Positions 1 to 64,000 of a DNA stretch of 64,000 nt are shown in pieces. The DNA lies in the NCBI RefSeq assembly GCF_000687475.1, contig NC_057321.1, positions 2,790,001-2,854,000 of the forward strand. Direction: 5' to 3'. The DNA comes from Ustilaginoidea virens (taxonomy: Eukaryota; Ascomycota; Sordariomycetes; Hypocreales; Clavicipitaceae). The notes under the pieces are model-generated. The model made no database searches. It saw only the letters and a list, made by a program, of their open reading frames with translations, and was not told where the DNA came from. Numbering within the stretch: position 1 is the stretch's first letter; each line of letters starts with the position of its first letter. The position numbers and the translations under genes are program-made.

Positions 1-1498
1 CAGTCTGTGAGTTCCAATGGTAATTCGCACGCATAAATCGCTCCAGGCTTGCCATATTGGTATGAAACATCGGTATATATGCTATATATAGTAGCTCAAA
101 GATACCTTTATTAGTATTTAATCGCACTCTTCTATATCCTAATATAGAAGGATTGGATTCACTAGTAAATACTATTTCAGGCTCGATATTTAGAATGTAA
201 TCCAATAACCGGTCTTTATTGTTGGTGATGTGGGTGTTGGAACCACTATCCAGTATCCAGGAATCTTTGAGTGGATAGGGTGTGGTTGAAAGAGATGCCT
301 ATAGGCTGGTAATAGATAGGGATGCCTATGGGCTTGCCTATGGGCTGGTAATAGTCGTTAACGATATAGTCGGTTCGGGTTGCACAAGGTTATATAACGT
401 ATTACTATCCTTACTAGCAAACGCAATTCCAAGTAATATAGAAGGAGAGGGTAGCTGTAACATAATAGGATTAATCGTGATTCCTTTCGCTTGTAATGCT
501 TTAATAACTATATCCTTAAAGCGCTGATCAGATGAAAACTTAGATTGGATTTTATTAAGTATAGTGGTATTGGGCTTCCAATCCTTAGGCGCCTTTTGCT
601 GGTTTAAAACATAATAATCTTCCTAGCGATGAAAAAAGCCACAAACGCATGGTTGTTTTGGCTTGGTAATGTCAGTTGTTTTTTGTTCATTATTTTATTG
701 ATTTTTATTGGTGTCCATATCCTGGAAAGAGGCAAAGGCACCTTATGCTCTTTGTTGTTGTGAGGCAAACTCTTGCTCGAATAAATCACTGATATAATGA
801 CCGTCGGGTATTTTCTTCTCCCATCCTTCTTTATTATTGCGTTGCTTTTCCTTGATTCTATTCTTCCAATAATTAGAAAAGGCTAGTGCAATAGATTCCA
901 CAGCATCGATAAAATCCTGGGTTGGTCGGAGTCCTTATGTATCTGGTATGTTGATATTAATAGCTTCTGCAAAGACTTTCTTGTAGGAAGTAATCCAACT
1001 GGATATCTTAGTCCTATTAGGACTTCGCAGTACAGCTGTATAGCGCTGACGGATATCTTTTTCATGGTCCCAAGTGGTAGGCTGCAAGCGTTGTTTTAAC
1101 AGGTATAGCTGTGCGGCAACATCATTCTCCTGGCTTATGGTATTGTAGTAGTTGCCTATAGTTGCGATAATCCAGCATTAGATATTAACGAGGGCCTTTT
1201 TCTTATCCTTATAATCCTATAGGGCAGTCCTATAGATATTCGTTATATACTGCAACCTAGTAAAATTAGAATTGTTGAGGTCAAGGATAGAGGAAATATA
1301 AGGCTTGATAGTAGAAGCGGTAGGCTCAACGGGCTGTTATAAGGTAGGCCTACTAGGTTCCTCTACAGAAGGGTTGATATAGGCCCAGATATTTTTGTTA
1401 ACAGCGAACTTCTCAATTATCGATATCCATTTAAACTAGTCTTTACTGCCTAGCAGCTAGAAGTTTGCTGGGTTCCCCAGGTCGGTATTAGTAGCCAT
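1..1498 (-). pseudogene. E1 Copia gag-protease, RIP-degraded, truncated by the window edge
   Basis: Gag and the start of the aspartic protease of a Ty1/Copia element, read right to left. The frame opens at ATG 1498-1496 and stays in one phase to the left edge, broken only by TAA/TAG where CAA, CAG or TGG fits. A Copia-type gag body is followed near 605-650 by a CCHC-like zinc knuckle (CxCxxxxH, last Cys now Tyr) and then by the protease signature WILDSGSNTHI, with the catalytic DSG at 242-250. Integrase and reverse transcriptase would lie off the left edge. It is not close in sequence to the other Copia families here, whose protease reads LLYDTGS or LLYDIGS. Identification as Copia rests on the knuckle-to-DSG order and motif wording. 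The product is not functional. Confidence 0.85.
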
Positions 1499-2413
1499 AG
1501 TGGAACAGGTAGGAAAGGCAGGATAGGTAGGATAGGTAGGATAGGTAGGATAGGTAGGATAGGTAGGATAGGTAAGATAAATAGGAAAGAATAACAATAG
1601 GAAAGAATAATAACCTAGCTTTAGTCAAAGAAAATCCAACGGAATAAAAAGTCCAAGTAAATCCAAAGGGTAAAATATAGTCCCGGTAAATAGTCCTAGG
1701 CAAAAGGGATCAATTATCCAGGTGGTCAATTCAGTTAATCCAGTCACAATATACCATACTTATGGTCTTCCGGCCTTAGTAGTCAAAAGTCGCTTGCCGG
1801 CTTCCTAAGTCAGAAGAAATGTTTCGCGCAGGCAAATGTGTCGGCACTGCTGCGTTCTTTTGGGCTATGCCTTGCACTAGCAATTTGTATGGCGGCACGG
1901 GTGCCCTAGCAGAACTTTTGCCCGAGGCTGATTTCTTCGTCGGAAAGAATATTTAATCGTAGAAAATCGTCTGGCAAGATAGCGACGATATAATAGAAGG
2001 TGCGCAGGTAAGCAGTCGGTATGCCTATTGCGCGGCAAAGGTCGGAATAAGGTAACAGAATTGTAATATGAAAATGCGCGATTGTGCAGGTTTGCACGCT
2101 ATTTATCACGCGTTTGTATAGTCCTAGTAATAGTATTAGCACAGAAGTATAAGAAATATAGCAGCAAGAAAAGATTGATATTACATAGAATGCGTAATTA
2201 CACTCTTGCAAACCTATGCACAGCTGCGTGCAGCTGGCTAAAGTCAGTACGCAGTTGTTTGCGTGTATAATAAAAAGGGGGAAGCAGCTGGTAATCCGTC
2301 GGACCAGCTGGTAATTTGTCGGCGTGCAGCTGGCAATAAATGCACGCGAATAATAGTCTGAGAGAAATCGATAGGATAAAATAGATAGAATAAAGCGATT
2401 TACCGGGTGCAAA
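1499..2413 (-). other. E1 leader between PBS and gag; no gene recognised
   Basis: About 0.9 kb between the primer site and gag. It holds a GGATAGGTA minisatellite of about six units (1521-1573) and two direct copies of an 18-bp motif beginning CAGCTGGTAAT and ending GTCGG (2285-2302 and 2305-2322). Open frames here, including about 200 codons at 1906-2517 minus, have no recognisable motif and cross the LTR/PBS boundary, so I do not call them genes. A small unrecognised insertion in this leader cannot be excluded. Confidence 0.5.
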
Positions 2414-2426
2414 CCGGGCTCATAAC
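2414..2426 (-). promoter_or_regulatory. E1 primer-binding site (initiator tRNA-Met anticodon type)
   Basis: The minus strand reads GTTATGAGCCCGG right next to the inferred LTR end. It is complementary to the anticodon stem-loop of initiator tRNA-Met, the half-tRNA primer known for Drosophila copia and yeast Ty5. Confidence 0.7.
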
Positions 2427-2984
2427 TGTCAAACGGGTTTTCGCCTGCTAAGATAATGATGCAGTATGCGAAAGATAAAGGCAGTGGAATGGTAAAATCG
2501 CAGTAAGGTAACGGCACAGATAAGATACGAGACTAAGGCGTAGGGACAATCTAATGTGAATTAATTGTGTATACTTGCTTGCGTCTATCTATCCATCCTT
2601 CCTTCCTACTATTTGGGTAGGAATATCTAGGGATTTAAATATATAATATTCCAACATAGAACATCCCTAGTGAAATCAATCTGACGTAAATATCCTGACC
2701 ATACTGTGATATCATAGATATGTGGCGAAATGTGCATTTGTAGTGCATTGAGATTTGCGACGATAAAGTGGTGTGATCAATTTGTGATGCATTATACATT
2801 TGCGCGTAAGGGAATGTATGTAAGTACTGGGTACTCAACTTTACTAGCAGCCGCGATATTAATATAAGTACTGAATACTTAATACCTTTTTCAATCTGAT
2901 GATGCGGCGATGCGTAGAGATTGTCGGCGATAGATATCCAAAAAATAATAAAATAAAATAACAATAAATAATTTCATTCCGACA
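2427..2984 (-). repeat. E1 5' LTR (single copy visible)
   Basis: Inferred 558-bp LTR. On the minus strand it runs TGTCGG...TTTGACA, is followed at once by a primer-binding site, and ends exactly where a recognisable Copia integrase fragment (E2) resumes. The partner LTR is outside the window, so the ends rest on TG/CA termini, the PBS and the junction. The flanking bases at 2985-2989 (TATAC) should recur beyond the left edge as the target duplication. Confidence 0.7.
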
Positions 2985-3034
2985 TATACTAGACCCTATA
3001 TATTATTTAGATATTATAAAGGGTGATATTTTCT
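2985..3034 (+). mobile_element. E2: 50-bp remnant of a CopC integrase region
   Basis: This stretch aligns base for base with 23427-23476 in E7 (integrase N-terminal part), differing by a handful of transitions in the RIP direction. On its left is the E1 LTR and on its right the E3 LTR. It is therefore the only visible piece of an older CopC element that received two independent insertions about 50 bp apart. The last five bases (TTTCT, 3030-3034) are the presumptive E3 target site. Confidence 0.7.
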
Positions 3035-3239
3035 TATTAAAATCCTACGGTAGTCTACTAGACTGCTGGCCCTTCTACCGTCTCTTGGACTCACGACTAT
3101 CCCACCGGACTTACGGTAGTCTTACTAATCTTATGCCGTTACCATTTACCTTCCGGATTTTCAGTAGATTAGTACTGTATACCAAATAAGGTAGGCTTCT
3201 ATCAGGCCTTATTTTTAGTAAGGCTTGATATAACGTATC
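3035..3239 (+). repeat. E3 5' LTR, segment 1
   Basis: Begins TATTAAAATCC, the RIP-altered form of the E6 LTR start TGTTAAAATCC, and follows that LTR to 3239, where E4 interrupts it. GTATC at 3235-3239 is the left copy of the E4 target duplication. Confidence 0.85.
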
Positions 3240-3479
3240 TGTCGGAATCGCTGTCGCAAGGTGCCCAATTGGGCACAATTAGGCACATTGCGACGGATGT
3301 GCCGCGCACACCCGTTGCGCACAATATAGCTACTTTTGCCCCTTTACCCCTGAGCCCGGTAGGGCACGCGGGCAGCCCGGCCCGACTGCGCTAATGCACG
3401 TGACAATGGCACACGCACAAAAAGGCCATATCGTGTAATTACCCTCTTTTGCTTCCTTTCTTTTCTTTTAGATAGTAGT
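3240..3479 (+). repeat. E4 left LTR, part 1
   Basis: TGTCGG start. It matches 30879-31118 base for base in length (240 bp), with about a dozen transitions. It contains the 16-bp perfect palindrome GTGCCCAATTGGGCAC (3261-3276). GTAGT at 3475-3479 is the left target copy of E5. Confidence 0.92.
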
Positions 3480-4226
3480 TGTTGCAAAATGGTAATTCAG
3501 AACACTATTGGAAATGTACTAGATACCGACAGTGGCGTACAAGGCGTTGCAGAATAAAACAAAGAGCTGGTTAAAGATTTAAAGCGCACAAGAGGTTGAC
3601 CAGAGCAAAGATGTCAGGGAAATCTGATTCTAATTATTGGTGACTATTCTAGCTAGAAAGAGGGAATTTTGGGCATATTTCTACCATCTTGAAAAAGTGG
3701 TTGAAAATAATAAAAAACCGCAAAAATAGCGAAAAAACCCGACGAAAAGTCGGTCTGCCTAACCGTGCCCAGTCTGTGCCCAATATCCTACCCAATGCCT
3801 ACCCAACCAAGCCCAGTGGCTTGTAGCGGTGTGCCGCATGCCCTATAACAGCCTGCCGTACGGGCCGGAAGCCCTATATCGGTGTGCCGTACGGGCCGGA
3901 AGCCCTATACCGGTGTGCCGTAAAGGCGCGGTATAGCGGGTGACTGTATGTAGAAGGCCGAAAGTGCTGATTTGCCCATTTAGTAATCCCGTAGAAATAC
4001 GCCGCTTATTGTGGGCCCTATGGCCCACTGTGACCGGCCGCTATGGCCGGATATGGGTCGCTGTACCGGTGCCGTGACCGGCGCTGTGGCCCACTGTAAT
4101 CGGCGTTGTGGGGCGCTATACCCCACCATAGCGCCTGGTATAGCCACCGCGATATCTCAACGCAGAAACATCGTATGGTAGCAAGACCAGTACTAAAATA
4201 CAGCTAAAAAGGCGCTGATTTCAACA
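3480..4226 (-). repeat. E5 3' LTR
   Basis: CopC LTR, plus-strand start TGTTGCAAAATGG and end GATTTCAACA. The GC-rich U3 contains direct copies of a unit of about 31 bp around GGGCCGGAAGCCCTATA and many short GGCC/CCGG repeats. It appears slightly more RIP-mutated than the 5' LTR. Confidence 0.93.
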
Positions 4227-4254
4227 CCCCCTCTGATTAGCAACATGGCTAATC
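4227..4254 (-). promoter_or_regulatory. E5 polypurine tract with upstream stem-loop
   Basis: On the minus strand GATTAGC, a 6-nt loop and GCTAATC (4235-4254) run straight into CAGAGGGGG, which abuts the LTR. This is the expected plus-strand priming site for reverse transcription. The same stem with other loops occurs in E6, E7 and E11. Confidence 0.75.
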
Positions 4255-4301
4255 CTAGCGTTAGAATAAAAGAAAGAAGTCCCGTAAAAAAGAAGAAAAA
4301 A

Positions 4302-7300
4302 TTATAGGGATTACAGCCCTAATAATTGCCGAAATATAGGAAATTTCGGGCTTGGGAGTGGTTTGGTAAGTCCATCCGCAGGCATATCTATCGTGGGTAA
4401 ATAAGATATTTTTACCAGGCTACCGTAGGCCTTCTTACGTATATACCGGAATTTAAGCAAGGTATGCTTAGTGCGGGCATACTGATTTGGGTCATTTGCG
4501 TTAGAAATAGACCCTTAGTTATCGCAGTATAGTAGTATCAGGCGTTGAATATCGACCTGGATTTCTTTAAATAAATTAGATATCCACTCCACTTCGCGAA
4601 TCGCTTCAAGCATTACATCAGACTCGGCTTTAAGCGTTAATAAAACCATAGTCGAAGACCGTTTTAACCTCCAGCTAATAGGCCCACCATTTAAGGTAGT
4701 AAGATAACCACCAGTAGACTTCGAAGTAAGCCGGCACCCAGCAAAATCACTATCAGAAAATGCAGCTAATACTACGGTAGCTTTAGCGGCTCGGTAACAA
4801 ATAGCTATATTAGCCGTACCAGCTAAGTAGCGAAAAGCGCCCTTAGCAGCATTAAGCTGTATAGTAGAAGCCTATTGCATATATCGTGACAGGTATTGCG
4901 TTGGAAAGGCAAGGTCAGGTCTTAATATCATTATCAACCACATCGATATCCCTACCAGCTGCTGGAATAAGTATTAATTACTAGCATCTAGCAGCGTATC
5001 GTCAGCCTCAGCAAGTATGCCGGGCTATAGCGGGATTAGATGCGGTCGTGCGTCCTTAAGGTTGAATTTCTCAAGGACTTCCGCAATAAATTACGATTAG
5101 TGCAGCTATAATAGGCTCTTTTCTCTATCCCTAATAATCTATACTCCTAGAAAGAAGGAGGCAGGTCTTTGGTCTTCTATAGCATAAACCTTATGGAATT
5201 TAGCCTTAAGCTGGTCAATATAGCTAAGGTCCGGACCGACAATTAAACAGTCATCCACATAGGTCACAATAAAGGTATGCGTTCCTTTATTATAGAAGAC
5301 GGCAGCATCAGAAAATAACGACTTAAAACCCTCTTACACTAGAAAGTCTTTTAATCGTAACTGCCATTCGCGAGGGCCTTATTTTAGCCTATATAAGGCT
5401 TTCTTCAACAGTATGACCTATAATGCAGAGGGGTTATATCCAACCTTAGTAAGCAAGGCTAGAAGTCGTTAACGCTACAGGTCAGACCATAAGGCTAGAT
5501 TAGGTAAGAGTAGGCTTTCTGCAAATTCTAGAAAACCAGCTGGAATCTCTATATAAATCGTCTCTAGTAGTTCACTATTTAGAAAGGCACCAATAAAGTC
5601 GATCTGCTCTATTTCCTAGTTATTTACAGCAGCAAGAGCAAGGATAATCCTCTATGTTAGTAGGATCGAAGTCGAGGCATAGGTCTCCGTAAAGTCTTAC
5701 CTAGATACCTGTATAAAGCCTTTAACAACTAATCGTGCCTTATATTTAACCGGGTTATTATTCGCATCTTTCTTAACACGAAAAATAGGCCGGTTACGCA
5801 ATATTTTCCTACTAGTAGGAACACTAGTCTTAGGAATAAATTGGAAGATATTAAAATCGATTAATTACTCGAATTCCGAAAATAAGGCCTTAACCCAGCT
5901 ATCTTTGTGTGGGTTATGTAAGACTTCCTTCCAGCTATTAGGCATACCTTCTAGGGCCCGTTTTGCAGCCTTTACCTTATAGCAGATATCGTGCATTTAT
6001 TGGTAAAAGGCATAAGAAGGGTGGAAATCCTGTGTGGAAGCCTCTAGGGGGCTGCCTAGGTATCCGAAAATCTGATCGTTTTTCGGCTGGGTGGGTAGGA
6101 AAGCACCCTATTGGTTAGTCTATAGGTCAGACTGTTGGTCAGTCTGTGGGTTAGGCTATTGGTCAGCCTATAGGTCTAAAAGTGACCTATAGTATCTATA
6201 ACCTAGGATACCTTGTATGTCTCGTATCCGTAGCTATATTCTTCCTCGAATTCTACCCCTAGTAGCCCTAACCTGGTATGGCTGAATAGGCACCTTTTCT
6301 GATACTCAAAACATTTTCTCCTACGGTCTCTCATTTAAAGCGATATCTAGACTCTCGAATTTTAGATATTCTAGTATAGGCAGCATTTTACTATAGCGAA
6401 ATGCTGCATTTACTAGGAAGCCGGGCGAAAAGGCAGAATCTATTATATCAGAAAGTCGCAAAAAATCAGTATATGTAGGGCTTTAAGATTCAGACTATTG
6501 AAAATTTGTTGTATAGGGCAAGTCAGAATTTTCATTTATATAGGTTATACCCACTTTTGTAACGGATTCGGAAAATCTCTGTGGTTGAGATTCCTAGTAA
6601 CGAGAGCTTTCTGTATTTCCTAGCATTTGCAGCCTTTTTATATGGGAAAAAGACGTATTTTCCTTAGCCGGTGAAAAAGGACCGTTTTGCCTAAGCTAAA
6701 AAGCTAAGTTAGGCTAAAGCGATTTAGAATCAAAAGACGGCGAATTGCTAGGAAATATTGCAGAGTGCTATAGCGGGCCAATTGGTAGGCCCACTGGTTG
6801 TGGCAGGCCTATTGGTTGTAGTAGGCCCGCTGATTGTGGTGGATCCGTATGCTGTATTAGGCCCATTGGTTGTGGTAGGCCCGTGGGCTGTGTTGGATCC
6901 TTAGCCTGTGGTAGGCTTATGCCTTCGACTAGGCCTATACCATCGGTCTTAGACGAAATAGGCATATTTAGGCGAGGCGACTTCCAAATAGGCTCTTCCA
7001 GAGCAATTTAGTCGATATTTACCCCCTCTAAATTAGAAGGCGGTTGGAAATCAAAAGTGCCCTCTAGGCCACTTGAAATAGGGCCTATACCTTCATTTTG
7101 GTAGGTAAAGGTAATAAAAGAGGTCTTAGTGACGATCTGGCGATATGGGATGTAGACGAGGTAGGTGCCGTTACCTAGCGTAGCTAGTAACCTACCTGAC
7201 TCGGTCCAGGGGGCCAGCTTATAGCTAATAACCCGTTTTTCTGGAGGGATTAGCACCTCTACAGCCGCACCAATAGCCCTAAAGCTAGTAAGGTCGGGTA

Positions 7301-10016
7301 GGTAGTAGTACGTAATTTCCGGAAAGTCCTTCTTTAATTCCTCAAAAGGTAACGAGGAACGGTTTGTAACTACTATTAGATTTACCAAGGTAGTAATACT
7401 AAGAATCACTGCAGACCAAAGGTAAGAAGGTAACCGAGACTAAAGCATAGTAGCTCTAAGTCGGTTAACGATAACCCGTATAGAGCGTTCTACTAACCTA
7501 TTTTGCTTATAAATATAAGGGGAAGAGGTTAAAAAATCTATACCCTTGAGAGCTAGCCAGGCTGTGATAATATCGTTGATTTCCTTGCCACTATTATAGT
7601 GGAATTCAATAGCTGATTTGCCGTAGCGATTCCTAAGACCTTAGAAGAACCCCTGTAATACTGGGAATACCGTGGGTCCTTCTTTATTAGGTAGTAAATA
7701 CACCTAATAGAAGCGTGATTTCCGGTTAACTAAGATAAGGCAAATAGGGCGTTTATTGTATAGAAGAGGATTAATTTAGAAAATATTACCTTCTATAATA
7801 TCTAAATAATGCATAGGGTCTAGTATAGCCCTTGATGTAAAACGCCGTACTAACTTTGCCCTTTTATAGGCGATGCAGTTAAAGTCAGAATCCTTTACCT
7901 TACTGAGATTAGGTAACCCTATGGTTGATGCATAGGTTTTCTTTAAAAGTTGGATTCCGATATGCCCAAGCCGGATATGCTAAAGTCCGGCTAATAATAG
8001 CAGCTTTTGATATTCTGTATCAGCAGCTGGTATTGTGGCTGGGGCTGGGTTGAGGGCGACCGGGGCCCTTTGTAGTAGTTGGGCTGTATTGGGAATAGCA
8101 GCCTCTATTGGTACCACCGAAAAACTAGGACTAGCTGGTGGGTCAGCTGGTAAGTTAGCTGGTGGGGTAGGTAAATCCTCTGGTAGGGGATATTCCTCAT
8201 ATTCTTCTGGGTTGGCTGGGGCAGGTAATTCGACCGAGATACTATGTGAAGCCGGTTAGCTGGTATGGTGTAAAAATGGCGAATCTACCCCTTTTTGTTG
8301 TAAAAAGAAGCTATACTTCTTAAAATTAAGAAGCCCAATGCACTTATTGTTGCTATTAATTAGGCTTTAGCCCTGAATACTGCCACGATTCAGATAGTGT
8401 TTAATGCCGCTAAAGATGTTAATATTAAAAGCTGGTATGAAGAGGGCGTTGGTAAGCTCTAAGGTGCCCCACTGAGGTGGGTTGGTGCCCTATAGCACGG
8501 TAAAATGCGCTATGCCTTACCTACTGGGCTTAATTGGGCCACCACCTGTGCTGATAACTAGTCTGTTTCCGGTATAGTGTTGGAAGTAGGTGAAATGCTT
8601 TTTATCGTTGATGATATGCACCGTAGAACCAGTATCGTAGAGTAAAGAATCTATTGGCGTTTTCCCACCAGATTGTGCACTATAGCTGGTAGCTAGAAAT
8701 TGCATATATTTGCGGTCCTAGAAGGAAGAATAGGTTATCTCACTAGGTGTAAGACTTAGAGTATTATAATTTCCTAGTACGAAGGAATTAATAGTCTTTT
8801 CCTTTTTGTTGGTCTTTTGTGGGGTATCTGCTTTATTAGCTGAATCTTTCTTTTCTTTATTTTTCTTCTTATTTTCCGGCTTGCCTTGTGTGGCTGAAGA
8901 AGACCCTTGTTGGGTAGAAGACCCCTGTTTGTTCTTTTTATTGGCGTTGGTGGTAGTGTTTTTACCACCCTTGCTAGTGTTGTTACTAGCTGGCTTGCTA
9001 CTGTTGCTGTTAGTAGCGGCACCCTTAACCTTTGCGAGGTGGGTGGTAGCCCTTGCTACTGATGACCCTTTAATGCGTTGTTCTTCCAGTAAATCAACTA
9101 TATAAAATTGCAGGTTAATATTTGATGTATTTCCCTGAGTATAGGCGATTCTTATCATTGTGCGGTGCCGTTCTGCCTACTGAAAAAAGACCCCTTCTAT
9201 AGCATGTAAATACTGGCTGATTTGGTCGAAAGGTTGTATGTGGGAGCCTAAAATTTGCAGCCTGGATAGGTAGCTATTAAAGGAGGCGTTGAAAGATTCT
9301 AAGGTACCCTTGTAGCCTGTAAAATTTAGTTGATGGAAGGCAGGGTATAGGTGGGTCTGCTGTACGTCTGATGAGTGAGAATACTGTTTAGTGAGTAACG
9401 TAAAGGCTGACTTTGGGTCAGTACACCAGTTGATAGCGGCAGCTGGTCCTTTTGTGCAACTATTCTTAATAAGTAATAGTAAAAGTGCTTGCTTTGAATC
9501 GTTGAACTTGCTAGCAATAGAAGGTTCTTCGATAAATTTGGCGATATTGAGTGCCCTAAGTTGAATTATAAGGGCCTGTTTCTATTGGTCGAAGTTAGAT
9601 GCCCCCTTTAGCTTTTGGGATTCCTAGAATCTGTTGGCTGTCTTAGCTAATTCCTTAATAGCTATAGCGCTGACTTAGCTGCTAATGCTGGATGGAACCG
9701 GCAGGGGTTGTTACTGGGCTTTAGGTAGTAATGGTGGGTTATTTCCTTTACCTATAGGGGTTTGGAAGGTATCCACATCCATTATATCCTGGGATGGTGG
9801 GCTAGTAGCAGGCTTGATTAGTCTGTCTACTAAGGTGCCCACCTTATCAGCCAAAAAATCGATTTTAGAATTAATTCGATTAAATTTATGGTTGAATTCT
9901 TTTCTTATTTCCTATTGGTCTTCCCTGAGTTGGGCAATTTCCTGGTTATTATCAGATTCTTCTACCTCTGCCGTATAGCTTAGGTTATCGGCGGTAGGAA
10001 CGTTCTGACTGGCTAT
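4302..10016 (-). pseudogene. E5 gag-pol polyprotein, RIP-degraded
   Basis: Single Ty1/Copia gag-pol frame of 1905 codons including the stop, free of net frameshift, with TAA/TAG at former CAA, CAG and TGG codons. The start codon itself is ATA (10016-10014) where the sister copy E7 has ATG. Order: gag; Lys/Asn/Ser-rich basic tract (about 8770-9050); protease with intact DTG (8628-8636); GAG-pre-integrase and integrase (about 8000-7000); a Gly-Leu-Pro-Gln repetitive linker (about 6770-6930); RT with intact YVDD (5250-5261); RNase H with SDSDFAG and the C-terminal LPSPKFP tail. It is the least damaged catalytic set among the three CopC copies, but it cannot be translated through its stop codons. 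Confidence 0.93.
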
Positions 10017-10301
10017 TGTAGGAAGAGAAAAGGTGCCGGAAAGTCTTAAAAATGCGAAGAAAATTAAAACTAAAAATCTAGATAAAACTAGAAGAAAGCT
10101 GCGTTAAGGAATAACCTTAGAAAATCCTGTTGCAAGGATATGTTGCAGCTTGGTGTGGTAGCTAGGTTCCTAAATCTGGGATGATCAGTCCCTTACTGCA
10201 GATTAGTAATATCGTTAGTTAGATTTCTGGGAGGTTAGCTGCTAAATGCGTTAAAATCCTAAGTTAGCGTAAAAAGGTCTTAAGCTGGAAGCCTTGAGAC
10301 A

Positions 10302-10315
10302 CCGGGCTTATAACC
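10302..10315 (-). promoter_or_regulatory. E5 primer-binding site
   Basis: Minus strand GGTTATAAGCCCGG directly after the LTR end. It is one transition away from the initiator-tRNA-Met complement GGTTATGAGCCC seen in E6 and E7. Confidence 0.8.
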
Positions 10316-11062
10316 TGTTGCAAAATGGTAATTTAGAACACTGTTGGAAATGTACTGGATACCGATAGTGGCGTACAAGGCGTTGTAGAATAAAACAAAG
10401 AGCTGGTTAAAGATTTAAAGCGCACAAGAGGTTGACCAGAGCAAAGATGTCAGGGAAATCTGATTCTAATTGTTGGTGACTATTCTAGCTAGAAAGAGGG
10501 AATTTTGGGCATATTTCTACTATCTTGAAAAAGTGGTTGAAAATAATAAAAAACCGCAAAAATAGCGAAAAAACCTGACGAAAAGTCGGTCTGCCCAACC
10601 GTGCCCAGTCTGTGCCCAATATCCTACCCAATGCCTACCCAACCAAGCCCAGTGGCTTGTAGCGGTGTGCCGGATGCCCTATAACAGCCTGCCGTACGGG
10701 CCGGAAGCCCTATATCGGTGTGCCGTACGGGCCGGAAGCCCTATACCGGTGTGCCGTAAAGGCGCGGTATAGCGGGTGACTGTATGTAGAAGGCCGAAAG
10801 TGCTGATTTGCCCATTTGGTAATCCCGTAGAAATGCGCCGCCTGTTGTGGGCCCTGTGGCCCACTGTGACCGGCCGCTGTGGCCGGATGTCGGTCGCTGT
10901 ACCGGTGCCGTGACCGGCGCTGTGGCCCACTGTAATCGGCGTTGTGGGGCGCTGTGCCCCACCATAGCGCCTGGTATAGCCACCGCGATATCTCAACGCA
11001 GAAACGTCGTATGGTGGCGAGACCAGTACCAAAATACAGCTAAAAAGGCGCTGATTTCAACA
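10316..11062 (-). repeat. E5 5' LTR
   Basis: 747 bp, colinear with the left copy at 3480-4226. A frame of about 117 codons inside it recurs in every CopC LTR but lacks a real ATG and any motif, so I treat it as chance openness of GC-rich U3. Confidence 0.93.
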
Positions 11063-11067
11063 GTTGT

Positions 11068-11168
11068 CATTAGTAAAGTCAATAAATCCTTTACTTAGTG
11101 ACCCCACGGTATATGATACCACGCGCGCGACCCTACATACAACTAGGTACCCCGAGTTTATACCAACA
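11068..11168 (+). repeat. E4 left LTR, part 2
   Basis: Matches 31119-31219 in full (101 bp) and ends TATACCAACA. Together with 3240-3479 it restores an LTR of exactly the same length as the right one. Confidence 0.92.
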
Positions 11169-11764
11169 CTGATCAGTAGTAATAACCACCACTCATAGGA
11201 TTATATCCCGTAAAGAATGGTGTATTACAGATTAGTAAGATTACTCTCGAAGAGACGATTTCTATTGCAAATTGTATTAATTAGGAAGGCAGATAACCTA
11301 TTCTATTGAACGGTTATACTGCCAATTAATTGGAAGAACGATATAGACCTCTTCTACCTCCATCTATTACAAAAGAAGAAAATATACTAACTATTACGAT
11401 CTTTAAAGATACCCTTAATATCTAGGAGGCGGCTAACCTATTCTATTAAACGGTTACCTGCCTACTATAGGAGGCAAATAACCTATTCCATTAAACGGTT
11501 ATCTTACTAACTAACCCCTTCTTTTCTTTCCTTTACCCCTACTAGTAAAAGCCAATCTTGCACTCCTTACAAGAGGATCGAATATTATACTTCTTGCAAT
11601 ATATCCCCACCCCCCCCCTCTCAAACCCTCCTCTTAATATTATAGCATGATTACGATCATTAATATTATAACCGATACTGCCTAAAAGGTTATAACGATT
11701 TGCCCCCCTACTCAATAACAACTAGGCCACTACGATAGAGCTAATTACCCCTAATGCCACTACT
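11169..11764 (+). other. E4 5' leader with three related hairpins
   Basis: Non-coding leader. Three copies of an inverted repeat with the core TAACC, a 12-13 nt loop of the form TATTCTATTRAAC and GGTTA occur at 11288-11323, 11427-11463 and 11478-11502. The first two have extended arms (GGCAG...CTGCC and AGGC...GCCT). The bases after the LTR do not match the tRNA-Met site used by the other Copia elements, and I cannot name the primer. Confidence 0.6.
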
Positions 11765-13651
11765 ATGGCATTACACAACCGCCTAGCCTTCCTAATCTAT
11801 ACCTATAAGAAGGACTATATTATTAATGATGACCTATGGGAACTATTCTATAAAGACTATAGTAAATAGGATAAGCAGCTATTTAACCGCATTAATCCTC
11901 TATTCCTATGCGAATTCCACATATACTTACGAGATCACGGTATATATATCGGAGCATCAAGCTCTATTATAATACCAACCCTAATGGAATGCCTTTAATA
12001 ACAATAGAACCCTGAATAGCCTTAAGAAGAGATCGACCATCAATTAGGCCGCAAAATATTCCAGTTATGCCTTAACCCTTATAGGGAAGCATTAGTACCT
12101 ATCGGCAATTTCGACGAGGAAGTTATAAGCTCACGAAATTTATTATAAGCACCCACTATAGTTATGCGAATACCTTCGCTAAGGCTCTCAAGACGACCTT
12201 TATAAGCCTTAATAATAAGGGACTTCATAATACTAATAGTGGCCCGATTATAGTTATAATAACCTATTATTCCCCCCTCTATATCGAAAAAGCCTTTTGC
12301 CCCTGCCCCTACTAAAGAAGAAAGGGGCCGATCCTAATAACTAAAAGGGAAGACGCCTATTTACAATAGGCTGCTATTCGAAATAGAGGAAAGCTCCCAT
12401 TCTCAATAATAATAATATATAATAGCCAACGAAGACTATAGCCCGACCGATTAAATATTATACCCTAGGGGTTATACCCCTAGCCGGGCTAGCCGAGGCG
12501 GCTATTTTAATACCCCTCAAGGTTATAATATACCTAATAGAGCTTGGGTTATAGGCCCCAATAATATACTTCCTTTAATAGAGGACCCTAATAATGCCCT
12601 CTAAGCCAATACTACTACCGCCTATAATACCAAATATCGGGCCTAAACGCCTTATCCGATAATGCCAAAAATAGGCATAGCACCTAGCCCTTCCCGCTAA
12701 TATCGGCCTACTTAGGCCGATAAATAGACGGTTTTAACGGGAGTGCCAATAAACCCAGACCGACCTAAATTATAAGATAACCCAGTAAGAGATCCTGCTA
12801 GCCTACCGTAAGGCTACCAATAAGCCGTTCCGGAATACCCTCCGGAATACCCCTAAGGTTATACCTAAAAAGCCTATACAAAAGCCAGGTTTAACTAAGA
12901 AGATTATTCCTAAACTAGGTTTAATAATATATCGAAGAAGATATCTAACCTCTTATATAGCTATCGTATAGAGGATAAATATAGCGGCAAAATGGATGAC
13001 TTTATTATACCTAAAGTCATCTCTTTTAAAAGTAAGTACCGCCTACTAAGATTACCCGATAATATATTTGCTAGAGCCTTCTAAATTATACTTATTGGCG
13101 ATACTAAGACCTTTTACTTTAATAATATTAAATGCATTTGTAATACCCTCACTTTTGACGATATAGTCTATAAAGTCAAGAGCTATTTTGAAAATAAGAG
13201 CATAAAGTAATTCTATTTATACCGTTAGAACAGAATAACGCTCCAATCAACTATCGCAAAATATCCCAATAAATCAAAGCTAAAATACCTTAATATCCTA
13301 TTAGAAGAACTTTAATGCCTATATTATAGTCTTTTTCCCCCCTTTATAGCTAATATAGAGCTTCATCGGCAAGTGCTTAATGCTATAAGGGATACCCCTA
13401 AGTATAGCTAGGCCTTATATCGTTATACCCCTATATTCGAAGGCCTTGCTACTAACCTATAGCGATCCCTTTCCATCTATAAGTCGATCTATACTAATCA
13501 ACAGTATTATTTTCTTTAATAATATCACAATACTAACGATATTAATAATAATATGGCATTATTTATAGACTATAGATATAGTCAATCCTACAACCGGTAT
13601 TAATGCCCCCAACGATATAGACCCCCTTAACGGCAATAATAGAATCGCTCC
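11765..13651 (+). pseudogene. E4 gag (first exon-like segment of gag-pol), RIP-degraded
   Basis: Gag of the CopA element. A candidate ATG lies at 11765-11767, and the phase holds to 13651 with only RIP-type stops. A Copia-type capsid region is readable around 12960-13480: a KYSGKMDDF-like motif, then a stretch matching the fungal Copia gag pattern of an ALAKAFP-like segment, YYNN and SFDEL, and an LQSTI-like segment. The region before it is poorly conserved, so the exact start is uncertain. The frame continues at 19041 after removing E6 and one GCTCC copy, and phase is preserved across that join. The zinc-knuckle region would lie at this junction and is too damaged to call with confidence. 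Confidence 0.82.
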
Positions 13652-14371
13652 TATTGCAATTCTCAAGGTCACTATAAAAGCAAAGCCTTACTAGCTAGCT
13701 AGATGGCACAAGACTGTCTGCGACCTGTGAACTAATCTTAGTATAAATACTAGATTTTTCACTAAGTCCTAAGACTATACAAGTGCTATAAAGCAGGGCA
13801 AGTGTAAAGGCAAGGCAAATATAAGATAACCAGAAACGCAGGGAAGGTGGAAGTTAAGAGGCATATAGTGCATTAACAGACTCGATTGTGCTGCCCTTCT
13901 ACTATCTAGAAAGAAGGGGAAAAGCTATCCTATATATACACGAAGGAGGGGTGGGCCCAGGCATCCAAGGTAGCCAGTAAGAAAGCTCCCCGTAATGCTT
14001 GCTATGCCACGTATATAATACGTCAGCAGCCCCACTATATCCAGCCTTTCCAACCACCCTAACCACCGCACTAGTAATTAGCCACCACGCTAGTGACTAA
14101 CCACCACGCTAGTGACTACCCACCACACTAGTGGACTAGCCACCACACTAGTAGGCCCACCACGCTAATTTAGCAATGCCACACCTTTTTTAATAAGGCC
14201 TACCTTACTTGATATACAGTAAATAATCCACTGAAAATCCTAAGGTAAAAGGCAAAGGCCTAAGGTTGGTAAGACTACCGTAAGTCCAAGAGGCGGTATA
14301 ATGGTCAGAAGGTTAGTAGGCCAGTAGGGCATTAGGCCAGCAGCCTAGTAGGCTACTATAGGATTTTAACA
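13652..14371 (-). repeat. E6 3' LTR
   Basis: 720 bp, plus-strand TATTGCAATTC...GGATTTTAACA, that is TGTTG/CAACA termini altered by transitions. It contains a short tandem array of a CCACCACGCTAGTGACTA-like unit at about 14050-14165, which differs from the array in the E3 LTR. Confidence 0.95.
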
Positions 14372-14407
14372 CCCCCTCTGATTAGCTACTGTAGTATCAA
14401 GCTAATC
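14372..14407 (-). promoter_or_regulatory. E6 polypurine tract and stem-loop
   Basis: Minus strand GATTAGC (14401-14407), a 14-nt loop, GCTAATC (14380-14386), then CAGAGGGGG next to the LTR. Stem and purine tract equal those of CopC; the loop differs in length and sequence. Confidence 0.78.
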
Positions 14408-14485
14408 GTGTAAAGGATAGGGAAAGAAAATGCAATAAAGGTCCTAAGGAAAAACATAGGAAAAACCTTAGTAAGTTAGTATAAG

Positions 14486-17400
14486 TTAGCAGGCCCTAAG
14501 ACCTAGTAACTCGCGGAACCTAGTAAATTTAGGGCCCGGCAGTGGCTTTGTAAGACCGTCAGCAGGCATACTATTAGTAGGTAAGTAGGTAATTTTAACC
14601 AAGCCCAGCTGTGCTTGCTCCCTAATATACCGGAATTTTAATAGTGTATGCTTAGTGCGAGCATGCTGGTTAGGGTCATTAGAATTCGAAATAGAGCCCT
14701 GATTATCGCAGTATAACGGTATAGGGCGTAAAATATCGATTTCCAGCTCCTTACAAAGGTTAGAAAGCCACTGTACCTTACGGATAGTCTCAAGTAATGC
14801 ATCAGATTCAGCTTCTAAAGTAGATAATACTACTAAAGAGGCTCGCTTGAAACGCCAGCTAATAGGACCACTATTAATAGTAGTTAAGAAGCCTCCAGTA
14901 GATTTAGAGGTTTCTTTATAGCCAGCAAAATCGCTATCAGAATAAGCGGTTATAATAGGCTGTTGATTGCTTTTAGTAAAGCAAATAGCTAGGTTCTCAG
15001 TGCCTTTAAGGTAGCTAAAGCTGCCTTTCGCAGCATTTAAATGCACATTAGTTGCCTTAGACATAAACCGAGAAAGGTATTGGGTAGGAAATGCTAGGTC
15101 GGGCCTAGTCATCATCATAAGCCACATTATAGTGCCAGTAAGGCTCTGATAAAGGCTCTGATCAGTAGGGCTAAGGTCTTTTCCACTAGATTCATTTAGA
15201 ATCCCTAGTTGAAGTGGAATTAGCTGAGGTTTAGTATCCTGTAGACCGAATTTAGCTAGGACCTCTGCTATAAATTGGGCTTGGTGTAGCCATAATAGAC
15301 CTTCCTTCCTATTTCGTATAATCTGTACGCTTAGGAAGAAGGAAGCCGGACCGCGGTCTTCTATAGCATAGACCTTATGGAATTTCCTTTTTAGCTGGTT
15401 AATATAAGTTATATTTGGACCAACTAATAGGCAATCGTCAATATAGGTGACGATAAAAGTGCTGGTTTGCTTATTATAAAAGACGGCAGCATCAGAAGCT
15501 AAAGGTAAAAAACCTTCACTAGAAATCAGGTCTTTTAGCCGGTGTTGCCATTTGCGGGGTGCTTGTTTTAGCCCGTATAGGGCCTTCTTTAGCAAGATAG
15601 CTTGCTTAATAGAAGGGTTAAATCCAGCTTCTTTAAGCAAAGTTAGTAGCCGTTGGCGCTGTATATTAGACCAAAGCTTGCTATCAGTTAGTAAACTTTC
15701 CGTAAATTCAAGGAATCCATCAGGAATATCCATATAAATAGTCTCAGAAAGTTCGCTATTTAGAAAGGCGCCTATAAAGTCTTCTGACTTAGGAAGGTAA
15801 TCCACGGTGGCATTAGTATTAGTAATATCATCCGGGGTAGCATTAGTAATGCTAGTAAAATTAGTAGGGTCCGGCATGCTTTCTAGGTCATCCGGTATAG
15901 CATTAGTGCTAGTAATGCTAGTAAGGTTAGCAGAGTTAGTAGGGTCAGGAATGCTTTCTAGGTCATCCAGTAAAATAGCAGGTTCTTTACTGCTAAATAC
16001 CCCCTCTGAACCTGTATTTTGCCCTTTGTGAAAGTCTCCTTCTAGGCCACTAGAAATAGGGCCTATACCTTCATTTTGATGGATAAAGGTAATAAAGGTT
16101 GTTTTAGTAACAACCTTCTTCTTTAGAAGGTAGACAAGGTAGGTATTAGCATAGGTCTTTTTAAGTAGCTGAATACCTATATGCCCTAGCCGTACATGCC
16201 AAATGCCGGCTAATTGTAATAGCTTCTGATATTCTGTATCAGCAGCTATAAGGGCAGGAGTAGGGCTAGTAGCCACTACAGGATTTTCGCTAGTCGTAAT
16301 AGCGGGATTTTCGCTAGTCGTAATAGCGGGATTTTCGCTAGTCGTAATAGCGGGAGAGTTAGTAGTAGGGCTGGTAGCCTCTACAGGGTCTTCGCTAGTT
16401 GTGGTAGCGGGCTGGTTAGTAGTAGGGCTAGTAGCCTCTACAGGTTCCTTACTAGTCGCAGTAGTAGGAACGGGGGTAATAGTAGTATCCTCAGGATTAC
16501 TATAATCAGCAGGGTTAGTAGGGCTGGGGACCTCTACTGATATACTATTAGTAATAGTATAATGGCTGCAAGGTTGATGCAGTAGTGATGTGTCTATTCC
16601 TTTCTGTAGAAGGAAAAAGCCGTATTTTTCAAAATTAAAAATGCCGATGCATTTACGGCTTGCTGACCAAAGCTGATTTCTAATTAGTACCCCTTTAGCG
16701 GCATAGTGCTTTACACCGCTAATAATGTTAATATCCAAGGTAGGAATATATAGTGCATTCTTGAGCTCTATAATACCCCATTTGGTGGGATTAACGCCCT
16801 GTAGCACAGTAAATCGTGCTGTGCCCCAACCAGTAGGGGAAATAGGGCTACCACCAGTAGTAATTACCGGCTTATTATCCTTCTCAAAATAGTGAAAAGT
16901 GGTGAAATACTTCTTATCATTTACAATATGATAAGTAGAGCCTATATCGTAAAGGAGGGCATCCTTAGGGGTCCTACCGCCTGATTTAGCACTATAGCTT
17001 ATATCAGTGGATATAGTGGTAGAAGAAGAGGAATAGGATATATTAGTATCCTGGGTATTATAATTGCCTATAATAAAGGACTTAATATTTTGCTGTTTGC
17101 TGCTATTATTATAGTCCTGTTCCTTCTTCTTTTGCTGCTTCTTTTTCCTATTATTAGTAGAATTATTCTTGCTATTATTAGTAGAAGCGGCATTAATAGT
17201 AGTAGGGCTAGTAGCCTCTACAGGGTCCTTGCTAGTCGTAATAGCAGAAGGTTGGATAGTAGGGCTAGTAGCCTCTACAGGGTCCTTGCTAGTCGTAATA
17301 GCAGAAGGTTGGATAGTAGGGCTAATAGCCTCTACAGGGTCTTTACTGTTCATATTAGTAGGACCGGAGATAGTAGGGCTAGTAGCCTCTACTAGTTCCT

Positions 17401-17581
17401 TGCTAATTGTAATAGTAGGAACGTTACTATTTTGCCTACTAACTAAGCCTTGTATAAGGGTAGTTAGGGTATTCATCTGGGACTTTATATAGTCCATATC
17501 TAGCTGTAGTCGTGCAGTAAGATGAGCTTTAGAGTTGGAATCCAAAGTGGCCTTATAAGTGGAAGGCCTAGACTGTGCCAT
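14486..17581 (-). CDS. E6 chimeric Copia protein: protease + RT + RNase H, no capsid, no integrase
   Basis: Uninterrupted 1031-aa frame. Residues 1-50: gag N-terminus. 60-135: tandem Ser/Thr/Pro repeats with core SKDPVEATSPT. 140-165: basic Lys/Gln/Asn tract. About 195-260: retropepsin-like domain whose catalytic triad reads DIG (212-214) rather than DTG/DSG. 350-445: a second SKEPVEATSPTT-type repeat block. 458-480: GAG-pre-integrase (WHVRLGHIGIQLL), then a jump from KTYANT to YLVYLLKKK in place of the integrase. 540-600: LDDLESIPDPTN repeats. 601-800: RVT_2 core with D601, ALYGLKQAPR and YIDD (713-716). 880-1025: Ty1-type RNase H (SDSDFAG, LEAESDAL, YCDNQGS). Compared with E3, three large deletions all keep the frame. 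It may act with, or parasitise, full-length CopB elements; activity is unproven. Confidence 0.95.
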   Translation of the reverse strand: MAQSRPSTYKATLDSNSKAHLTARLQLDMDYIKSQMNTLTTLIQGLVSRQNSNVPTITISKELVEATSPTISGPTNMNSKDPVEAISPTIQPSAITTSKDPVEATSPTIQPSAITTSKDPVEATSPTTINAASTNNSKNNSTNNRKKKQQKKKEQDYNNSSKQQNIKSFIIGNYNTQDTNISYSSSSTTISTDISYSAKSGGRTPKDALLYDIGSTYHIVNDKKYFTTFHYFEKDNKPVITTGGSPISPTGWGTARFTVLQGVNPTKWGIIELKNALYIPTLDINIISGVKHYAAKGVLIRNQLWSASRKCIGIFNFEKYGFFLLQKGIDTSLLHQPCSHYTITNSISVEVPSPTNPADYSNPEDTTITPVPTTATSKEPVEATSPTTNQPATTTSEDPVEATSPTTNSPAITTSENPAITTSENPAITTSENPVVATSPTPALIAADTEYQKLLQLAGIWHVRLGHIGIQLLKKTYANTYLVYLLKKKVVTKTTFITFIHQNEGIGPISSGLEGDFHKGQNTGSEGVFSSKEPAILLDDLESIPDPTNSANLTSITSTNAIPDDLESMPDPTNFTSITNATPDDITNTNATVDYLPKSEDFIGAFLNSELSETIYMDIPDGFLEFTESLLTDSKLWSNIQRQRLLTLLKEAGFNPSIKQAILLKKALYGLKQAPRKWQHRLKDLISSEGFLPLASDAAVFYNKQTSTFIVTYIDDCLLVGPNITYINQLKRKFHKVYAIEDRGPASFFLSVQIIRNRKEGLLWLHQAQFIAEVLAKFGLQDTKPQLIPLQLGILNESSGKDLSPTDQSLYQSLTGTIMWLMMMTRPDLAFPTQYLSRFMSKATNVHLNAAKGSFSYLKGTENLAICFTKSNQQPIITAYSDSDFAGYKETSKSTGGFLTTINSGPISWRFKRASLVVLSTLEAESDALLETIRKVQWLSNLCKELEIDILRPIPLYCDNQGSISNSNDPNQHARTKHTLLKFRYIREQAQLGLVKITYLPTNSMPADGLTKPLPGPKFTRFRELLGLRAC

Positions 17582-18301
17582 TATAGTGGTTAAAAGTCGT
17601 TAAAAATGGTGCCAATAGCTGTAGGAACAGATGAATAACCAGCTAAATAGCTGGCAAAATAGTCGAGTAACTAGCTGGACAGCTAGTAAATATAGTGGCT
17701 AGTAGCCTACTATAAAAGGTAACCGCAGAATATAGCGGTAGGTCTCAGTATAAAAGCACAAATGCCGTAGGCGTTGTGCAAGTCCAGAATATAGCGTTAG
17801 TATTTAAGGTGCTTATGTGGTGCCGTAATATAAAGGTGCCGTAAGTGCCGTAGGTGCCGTAGGTGCCGTAGGTGCCGTAGGTGACGTAGGTGCTATAGGT
17901 GCCGTAATATAAAAGGTGCCGTAAGTGCCGTACCAAAAGTGCTATAAGTGGAAGAGTATAACAGGTGCCGTATAGTGCAGTAGGTGTCGTGCACTAGGTG
18001 CAAAGGTGTTATACAGTGGTATAGTGTGGTAGATATCACACTATAAAATCCGTAGGTGCCGTAGGTTACTCCGAAAATAACGTAAGGTTACGCTAAAAGT
18101 GCCGTAAGGTTACGCCGTAAGTTGCCGTAGGGGTACGCCGTTGATTGCCGCAGGGTAATGCCGTAGGTAACAAAGGGTAAGCCAAAGGTGATAAGGGTAA
18201 GCCAAGGATACCAAAGGATAGCTATATTAGTAGTACTAATAAGCAAGAGAGACCAAGGGGTGAACACAAAAGAGGTAGGGTAAAAACAAAGAAGTAAAAA
18301 C
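17582..18301 (-). other. E6 leader with GTGCCGTAG minisatellite
   Basis: Untranslated leader between PBS and ORF. At about 17832-17925 the 9-bp unit GTGCCGTAG is tandemly repeated, with scattered further units to about 18160. Open frames through it (GTYGTYGTY-type peptides) are repeat artefacts. Confidence 0.75.
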
Positions 18302-18315
18302 CCGGGCTCATAACC
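18302..18315 (-). promoter_or_regulatory. E6 primer-binding site
   Basis: Minus strand GGTTATGAGCCCGG abutting the 5' LTR. It is an unmutated complement of the initiator tRNA-Met anticodon stem-loop (GGGCTCATAACC). Confidence 0.85.
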
Positions 18316-19035
18316 TATTGCAATTCTCAAGGTCACTATAAAAGCAAAGCCTTACTAGCTAGCTAGATGGCACAAGACTGTCTGCGACCTGTGAACTAAT
18401 CTTAGTATAAATACTAGATTTTTCACTAAGTCCTAAGACTATACAAGTGCTATAAAGCAGGGCAAGTGTAAAGGCAAGGCAAATATAAGATAACCAGAAA
18501 CGCAGGGAAGGTGGAAGTTAAGAGGCATATAGTGCATTAACAGACTCGATTGTGCTGCCCTTCTACTATCTAGAAAGAAGGGGAAAAGCTATCCTATATA
18601 TACACGAAGGAGGGGTGGGCCCAGGCATCCAAGGTAGCCAGTAAGAAAGCTCCCCGTAATGCTTGCTATGCCACGTATATAATACGTCAGCAGCCCCACT
18701 ATATCCAGCCTTTCCAACCACCCTAACCACCGCACTAGTAATTAGCCACCACGCTAGTGACTAACCACCACGCTAGTGACTACCCACCACACTAGTGGAC
18801 TAGCCACCACACTAGTAGGCCCACCACGCTAATTTAGCAATGCCACACCTTTTTTAATAAGGCCTACCTTACTTGATATACAGTAAATAATCCACTGAAA
18901 ATCCTAAGGTAAAAGGCAAAGGCCTAAGGTTGGTAAGACTACCGTAAGTCCAAGAGGCGGTATAATGGTCAGAAGGTTAGTAGGCCAGTAGGGCATTAGG
19001 CCAGCAGCCTAGTAGGCTACTATAGGATTTTAACA
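18316..19035 (-). repeat. E6 5' LTR
   Basis: Reads identical to 13652-14371 along its 720 bp. Confidence 0.95.
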
Positions 19036-19040
19036 GCTCC

Positions 19041-20117
19041 TTTCTAGCTAGGCCCTATTAAAAAAGATGCTTTATTTATAATAAAATAGGGTATTAGTTA
19101 TCTAACTATTCTACTAAAAAGCAATAAGAATTAAAAGACCGATAGATAAAAAACCGATCCTACTATACTACCCCTAATAATAAGAAATTCTATATTTTCT
19201 TATAGGAATACAAAGAGCCCGGCCCCTAAGGCCTTAAAAAAGAAAAAGAAAAGGCTAACCTTAACGATATTATCGGTAATATTGAGGTAATAATAGTAAG
19301 AGATACAAACTAGGATGCAGAGAATGCTGCCATACCACAAATTATAGCCATATAGTATTTCCTAGCCTTTAGGCAAACAGAGCTATCACTAATATTATCT
19401 ATCGAGATATTATAAGCCCTATAAGATGAATCATACTAATACGCCTTTTTATAAATTAACCCCTTCTGAATACCCTTATTACTATTATCACCTAAACCTA
19501 GAAGTTCTGCCTTTCTAGAAGAAGAGTATTATAGCAACTATACCTTCCGTAGAATCCTACCGGATACTAGCACTTCCAGCCTATTAATAGCAGGCCTAGG
19601 TCAAGTAAAGGCCCTAATAAGATTAATAACGACCCTAACTATCGAGACGACTAATAAGAAGCATATAATGAATTTTAATATAGGCTCTGCTATATCTTCC
19701 GGTATACTAAATATCCCTACAATATTTAGGAATATCCCCTTCTATATCCTTAACAGTAGTACCCCCTTCCTTTATTCTATTATAGATATAGATAGGATAA
19801 GCATAAAGCTTAATAATATTGATAACCTATTAATCTAAAGGGATACTAAAGTCCCTATTATTAGGAAATAGGGATATCTATAGTAGACTCTCAATGCTAT
19901 AGATACTATAGCCTTCTATCTATCGTTATAGGAAATCTATTAGCTTTATCGTCGATTTAAACACCCCTCTATTAATAGGCTTACCAAATTACTTCAACGG
20001 GCTAGTTATAATAATATTGACCGTAATATCATCGAGAGTATCACCTATATATGCCATCAATGCCAGATAAATGCAAAAGCACCTAGCCGATTTAAATTTA
20101 CGCTTAAAGATAATAAT
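19041..20117 (+). pseudogene. E4 pol segment: protease-like and GAG-pre-integrase
   Basis: Continues the E4 frame after E6. Around 19670-19830 it reads like the degenerate retropepsin/linker zone of fungal Copia elements (an FYILNSSTPFL-like segment corresponding to the usual FHVV...DTPFLLC segment, then DIDRISIKLNNI). At about 19930-20117 the GAG-pre-integrase is clear: LYRRFKHPSINRLTKLLQRA, then CHQCQINAKAPSRFKFTLKD, whose CxxC belongs to the integrase zinc-binding region. E7 interrupts right after this point, at ATAAT, and the frame resumes at 27785. Stops are TAA/TAG only in what I read. Confidence 0.85.
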
Positions 20118-20875
20118 TGTTGAAATCAGCGCCTTTTTAGCTGTATTTTGGTACTGGTCTCGCTACCGTACGACGTCTCTACGTTGAGATATCGCGGTGG
20201 CTATACCAGGCGCTATGGTGGGGCACAGCGCCCCACAACGCCGATTACAGTGGGCCACAGCGCCGGTCACGGCACCGGCACAGCGCCCCACAGCCGGCCA
20301 CAGCGGCCGGTCACAGCGGGCCACAGGGCCCACAACAGGCGGCGCATTTCTACGGGATTACCAAATGGGCAAACCTTGCTAATACCAGCACTTTCGGCCT
20401 TCTACATACAGTCACCCGCTACACCGCACCTTTACGGCACACCGATATAGGGCTTCCGGCCCGTACGGCAGACCGATATAGGGCTTCCGGCCCGTACGGC
20501 AGGCTGTTATAGGGCATCCGGCATACCGCTACAAGCCACTGGGCTTGGTTGGGTAGGCATTGGGTAGGATATTGGGCATAGACTGGGCACGGTTGGGCAG
20601 ACCGACTTTTCGTCGGTTTTTTTCGCTATTTTTGCGGTTTTTCATTATTTTCAACCACTTTTTCAAGATGGTAGAAATATACCCAAAATTCCCTCTTTCT
20701 AGCTAAAATAGTCACCAACAATTAGAATCAGATTTCCCTAACATCTTTACTCTAGTCAACCCCGTGTGTGCGTTTTTAATCTTTAACTAGCTTGTTTTAT
20801 TCTGCAACGCCTTGTATGCCACTGTCGGTACTTAGTATACTTTCTAATAGTTTTCTAAGTCACTATTTTGCAATA
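20118..20875 (+). repeat. E7 5' LTR
   Basis: TGTTGAAATCAGC start, CAATA end. Subtype with an extra CTTGCTAATACC-like insert before the AGCACTTTCGG motif and two full copies of the GGGCTTCCGGCCCGTACGGC unit, making it longer than the E5 and E11 LTRs. Confidence 0.94.
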
Positions 20876-20889
20876 GGTTATGAGCCCGG
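20876..20889 (+). promoter_or_regulatory. E7 primer-binding site
   Basis: GGTTATGAGCCCGG immediately downstream of the LTR, complementary to the initiator tRNA-Met anticodon arm. Confidence 0.85.
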
Positions 20890-21174
20890 TGTCTTAAGGC
20901 TTCCAGCTTAAGACTTTTTTATGCTAACTTAGGATTTTAACGCATTTGGCAGCTAACCTTCTAGAAATCTAACTAACGATATTACTAATCTGCAGTAAGG
21001 GACTGATTATCTCAGATTTAGGAACCTAGCTACCACACTAAGCTGCAACACATCCTTGCAATAGGATTTTCTAAGGTTATTCCTTAACGCAGCTTTCTTC
21101 TAGTTTTATCTAGATTTTCTATCTTAATTTTCTTTGTATTTTTAAGACATTCTAGCACCTTTTCTCTTCCTACA

Positions 21175-24100
21175 ATGGCCAGTCAGAACGTTCCTGCCAA
21201 TAACCTAGGCCATAATAACCCAGGCTATAATAACCCAGGCTACTAAGTCCCTGATACGGCAGAGGTAGAAGAATCTAATAATAACCAGGAAATTGCCCAG
21301 CTTAGGGAAGACTAATAGGAAATGAGAAAAGAATTTAATTATAAATTTAATCGAATGAACTCTAAAATCGATTTTTTGGCTGATAAGGTGGGCACTTTAG
21401 TAGATAGACTAATCAAGCCTACTGCTAGCCTACCATCATAGGATATAATAGATATAGATACCTTCTAAACCCCTGTGGGTAAGGGAAATACCCCACTACC
21501 TAAAGCCTAGCAACCCCTGCCGGTTCTATCTAGTATTAGCAGCCAAGTTAGCGCTATAGCTATTAAGGAATTAGCTAAAACAGCCAATAGATTCTAGGAA
21601 TCCTAAAAGCTAAAGGGGGTATCTAACTTCAACTAATAGAAATAGGCCCTTATGATTCAACTTAGGGTACTTAATATCGCTAAATTTATCGAAAATCCTT
21701 CTATTCCCAGCAGTTTCAACGATTTAAAGCAAGCACTTTTACTATTACTTATTAAGAATAGTTGCACAGAAGGACTAGCTGCTGCTATTAACTAGTGCAC
21801 TGACCTAGAGTTAGCCTTTACATTACTCACCAAATAGTATTCTCACTCATCAGACGTATAGTAGACCTATTTATACCCTGCCTTCTATTAATTAAATTTT
21901 ATAGGCTACAAGGGTACCTTAGAATCTTTCAACGCCTCTTTTAATAGCTACTTATCTAGGCTGCAAATTTTAGGCTCCTATATACAACCTTTCGACTAAA
22001 TCAGCTAGTATTTACATGCTATAGAAGGGGTCTTTTTTCAGTAGGCAGAACGGCACCGTATAATAATGAGAATCGCATATACTCAGGGAAATACATTAAA
22101 TATTAACCTATAATTTTATATGGTTGATTTACTGGAAGAATAACGCATTAAAGGGTTATTAGTAGTAAGGGCTACCACCCACCTCGCAAAGGTTAAGGGT
22201 GCCGCTACTAACAACAGTAGCAAGCCAGCTAGTAATAACACTAGTAAGGGTGGTAAAAACACTACTACTAACGCTAACAAAAAGAAATAGGGGTCTTCTA
22301 CCTAATAAAGGTCTTCTTTAGCTATATAGGGCAAGCCGGAAAATAAAAAGAAAAATAAAGAAAAGAAAGATTCAGCTAATAAAGCAGATATCCTATAAAA
22401 GACTAATAAAAAAGAAAAGACTATTAATTCCTTCGTACTAGGGAATTATAATACTCTAAGTCTTATACCCAGTAAGATAGCCTATTCTTCCTTTTAAGAC
22501 CGCAAATATATGCAATTTCTAGCTACTAGCTATAGTATATAATCCGGTGGGAAAACGCCAATAGATTCTTTACTCTACAATACTAGTTTTACGGTATATA
22601 TTATTAACGATAAAAAGCACTTCACCTACTTTTAATATTATACCGGAAATAGACCAGTCATCAGCATAGGTGGTAGCCCAATCAAGCCCAATAGGTAGGG
22701 CATAGCGCGTTTTACCGTACTATAGGCCACCAACCCACCTCAGTAGGGCACCTTAGAGCTGACCAATGCCCTCTTTATACCAGCTTTTAATATTAATATC
22801 TTTAGCGGCGTTAAATACTATCTGAATTGTGGCAGTATTCAGGGCTAAAGCCTAGTTAATAGCAACAATAAGTGTATTAGGCTTCTTAATTTTAAGAAGT
22901 ATGGCTTCTTTTTATAACAAAAAGGGGTAGATTCGCCATTTTTATATTATACTAGCCAAAATCACCCGGCTTTATATAGTATCTCGGTCGAATTACCTGC
23001 CTTAGCTAACCCAGAAGAATACGAGGAATATCCCCTATTAGAGGATTTACCTACCCTATTAGCTAATTCGGACTATCCATTAGCTAATTCTCAAGCTAAT
23101 CCACCAGCTAATTCGCAAGCTACCCCACCAGCTAGTCCTGGTTTTTCGGTAGTACCAAAAGAGGCTACTATTCCTAATACAGCCCAACTACTATAGAGGG
23201 CCCCGGTTACCCTCGACCCTGCCCTAGCAGCTGATACAGAATATTAAAAGCTGCTATTATTAGCCGGACTTTAGCACATCCGGCTTAAGCACATCGGAAT
23301 CCAACTTTTAAAGAAAACCTATGCATCAACCATAGGGTTACCTGATCTTAGTAAAGTAAAGGATTCTAATTTTAACTGTATCGCCTGTAAAAGGGCAAAG
23401 TCAGTTCGGCGTTTTATATCAGGGGCTATACCAGACCCTATGCATTATTCAGATATTATAGAGGGTGATATTTTCCAAATTAATCCTCTTCTATACAATA
23501 AACGCCCTATTTGCCTCATCTTAGTTGACCGGAAATCACGCTTCCATTAGGTATATCTACTACCTAATAAGGAGGGACCTATAGTATTCCCAGTATTATA
23601 GGGGTTCTTCCAAGGTCTTAGGAATCGCTACGGCAAATCAGCTATTAAATTCCACTATAATAGTAGCAAGGAAATCAATGACGTCATTACAGCCTAGCTA
23701 GCTCTTAAAGGTATAGATTTTTTAACCTCTTCCCCTTATATTTATAAGCAAAATAGGTTAGCAGAACGCTTTATACGGGTCATTATTGACCGACTTAGAG
23801 CTATTATACTTTAGTCTCGGTTACCTTCTTACCTTTAGTCTACAGTAATTCTTAGTATTACTACCTTAGTAAATCTAATAGTAATTACAAACCGTTCTTT
23901 ATTACCTTTCGAGGAATTAAAGAAGGACTTTCCGCAAATTACGCACTACTACCTACCCGACCTTACTAGCTTTAGGGCTATTAGTGCGGCTATAGAAGTG
24001 CTAATCCCTCCACAAAAACGGGTCATCAGCTATAAGCTGGCCCCCCGGACCGAGTCAGGTAGGTTACTAGCTACACTAGGTAATAGCACCTACCTCGTCT

Positions 24101-26934
24101 ACATCCTATATCGCCGGGTCGTCACTAAGACCTCTTTTATTACTTTCACCTACTAAAATGAAGGTATAGGCCCTATTTTAAGTGGCCTAGAGGGTACTTT
24201 TGATTTCCAACCGCCTTCTAATTTAGAGGGGGTAAATATCGACTAAATTGCTCTAGAAGAGCCTATTTAGAAGTCGCCTCGCCTAAATATGCCTATTTTA
24301 GGCTTAGCCGAGGGCATAGGCCTACTATAGGCCTTGGATCTTATACAGCCTACGGGCCTACTATAACCAATGGGCCTAATATAGCACACGGATCCACCAC
24401 AACTAGTGGGCCTACCACTAATTGGCCCGCTACAGCACTCTGCAATATTTCTTAGCAATTCGCCGTCTTTTGATTCTAAATCGCTTCAGCCTAACTCAGC
24501 TTTTTAGCTTAGGTAAAACGGTCCTTTTTCACCGGCTAAGGAAAATACAGCCTTTTCCTATATAAAAAGGCTGCAAATGCTAGGAAATGCAGAAAGCTCT
24601 CATCACCAGGAATCTCAACTACCGAGATTTTCCGAATCCGTCATAAAAGTGGGTATACCCCGCATATATGAAAATTCTAACTCGCCCCATATAGCAAATT
24701 TTTAATGGTCCGAATCTCAAAGTCCTACGCACACTAATTTTCTGCGACTTTCCGATATAATAGATTCTGCCTTTTCGCCCGGCTTCCTAGTAAATATAGT
24801 ATTTTACTATAGTAAAACGCTACTTACACTAGAATATCTAAAATTCGAGAGTCTAAATATCGCCTCAAATAAGAGACCGTAGGAGAAAATATTTTGAGTA
24901 TTAGAAAAGGTGCCTATTCAGCCATACTAGGTTAGGGCTATTAGGGGTAGAATTTAAGGAAGAATATAGCCACAGATACGAGACGTGCAAGGTATCCTAA
25001 ATTACGGATACCATAGGTCACTTTCTGGCCCATAAGCGGACCAATAGGGTTTTTTCCCACCCATACAACCGGAAAACAACGGCATTTTTCCACCCACCCA
25101 GCCGGAAAATAACAGCATTTTCGGGTTCCTACCCACCTAGCCGAAAAACAATAGAATTTTTAGATACCTAGGCAGCCCCCTAGAGGCTCCCATATAAGAT
25201 TTCCCCCCTTCCTATGCTTTCTACCAGCAAATATACGATATATACTATACAGCTAAAATTAAGGCTGCAAAACGGGCCCCAAAAGGTATGCCTAATAGCT
25301 GGAAGGAAGTCTTATATAACCCACATAAGGATAGCTAGGTTAAGGCCTTATTTTCGGAATTCGAGCAATTAATCGACTTAAATATCTTCCAATTTATACC
25401 AAAGGCTAGTATTCCTACTAGTAGGAAGATATTACGTAACTGGCTTATTTTTCGTATAAAAAAAGATGCGAATAATAACCCGGTTAAATATAAAGCACGA
25501 TTAGTTATTAAAGGCTTTATGTAGGTATCTAGGCAAGACTTTACGGAGACCTATGCCTCTACTTCGATCCCACTAATATAGAGGATTATCCTTGCTCTTG
25601 CTGCTGTAAATAACTAGGAAATAGAGTAAATCGACTTTATTGGTGCCTTTCTAAATAGTGAACTACTAGAGACGATTTATATAGAGATTCCAGCTGGTTT
25701 TTTAGAATTTACAGAAAGCCTACTCTTACCTAACCCAGCCTTATAGTCTGACCAGTAGCGTCGTCGACTTCTAGCCTTGCTTACTAAGGTTGGATATGAC
25801 CCCTCTGCATTATAGGTCATACTATTAAAGAAAGCCTTATATGGGCTAAAATAAGGCCCTCGCGAGTGGTAATTACGGTTAAAAGACCTTCTAGTGCAAG
25901 AGGGTTTTAAGCCATTACTTTCTGATGCTGCTATCTTCTATAATAAAGGAATGCATACCTTTATTATAACCTATATAGATGACTGCTTAATTATTGGTCC
26001 GGATTTAAGCTATATTAACTAGCTTAAGACTAAGTTCCATAAGGTTTATACTATAGAAGACCGAGGACCTGCCTCCTTCTTTCTAAGAGTGCAGATTATT
26101 AAGGATAGAGAAAAGGGCCTATTATAGCTGCACTAATCGCAATTTATTACGGAAGTCCTTAAGAAATTCAACCTTAAAGACGCACGACCGTATTTAATTC
26201 TGCTATAGCCCGGTATACTTGCTGAGGCTAATAACGATACGCCGCTGGATACTAGTAATCAATACTTATTCTAGCAGCTAGTAGGGATATCGATGTGGTT
26301 AATGATGATGTTAAGACCTGACCTTGCCTTTCTAACGCAATACCTGTCACGATATATGCAACAGGCTTCCACTATACAGCTTAATGCTGCTAAAGGCGCT
26401 TTTCGCTATTTAGCTAGTACGGCAAATACAGCCATTTATTACCGAGCCGCTAAAGCTACCGTAGTATTAGCTGCATTTTCTGACAGTGATTTTGCTAGGT
26501 GCCGGCTTACTTCTAAGTCCACTAGTGGTTATCTTACTACCTTAAATAGTGGACCTATTAGCTAGAAGTCAAAATGGTCTTCGATTGTGGTTTTATTAAC
26601 GCTTGAAGCCGAGTCTAATGCAATGCTTAAGGCGCTTCGCGAAGTGGAGTGGATATCTAATTTATTTAAAAAAATCCAGGTCGATATTCAACGCCCTATA
26701 CCACTATATTGCGATAACTAAGGGTCTATTTTCAATGCAAATGACCCAAATCAGTATGCCCGCACTAAGCATACCTTGCTTAAATTCCGGTATATACGTA
26801 AGAAGGCCCACGCTGGCCTGGTAAAAATATCTTATTTACCTACGATAGATATGCCTGCGGATGGACTCACTAAACCACTTCCAAGCCCGAAATTCCCCAT
26901 CTTTCGGCAGCTATTAGGGCTGCAATCCCTATAG
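21175..26934 (+). pseudogene. E7 gag-pol polyprotein, RIP-degraded
   Basis: One frame of 1920 codons from ATG 21175 (MASQNVPANN) to TAG 26932-26934, with dozens of TAA/TAG at Gln or Trp positions and no net frameshift. Order: gag with the conserved IKELAKTANRF motif; Ser/Asn/Lys-rich tail; protease whose DTG has become NTS through two G-to-A changes (LLYNTSFTVYI); GAG-pre-integrase; integrase with KCIRLLNF, DRKSRF and the later LPFEELKK C-terminal part; a Leu/Pro/Gly linker; RT with YIDD (in the piece VTYIDDC or ITYIDDC); RNase H with SDSDFA; and the family's PLPSPKF tail. It is the reference copy for the CopC start codon, because E5 and E11 have ATA there. Confidence 0.94.
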
Positions 26935-26993
26935 CATCATCTTTTTTTTCTGATTTTTTTTTATAGGGTTTCTTTCTTTTATTCTAACGCTAG

Positions 26994-27021
26994 GATTAGC
27001 CATATTGCTAATCAGAGGGGG
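26994..27021 (+). promoter_or_regulatory. E7 stem-loop and polypurine tract
   Basis: GATTAGC (26994-27000), loop CATATT, GCTAATC (27007-27013), then AGAGGGGG up to the LTR start at 27022. Confidence 0.78.
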
Positions 27022-27779
27022 TGTTGAAATCAGCGCCTTTTTAGCTGTATTTTGGTACTGGTCTCGCTACCGTACGATGTCTCTACGTTGAGATATCGCG
27101 GTGGCTATACCAGGCGCTATGGTGGGGCACAGCGCCCCACAACGCCGATTACAGTAGGCCACAGCGCCGGTTACGGCACCGGCACAGCGCCCCACAGCCG
27201 GCCACAGCGGCCGGTTACAGCGGGCCACAGGGCCCACAACAAGCGGCGCATTTCTACGGGATTACCAAATAGGCAAACCTTGCTAATACCAGCACTTTCG
27301 GCCTTCTACATACAGTCACCCGCTACACCGCACCTTTACGGCACACCGATATAGGGCTTCCGGCCCGTACGACAGACCGATATAGGGCTTCCGGCCCGTA
27401 CGGCAGGCTGTTATAGGGCATCCGGCATACCGCTACAAGCCACTGGGCTTGGTTGGGTAGGCATTGGGTAGGATATTAGGCACAGACTGGGCACGGTTGG
27501 GCAGATCGACTTTTCGTCGGTTTTTTTCGCTATTTTTTCGGTTTTTCATTATTTTCAACCACTTTTTCAAGATGGTAGAAATATGCCCCAAATTCCCTCT
27601 TTCTAGCTAGAATAGTCACCAACAATTAGAATCAGATTTCCCTAACATCTTTGCTCTGGTCAACCCCGTGTGTGCGTTTTTAATCTTTAACCAGCTTGTT
27701 TTATTCTGCAACGCCTTGTACGCCACTATCGGTACTTAGTATACTTTCCAACAGTTTTCTGAGTCACCATTTTGCAACA
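27022..27779 (+). repeat. E7 3' LTR
   Basis: 758 bp, colinear with 20118-20875, ending CAACA. Differences between the pair are mostly transitions. Confidence 0.94.
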
Positions 27780-27784
27780 ATAAT

Positions 27785-30592
27785 ACCAGCCAATTCAATT
27801 ACGAGATTATTATAGATATCCTTTATATTGATAATCGGCCGGTATTATATATTATAGATGCCGCAATAAGCTTCCAGGCAGCTAGGTTCCTTAACCCTTA
27901 AAGATAAAAGGCCTAAAATATTTAGAATGCCCTTAAGGAATACTAGATCGATACTTACCTTAGCCTACTGGATTAGATAGTCTATAATACCGGACTAAAT
28001 TTTACTTCTGCCGAATTCCGTTATAATGCCCGGCTTTTATCTATCAATATAGATGAAATCCCTATAGAAGCCCACAATAGCATTAGCAAGGTCGAAAGAT
28101 ATTACGCCCTATTATGCAGAGCCTATACTATCGTTAGTAATAAAGTAGGCGATCTAATAACAAAAGAATAGAAATTACAGCTTGCTATAAAGGCTGTTAA
28201 TAATTTAGCTGGACCTAATAGTCTAGTGCCTATATTATTAGTCTTTAGAGCATATCCTCGACTTATAGATAACTCACCGCATAACTTATTAGTATTATAA
28301 CGCGCCTTAATATTACGAAAGGCTACTAATAAAGCTAGGAAATGCCTCGCTAAGCGATAGGTTCGCAATACCCTCGCCTAATAGAACGGCCCAAATACCC
28401 AGCCTATCCACCGACTACCCCTATAATTAGATATATAGGTATAAAGAGAAAAGGGTGGATAGCACGGGCTATACCGGCTAATTAGCCTCGATAGTGAGAC
28501 CTATATCATATAGATACTATATAGCCCGGTTAAGTTCCAGTTAACGGTCGTTAAGCCATATAACTATAACCCCGATAATGCTAAAGATATCGTCTATACC
28601 GAAGGCCCGGCCCGCCCCGGCTAAATAGAAGTCAGGATACCGGCACTAGCTGTAGCCGTACCTCTAGCCGCGATAATACCTACAGCCGAGATATTATCGA
28701 TGATACCTACAGTCGCGATATTATTAATACCTGCAGCCGCGATATATCTATCGCTAGCTACTAGGTCTAATTAAGCTAGGCCACTATTACTATCACCAGC
28801 AAGGGTGGTATCTAACGTTATAATCAATAAGGACTAAAAAGAGGCTATTATTAATGCTATTGCTTCTAATACCATTATTAATACCTCTTTCCTAACCGCG
28901 AAAGAGTAAGCCGACCTATAGCTTACTAGCTAATTACGCCGGGAAGGAAAGATTATAACCCTAGGAGACCCTTTCGAATAGTCTAACTATATAGAGATAG
29001 AAGCATTATAGGCCTGCGATATATTCCGATTTATTACCTTTAATATCGGTCAATATAGAGCCTAACGTCTATTTAACTTATAGATAGTACAAGAGATTAA
29101 AGGTAAAGGTATAGATACGCCGTATAAGAAGTCACGACTCGTTATATAAGGTCATAGTGATAATAAAAAGCAATTAATATTGACTTAGTCCCCTATAATC
29201 CAACGGGCTAATCAATAGTTACTTATATTATTAGCCCTATCACTATAATGCTCTTACGGCTTATTCCTCTAGATATATAATATTATATAGGCTTACGTAT
29301 AATTATCCACCACCCTTAATAGATCGATTATCGCTAAACTACCTAAGTAGATAGCGCATCAATACCTTAATAATACGATTATAGAAGTAGTAAAGCCATT
29401 GTACGGAATAGCTAAGGCAGGCACCCACTGGTAGGCGATATACTTCCGGCACTATTGTAAGAAGTTGGGCATAACCACTTCAACCTATAACCCCTATTTG
29501 CTAATATCTACTGGCAACGACCGTACTAATAATACTAACCGCAATAGCGTTACTAACCGTACTAACGTTTCTGACCGTACTAGCGATACTATATGCTTCG
29601 GTATCGTAGGTATATAGACTGACGATACCCTCGGCCTAAATGACGATGCCTTCTTCTAACGGGAGGAATTAAAGCTTACTAAGGCAGGCTTTAATACTAA
29701 GCCTAAGACGAGGCTATCGCTAACCGTGCCCCTAATATTTAATAGATATATATTGACAGCCAACAGTAATAGCATAACCTTATGCCAGAAAGGTCAAAAT
29801 AAAAAGATTACGACTATCGATAAGAATGCGCCTATAGCCTAGCGTAATTATATCGAATAATACGCTTGTGGCGCTTATATGGCTATAGTCTGCTAGCCTA
29901 AGGCCTCTTTTGACCTATCCATCGCAGTATAATACCAGCAACCTGACCCTAACGATATCGCGAGGTTGAATAAGCGCCTTTAATAGCAACGCGATAATTA
30001 GGATCGTGGCTTATGGTACATTAATCTGGCCCTTGCTATAGCTAAACTCTTTGTATTTATTGATAGATCCTTTGCCAACAATAAAGATTTAAGCTCCTAG
30101 ATTGGTTACATAATTATGCTAGGGAATGAGGCAGATACTACGAATAATGCTTTCTAGTTGACCGGTAATATCGTCACTTATAGCTCTATAAAGAGTAAGC
30201 ATATAATGCGCAGCGCACTCGCTTCGGAGCTGTATAGTATAGTATAAGGGGTTGATATCGCATATGCAATAGGCACGACCCTTAATATAATTACTAGTAG
30301 GTTAGGACTACCGAAGGTTCTTATAGTGGTATGTATAGATTCTTTTTCGTTATATAAATGCCTAGTTAAGCTAGGCACTACGAAAGAGAAGAGGCTTATA
30401 ATAGATATTATAGCCTTACGATAGTCATACAAGCGCCGGGAAATCTACGAAATTTACTAGATCAATAGGAATAATAACCTCGCCGATACAATAACGAAGG
30501 GAACGCCCAATAAAGCCTTTAAGACCTTCGTCGACTTAAATAGGGCTGTTATATATATAGAAGGGTGGGTAAAGAGGCCGGTCAATATCTAA
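27785..30592 (+). pseudogene. E4 integrase, RT and RNase H, RIP-degraded
   Basis: In-phase continuation of E4 pol to TAA 30590-30592. It opens with FNYEIIIDILYID and an FQAARFL segment, the rve integrase core of the common fungal Copia type. RT is recognisable from KPLYGIAKAGTHW (about 29400) and TDDTLGLNDD, whose catalytic pair lies at 29621-29626. The Ty1-type RNase H follows: FDLSIAV, LNKRL, SFANNKDLSS, IGYIIML, a SKHIMRSALASELYS segment, then SLYKCLVKLGTTKEKRL and the C-terminal WVKRPVNI. This organisation is typical of Copia elements widespread in ascomycetes. Numerous TAG/TAA at Gln/Trp positions abolish function. Confidence 0.93.
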
Positions 30593-30878
30593 CTGCGTTT
30601 GGAAGGTATTAGTGATATTATAGGTGGTAAGTGTGTGGATTTTCCTATGTTTAATATTATATTACCGTATTTACTACTGCCCCTTTTTGCCCCTTTGTTT
30701 TGGCTGCGATATTCAATATACCGGCTATATGGTATAAGCCTATATAAGCCGGCCGTGCGGCGCGACGGCGTTATCGGCGGCATAACCTGCCGAGACCGCG
30801 CCGCACTTTTCTTTCTATATGTGCGCCTTACATCCTAGCGATTCCAATATTTGCTTCTATAAAAAGAGAAGCTGCCAG
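30593..30878 (+). other. E4 3' untranslated region with purine-rich end
   Basis: Between the pol stop and the right LTR. It ends in a purine-rich stretch (AAAAAGAGAAG near 30861) that could act as the polypurine tract. No coding signal. Confidence 0.6.
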
Positions 30879-31219
30879 TATCGGAATCGCTATCGCAAGG
30901 TGCCCAATTGGGCACAATTGGGCACATTGCGACGGATGTGCCGCGCACACCCGTTGCGCACGATATGGCCACTTTTGCCCCTTTACCTCTGAGCCCGGTA
31001 GGGCACGCGGGCAGCCCGGCCCGACTGCGCCGATGCACGTGACAACGGTATACGCACAAAAAGGCCATATCGTGTAATTACCCTCTTTTGCTTCCTTTCT
31101 TTCCTTTTAGATAGTAGTCATTAGTAAAGTCAATAAATCCTTTACTTAGTGACCTCACGGTACATGATACCACGCGCGCGACCCTACGTACAACTGGGTA
31201 CCCCGAGTTTATACCAACA
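30879..31219 (+). repeat. E4 right LTR
   Basis: 341 bp, starts TATCGG (RIP form of TGTCGG) and ends CCAACA, followed by GTATC. It is uninterrupted, so it shows the pre-insertion state of the E5 target (31114-31118). Here the palindrome GTGCCCAATTGGGCAC is followed by an added AATTGGGCAC. Confidence 0.93.
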
Positions 31220-31696
31220 GTATCGGGCCTTATTTTTTAAAATATATGGTAAGGCGGCATATGACGTACCGGGCTTTATTTAAAATATTTAATACGGCTG
31301 GATATTACGTGGCACACTGGGTATTATTTAAAATATTTAATACGGCTGGATATTACGTGGCACACCGGGCATTATTTAAAATATTTAATACGGCTGGATA
31401 TTACGTGGCATACCGGGCATTATTTAAAATATTTGGTAAGGCTTGATATGATGTATCAGACCTTATTTTTAAATATATGGTAAAGCTGGATATATCGTGG
31501 TATAATGGGTATTACGAGGAGCTCTCTTACTGGCTACTTTAGATGCCTAGGCCTACCTTCTCTCTTAGATATATTTAGGATAGCTTTTCCCCTTCTTTCT
31601 AGATAGTAGAAGTATAGCACAATCGAACTTATTAATATACTATATGCCTCTTGACTCTTTTCACCTTTCCTGCGTTTCTAGTTATTTATATCTATC
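31220..31696 (+). repeat. E3 5' LTR, segment 2, with internal tandem array
   Basis: Resumes the E3 LTR with the right GTATC copy. At about 31245-31440 a unit of about 50 bp containing TTTAAAATATTTAATACGG and TGGATATTACGTGGCA is repeated three to four times. The rest (about 31530-31696) follows the E6 LTR through the AGGATAGCTTTTCCCCTTC region. It ends at CTATC, the E8 target site. Confidence 0.85.
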
Positions 31697-31951
31697 TGTG
31701 ACGGACTGGCCCTAGGGCGACTGCGAATAGGCGTCAATCGGATGTATTAATAAAACTAAGGAGGAAGGGAGAAGAGCCCGAATCGGGTCCCTTCCGCAGT
31801 CTATATACATCTGTATGTGGCGCGGGCTAGAGCCCTAACGTTACCCTTATAGGCCCGCGCGTCTACCTTATATCATCCGTTCCGGACTAGGCATAGGCGT
31901 AGCCCGAGCCTTAGTTAATCTATAATACAGGCATAGCCCGAGTCTGTAATA
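31697..31951 (-). repeat. E8 3' LTR
   Basis: 255 bp, plus-strand TGTGACGG...GTAATA. Related in its first part to the E10 LTR (shared GGACTGGCCCTAGGG). Confidence 0.92.
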
Positions 31952-32040
31952 TACCCCCCTTCGCTAGGAAAAATTTTATCTATTCCGTATCGGGGTTGCT
32001 ATAGGGTTCGACCGGGTCTATTATATATCTAAATATCCCC

Positions 32041-35000
32041 CTATTTAACCTTAAATGCCTTTTGCGCTATAGTATCCTCGAAGTTCTCTAGCGGTTCTTA
32101 AGTCGGCGAGTTATACCCCTTCTATTTTACTAGTATATTACATTTGCCGCTATAACCCCAAGCGTTTTTAGTAGCTAATATCTCCTCAACTTCGAATTCC
32201 TTATGCGGGGTATTAAAGTCCTTTAGTAGGACTAGTAGAGGACCAGGCCTAGTATCTATAAGTATTTAGCTTAGTAGCGGGTCGGAAGCGGTATATTCTA
32301 TAAGATTAATATAAAAAACCGGGTAGATACTATTAGGAATATTAAGTCGGATATTAAGTAGGGATAGGATGGCTATAATAGTATACTTAGTAGATACCTA
32401 GTCGAGCTTTTTATAAGGCTGGTTAGTCTTAATATTCTATAGGCTTAGCTAGATTTAGTCTTTGATTTAGTAGTATTCCGCTAGGCATCGGGAATAGTTC
32501 GTTATATCTTACTACTGCTATTAGGCAAAGGCGATAGCGGCCTAAGCGAGTTTGCCCCCCTTTCGTATTATAGCTAGGAAGCACGCCGCTCGTCCCTTAA
32601 GGGTTATTAAACTTAGCGTAATATTAAGGGGAGGTGCTATAATAGGAGAGTTAAAGCTATTTAGGAGATAATTAAGACTATATCTAGTAACTAAAGAAGT
32701 ACGGTTATTTAGAGTATATTAATAAATCGTAAGATATTAAGGCCAATTGTATTAGTCAAATGCTACCTTAATATATAAGATAGCCTAAACCTCCTGGTTT
32801 ATATACTCCATACTACTATTAGTCTATAGGTAGTATACAGTCGAGAGGAGTTATTTAGTCCTAATAGCCTTATATATTATAGTCTAGAATTGGCCTATTT
32901 AGTCTAAGCCTCTATCGCTAATAATCTAGGCAGGGAATCTATAATGCCGCTATTAGTAGTCGAGAAACCATTCTATATAATCTTCTACTTGTATTAAATA
33001 TATCGCTTTAAGCTAAACATACTTAAATAGGCAGTTAGTAATAACTATTAGGTAATATAGGTCAGAGGCGTCTTAGGCTAGGAGGTTAATTATAAAGTTA
33101 ATAGAAATTTAAGACTAAAAACGATTTAGGATCGGTAAGGGCTAGAATAAGCCTTATCGCAATTAGCGGCTCTTATGCGCCTTATAGTATTAGTAATTCT
33201 AAATAAACTAAGCCACCTTAGACGATATATTATTAAAATAGTAGTCTTATTATAAGAATTAGAAGATCGTATTCTTCTTTAGGTGCCCTATAGTAGGGGA
33301 GTTATAGTATCGTTAGATTACTATAGTTATTAGTAGCTTGAATAAAGGGAGCTAAACCTAGCCCTAGTAGAGTAGCGCTCTATAGGCATTTAGGGTATAA
33401 TCTGCGATCTACTCTTTAGTCTTTACCTTTATAGGGAATTATTATTCTCTATTCGCTATAGCCTTCTATTAGGCCTAATATAGTTCGTCTTTAGCTATAG
33501 CCTAGTCCTAAAGCGCCTATAGGTATATATCGGTAAAGACCTAAGAGCCGCTAGGTAAGGAGACTCTAATCGATAAAGCCGCTATTAGCTTATTTTTTAT
33601 TATACCTAGGGCTATAGTCGGCCGATCTCTTATCGGGTCTAGCTAGACCTTTATTAGGTCTGCCTCAATAGCAGAGATAGATAGTAGTTAAAGGACTTAA
33701 CTAAACCTTAGTGCTATACTATTTGCTTTTTGCTCTTATTGCGAAAGGGTATTAGGGCGTTAGGCCTATAAATTAGGCCGGTACTAAAGGTAGAAGTTAA
33801 AAAGGGCTAATATCTTAGCCTATTACGCCTAGCGTTCTAATATCTCCTTTAGTCGGGCGAAGTACTTAAGGTTCTTATAGTCTATAAGAATTATAAATAG
33901 GGCGGCAATAGAATAGAGTTTAGCCGACTACACCTTAAGGCACGCGATAATAATAAATAGTTTTTTATCGTAGATAGTATAATTCCATTTAGCCTTTATA
34001 AGCTGTATTAAGTAGTATACGATTAGGTAGAATACTTTATTCTCCCCGATCTAAAAAAGGTAGCTACTAAAAGCTATATTAGAGCTATTTACCTTAAGGA
34101 TTATTTCCTTTTTAGGTCCTATTAGGCGAGAACTAGGTGCGAGATGAAGTACTATTTAAGTATTTAGAAAGCCTTTTCCTCCTCTTTAAGCTATTAAAAG
34201 GGAATACCCTTCTATATTAATTAAATTAAAGGCTTGGCTAGGTAGGAGAAGTCTAAGATAAAGTCGTAGTAGAAGTTTATAAAACCTAAAAAGCTTTAGA
34301 TACCCTATAATTTCGTAAGGGCTTTTTATTTCTAGATCGTTTTAATCTTCTTAGGGTCTAGGCGGATCTCCTTCCCTACTATTACGATATAGCTAAGGTA
34401 GTATACCTCTTTTACTGCGAAGTTATATTTATCTAAATCTAGATTTAGATTAGCATTTTATAGGCGTCTAAGGATAACCCTAATACGGTCTATATATTCC
34501 TTCTATAAGCCGCCGGTATAGACTAAAATATTATCTAGGTAGGCAGTAGCGAAATCCCCTAATAAGTCCCCTAAGGCCCTATTAATATAATATTAGAATA
34601 TCGTAAGGGCCCTAGTTAGGCTAAAAGGGGTTACTAACTACTTAAAGAGGCCGAAGCGGGTCTAAAATACAATTAGGTATTTATCGCCTTTAGCAATATA
34701 AATCTTATAGAATACGGCTTAGATATCTACCTTTATAAACCACTTCGCTTAAGATAGGGAATATAGTATCTCTTTAATTAAGGGAAGGGGATACCGGTCT
34801 TACGTTATAACCTTATTTAGGGCCCGGTAATCTATATAAAAATGCTATCTGCCATTTGCCTTTTTTACGAGTAGGACTAATACTGCTACCGATAAGGAGC
34901 TTATATAGATTTATCCTTTATCTATAAGGTCTATTACCTATCTCTAAACCTTAAGTAGTTAGTCCTGCGGCATATTATATAGCGGTCCCTATAAGAGGTT

Positions 35001-37020
35001 GGGTAGCCCCCTATCTAGGGTCGGTTTAAGCTTAATATAGTAATCAAGCATGCCCTAATGCGGTAAAAGGCTAGAGGCCTTTGCCTTATTAAAGAGATTA
35101 GTAAAGTCTTAGAGCTCTAATAGTAAGGTCTACGGCTAGGCTAAAGGGGGAGCTAAATTTTAATACGGCGGGAGTATAATATAGAGGATGTATATAAGCT
35201 CCTATAGGCTTATAAGAAAGAAAAAGGTCGAGTTATCTTAAGTGCATACTATACATTATAGTATGCTGTAAAAGACCGATCTAAAAATATTAATTACGGT
35301 AGGCCTAAAGGATTAAATAGTTGATTCCCTTATAAGGAGGCCGCTAGCGGCTTTAATTCTTAATTAATACTACTTTACCTAAAGTTCGATATTATAGTAC
35401 TCTATCTAAAGTAACCCTAGGATAATATCGCAGGTAAGGCCTAAAACGATATATAGCATTATAGCTAATAGCTATCTATCGATATCGATATTAATATAGA
35501 TAGTATAAGTAATCGAGGGGGTAGTCTATTGCTCCCCTGATCGACTCTTTATATCTACTATAATCCTAAGTTTCTTACGAGATAGTAGGCAGATAGGCTA
35601 AAGTCCTAACTTTTAGACGGTTCTTTCGCTTATTATATTATAGTAGTTATAACTAGAATTAATTAGGGTATCGATAAAAATAGAATTATTATATAATATT
35701 AGGACTAAAAAGGGGTGTTTATCTATACGGTCTTTAATATTATTAATCTCCTTTATATAGTATTCCTATTATAATTTAGCCGGGGGCTAGGTATATTTTT
35801 TAAGCCCTTTTATAAGACTCGGCTTAAGGGCTAGTCTTTTCCTTAGGAATCGCTATTATCGCTATCTTTAAGCTTGGCGATTCGTAAGGCTTCTACAGCC
35901 TTTAGGTCTATAGAAGCTACGGTTGTCTTTAATAGAGGCTAGGCCGGCCTTAGCTTATACTCTAGTATTTTATAGCTGGCATCTCTATATTAGGTATAAA
36001 GTGATTTCTAATAGCGCTCCTTAAAGACCTCTCTTGAAACCTATACTACCCTCTTAGCAGATAACTTCTTTTTGCCTTTTAAACCTAGCTTATTAACGCC
36101 TATTATAGGCATATTACTATCTTTATCCTAAGCAGTTACCTATAGATCCTAGACATTATCGTTATGGTTCCAGTAAGGGTCTGTATAGCGTTTCGCAGTA
36201 AGGCTTATCTCTAGGTCGATAGCGATTTTATAGTACTATATAACGGCCGTATTATAGTCTTTACGGGAGACCTTTAGGCTAATAATCTTTTCCGATATAT
36301 AAAGGTTAAGGGCAGATCGGAGTATTTCTAGCTTTACCGACTTAGGCTAATTAAGCCCCCCTATTAATACTAATTTTTCTTTAAAGTATACAAAGAAGGT
36401 AGAAAAGGGTTCTTTTAACATCTAATAGAGGGTATACTTAAGCTTAGTAATTATATATTCCTCCTAATGCGGATCCTTAAAGAGTCGCTATAAGTAATTA
36501 AAGAAGGCTATAAGGTAGTAATAAAAGGCCGCGCTATTCTTAAAGAATACCGTAACTTAGGATTAGATTATAGCCGAGAGGTTCTAGTAGATAAATATCT
36601 ATTAAGTCTTATTGTTACTAATAAAGTCCCGATCGATCTCTAACTTATACTCTATAAAGGTCTTCCATACAGTAAATATAGCCTTTTTGCTATTAAAGGG
36701 TTCCCCGACCGGTATCGGCTTACATTTTTATCGGGTTTCCTCTAGGATTAAGATAAAATCGGTCTAGGATCGGTCTAAAGTTAATACAGATACTAACGAT
36801 AGTTATTACTACATCTAGTCGATAAGAGCCTATATCTAACGCTTAGTCTGCTCGGCCTAGGCGCGTATCTAGCGCTCACTCTTTTGGCTTTAGGATAACT
36901 ATTCTTAGAACCTTATATTAAGTACTTCTATAGTATTCGTAATTAACTCTAGTTATATAGCCCATTATCGAACGGGGGCGCATTAGGTATCGTCTGAGCC
37001 CGTAATATTCTATAAGGGGT
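32041..37020 (-). pseudogene. E8 Gypsy gag-pol with C-terminal chromodomain, RIP-degraded
   Basis: Read right to left. A probable coiled-coil gag N-terminus (about 36990-36790) precedes a capsid segment KAIFTVWKTFIEYKLEIDRD (about 36700) and an FKEKLVLIGGLN-like stretch. RT shows VKKANG, YIDYRALNKV, DRYPLPLI, VTPFSL and YLDN (34530-34541, from YLDD by G-to-A). RNase H covers about 34300-33880. The integrase core shows SDRG near 32905 and TNSSMEYINQEV, equivalent to the usual TNGGTERMNQEV. The C-terminus (about 32180-32045) reads ILVK-stop-KGYNSPT-stop-EPLENFED, a chromodomain with both Trp codons turned into stops. The start and the gag/pol boundary are not resolved. Chromodomains of this type are known to bind methylated H3K9 and guide integration. 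Confidence 0.9.
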
Positions 37021-37082
37021 CTATATCTATTATCGGCAGTTATATAAGATATAATAATAAGGGTTAAAAGAGTTTTATCAAT

Positions 37083-37337
37083 TATAACAGACTGGCCTTA
37101 GGGCGACTGCAAATAGGCATTAATCGGATGTATTAATAAAACTAAGGAGGAAGGGAGAAGAGCCCGAATCGGGTCCCTTCCGCAGTCTATATACATCCGT
37201 ATATGGCGCGGGCTAGAGCCCTAACGTTGCCCTTATGGGCCCGCGCGTCTACCTTATATCATCCGTTCCGGACTAAGCACGGGCGCAGCCCGAGCCTCAG
37301 TCAATCCATGACACGGGCATAGCCCGAGTCCGTAATA
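37083..37337 (-). repeat. E8 5' LTR
   Basis: 255 bp, colinear with 31697-31951. The bases next to it on the internal side do not match a primer tRNA that I can name. Confidence 0.92.
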
Positions 37338-37389
37338 CTATCTTGCCTTATACCGGCTTTACTTTATATTTACCCTTAGAATTGTAATA
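37338..37389 (+). repeat. E3 5' LTR, segment 3 (end)
   Basis: Last part of the E3 LTR after E8, matching the E6 LTR end (GGCTTTGC...AGAATTGCAATA) with transitions and ending TAATA. The three segments without duplicated target copies sum to about 724 bp, against 720 bp for the E6 LTR. Confidence 0.85.
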
Positions 37390-37403
37390 GGTTATAAGCC
37401 TAG
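37390..37403 (+). promoter_or_regulatory. E3 primer-binding site, mutated
   Basis: GGTTATAAGCCTAG, the RIP-altered form of GGTTATGAGCCCGG. Confidence 0.75.
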
Positions 37404-38276
37404 GTTTTACTTCTTTATTTCACCCTATCTTTTGTATTCACCCTTTAGTCTCTCTTGCTTATTAGTACTACTAATATAGCTAAATCTTTCGGCACCTTTG
37501 GCTTACCCTTTAGTATCTCTACTTACCTATTATCACCTTCGGCTAATCCTTTAGTAATCTATAGCATTATCCTACGGTAATTAACGGTATAACCTTATAT
37601 CAACCTTTGGCATAACCTTACGGCAACCTATGGCGTAACCTTACGGCACCCTTGGAGTAATCTACGGCACCTACAGATTTTATAGTATAATATCTATTAT
37701 ACTATACCACTATATAATACCTTTGCACCTAGTGCATGATATTTACTGCACTTTACGGCACCTATTATATTATTTTATATATAATATTTATGGTATGGCA
37801 CTTACGGTACCCTTATATTACGGCACTTGCAGCAGTAATAATGATTATATCACATCACCTACGGCACTTACGGGATTTATTTCACGGAACCTACAGCACC
37901 TACGGCACTTACGGGATTTATTTCACGGCACTTACGGCACCTACGGCACTTACGGAATTTATTTCACGGCACCTACGGCACTTACGGGATTTATTTCACG
38001 GCACCTATGGCACCTACGGCACTTACGGGATTTATTTTATGGCACCTACGGCACCTACGGAACTTACGATATTTATATTACGGCACCTACGGCACCTGTG
38101 CTTTTATACTGAGACCTACCGCTATATACTGCGGTTATTTATTATAGTAGGCTACTAGTTACTATATATATTAGTTGTTTAATTAATTATTCAAACATTT
38201 TACTAGCTAGTAAGCTAGTTATTCCTCTGCTTTTACAACTATCGGTACTATTTTTCAACGACTTTTAACCACCGTA
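37404..38276 (+). other. E3 leader with expanded minisatellite
   Basis: Leader homologous to that of E6. Between about 37850 and 38095 the 9-bp unit (GGCACCTAC and GGCACTTAC) is built into a compound array with GGGATTTATTTCAC spacers. The frames of 129 and 140 codons that cross it are repeat artefacts without coding support. Confidence 0.75.
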
Positions 38277-39767
38277 ATGGCATAGTCAGGGCCTTCCACT
38301 TATAAAGTCCCTACGGATTCCAGCTCTAAAGCTGATCCTAATATATAACTATAGTTAGATATGGACGATATAAAGTCTCAGATAAATACCCTAATTAGCC
38401 TTATATAAGGCCTAGTTACTAAGCAAAATAATAATAACCCATAGACCCCCTAGGCCACCTAGGCTATTAAAAAGGAGCGTACTAATATTACTGAAGCTAG
38501 ATCTTCCACTAGGATGACTACCACTAAAGATACTAATGAGGATAATATTATAGAAATAGACCAAAACTAACCTTCCACCCCTATAAGATATAAGGGTAAA
38601 CAGCCTATTTATAATAATATAGCACCTACTATCACCAACCAAATTAGTGATGGGGCTATTAAAGAATTAGCTAAGACTGCCAACCGTTTTAAGGAGTCTC
38701 AGAAGCTAAAAAGTCCCTATAATTTCGACTAGTAGAAGCAGGCCCTTATAATACAACTTAGGGCCTTTAAAATAGCAAACTTTATTAACGACCCTTCTAT
38801 AGCTAGGCATTTTAATAAGTCTGAACAGGCCCTTCTACTACTAATGCTATAAAACAGCTATAGTGAAGAGGCTGTAGAGGCTATAGATTAGTATAGTAAC
38901 CCAGAAGAAGCCTACCTTTTATTAGTGGCCTAATATTGCCACTCACCAGAAGTACAGCGGGCATATTTATATCCTACCTTTTATACCCTTACATTTACTG
39001 GTTATAAGGGCACCTTAGAGGCTTTTAATAGCGAATTTAATAGCTATATTTCTCGCCTTAAAATCCTAGGTTCTAAGATCGACTCCTTCGACCAAGTTAA
39101 CTAGTATTTATAGGCTGTAGAGGGGGTATTTACCCGCTAGACGGAACGCTAACGCTCTATAATTAGGGCTTATAGCGCCTAGGGCGTTATTAATAGCAGT
39201 AAATTTAACCTCTAGTACTTTATAGTTGATTTACTGGAAAAATAGCGTTCTAAGAGGTCTAGTAAAGTGGCTGCTAATAATAAAAATCATAAGGCTTTTA
39301 AAGACCGTAAGAATAAAGGGTCTGCTAATGCCGCTTCTACTAATAATAATAGTAAGAATAATTCTACTAAAAAGAAGCAGCAACAGAAAAAGAAATAGGA
39401 CTCTAATAATGATACTAATAATAGCAATCAGCAAGATATCGAGTCCTTTATTATAGGCAATTATAATACCTAGGATAATATATCCTATTCTTCTTCTACT
39501 ATATCACCTAATACCCAGCTCTTGGCTATAAGCTATAGTGCTAAATCAGGCGGCAGGACCCCTAAGGATGCCCTCCTTTACGATATAGGCTCTACTTATT
39601 ATATTGTTAATGATAAGAAACATTTCACCACTTTTCATTATTTTAAGAAGGGTGATAAGCCTATAATTACTACTGGTGGCGGCCCTATCTCCCCTACCGG
39701 CTAGGGTATAGCACGATTTACTATATTACAAGGCATTAATCCTACCAAATGGGGCACCATAGAGCTT
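38277..39767 (+). pseudogene. E3 gag and protease, RIP-degraded
   Basis: Opens with ATG 38277, matching the E6 N-terminus (MAxSxPSTYK). Unlike E6 it retains the gag body: IKELAKTANRF, IANFINDPSI, GYKGTLEAFNSEFNSYISRL and the basic Lys/Asn/Ser tract (39240-39440). The protease follows (SAKSGGRTPKDALLYDIGS, about 39535-39600), with the same DIG triad as E6. Stops are TAG/TAA at Gln or Trp positions. The frame stops at the LINE E9 insertion after TIEL and resumes in phase at 46161. Confidence 0.92.
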
Positions 39768-39768
39768 A

Positions 39769-41250
39769 TTATTATTAAATTACGCTAGAGGCTATTTTAG
39801 AGCTAAATAACCTATCTAGTACTTCTATAGAGATGAATCGGAAAGGAAAAACCCGGTAGCCGGGAGGAAAACCCTTCCTACAGTCTTGATTTCTGCTTTA
39901 TATCGCCCCGCAGCGGGGGCGGCGGGTATCTAGTGCGTAAGAGAGTAGGGTGCGCAACCGCTTAGGACCATATCTAGCGGTATTACTTGGGAAGAGTGCG
40001 AGTATAAGTTCCGGGAGTATTAGGCCCGGGTCGGGGTACTATCAGGTATAAAGTAAGGGGAAAATAAGGTTAAGGGGGTGGGATTAATAGTATTCTCGTC
40101 GGGTGCGCGCCTATAGGGGCCCAAACGCATCTCGAGCGCGTTAGTCTGTAGTATATAGGCAAAGGTGAGCCGGATTTAAAGATAAGAGCGGCTAGCCTTA
40201 GGCACTACGTTAGTATATAGGTCTGCGATACCCCCCGATTTAGTGCTTTTTCTTCTTTTTCTTCTTTTCCTTTATAGCACTAATTCCAAGGTATATAATA
40301 ACCCCTCTATCGCGGTATAGGGCTAATACTAACCCTATTAGCAGAACGGCAGTAGTAGTAACGACAGCAACAGCAACAGCTATAATAATAACAATAAGAA
40401 TAAAAATAGCAGCAGTAGAAGCAATAATGCCTAAACGGTCGGCGATACTAGACAAAGGGGTGAGTACGGGTCTTACGCGCTATAGAACCGCTACTAACCC
40501 TCGTATAGTAGCCCGGAGAACTATATATATGGCCATATAGGCTATATCTAATGCACTTAGAGGACCCCAAGCATCGATGCTATAGTTAATAAAGTATAGG
40601 CCGGATCGTACCCGCTTTCTAGCGAGGCTAATATAGGCAGGGACTAGAGCGGCCTGCTATCCCTATACCCTTACGGGCAAGATATATATACCCCTAGAGA
40701 GGACCCCTAGGAACCAGGTCCCGGTTTAAAAACTCCTAAATGCATAAGAGACTATTACCGGGGGGATAGAAGTGTATTTTCGATTCGTATGCGGCATAGG
40801 TTACCGGCTAACTATCTTTAGCTTTAGGTAGACGACTATAAGGCCCTCTAGTAGAGGGCTAAACAGGCGTCTGCTTCTTAGGGGCGTGGCCGGGCGGCAG
40901 TAGTAGCGGCGGCAGCAGCGGTAGGGGGCCTCAGCGCTCCCAGGGTAACCCAAAAGATGCTAAACCTTAAAGAGAGGAAGGTCCTCGCTTTAGAACAATA
41001 AGCCCACGCCTAAGAGGATATCGCCGTATTATTATAGGTTTTCCTAGCCTAGGAGGGAGGGGAGGGGGCTTTAGAGAGGGGGCAGACTAAAGACAAGGGG
41101 GGGGAGAGCAATAGGGAGGGTAAAGGGGGGAGGGGGGGGAGAATGCCCCTATTACTAATATAATAACTATTAACTAGTTTCGGCCTATAGGGCCTAAGAG
41201 ATTTACTTATTCCTAATACTCTTCATTCCTACTGCGGGATTGCCGTAAAT
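39769..41250 (-). other. E9 3' region, no confident coding
   Basis: Contains the TAA-type tail, a GC hairpin (CGCCCCG, 3-nt loop, CGGGGGCG, about 39905-39922), a low-complexity AGCAGC/GGCGGC stretch (40895-40930) and long plus-strand G runs (41040-41145), which are C runs in the sense strand. I see no domain here. Confidence 0.5.
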
Positions 41251-41899
41251 ATTATATAGGGGCTATATAGGGGTAATCGGTAGCGCCTCTAGCTATACTA
41301 GCTTAAAGGGATTAGGTAAGCCAGAATTAATTAAGTCGATCGATACTAAATATCTAGCAAGCGATCGTCTATATAAGGTATAGTTTATCTAGTATAATAA
41401 ATATGCCGAATCGGTTATAAAGCAGGCTAAGGCCGGGACCAGACCTAAGGAGTATATACCTTTGCCTATAGTACTTTAGGTAAGAGAGGATAATATAGTA
41501 GAGGTCTTCCGGGCCTTCCCTATAGCGGCAGAGAGGTAATAACACTAAGGGAACTCATTAAAGGCAGAGGAAGGAGTTAAGGCCGATTTTTTCTATATAG
41601 AATTAGGTAAGTATCGCCAATTTATACTTCTATAGACCTTCGTATAATCGGGTCATTTTCGCTATAGATTAGAAGTCTAATATTTTCTCGGCTGCTAGGG
41701 TCTTATACTAGGGGCGTTTCGCCCTTACCGCTACCTAATTATTCTGCTATTAGTTATACTAATCTTTTACTAATTACTTTTCGGCTAAAAGTTAGCTAGG
41801 GTCGGGATTAGGGAATAGTATATAGGCTAGGGGTCTTTAGTAGCCTTTCCTTTATCGGCATTAGAGTATCGCCGCTATTACTATTAATACGCGGTTAAT

Positions 41900-44540
41900 C
41901 CTATTAGTTATGCCTATCTTATCTATTCTTTTAAAGAACTGCTAGTAGATATAATTAAGATAGAGGTTAATTAGGGGTATAACTGCCTTAATCTCGAGGG
42001 TATTTAGCGGTATAGCCTTATAGGCCCCGGTAATTATACAGAGGCAGGCTGACTATTCTATAGCTAGGGATTTTATAATACCTTTCGCTACCCCTCTAGG
42101 GGCGGTAGGGGTATGCTATACCCCTATGCTAAAGGCGATAGAGGTCTGGATAACTTACGTATAGACTAAGCATACTTCCCGGTATTAGTAACCCTAGGTT
42201 AAGGCCGCTATTACTGTAAGCGCGAGTCGCTATCGCTCGAGTTTCTTTACGATTTTAATACGGTATTCCTACTATTTTAGCTTATAGTAGATTTCGACTC
42301 CTAGGAATCTAGCATACTATTTTAGCTAGATTATTGCGGTCTTAAGCTGTATTTCGGTCTCGTCCGCCTTATATACGTAAGTAAAATAGATAAGCTCGCT
42401 TTTACCGGGGTTAAAGTTAAATCTAGCTTACTTAGACTAGCTATTATAGATAAGCTATACTTTCTCGAGTAGCACCTTTATCTCCCTTATATCTCTCCTA
42501 TAAGCTATAATATTTATATTGTCGGTAAAGCCTAATGTAATAATTAAGGCAACCTTTTATAGCCTCTCGTAAAGCGGTATAATATAGACGAGGAAGAGGA
42601 TAAAAAAGAGGGGGGACCCTTATAGTACCCTAGCAATAATTAGCAATTTCTCTATAAGCTATCCCTTAAAATAGATTTATACTATTTGCGAATCGGTAAA
42701 GCTATATACCTATACTATAAGCTATAGCAGGAGCCCTTTATTAAAAAGTAGGTAGATAAAGCGGGTATAATTAATTATATTAAATACTACTAATATATCT
42801 AGTTAAAGAAGCAAGGCGATCCCGCTATAGTGCTAGGTCGTGTAAATAATCTCTACTAGTATGCTTAATACTATATCGGTTGACCGGTTAGCTTTATTAC
42901 CTATTTAAAGATCTAGGAGGAGATTACCCTCTTTAAGGGCGGCGGTAAGCTGCCTTATAACCGCGGCTTCTATAACCTTTCCTATTAGATTAAATAACGA
43001 TATTAATCTTTATCCTTCTACCTTTAAGTATTCCTCAGGCCTTTTCCCAGGCTTCTATAGTACTACTACTTTAGCCTTTTAGAATTAAGCCGGGTAGTAC
43101 CTAATATAGTATATTTCGTTAAGGAGGTATATAAAGGTTTAAACGAGTGGGGGGCTATATACTTTAAGGAATCTTGCTAGGAGCCTATTAAGGCCTAATG
43201 CTTTCTAGCCTACTATATTGCATAATGCAGTATGTACCTCTTTATAAGTAAAGGAGTCTATAGAGGGGAATGCGGCGGTAGTAAGCTAGGGGAATATCGG
43301 GTCGGGGATATTATTATAAATAGCCTAGGAGATAGGGAAGAACTATTAGGTAAGTACTTATGCCTTTTCTTCGTGCGTTATTACCTTTAGGCCTAGGCTA
43401 CTTTATTCTAATAGGGGGATCTCTTTTAATTTAGGTAGGAGGCCGCTATATAGGCGAGCCTATTTCTCTAGGGACTATAGATCGGCATTCTAAGCAATTG
43501 CTTTATTAAAGGCCTCTCGCTATAATTAGCGCTATTCCTCCTAAATAATATAGGATTAAGTCGCTCCCGCTTCTTAGGCGGCGCTAAGGTTCTCTAGGGT
43601 ATAGTATACTGCCTATTTTCGGTAGGCCTTTTTTGCTGCTATTTAGGCTATTTTAGCGCGGGGATTCTACTAGGGCTCTACACTAGGAGCTTTAAGTACC
43701 CTCTTTAGTGCCGCAATATTAGCGATATTTTAGAGTTAGCTAGTAAGCTATTCGGCGTATATATTTATCTCAATAGGGGAGCGGAGCGGGGCCCTAGCAT
43801 AATAGGTAGTAAGTTGGTTTTTTACTTCAGCTTAAGCGAGGTATCGGTCGAGGGACTTCTAGCTATTCTTTAAAGGGGGGGCTTTTATATAATAATTATC
43901 GGTCTTAATATATATAAACTAGGGGATATAGTCAGACCTAGTAAGGTCGGTATTTCTAAGATATTCGACTATAATATCTAGTATAACCTATATATAGTCG
44001 ATAGTACTATTTCTCTTCCTTAGGGCCCTCCTTATTATCTCGCCGCAAAAGGTAACTAGCCTAAGCCGCTACTATATCATAAGTTTAAAAAGAGTATCGA
44101 TACTAAATAAGGTCTAGTCTAGGCTATCCTAAAGAGGGTAGTATATATTAAAGTCTCTAATAAAGGTACTATAGGGGCGGGGTAGGAGCTTAGTAAATGC
44201 AGTAAAAGGGGTTATCTAGTTTGGCTTATAGCCTAGGGAGTAGATAGAATAGATATTAATACTTAATAGGGAAATCTTATATTAATTAGTCCCTTTTTCG
44301 CTAGACTATATGCCAGGCCTATACCGCTTATAGATATATATCGCTATTCTCCCGCTATATATTGCTAATATATATCTTCTAAGGCTAGGGCTTAATAGGG
44401 TCCGACCGGGCATAATAGGTTTTTAGATCGCTATAATATCGGGCTTACGCTAGTAATAGAGTGCTAGTCTTATAAGGGTGGTTTTCTTCTATATATTCCA
44501 GTAGAAGACTATTATTATACAGATAATCGCAAGGGGGTTA
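41900..44540 (-). pseudogene. E9 ORF2: endonuclease and reverse transcriptase, RIP-degraded
   Basis: The N-terminal part (about 44520-43800) reads YWNI...KPDIIAI-stop-KPI, the start of an APE-type endonuclease (usual form YNV...YDIIAIQEPW). RT lies at about 43040-42400: RLISLFNLIGKVIEAAV, a GNKANRSTDIVLSIL stretch, LQGSPL (Gln now TAA) and LGFTDNINIIAYR, where the catalytic FVDD has become FTDN (42518-42529). KSELIYFTYIRR follows, typical of Tad/MGR583-like fungal LINEs. An RNase H or zinc-knuckle tail may follow, but I could not confirm one. Exact start and end are approximate. Confidence 0.87.
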
Positions 44541-44549
44541 GTAGCGGCG

Positions 44550-46026
44550 GCATATTAAAGGTGGCTATAGGTTAGGCATCTAAGGCAGGCGCGGTCGTAC
44601 TATAGTCTTACATAGGGGCGGCTCGGAGGAAAGCGGTAATATTACTATCGGCCCTAATATAGGGGGTCCTATTAATACTTCCTACCGATCGGCCTTATTT
44701 CTAGGGGGAGGGCTTGCACAAGGGAGATCTACTAGCTATATAGCAGCAGCCCCAATCCGCAATTAGGATAGTATTAGCATTTAATATTATATACGAGGCG
44801 AAGAGCCTCAGTCTATCGCTATAGGAATTTCTAGCTTTTTCCCATTATTTATTCACTATTTTATAGAGGCAGGACCACGCCGGGTAAGATCTATAGTAAT
44901 TAAGGCAGGATTCGCATTAGTTCTATATAGTAGCTAGGCAGCTTTAATCGCTATCCGGGTAGCATTTAGATCTGCATTAGCCGCAGCGGGCTGCCGCTAT
45001 ATAGTATATAGCAATATAGCCGAATTTGAAGTAATTATAGCACTAGTAAGGGTATATAGCATTATTATAGGGTTCGGCTTCGAATATCTCCGCTTAGTAT
45101 ATAATGCCAGCTTTATAAAGCTTATTTATAAGGTCGATAGAGTCTACCCCTATAATTAGGGGCGCCTGCATTACGGTCCCCTTAGGGCAATAAAGGGAGA
45201 CCCTAATAAAGCCCTCTCTATTAGCTTTAATTAGGTTCGATTAGATATCCTTTATCGCAGCATTCGCGGTATAATAGGTCGGAAAGTTTTTAATAATAAT
45301 GCTAAATAAGCATCGGTTAGATTCCGCCTCTTAGCCGAAGGCGGGGTATACCTAGGTCGTATCTATAGTATACTTCGCTTTTTCTTCTTTAAAGGTAACA
45401 ATTATATCGCCACTATAGAGCCTACAGGCTATAACTACTACGCCCTCGGCAGTAGCCCTATTAACTATATTAATGATTTCGATTAGGGTGCGGTTCTAGA
45501 GGATTTCACTAATAGTGTTTCTTTTAATAAGGACTTCGCGGTAGATATAGGGGGGTACCGCAAGGGGAGCTAAGCTGCATTAGGGTGGTATGGCGGCTGC
45601 GAGTCCTCATACGGCAATAGATGCCTATATAATAGGGGCTATAATAGGTTTTAGGAGATTCTATATGGCCTTATTAACTGCAATCTCGATCGTCTATATA
45701 AAGGTTCCAATAGGGGTATAGATATTGCCCGGGTCGGCCTTTTGCTGGGCAATCTCTACCATAAAGTTTATAGCCTCTCGCACTCTTCCTAGCACCACTA
45801 GGGGAATATAGTCCTAAAGCTCTTTTATAAAATCTATAATAATATCGGCTATTAATCGCTTCCACCCTTAGGCAAGTTCGGTCTCGGTCTAGTTGTATTA
45901 TATGCTATTCGCGATCGTAGTATTAGGGTTGTGGCGGCTATATGCTATACCGCCCCTATTCCCTCTATCGATATCTATTACTTTATCCGCGCCTGCCGCG
46001 CCCACTCCCTAGACGCGATGCGCCAT
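44550..46026 (-). pseudogene. E9 ORF1 (gag-like), RIP-degraded
   Basis: Begins at ATG 46026-46024 (MAHRV). The first 150 codons are readable with few stops (LVVLGRVREAINFMVEIAQQ, then KADPGNIYTPIGTF), and the frame then decays. Cys-rich segments near 44900-45010 could be the usual zinc knuckles, but substitutions prevent a firm call. Position directly upstream of ORF2 fits LINE ORF1. RNA binding is inferred from the family only. Confidence 0.65.
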
Positions 46027-46160
46027 AGGTGAGGGGGGTAAACGGACGAGAAAAAGCGATTAGGAATATCAGAATTGATTTTAGAGGCGGTTCTGTGCCA
46101 CTACCTGGGTGCGGGCGAAATCGCGAAAGTTTGGCTATTTAGGTATTACCATAGAGCTTA

Positions 46161-47459
46161 AGAATGCACTATATATTCCTGCTCTAGATATTAACATCAT
46201 TAGTGGCGTAAAGCACTATGCAGCTAAAAGGGTATTAATTAAAAATCAGCTATAGTCAGCTAGCCGTAAATATATCGGCATTTTCAATTTCGAAAAATAC
46301 GGCTTTTTCCTTCCACAGAAAGGAATAAATACACTACTACTGCATCAACCTTGCAGTCATTATACTACTAATAGTATAGTAGTAGAAGTCCCCAGCCCTA
46401 TTAACCCTACTAATTATAGTGATCCTTTGGATACCACTATTACCCCCGTTCCAGCTATTGCGATTAGCAAAGAGCCCGCTATTATAAATAGTAAAGATCC
46501 CGTAGAGGTTACTAACCCTACCACGCCTATACAGACTAGTACTACCAGTTCTCCTGCCCCTATAACAACTGATATAGAATATCAGAAGTTATTACAATTA
46601 GCCGGCATTTGGCATATACGGCTAGGGCATATAGGTATTCAGCTACTTAAAAAGACCTATGCTAATACGCCTGGTCTGCCTAATCTCGATAAGGTTAAAG
46701 ATGCTAATTTTCGCTGCCTAGCCTATATGCAGGCCAAGAAGGTTAGACGACCTTCTAAGGATGCAATACCTAATCCAGCTAAATGCCTGGATATTATAAA
46801 AGGTAATACTTTTGCTATATCACCCACACCATATAATAAACGACCTATTGTTCTTATATTAGTGGATAGAAAATCCCGATTCTATTGGCTTTACTTACTG
46901 CCTAATAGGGAAGGCACCACAGTATTTACAGTATTACAGGGCTTTATATAAAGCCTGCAGGTCAGATATAGTAAAACCCTTATTAAGTTCCACTATAATA
47001 GTGGTAATGAAATTAATAAAATGCTTAACGATTGGCTTGCCCTATAAGGTATAAAGTTTGATACCTCCAGCCCTTATATACACGAATAAAACGGCCTAGC
47101 TGAACGTTCTATAAGGGCTATAGCTAATAGATTACGTGCCACTATGACCTGGTCAAAGTTGCCTTCTAACCTTTAGTCTGCCGTAATTACTAGTGTTATT
47201 ATACTGGTAAATATTACGGCAGTTACTAATAGACCTTCTAGCCCTTATTTAGAGCTATTAAAAGACTATGACTAAATAACCCCTGAGCACTATCCTAATC
47301 TTATTAACCTTAGGGCTATTGGAGCTACTATTAAGGTGCTTATACCATACGAAAAGCGTGTAAAAAGCCGCAAATTAGCGCCCCGAACCGAGCCTAGTAG
47401 GCTCCTTGCCACTCTAGGTAATAATACCTACCTAGTTTATTTTCTAAAAAAGAAGGTTA
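46161..47459 (+). pseudogene. E3 protease tail, GAG-pre-integrase and integrase, RIP-degraded
   Basis: Continues E3 from LKNALYIPALDINIISGVK in phase. A Ser/Thr/Pro repeat block with SKEP and SKDPVE units (46440-46560) precedes the GAG-pre-integrase (WHIRLGHIGIQLLKKTYANT, ending at about 46670) and the integrase (LVDRKSRFYWLYLLPN, then HYNSGNEI and LAERSIRAI). This is the segment missing from E6: E6 jumps from TYANT (46669) to the YLVY at about 47430. The frame is cut by E10 in KKKV and resumes at 62411. Confidence 0.92.
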
Positions 47460-47711
47460 TATAAAGGACTGGCCCTAGGGCTACTGCGAATAGGCGTCGA
47501 ATGAATATATTAAATAGACTAAGGAGGAAAGAGAGAGGACCCGAATAAGGGCCTCTCGATAGTCTATTTATCCCTATATAGTATAGGTCGGGGTCCTGGC
47601 GTAGTCCTATGACCCTATGCCGCTGACCCATCTAACCCTGCCTAGGCTAGGCATAGGCACAGCCCGAGTCCTAGCCATATTATGGCGCGGGCGTAGCCCG
47701 AGCCCGTAATA
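47460..47711 (-). repeat. E10 3' LTR
   Basis: 252 bp, plus-strand TATAAAGGACTGG...GTAATA. The partner starts TGTAAAGG, so the start has a G-to-A change. Confidence 0.92.
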
Positions 47712-48213
47712 TACCCCCCTCCTCCGCATTATAATCGGATTAATTATATCCTATAACCTACCCTTCTTCTATACAGACTAATAAGGTCGCCGGGATTTTT
47801 ATCGCAATATCCTTAAGTTATTAGAGCGATACGCATATATATAGATATTAGGTTCGGCTCGTATAATTAAAGGATTCGTAAAGTAGTCAACCTGGGTATA
47901 ATATAGTAGAAACATATAGAAGTCCGGCGTCGCATCGCCAGCTAAAGACTACCTATAGCAGCTAGAAGTATCGTGAAAAATTTTTCGCTAGCTATTAGTT
48001 AGAGATCCCCCTAGGCGAGGGTGTTTTTCCTATTGCGCCCATTCTTCCTATCTTTTTTTCTTCCCTCTTCCTTCCTATAGCCATTATAATTATCGTCGGC
48101 ATTATAACTATAAGTATTATCTTCCGCCTAGGATTAGAACGTTAGAGCTAATTCGTCGATAAAATTATATCCTATTCCTATTCTAGTAAGCCTATATATC
48201 GATTCTACCCCGA
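47712..48213 (+). other. E10 spacer upstream of the antisense frame, promoter-like
   Basis: Begins with the purine tract of the element (minus-strand GGGGGG). At 48043-48078 there is a pyrimidine-rich C/T tract on the plus strand, a feature common just upstream of transcription or translation starts in filamentous fungi. An ATAGCC following it could be a RIP-mutated ATGGCC, but its frame does not join the reading frame at 48214 without a shift. Confidence 0.35.
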
Positions 48214-49533
48214 TCCGACTTTATAGATTCTCTCGATTAACTATATTAAGACCTAATTATATCTAATCCGAACCCTAGTAGTAGCCCTACTATAGGCAGT
48301 ATTAATACCCCAGCGGATCTTAATATTATAGAAATCCCGCGACCTATAAGCAGACCGTCTTTAGCGCATCTTAACCTATTAGAGACCAAACCAAAGCCGC
48401 AATACACTATAAGCGATTACCTACTTAAAGGTAATTCATCTAATGAGGAGTATAAATACGCCCACGATAAAGAGTTCCTATGCAAGCGATATAATAAAAA
48501 AATGCAATTAATGAGGGTTTTCCCTATTTATAAGTAAAGAGGCAAAAGCAAGGGATATACTTACTGCTAGGGTGCATATAGCTTGTGTATATAGCTAGAC
48601 TTTAAGCTAGCTAGGAATCTAAAGCTCCGATAGATCTACTAAGCATAGGTAAAAGCCTATAAAGACAGGACTACTGTTATTAAGTATATATAACTAGTAA
48701 CGGAAACGATTAAGGCCTATGCCGCTATCCTTTCGCCCTCCTTCTAGGCCTTTAACAACTAATAGTATTATATAATAGCTGCCGACTAAATAACCCCTTA
48801 CGTCCTACATCTTGCCTTTAGGTCCTATAGTGCCGCTAGGGAAGAATCGGCCGGTATCTCCTAGGCTATAACTCCCTTCCGCTAATAGGCTAGATCGATT
48901 ATCAACCTAGCTCTTATATTAAGTATAATATAGGATACTTAGAGGGAGGCCTAAGAGTACTATTCTTATATAAAGCGGTTCCTATCGGCCCTTATATATC
49001 CCTATTTAAGACCCCTGCCGGCTCGCCTTATACTATTATACTATCCTAAAGGGCCGATTATATATAAGCAAAAAGTATAGGCTTATCTAGAAGCTTACGC
49101 ATAGTATCTGCAATTATCTTCGTAGCAACCGCCGCCGCTAACGCCGCTATCGCAGCCGCTGCTACAGTAGTCTCAGCCGCTGCTATAGTAGTCCTAGCCG
49201 TGCATTTTGTAGTATTCGGTTCGGGCCCTATTATAGCCCCCTCCTTATTCGGCCTATAGTATATCTCCTAGGATACTATCCTATCGTAGGCAGATAGGCA
49301 ATTATCCGTGTCTAAACTATTCGCTATATATACATCCGAACCCCTAGGGGTATTATCCTAAGGGCTATTTGTAGTAGCTATAGCCGCCGCCGGGTTATGC
49401 CGACCTATATAATACCGGGGAGGGCCTATATAGGGGCGAATAATATAGCTATAAAGCCGGAGAGGAGGAGGGGTAATACTAACCTAAGGGAGGGGCATAC
49501 TAGTATTATTATTATTATTTTTTTTTTGATTAA
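48214..49533 (+). pseudogene. E10 antisense ORF of unknown function, RIP-degraded
   Basis: A 440-codon frame on the plus strand, opposite to E10 gag-pol and lying between pol and the 3' LTR. In my reading its interruptions are only TAA/TAG, at positions where Gln or Trp is plausible, with no TGA. Readable parts: FIDSL near the start; a Ser/Pro/Asn-rich linker; KPQYTISDYLLKG; KYAHDKEFLCKRYNKKM (about 48455-48510); a helical middle section with RFLSALIYPYLRPLPARL (about 48980-49035); and from about 49119 a Pro/Gln/Tyr-rich low-complexity tail (QPPPLTPLSQPLL). It converges tail-to-tail with pol (pol ends at 49649). I recognise no family. It could be an antisense ORF of the kind reported in some plant Gypsy lineages, a captured host gene fragment, or chance. 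Confidence 0.45.
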
Positions 49534-49648
49534 AAGGGTATTTAGAATTTTTTTTTTTTTTTATAAGTAGGCGTTCAGGCATCGTTTATAGGTCGGATAG
49601 ACCCTATTTCGATAGCCTAATAGGCCTATTATATATACGAATATTACC

Positions 49649-50424
49649 CTATTTAGTTTTAAATGCCTTTTATACTACTAAATCTTTAAAGTTTTCTAAG
49701 GGTTCCTATATAGGTAAATCGTACCCTTTCTATTTAATTAGTATATTGCAGTTCCTACCCCGACCCTAAGTGTTTTTCGCCGCTAATATCGCCTCGACCT
49801 TATATTCTTTATATAGCTAATTAGAGTCTTATAGAAAAATAAGTAAGAGCCCTAGCCTAATATTAATTACGGTCTATATTAAAAGCGGATCGGAAGCGGC
49901 CTATTCGATAAGGTCGATATAAAAAACCGGGTAAATACCCTTAGGGATATTAAGCCAGACGGTAAGTAGGGATAGGATAGCAATAATAGTATATTTAGTA
50001 GAGACTTAGTCGAGCTTTTTATAAAAGCAGTTCGTCTTAATATTCTTTAGGCTAAGCTATATATAGTCTCTAACCTAGAAATGCTTTACTAAGCAATATA
50101 AATAGTTTATTGCGTCTTATTATTATTATTATGTAAAAGCAATAGTAGCTTAGGCTAACTCCTTTCCCTTTTAGAGGTTAACTAAGAAGAAAGCCGCCTA
50201 CCCTTTTAGTATTTTTAAGCTTAATATTACCTCTAGGGCTAGTATAATAATTAGTATATCGAACCTATTAAAAAGCCGGTTTGGGCTAAACCCTATTACT
50301 AATAATATCCAGTTATTTAGGGCGAGTTAATAAGCCGTAAGGTGCTTAGGCTAGTTGTATTAGTTAAAGGAGACTATAATATAGAGGATGGCCTAGACCT
50401 CTTAATTTATTTGTTCTATACTAC
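49649..50424 (-). pseudogene. E10 integrase C-terminus with chromodomain
   Basis: C-terminal end of pol, cut off from the rest by E11. Near 49780-49660 it reads CNILIK-stop-KGYDLPI-stop-EPLENFKDL, the same chromodomain signature as E8 with both Trp codons turned into TAG, then KAFKTK and TAG 49651-49649. The upstream part is the integrase tail, homologous to E8 around 32220-32800. Confidence 0.85.
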
Positions 50425-51140
50425 TGTTGAAATCAGCGCCTTTTTAGCTGTATTTTGGTACTGGTCTCGCCACCATACGACGTTTCTGCGTTGAGATATC
50501 GCGGTGGCTATACCAGGCGCTATGGTGGGGCACAGCGCCCCACAACGCCGATTACAGTGGGCCACAGCGCCGGTCACGGCACCGGTACAGCGACCCACAT
50601 CCGGCCACAGCGGCCGGTCACAGTGGGCCACAGGGCCCACAACAGGCGGCGCATTTCTACGGGATTACCAAATGGGCAAATCAGCACTTTCGGCCTTCTA
50701 CATACAGTCACCCGCTACACCGCGCCTTTACGGCACACCGGTATAGGGCTTCCGGCCCGTACGGCAGGCTGTTATAGGGCATCCGGCACACCGCTATAAG
50801 CCACTGGGCTTGGTTGGGTAGGCATTGGGTAGGATATTGGGCACAGACTGGGCACGGTTGGGCAGACCGACTTTTCGTCGGGTTTTTTCGCTATTTTTGC
50901 GGTTTTTCATTATTTTCAACTACTTTTTCAAGATGGTAGAAATATGCCTAAAATTCCCTCTTTCTAGCTAGAATAGTCACCAATAATTAGAATCAGATTT
51001 CCCTGACATCTTTACTCTAGTCAATCTCTTGTGCGCTTTAAATCTTTAACCAGCTCTTTATTTTATTCTGCAACGCCTTATACGCCACTGTCGGTATCTA
51101 GTATATTTCCAATAGTGTTCTAAATTACCATTTTGCAATA
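50425..51140 (+). repeat. E11 5' LTR
   Basis: CopC LTR, TGTTGAAATCAGC...TTTTGCAATA. Same subtype as E5 (CAAATCAGCACTTTC junction) but with one fewer GGGCTTCCGGCCCGTACGGC unit, which explains 716 rather than 747 bp. Confidence 0.94.
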
Positions 51141-51154
51141 GGTTATAAGCCCGG
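51141..51154 (+). promoter_or_regulatory. E11 primer-binding site, one RIP change
   Basis: GGTTATAAGCCCGG after the LTR, with G-to-A against the E7 site. Confidence 0.8.
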
Positions 51155-51442
51155 TGTCTTAAGGCTTCCAGCTTAAGACTTTTTTTTATGCTAACTTAGG
51201 ATTTTTAACGCATTTGGCAGCTAACCTCCCAGAAATCTAACTAATGATATTACTAATCTGCAGTAAGGGACTAATCATCCCAGATTTAGGAACCCAGCTA
51301 CCACACCAAGCTGCAACACATCCTTACAATAGGATTTTCTAAGGTTATTCCTTAACGCAGCTTTCTTCTAGTTTTATCTAGATTTTTAGTCTTGATTTTC
51401 TTCGCATTTTTAAGACTTTCCGGCACCTTTTCTCTTCCTATA

Positions 51443-54400
51443 ATAGCCAGTCAGAACGTTCCTACCGCCGATAACCCAAGCTATACAGCAAAAGTAGAAG
51501 AATCTGATAATAACTAGGAAATTGCCTAGCTCAGGGAAGACCAATAGGAAATAAGAAAAGAATTCAGTCATAAATTTAATTAAATAAACTCTAAAATCGA
51601 TTTTTTGGCTGATAAGGTAGGCACCTTAGTAGATAGACTAATCAAGCCTGCTGCTAGCCCACCATTATAGGATATAATGGATGTGGATACCTTCCAAACT
51701 CCTGTGGGTAAGGGAAATACCTCTCTACCTAAAGCCCAGTAATAACCCCTGCCGGTTCCATCCAGCATTAGCAGCCAAATCAGCGCTATAGCTATTAAGG
51801 AACTAGCCAAGACAGCCAACGGATTCCAGGAATCCCAAAAGCTAAAGGGGGCATCTAACTTCGACCAATAGAAACAGGCCCTTATAATTTAACTTAGGGC
51901 ACTTAATATCGCCAAATTTATTAAAGATCCTTCTATTGCCAGCAAATTTAACGACTCAGAGCAAGCACTTTTACTATTACTTATTAAGAATAGTTGCACA
52001 GAAAGACTAGCTGCCGCTATTAACTGGTGTACTAACCTAGAGTCAGCCTTTACGTTACTCACCAAATAGTATTCTCACTCATCAGACGTACAGCAGACCC
52101 ACCTATACCCTGCCTTCCATCAACTAAATTTTATAGGCTATAAGGGTACCTTGGAATCTTTTAATGCCTCCTTTAATAGCTACCTATCTAGGCTGTAAAT
52201 TTTAGGCTCCTACATATAACCTTTCGACTAAATCAGCTAGTATTTATATGCTGTAGAAGGGGTCTTTTTTCAGTAGGCAGAATGGCACCGTACAATAATG
52301 AGAATCGCCTATACTTAGGGAAATACATTAAATATTAACCTGCAATTTTATATGGTTGATTTACTAGAAGAATAACGCATTAAAGGATCATCAGTAGTAA
52401 GGGCTACTATCTACCTTATAAAGGTTAAGGGTGCCGCTACTAACAACAATAGTAGTAAGCCAGCTAGTAATAATACTAGCAAAGGTGGTAAAAATACTAC
52501 CACTAATGCTAACAAAAAGAAATAAGGGTCTTCTTCTACCCAACAATAAGGGTCTTCTTTAGCCATATAAGGCAAGCCGGAAAATAAAAAGAAGAAGGAA
52601 AAGAAAGATTCAGCTAATAAAGTAGATACCCTATAAAAGACCGACGAAAAGACTATTAATTCCTTTATATTAGGGAATTATAATACTTTAAGTCTTATAC
52701 CCAATCAGACAGCCTATTCTTCCTTCTAGGACCGCGAATATATGCAATTTCTAGCTACTAGCTATAGTGTACAATCCGGTGGGAAAACGCCAACAGATTC
52801 CTTGCTCTACAATACTAGTTCTACGGTGCATATTATTAACGATAAAAAGTACTTTACCTACTTCCAATACTATACCGGAAATAGACTAGTTATTAGCATA
52901 GGTAGTGGCCTAATCAAGCCCAGTGGGTAGGGCATAGCGCGTTTTACCGTACTATAGGGCACTAACCTACCTTAGTGGGGCACCTTAGAGCTAACTAACG
53001 CCCTTTTTATACCAGCTTTTAATATTAACATCTTTAGCGGCGTTAAATACTATCTGAATCGTGGCAGTATTTAGGGCTAAAGCCTAGTTAATAGCAACAA
53101 TAAGTGTATTAGGCTTCTTAATTTTAAGAAGTATGGCTTCTTTTTATAATAAAAAGGGGTAGATTCGCCGTTTTTACACCATTCCAGCCAAAATCACCCG
53201 GCTTTATATAGTATCTCGGTCGAATTACCTGCCCTAGCCAACCTAAAAGAATATAAGGAATATCCCCTACTAAAGGATTTACCCACCCCACTAGCTGACT
53301 CGGACCTTCCACTTCCACTAGCTAATTCGTAAGCTAATCCACCAGTTAATTCGCAAGCTAACCCACCAGCTAACTTACCAGCTGACCCACCAGCTAGTCC
53401 TGGTTTTTCGGTGGTACCAACAAAGGCTGCTATTCCCAATATAGCCCAACTACTATAGAGGGTCCCGGTCACCCTCAACCCAGCCCTAGTCATAATACCA
53501 GCTGCTGATACAGAATATCAAAAGCTGCTATTATTAGCCGGACTTTAGTATATCCGGCTTAGGCACATTAAAATCCAACTTTTAAAGAAAACCTATGCAT
53601 TAACCATAGGGTTACCTAATCTCAGTAAGGTAAAGGATTCTGATTTTAACTGCATCGCCTATAAAAGGGCAAAATCAGTTCGGCGTTTTACATTAGGGGC
53701 TATACTAGACCCGATGCACTGTTTGGATATTATAGAGGGTAATATTTTCCAAATTAATCCTCTACCATATAACAAACGCCCCATTTGCCTCATCTTAATT
53801 GACCGGAAATCACACTTCCGTTAGGTATATTTACTACCTAATAAAGAAGGACCTACAGTATTCCCAATATTATAGGGGTTCTTCCAAGGTCTTAGGAATC
53901 GCTACGGCAAATCAGCTATTAAATTCCACTATAATAGTGGCAAGGAAATTAACGACGTTATTATAGCCTAGCTAGCTCTTAAGGGTATAGATTTTTTAAC
54001 CTCTTCCCCTTATATTCACGAGCAAAATAGGTTAGTAGAACGCTCTATACGGGTTATCGTTGACCGACTTAAAGCTATTATACTTTAGTCTCGGTTACCT
54101 TCTTACCTTTAGTTTACAGTGATTCTTAGTATTACTACCTTAGTAAATCTAATAGTAGTTATAAACCGTTCCTCGTTACCTTTCGAGGAATTAAAGAAGG
54201 ACTTTCTGGAAATTACGCACTACTACCTACCCGACCTTACTAGCTTTAGGGCTATTAGTGCGGCTGTAGAGGTGCTAATCCCTCTAGAAAAATAGGTCAT
54301 CAGCCACAAGCTGGCCCCCCGGACCGAGTCAGGTAGGTTACTAGCTACACTAGGTAATAGCACCTACCTCGTCTACATCCTATATCGCCGGGTCATCACT

Positions 54401-57220
54401 AAGACCTCTTTCATTACTTTCACCTACCAAAATAAAGGTATAGGCCCTATTTCAAGTGGCCTAGAGGGCAAATTCGACTTCCTACCGTTTTCCATTTTAG
54501 AGGGGGTAAACATCAACCAAATTGCTCTAGAAGAGCCTATTTAGAAGTCGCCTCGCCTAAATATACCTATTTCGTCTAAGACCGACGATATAAGCCTAGT
54601 CGAAGGCATAGGCCTACTACAGGCTATAGATCCAACACAGCCTATAGGCCCACTACAACTAATGGGCCTAATACAGTATACGGATCCACCACAATCAGCG
54701 GGCCTACCACAACCAATGGGCCTGCCACAACCAGTGGGCCTACCACCAATTGGCCCGCCATAGTACTCTATAATATTTCCTAGCAATTCGCCATCTTTCG
54801 ATTCTAAATCGCTTCAGCTTAACTCAGCTTTTCAGCTTAGGTAAGACGGTCCTTTTTTACCGGCTAAGGAAAATGCAGCCTTTTCCCATACAAAAAGGCT
54901 ATAAATGCTAGGAAATACAGAAAGCTCTTATCACCAGGAATCTCAATCACTAAGATTTTCTAAATCCGTCACAAAAGTGGGCATACCCCGCACATGTGAA
55001 AATTCTGACTCGCCCCATATAGTAAATTTTCAATGGTCTGAATCTCAAAGCCCCATATATACTAATTTTCTGCGACTTTCCAACATAATAGATTCTGCCT
55101 TTTCGCCCGGCTTCTTAGTAAATGCAGCATTTCGCTATAGTAAAACGCTGCCTATACTAGAATATCTGAAATTTAAGAGTCTAGATATCGCCTTAAATAA
55201 GAGACCGTAGGAGAAAATGTTTCGAGTATCAGAAAAGGTACCTATTCAGCCATACTAGGTTAGGGCTACTAGGGGTAGAATTCGAGGAAGAATGCAGCCA
55301 CGGATATAAGATATATAAGGTATCCTAGGTTATGGATACTATAGGTCACTTTTAGACCTACAGACTAACGACCAATAGTCTGACCAATAGTCTGACCTAT
55401 AGACTGACTAATAGGGTGCTTTCCCACCCACCCAGCCGAAAAACAACCAGATTTTTAGATACCTAGGCAGCCCCCCAGAGGCTTCCACATAGGATTTCCA
55501 CCCTTCCTATGCCTTTTACCAATAAATACACAATATCTGCTGCAAGGTAAAGGCTGCAAAACGGGCCCTAGAAGGTGTGCCTAATAGCTGGAAGGAAGTC
55601 TTATATAACCCACACAAAGATAGCTAGGTTAAGGCCTTATTTTCGGAATTCAAGCAATTAATCGATTTAAATATCTTTCAATTTATTCCTAAGACTAGTA
55701 TTCCTATTAGTAGGAAAATATTGCGTAACCGGCCTGTTTTTCGTGTTAAGAAAGATGCAAATAATAACCCGGTTAAATATAAGGCACGATTAATTGTCAA
55801 AGGCTTTATATAGGTATCTAGGTAAGACTTTACGGAGACCTATGCCTCTACTTCGATCCCACCAATATAGAGGATTATCCTTGCTCTTGCTGCTGCAAAT
55901 AACTGGGAAATAGAGCAAATCGACTTTATTAGTGCCATTCTAAATAGTAAACTACTAGAGACGATTTATATAGAGATTCTAGCTGGTTTTCTAGAATTTG
56001 CAGAAAGCCTACTCTTACCTAATCCAGCCTTATGGTCTGAACTGCAGCGTCAACGACTTCTAGCCTTACTTACTAAGGTTAGATATAACCCCTCTGCATC
56101 ACAGGTTATACTATTAAAGAAAGCCTTATATAGGCTAAAATAAGGCCCTCGCGAGTGGCAGTTACGGTTAAAAGACCTTCTAGTGCAAGAGGGTTTTAAG
56201 CCATTACTTTCTGATGCTGCCGTCTTCTATAATAAAGGAACGCATACCTTTATTGTGACCTATGTGGATAACTGCTTGATTATCGGTCCGGACCTTAGCT
56301 ATATTGACCAGCTTAAGGCCAAATTCCATAAGGTTTATACTATAGAAGACCGAGGACCTGCCTCCTTCTTTCTTAGAGTGCAGATTATTAGGGATAGAGA
56401 AAAGGGCCTATTATAGCTGCACCAATCGCAATTTATTGCGGAAGTCCTTAAGAAATTCAACCTTAAGGACGCACGACCGCATCTAATCCCGCTATAGCCC
56501 GGTATACTTACTGAGGCTAACGATACGCCGCTAGATGCTAGTAATCAATACATATTCCAGCAGCTAGTAGGGATATCGATATGGTTGATAATGATATTAA
56601 GACCTGACCTTGCCTTTCCAACGCAATACCTGTCACGATATATGCAATAGGCTTCCACTATACAGCTTAATGCTGCTAAGGGCGCTTTTCGCTACTTAGC
56701 TAGTATAGCAAATACAGCTATTTATTACCGAGCCGCTAAAGCTACCGTAGTATTAGCTGCATTTTCTAATAGCGATTTTACTGGATGCCGGCTGACTTCT
56801 AAGTCTACTAGTGGTTATCTTACTACCTTAAATGGTGGGCCTATTAGCTAGAGATTAAAACGGTCTTCGACTGTGGTTTTATTAACGCTTGAAGCCGAGT
56901 CTGATGCAATGCTTAAAGCGATTCGCGAAGTGGAGTGGATATCTAATTTATTTAAAGAAATCCAGGTCGATATTTAATGCCCGATACCATTATACTGCGA
57001 TAACCAAGGGTCTATTTCTAACGCAAATGACCCAAATCAGCATGCCCGCACTAAGCATACCTTGCTTAAATTCCGGTATATACGTGAGAAGGCCTACGGT
57101 GGCCTGGTAAAAATATCTTATTTACCCACGATAGATATGCCTGCGGATGGACTTACTAAACCACTCCTAAGCCCGAAATTTCCTATATTTCGGCAATTAT
57201 TAGGGCTGCAATCCCTATAA
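51443..57220 (+). pseudogene. E11 gag-pol polyprotein, RIP-degraded
   Basis: One frame of 1926 codons including the TAA stop at 57218-57220. The start codon position reads ATA (51443-51445). Same domain order as E7. The protease triad is NTS instead of DTG (LLYNTSSTVHI, about 52800). The linker between integrase and RT carries Ala-Asn-Pro-Pro and Gly-Pro-type repeats (about 53300-53400 and 54600-54760). The RT catalytic motif is YVDN instead of YVDD (in VTYVDNCLIIG, about 56260). RNase H has SNSDFTG in place of SDSDFAG. Sharing the same NTS protease damage as E7 suggests a common already-mutated ancestor or repeated RIP at the same sites. Confidence 0.94.
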
Positions 57221-57267
57221 TTTTTTCTTCTTTTTTATGGGACTTCTTTCTTTTATTCTAACGCTAG

Positions 57268-57295
57268 GATTAGCCATATTGCTAATCAGAGGGGG
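57268..57295 (+). promoter_or_regulatory. E11 stem-loop and polypurine tract
   Basis: GATTAGC (57268-57274), loop CATATT, GCTAATC (57281-57287), AGAGGGGG to the LTR start. Confidence 0.78.
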
Positions 57296-58011
57296 TGTTG
57301 AAATCAGCGCCTTTTTAGCTGTATTTTGGTACTGGTCTTGCCACTATACGACGTTTCTGCGTTGAGATATCGCGGTGGCTATACCAGGCGCTATGGTGGG
57401 GCACAGCGCCCCACAACGCCGATTACAGTGGGCCACAGCGCCGGTCACGGCACCGGTACAGCGACCCACATCCGGCCACAGCGGCCGGTCACAGTGGGCC
57501 ATAGGGCCCACAACAGGCGGCGTATTTCTACGGGATTACCAAATGGGCAAATCAGCACTTTCGGCCTTCTACATACAGTCACCCGCTACACCGCGCCTTT
57601 ACGGCACACCGGTATAGGGCTTCCGGCCCGTACGGCAGGCTGTTATAGGGCATCCGGCACACCGCTACAAGCCACTGGGCTTGGTTGGGTAGGCATTGGG
57701 TAGGATATTGGGCACAGACTGGGCACGGTTGGGCAGACCGACTTTTCGTCGGGTTTTTTCGCTATTTTTGCGGTTTTTCATTATTTTCAACCACTTTTTC
57801 AAGATGGTAGAAATATGCCCAAAATTCCCTCTTTCTAGCTAGAATAGTCACCAACAATTAGAATCAGATTTCCCTGACATCTTTGCTCTGGTCAATCTCT
57901 TGTGCGCTTTAAATCTTTAACCAGCTCTTTGTTTTATTCTGCAACGCCTTGTACGCCACTGTCGGTATCCAGTACATTTCCAACAGTGTTCTGAATCACC
58001 ATTTTGCAACA
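57296..58011 (+). repeat. E11 3' LTR
   Basis: 716 bp, colinear with 50425-51140, ending CAACA. Confidence 0.94.
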
Positions 58012-58016
58012 ACTAC

Positions 58017-61000
58017 TATTAGTTTAGGGGTAGTATACGGTCGAGAGGAGTTATTTAGTCTTAACTATCTTATAAAGTATAATCTAGAATTATCTTACTT
58101 AATTTAATCCCCTATCGCTAATAATCTTAATAGGGAATCTATAGAAGCGCTATTAGTATTATTAGAATCGTTCTATATACTCCTCGGCTATTATAGAATA
58201 TATCGCCTTTAGCTAGATATACTTCGATAAGCGGTCGGTAATTACTATAAGGAAATATAGGTTAGAGGAGTTATAGGTAGGGAGGTCTATTATAAAGTCT
58301 ATTAATATTTACGACTAGAAACGGTCTAGGATCGGTAAGGGCTATAGTAGACCCTATCGTAGTTAGCAGCTCTTATATACCCTATGGTATCGATAGTTCC
58401 AAATAAACCTTACTACTTTAGACGATATATTATCGAAATAATAATCCTATTGCAGCAATAAGAAGGTAGTATTCTTCCCTAGGTAACCCGCTATAGGCGA
58501 GTTATAGCACTATTAAATTACTATTATAGTTAAGGGCTCGAACGATAGGAACTATACCCGCCCCCGGTAAAGCAGTATACTATATGCATTTAGGGTATAA
58601 TTAGCAATTTATTCCTATATTACTGCCTCTATAGGGAATCATCGCTCTCTATTCGCTATTACCATCTATTACGCCCGGTATATATTATCTTTAGATATTA
58701 TTTAGTGCTAAAGAGCCTAAAGGTAGGTATCAGCGAAGATATATAAGCTATAAAGTAGGATAACCTCTAAATCTAAAGTTAGGGTCTTAATACCTTCTAT
58801 TCTATCCGTATCGAGTACTAAAATAGATAATAATTTTAAGATCTATCTAATTTACAGCTCTGCCCTATCTGCCTCTTATTTCTATCGAGAAAGCATATTA
58901 GGGCATTAGGCTTATAACCCTAGCCTATACTAGAGATAGAAGTTAAAAAGCATTAGAGTCTCGGCCTATTAGGCTTATCGCTTAGATATTTCTTATAGTC
59001 GGGCGAAGTACTTTAGGTTCTTATAGTTAGTAAGGATAATAAAAAGGGAGGCTACTAAATAAAGTTCTACTAACTATACCTTAAGGCAAAAGATAATAGT
59101 AAGGAGTTCCTTATTGTATATAATATAGTTCCATTCTGCATCTAATAAGTAAGCAGAATAGTATACGATAGGGTAAAGTATACTATCCTCCCCGATCTAT
59201 AATAGATAGCTATTAAGGGCTATACTAGAACTATCTGCCTTAAAGACTGTCTCTTTATTAGGGTCCTATTAGGCGAGAACCAGAGATAATATAAAATACT
59301 GCTTAAAGGCTTAGAATACCGCCTCTTCTTCGTCTAGCTATTAGAATAAGACCCTTTTCTTTATTAACCTAACTAAAGGGTCGATAAGGCGGGAAAAGTT
59401 TAAAATAAAATCGCAATAGAAATTAGTAAAACCGAGGAAATTATAAATACTTTTTAATTTCGTAGGTGCTTTTTAGTTCTAAATAGCCTTAATCTTTTTA
59501 GGGTCTAAATAGATTTCCTTTCTAGCTATTATGATATATCCTAGATATTAGACCTCCTTTACTATAAAGTCGCATTTATTAAGATCTAAATTTAAGCCGG
59601 CCTTTTATAATCATCGAAGGACTTCCTTAATATACCTTATATAGTCCGCTTTTAATCCCCTAATATAGATCAAAATATCGTTAAGGTAGGTAATTATAAA
59701 GTCTCCTAGTATATTCCTTAAGGCCCTATTAATATATCTTTAAAAGGTCGTAGGGGCCCTAGTTAGGCTAAATAGCATAATAAGCTATTTAAATAGTCTA
59801 AATTATATATAGAATGCGGGTAAATATTTATCGCCCTCTGCAATATATATCTTATAGAATGCTATATATATATCAACCTTAGTAAATTATTTTGCCTAGC
59901 ATAGGGATCGTAAGGTCTCTTTAATTAAAAAGAGGGGATATCGGTTTTAGACTATAACCTTATTAAGGGCCTAGTAGTTAATGCAAAAATACTACCCGCT
60001 ATTCCCCTTTCTAGCTAGTAGGACTAATACCGCTGCTAATAAAGAGCTTGCTTAAATCTATCCTTTATCTATTAGGTTAATTACTTATCTTAAAACCTTA
60101 AGTAATTAGTCTCGTAGTATATTATATAATAGGCCCTAAGGTAAGTCTAGCTGGCTCCCATCTATAGTTTTTTTAAGCCGGATATAGTAGTCTAATATAC
60201 CTTAGTGTAGAAGGAGATTAACAGCCTTCTTCTTATTAAAAAGGTCGGTAAATTCCTATAATTCTATTAAGAGTACCTATAGCTCTTGCGATTATAAGAT
60301 AGAGTCTTAATAAAGTGGTAATATAACGCAGAGGATATATATTATCTCCTATAAGCTTATTATAATAAAAGAAGTCGACCGGTCCCTAGAGTATTTCGCC
60401 TGCTTTAGTATACCGTAGAAGACTAAGCTAAAGATATTTACTATAGTTAGATCTTATTATCTTTTTATCGATTCTTTAACGATAAGGCTACCTATTAATC
60501 CAATCTTTAATTAGTGCCGCTTCGCCTATAGTATAATATTATAGTACTCTATCTAAAGCATTTTAAGGATAATATCGCAAGTAAGGCCCGGGATAATATA
60601 AAGTATAACTATAGACGGCTATCCATCGATATCGATCGCCATATAGATAATATAGGTAATAGAGGAATATATTACCTTATATTCTCCTAAACGGCTCTAA
60701 ATATTTACTACCGTTCTAATTTCCCTATATTATAGTAGATGGATAGGTTAGAGACCTAACCGTTATACTATCTTTTCGCTTATAGCGCTATAGCAGTTAT
60801 ATCCTAAGTCGATTAAGGTATTAATAAAAATATAGGATTTATATAAGATTAGTACTAAAAAGGGGTGTTTATCTATTTATTCTGCGATTTCCTTTAATTC
60901 TTTTTGCGATTAGGCTAGGGTCTATATATATATTTTAAGCCCTCTAATAAGACTAAATTTAAAGGCTATTCTTTTTCCTAATCTTTATTACTACTTTCGA

Positions 61001-61830
61001 CCTCTATAATTTATAAGTTAAGTAAGGCTACCTTAGTTATATTTGGTCGGATTGCCAGCAGTAGGTAATATATAAACATCTAATGCTTAGGAGAGCTATA
61101 CTAAAGATAGAGACCTTTTTTTCTATAATCTTTATATCGTTCTTTAGAGACCTATATCGCTTTAGGCATATACTAATTACCCTTCGAGTTTAGCTTATTA
61201 ACGCCTAATATTTATATATTGCCTTTAGAATCTTAGGCATAGGTTAGTCGGGAATAAGCCGAGCCCGGTTAGTAATTAATAGTTAGGCTAGTCTTGATAT
61301 CAATAGCAATTTATCGGTAGTAATCTACTGCTAAATAGTAATCGTAATAGGATACCCTAAGGCTAATAATCTTATTAGCTATATAAGCATTAAGTGCCAA
61401 TTAGAGATATTTTAGCTTAACTTCGTTAGGCTAACCGAGACTGCTGATAAGTATAAATTTTTCCTTAAATCGTATAAAAAAGGCGGCAAAAGATTCTTTA
61501 AGGCCCTAATATAAGGAATACTTAAGCTTAGTAATAGTGCGATCCTACCGGTATAGGTCCTTAAAGAGATATTAAAGGTATTCGAAGAACTTTATTATAT
61601 TATAATCGTAAGCTATACTATTCTTAAAGAAGGCTGCGACCTATAATTAGACTATAGACGATAGGTTCTAGAAGATAAATATCTATTAGGTCTTCTTATC
61701 TCTAATAAAATCCCTATCGACCTTAAGCTTATATTATATAAAGGTCCGCTAAGCTGTAAATATAGCCTTCTTACTATTAAAAGGGTCCCCTATTGGGATC
61801 GGCTTGCACTTTAGCTAGGTATTTTAAGCA
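58017..61830 (-). pseudogene. E10 Gypsy gag, protease, RT, RNase H and integrase core, RIP-degraded
   Basis: Read right to left. The gag segment KCKPIPIGDPFNSKKAIFTA (about 61820-61750) matches E8. RT is visible with YLND (59677-59688, first catalytic Asp to Asn) in GDFIITYLNDILIYI. RNase H follows, and the integrase core runs to 58017, where E11 interrupts. Almost every line carries TAA/TAG at Gln or Trp sites, and this copy looks more heavily mutated than E8. The gag/pol boundary is not resolved. Confidence 0.87.
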
Positions 61831-62153
61831 GTAGGGAGGGGGGTATTCTATTATATGACCGGCCCTAATTAGGTAGCATTTTAAGAGCTATTTGACTAGT
61901 TCGCAAAAAGGGTCTATAGTAAGGCGGCAATAGCAGTAAGGTGCTACGCATTAGTATGCATCTACGCCTCTATCTATTGTAACCCTATTGCAAGCTGCTC
62001 TACTCGGGTATATATATTATATCGGGGGCATTATAGCTTTAGATTCTCTCTATTTGGTTCTCTAGGTGTGCCTATCTCGATATCTTATATAGCCTATATT
62101 ATTAGCTCTATAATATAAGGTTATAATAGTAAGGCTAAGAGAGTCTATTTAAA

Positions 62154-62405
62154 TGTAAAGGACTAGCCCTAGGGCTACTGCGAATAGGCATCGAATGAAT
62201 ATATTAAATAGACTAAGGAGGAAAGAGAGAGGACCCGAATAGGGGCCTCTCGATAGTCTATTTATCCCTATATAGTATGGGTCGGGGTCCTAGTGTAGTC
62301 CCGTGACCCCGTGCCGCTGACCCATTTGACCCTGCCTAGGCTAGGCATAGGCGCAGCCCGAGTCCTAGCCACATTATGGCGCTGGCGTAGCCCGAGCCCG
62401 TGATA
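62154..62405 (-). repeat. E10 5' LTR
   Basis: 252 bp, TGTAAAGG...GTGATA, colinear with 47460-47711. Confidence 0.92.
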
Positions 62406-62410
62406 GGTTA

Positions 62411-63248
62411 TTACTAAAACAACCTTTATTACCTTCATCCACTAAAATGAAGGTATAGGCCCTATATTAAGTGGCCTAGAAGGAGACTTTCACAGAGGGC
62501 AAAATACTGGTTCAGAGGGGGTATTTAGCAGTAAAGAACCTACAATTTTACTAGATGACTTAGAAAGTATCCCTAACCCTACTAACATTACTAATAATAA
62601 TAATGCTATGCTGGATGACCTAGAAAGCATTCCTGACCCTACTAACCTTACTAATATTAATAATACTAATGTTATTCTGGATGACCTAGAAAGTGTCCCG
62701 GACCCTACTAATATTACCTTAGATAACCGTCCTATAATACAGTCCCCGGCTACTGTAAAGAATGACCTTATAGATATTCTTACTAGCCTTAATCCTACTG
62801 ACCTTGCTGGCCCTGCAGGCCTTACTGGCCCTACCGACCCTACTGGCCCTACTGGCCCTATTAGCCCTACGGGCCCTACTAACCCTACTGGCCTTACCGA
62901 CTTATTCCCTCAGGAGGATAATATCCTACACCACCTGATATGGGATTCCTACTATACAACTAAGCGTAAGCTAGCTAAAAAGGCCCCTAATAGTACGCCT
63001 AATAGCTGGAAGGATGTGCTACGATGCCCTGAAAAAGAAAAAGACCTTTAGATAAAGGCACTATTTAAGGAATTCGAGCAGCTTTTAGATACCAAAGTCT
63101 TCTAATTTATTCCTAAGTCTAGCGTTCCTATTAATAGGAAAATTATACGCAATAGGCCTGTTTTTCGGATTAAAAAGGATGCTAATAATCAGCCTATAAA
63201 ATATAAGGCTAGATTAGTGGTTAAGGGTTTTATGCAAGTCGAAGGAAA
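62411..63248 (+). pseudogene. E3 integrase-RT linker and RT N-terminus
   Basis: In-phase continuation of E3 (VTKTTFITF). The linker has two to three copies of LDDLESIPDPTN (62545-62710) and a collagen-like run of GPT/GPI triplets (about 62810-62900). Then the RVT_2 N-terminus: LWDSYYTTKRK-like segment, FIPKSSVPIN, RNRPVFRIKKDANN, ARLVVKGFMQVEG. The E12 solo LTR splits the codon after GFMQVEG. This is part of the region absent from E6. Confidence 0.92.
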
Positions 63249-63458
63249 TGTCAAGGATTCGGGCTACGCCCGTCTCCATACTAAGGGCAAGCTCACAGTA
63301 AGTGCGCGCGGCTAGTGTGATATAGGTGTCAATTGTACCAAGTCAAAGTAACTTGGTACAATACGTACTCTTTTGGCCGTATGGTCAAGAGGGTAGGTTT
63401 TTTACCTGGCGATGTGCGCAGACACCCGCTTAGGGCCCAATTGGGCCACATCGTTACA
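63249..63458. repeat. E12: solo LTR (210 bp)
   Basis: TGTCAAGG...CGTTACA with perfect GGAAA duplications (63244-63248 and 63459-63463). Removing it restores the RT reading frame (QVEGKDF). It contains a perfect 12-bp inverted repeat ATTGTACCAAGT with 7-nt loop (63332-63362) and the 14-bp palindrome GGCCCAATTGGGCC (63434-63447). It has no internal region, so it is either an LTR-LTR recombination product or a tiny non-autonomous element. Family and orientation are undetermined. Confidence 0.85.
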
Positions 63459-63463
63459 GGAAA

Positions 63464-64000
63464 GGACTTCTAGCATACCTATACTTCCACCTCTATCCTA
63501 CCCACCTGGAGGGTTATACTGGCTTTGGCAGCTAGTAATAATTAGGAAATAGAACAAATTGACTTTATAGGCGCCTTTCTAAATAGCGAACTTTCTGAAA
63601 TAATTTATATAGATATCCCTGATGGATTTCTTGAATTTTTAGAGAGCCTATTATTAACTAATAACGATAGTAAGCTTTAGTCTGATATATAGCGGCAACG
63701 GCTACTAACTCTGCTTAAAGAAGCGGGTTTTGACCCTTCTATAAAGCAAGCTATCTTATTAAAGAAGGCCCTATATAGGCTAAAACAAGCACCCCGCGAA
63801 TAGCAACATCGGCTAAAAGATCTGATCTCTAGTAAAGGATTTTTACCATTAGCTTCTGATGCTGCTGTCTTTTATAATAAGCAAACCAGCACCTTTATCG
63901 TTACTTATATTAACGACTGCCTATTAGTTAGTCCTAATATAACTTATATTAACCAGCTAAAAAGGAAATTCTATAAGGTCTATACTATAGAAGACCGCGG
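63464..64000 (+). pseudogene. E3 reverse transcriptase core, truncated by the window edge
   Basis: Continues E3 RT: IEQIDFIGAFLNSELSE (first catalytic Asp), DGFLEF, FDPSIKQAILLKKALY, and the active-site segment reading TYINDCLLV, where YIDD has become YIND. It ends at TIEDRG. RNase H, the 3' LTR and the TTTCT target copy should follow outside the window. Confidence 0.92.

What the first reader, a model, noticed from the sequence alone, without database searches (positions are those of the whole stretch)
48214..49533. Degenerate antisense reading frame between pol and the 3' LTR of Gypsy element E10
E10 has about 1.9 kb (47712-49648) between its chromodomain end and its LTR that the related E8 lacks. 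On the opposite strand this holds a 440-codon frame interrupted only by TAA/TAG, as RIP would leave in a once-open frame, and ending in a Pro/Gln-rich tail. It is preceded by a C/T-rich tract and converges with pol. Antisense ORFs in this position are known in some plant Gypsy lineages; I do not know of one in fungal chromoviruses. Its role is unknown.
Basis: partly seen in the sequence, partly recalled or inferred. Interest (0 to 1): 0.8.

Follow-up and report, generated by a model that had tools for sequence, protein, structure and literature searches.

The report
Swappable antisense gene in fungal retrotransposons
A jumping element in this fungus carries an extra protein gene written backwards next to its copying gene; the gene is now riddled with mutations, but comparison of copies shows that it once made a protein under selection and was swapped between related elements.

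Summary
The frame is real, antisense and once protein-coding. A translated search listed 100 places in the genome (its cap), all with stops. Copies form three diverged versions, A, B and C. Counting only transversions, which RIP does not make, fixed differences pile up at third positions of this frame (A-C 57/72/126, p=3e-11; B-C p=2e-13), and most indels are multiples of three. A strand test validated on pol favours the antisense strand (ratio 2.29) over the mirrored sense frame (0.74), though A-B alone is uninformative.

126 of 126 diagnostic sites up to 49533 match version A; 56 of 56 from 49590 match version B's pol end. Near-identical pol ends carry very different antisense genes. Six conserved cysteine positions cluster in 36 residues, before a Pro/Gln/Tyr-rich tail.

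The kind is known in fungi: Botrytis Boty elements carry an antisense gene, brtn (citing passages). Homology to BRTN could not be tested. The protein's role is inferred.

The parts
47460..62405 (-). Gypsy-type LTR element E10 (interrupted by another element at 50425-58012), with 5-bp target duplication GGTTA at 47455-47459 and 62406-62410
   Evidence: LTR pair and nested insertion; ends and duplication read from sequence; pol on minus strand
47460..47711 (-). 3' LTR of E10
47712..47726 (-). polypurine tract next to the 3' LTR
   Evidence: sequence
47901..48060 (+). conserved non-coding block upstream of the antisense gene, taken as its promoter region
   Evidence: fixed transversions A-C 14 of 143 in the block against 53 of 239 in its flanks (Fisher p=0.002); B-C 16 of 146 against 46 of 218, p=0.015
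47974..47987 (+). TGAAAAATTTTTCG motif, resembling the ribosomal-RNA-processing element of fungal promoters (name recalled)
   Evidence: pattern [AG]AAA[AT]TTTT in 35 of 36 aligned copies
48041..48077 (+). C/T-rich tract upstream of the frame
   Evidence: sequence
48253..49515 (+). in-phase part of the antisense reading frame, common to the three versions
48481..48588 (+). cluster of six conserved cysteine positions (C-x2-C-x12-C-x8-C-x2-C-x6-C in one copy)
   Evidence: Cys/Tyr columns; clustering by chance 3e-5 in a simple after-the-fact simulation
49116..49515 (+). Pro/Gln/Tyr-rich tail with a 21-bp unit that varies in number between copies
49533..49590 (.). recombination breakpoint interval between the antisense gene and pol
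49591..50424 (-). 3' end of pol, of the type carried by version B
58012..60300 (-). stretch of pol with reverse transcriptase, RNase H and a weak integrase zinc-binding domain

Best explanation
The segment is an antisense accessory gene of a Gypsy retrotransposon family. It converges on pol, probably has its own promoter next to the 3' LTR (conserved block with a TGAAAAATTTTTC motif and a C/T tract), and encoded a protein of about 420 residues: a variable start, a core with six clustered cysteines that would bind zinc, and a Pro/Gln/Tyr-rich low-complexity tail. Shown: coding history, strand, purifying selection on the core, three diverged versions, and exchange of the antisense gene between two types of pol end at one junction. 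Inferred: expression from its own promoter, zinc binding, and the role. I think the protein acted on nucleic acid in the nucleus as a regulator of the element's own expression or a shield against host silencing, and that exchange came from template switching during reverse transcription. Probabilities: antisense protein gene about 0.95; module exchange about 0.95; own promoter about 0.6; nucleic-acid-binding regulator about 0.35.
For: Third-position excess of fixed transversions in 48253-49515: A-B 17/19/51 of 388/391/374, A-C 57/72/126 of 381/388/364, B-C 59/59/130 of 368/374/363; the stretches on either side show no such excess. Indels within 48353-49374 are multiples of three (counting two gaps six bases apart, -23 and -10, as one), apart from a 1-base loss in one copy. 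All 36 aligned copies have 237 whole codons in the core. With the first two codon bases equal, third-base transversions are 2.29 times as frequent in fourfold as in split codon boxes on the antisense strand (95% 1.41-3.78, core, versions A+B against C), but 0.74 (0.49-1.08) in the mirrored sense frame. The same test on the pol end gives 2.86 in its true frame and 0.40 in the mirror between the two pol types, and 4.82 against 1.15 and 2.29 against 1.03 towards E8. Recombination: 126 of 126 diagnostic sites version A up to 49533, 56 of 56 version B from 49590. Seven version A copies and 19 version C copies differ in the pol end by 0.1-0.2% transversions at each codon position, but A and C differ in the antisense core by 36% (78 of 219) at third positions. 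Six Cys/Tyr columns lie in residues 77-112.
Against: No open copy among the 100 places listed out of 170 candidates. No relative in the protein search, Pfam (only single weak matches far below cut-off), solved structures or two contig collections; the queries are RIP-altered, and whether the protein database holds many fungi was not tested. No expression data. The strand test does not separate the strands for A-B (0.93 and 0.92), the least diverged pair, and stop counts do not single out the frame. The third-position signal is uneven: absent in 48253-48400 against C and weak in parts of the tail. Non-third to third ratio is about 0.23 for A-B, like the pol end (about 0.21), but 0.37-0.39 against C, so constraint may be looser than on pol. 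E8-type elements without the gene are abundant, so it is not needed for amplification in general. The cysteine spacing fits no family tested.
Confidence: 0.6

Rival explanations
1. The gene lies on the sense strand (an env-like third gene in the frame that shares the third codon position).
For: The mirrored frame shares the third-position signal by construction, and its conservation scores are second best in 3 of 3 comparisons. Stop counts do not exclude it.
Against: Fourfold-box test in the core 0.72-0.75 in the mirror against 2.05-2.54 on the antisense strand for A-C, B-C and A+B-C; A-B gives no answer. The method picks the right strand on pol. BLOSUM means are higher in the antisense frame in 3 of 3 comparisons, but by margins near their standard errors.
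Confidence: 0.04
2. The product that matters is an antisense RNA (double-stranded RNA or small RNA regulator); the protein is secondary.
For: The gene converges on pol, so its transcript could pair with the gag-pol RNA. The review read in passages here raises this for plant antisense ORFs (PMC7264820).
Against: Codon-level constraint shows that a protein was selected; an RNA alone does not need it.
Confidence: 0.15
3. It is a passenger: a host gene captured once and carried along without use to the element.
For: Absent from E8-type elements; no known domain.
Against: Purifying selection over the divergence of three versions; exchange between pol types; no intact host relative among the 100 listed places, though more distant ones could lie below that list.
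Confidence: 0.05
4. It is a diverged member of the BRTN family of Boty elements, with whatever role BRTN has. (This can hold together with the best explanation.)
For: Same kind of element, host kingdom, position and orientation (passages).
Against: No BRTN sequence was in reach, so nothing was compared.
Confidence: 0.4

Closest known systems
brtn, antisense gene of Boty-like retrotransposons (Zhao et al. 2011, Virology 417:248; seen only as cited in PMC8365987, PMC7264820 and PMC4227169)
   Same: Fungal LTR element with an extra antisense gene (title); PMC7264820 lists it, for Botrytis and Sclerotinia, among antisense ORFs between pol and the 3' LTR (passage).
   Different: Sequence relationship untested; module exchange and the cysteine cluster cannot be compared, as the paper was not held.
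Antisense additional ORFs of plant Gypsy elements (maize Grande gene23, rice RIRE2, Silene Retand / TRP28)
   Same: Position, orientation, conservation across copies; own upstream promoter in Grande; nuclear location or predicted DNA binding in some (PMC7264820 and PMC11963269, passages).
   Different: No Pfam match to PF04195; different host kingdom.
HTLV antisense proteins
   Same: Antisense accessory protein of a retroelement (passages).
   Different: No sequence comparison made; different host.
Zn(II)2Cys6 fungal transcription factors
   Same: Six cysteines ending C-x2-C-x6-C, with basic residues between.
   Different: First loop is 12 residues, not 6 (rule recalled); no Pfam match.

Membership tests
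Antisense additional ORF between pol and 3' LTR (aORF-3R) | Lies between pol and the 3' LTR, antisense to pol | tested here: met
   pol on minus strand, purine tract at the left LTR, frame on plus strand
Antisense additional ORF between pol and 3' LTR (aORF-3R) | Present in many copies and conserved as a protein | tested here: met
Antisense additional ORF between pol and 3' LTR (aORF-3R) | Antisense transcription from its own promoter | tested here: inconclusive
   conserved upstream block only; no RNA data
BRTN of Boty elements | Protein sequence similarity to BRTN | not testable with these tools
   no BRTN sequence in reach; paper not held
Zn(II)2Cys6 cluster | C-x2-C-x6-C-x5-12-C-x2-C-x6-8-C (recalled) | tested here: not met
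   first loop x12; no Pfam match
Plant Retand TRP28 (PF04195) | TRP28 domain | tested here: not met
   not among the Pfam matches of the 13 and 14 aligned copies, which share six copies
Chromovirus | Chromodomain at the end of pol | tested here: inconclusive
   no Pfam match in RIP-altered pol-end pieces
Ty3/Gypsy LTR retrotransposon | LTRs, target duplication, polypurine tract, RT-RNase H-integrase order | tested here: met
   integrase zinc domain weak (E=0.02) and on the 3' side of RNase H; no gag match

The most novel reading that the evidence does not exclude
The antisense gene is an exchangeable cassette: near-identical pol ends took up strongly diverged antisense genes at one short junction, as expected if the protein evolves in conflict with host silencing or with sister elements (self-recognition or copy-number control) and swapping it lets an element escape. 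The protein would be an unrecognised family of zinc-cluster accessory factors in fungal retrotransposons.
Probability: 0.25. Interest if true: 0.85.

Novelty: new variant of a known kind. Interest (0 to 1): 0.6.

Why it matters
Antisense genes in LTR retrotransposons are described in plants, retroviruses and one fungal group, and the passages read here say that the role of those in retrotransposons is not known. This genome offers three diverged versions of one such gene on two types of pol end, with transversion-only evidence that survives RIP, so selection, strand and exchange can be read from dead copies. If the swapping is adaptive, these elements are a natural test of whether antisense proteins serve counter-defence or self-recognition. 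It also shows that stop codons alone neither support nor reject a gene in RIP-altered DNA.

Tried and rejected
Chance frame: rejected by the third-position transversion excess and in-frame indels. Stop-codon type as evidence for the frame: rejected, all frames alike; universal stops and regression on RIP level did not separate the frames either. Sense-strand gene: rejected by the fourfold-box test, after BLOSUM comparison alone proved too weak. A first fourfold test that took the codon box from one copy gave weaker results (A-C p=0.006 and 0.03, B-C p=0.03 twice, A-B none, mirror none). Lone insertion: rejected, same site in three versions. Faster evolution of the antisense gene instead of recombination: rejected because E10 groups with A on one side of 49533-49590 and with B on the other.

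Led nowhere: three protein searches, Pfam, solved structures, contig scans, chromodomain and gag, papers. The star alignment is noisy where copies are cut short (values near 0.25 are misalignment); I used it as a lead for and for the per-copy pol type. It puts E10's LTR nearer to B (0.019) than to A (0.071), while the one diagnostic LTR site is of the A class; so where the exchanged stretch ends on the LTR side is open.

Copies used and left out. Of the 30 loci, I count 15 as version A (L001-L014, L022) and 15 as version B (L015-L021, L023-L030); 20 version C loci came. One search used 9 A and 11 B, searches used 8 A, 8 B and all 20 C, one search used E10, 4 other A, 9 B and 6 C; the rest were left out because they are cut short, interrupted or shifted. 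One search grouped E10 and L013 with version A; one search regrouped them by pol type.

Full report
What is there. The window lies in contig 6 of a 37.16-Mb assembly in 8 contigs. E10 is an LTR element read on the minus strand: LTRs at 47459-47711 and 62153-62405 (93% alike), GGTTA repeated outside both ends, a minus-strand purine tract beside the left LTR (sequence), and reverse transcriptase (E=7e-19), RNase H (4.5e-9) and a weak integrase zinc-binding match (0.02) on the minus strand. No gag match was found. A 7.6-kb element of another family (50425-58012) is inserted in it. Between the end of pol and the left, 3', LTR lies a stretch of about 1.9 kb, and the reported frame is on the plus strand within it. 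E8 lacks this stretch. Of 41 E8-type matches listed, all begin at the LTR edge and 36 span all 1549 query bases or all but one.

The frame has 37 stops, all TAA or TAG. But RIP removes TpG and hence TGA (recalled). In the window copy all six frames have 28-39 stops with 0 or 1 TGA. The cue therefore says nothing by itself, and only comparison of copies can decide.

Copies. A DNA search gave 58 matches, with 40 of 64 candidates scored. A translated search with one copy gave 100 listed places out of 170 candidates, the number it scored; all 100 carry stops. Clustering the core of 36 aligned copies by transversions gives three groups: A (8 copies, with E10), B (8) and C (20). In the translated search, longer matches that I take as B are about 48-57% and as C about 38-45% identical to the A copy used as query. 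No second match to the protein was found in the window itself.

Coding test. RIP makes only transitions, so I counted transversions. Between versions, fixed transversions in 48253-49515 fall by codon position as 17/19/51 (A-B), 57/72/126 (A-C) and 59/59/130 (B-C) out of 363-391 columns each, with p of 1e-7, 3e-11 and 2e-13 for third against other positions; the stretches on either side show no such excess. A separate A-B alignment gave 19/23/54 of 430 each. Indels between 48353 and 49374 are multiples of three (+9, -33 in two gaps six bases apart, +9, +24, 21-bp units), except a 1-base loss in one copy (L020). Towards the end three copies have lone 1- or 2-base changes, and lengths vary in the T tract. 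At the start, 11 of 11 version B copies have -2 and +1, so coding begins after about 48251. In 16 of 20 copies the whole stretch keeps a length divisible by three; one of the four others is cut short by the alignment. All 36 copies have 237 whole codons in the core. The signal is not even: 48253-48400 shows none against C, and parts of the tail are weak, so the start evolved fast or is not all coding.

Which strand. A sense frame that shares the third position would show the same signal. Among codon pairs with equal first two bases, third-base transversions should be commoner in fourfold boxes on the true strand only. In the core, the ratio of fourfold to split boxes is 2.54 (1.57-4.31) for A-C and 2.05 (1.21-3.40) for B-C on the antisense strand, against 0.72 (0.45-1.16) and 0.75 (0.46-1.16) in the mirror; A-B, with few changes, gives 0.93 and 0.92. 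On the pol end the test gives 2.86 (1.24-7.16) in the true frame and 0.40 in the mirror between the two pol types, and the same order towards E8. The core's non-third to third ratio is about 0.23 for A-B, close to the pol end's 0.21, but 0.37-0.39 against C (from; the first counts fixed differences, the second mean pairwise ones). So the protein was under purifying selection, perhaps looser than pol over the longer distance.

Module exchange. Only the last 0.5-0.6 kb of pol was compared. There E10 and L013 are close to version B, while seven version A copies (L002, L003, L007-L011) are close to version C; the other version A copies could not be scored there. Ten version B copies have the B type and 19 of 20 version C copies the C type (noisy; pattern also). 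On one alignment, 126 of 126 sites that separate A from B carry the A class in E10 up to 49533, and 56 of 56 from 49590 carry the B class. For sites that separate B from C, version A is mostly B-like up to 49529 (263 of 316) and C-like at 49 of 49 from 49590. Seven version A and 19 version C copies differ in the pol end by 0.1-0.2% transversions per codon position, but A and C differ by 36% at third positions of the antisense core (78 of 219). At least two exchanges are needed: one for version A on two pol types, one for A and C on the same type. Both map to the same interval of at most 61 bp, the T-rich spacer between the two convergent genes. Where the exchanged stretch ends on the LTR side is open (disagree). 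Template switching between co-packaged RNAs is the likely route (inference). The copies with version A lie on several contigs, which speaks against one assembly error.

The protein. In 33 aligned copies, columns that hold at least 90% Cys or Tyr, as TGY to TAY changes would leave, lie at residues 77, 80, 93, 102, 105 and 112 of one copy, with Cys seen in all three versions at five of them and in two versions at residue 80; one further column, residue 67, has Cys only in two C copies and His in A and B. Six columns within 36 of about 375 residues is unlikely by chance (3e-5 in a simple simulation made after the fact). The spacing C-x2-C-x12-C-x8-C-x2-C-x6-C resembles but does not meet the Zn2Cys6 rule (recalled), and Pfam gives no match above cut-off. 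The tail is 17-20% Pro and 11-12% Tyr in the two copies counted. Zinc and nucleic-acid binding are inferences.

Upstream. The block 47901-48060 is better conserved than its flanks (14 of 143 against 53 of 239 fixed transversions A-C, p=0.002; B-C 16 of 146 against 46 of 218, p=0.015). It holds the pattern [AG]AAA[AT]TTTT in 35 of 36 copies, followed by the C/T-rich tract. TGAAAAATTTTTC resembles the ribosomal-RNA-processing element of fungi (recalled). A promoter for the antisense gene is the natural reading, but a role for the element's own RNA on the other strand is not excluded.

What is known. Antisense ORFs between pol and the 3' LTR are described in plants (PMC7264820 and PMC11963269, abstracts and passages). 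In fungi, Zhao et al. 2011 reported the antisense gene brtn in Boty-like elements of Botrytis; I saw only its title and citing passages, and the paper is not held. The kind is therefore known in fungi. Whether this protein is a BRTN relative is open. The listings showed no report that I recognised, by title and start of abstract, of exchange of such a gene between pol types in fungi; most listed papers were not opened, and subscription journals are mostly not held.

Noticed in passing
window 13650-14377 and 18314-19041: A 728-bp direct repeat pair 99.7% identical, 4.7 kb apart start to start, more alike than E10's LTR pair (93%) and the pairs of the 7.6-kb family (about 97%); it may be the youngest LTR pair of the window.
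   Followed up: no
window 3479-11065, 20118-27780, 50425-58012: Three copies of one 7.6-kb LTR element family (87-92% alike), one of them inserted in E10 and one inverted to the other two.
   Followed up: no
window 38000-38097: Short GGCACCTAYGG-type tandem units.
   Followed up: no
L013 (G000:C5:1522562-1526518): A second, partial copy with a version A antisense gene on the version B type of pol end, like E10.
   Followed up: partly
window 49116-49320: A 21-bp in-frame unit in the tail varies in number between copies.
   Followed up: partly
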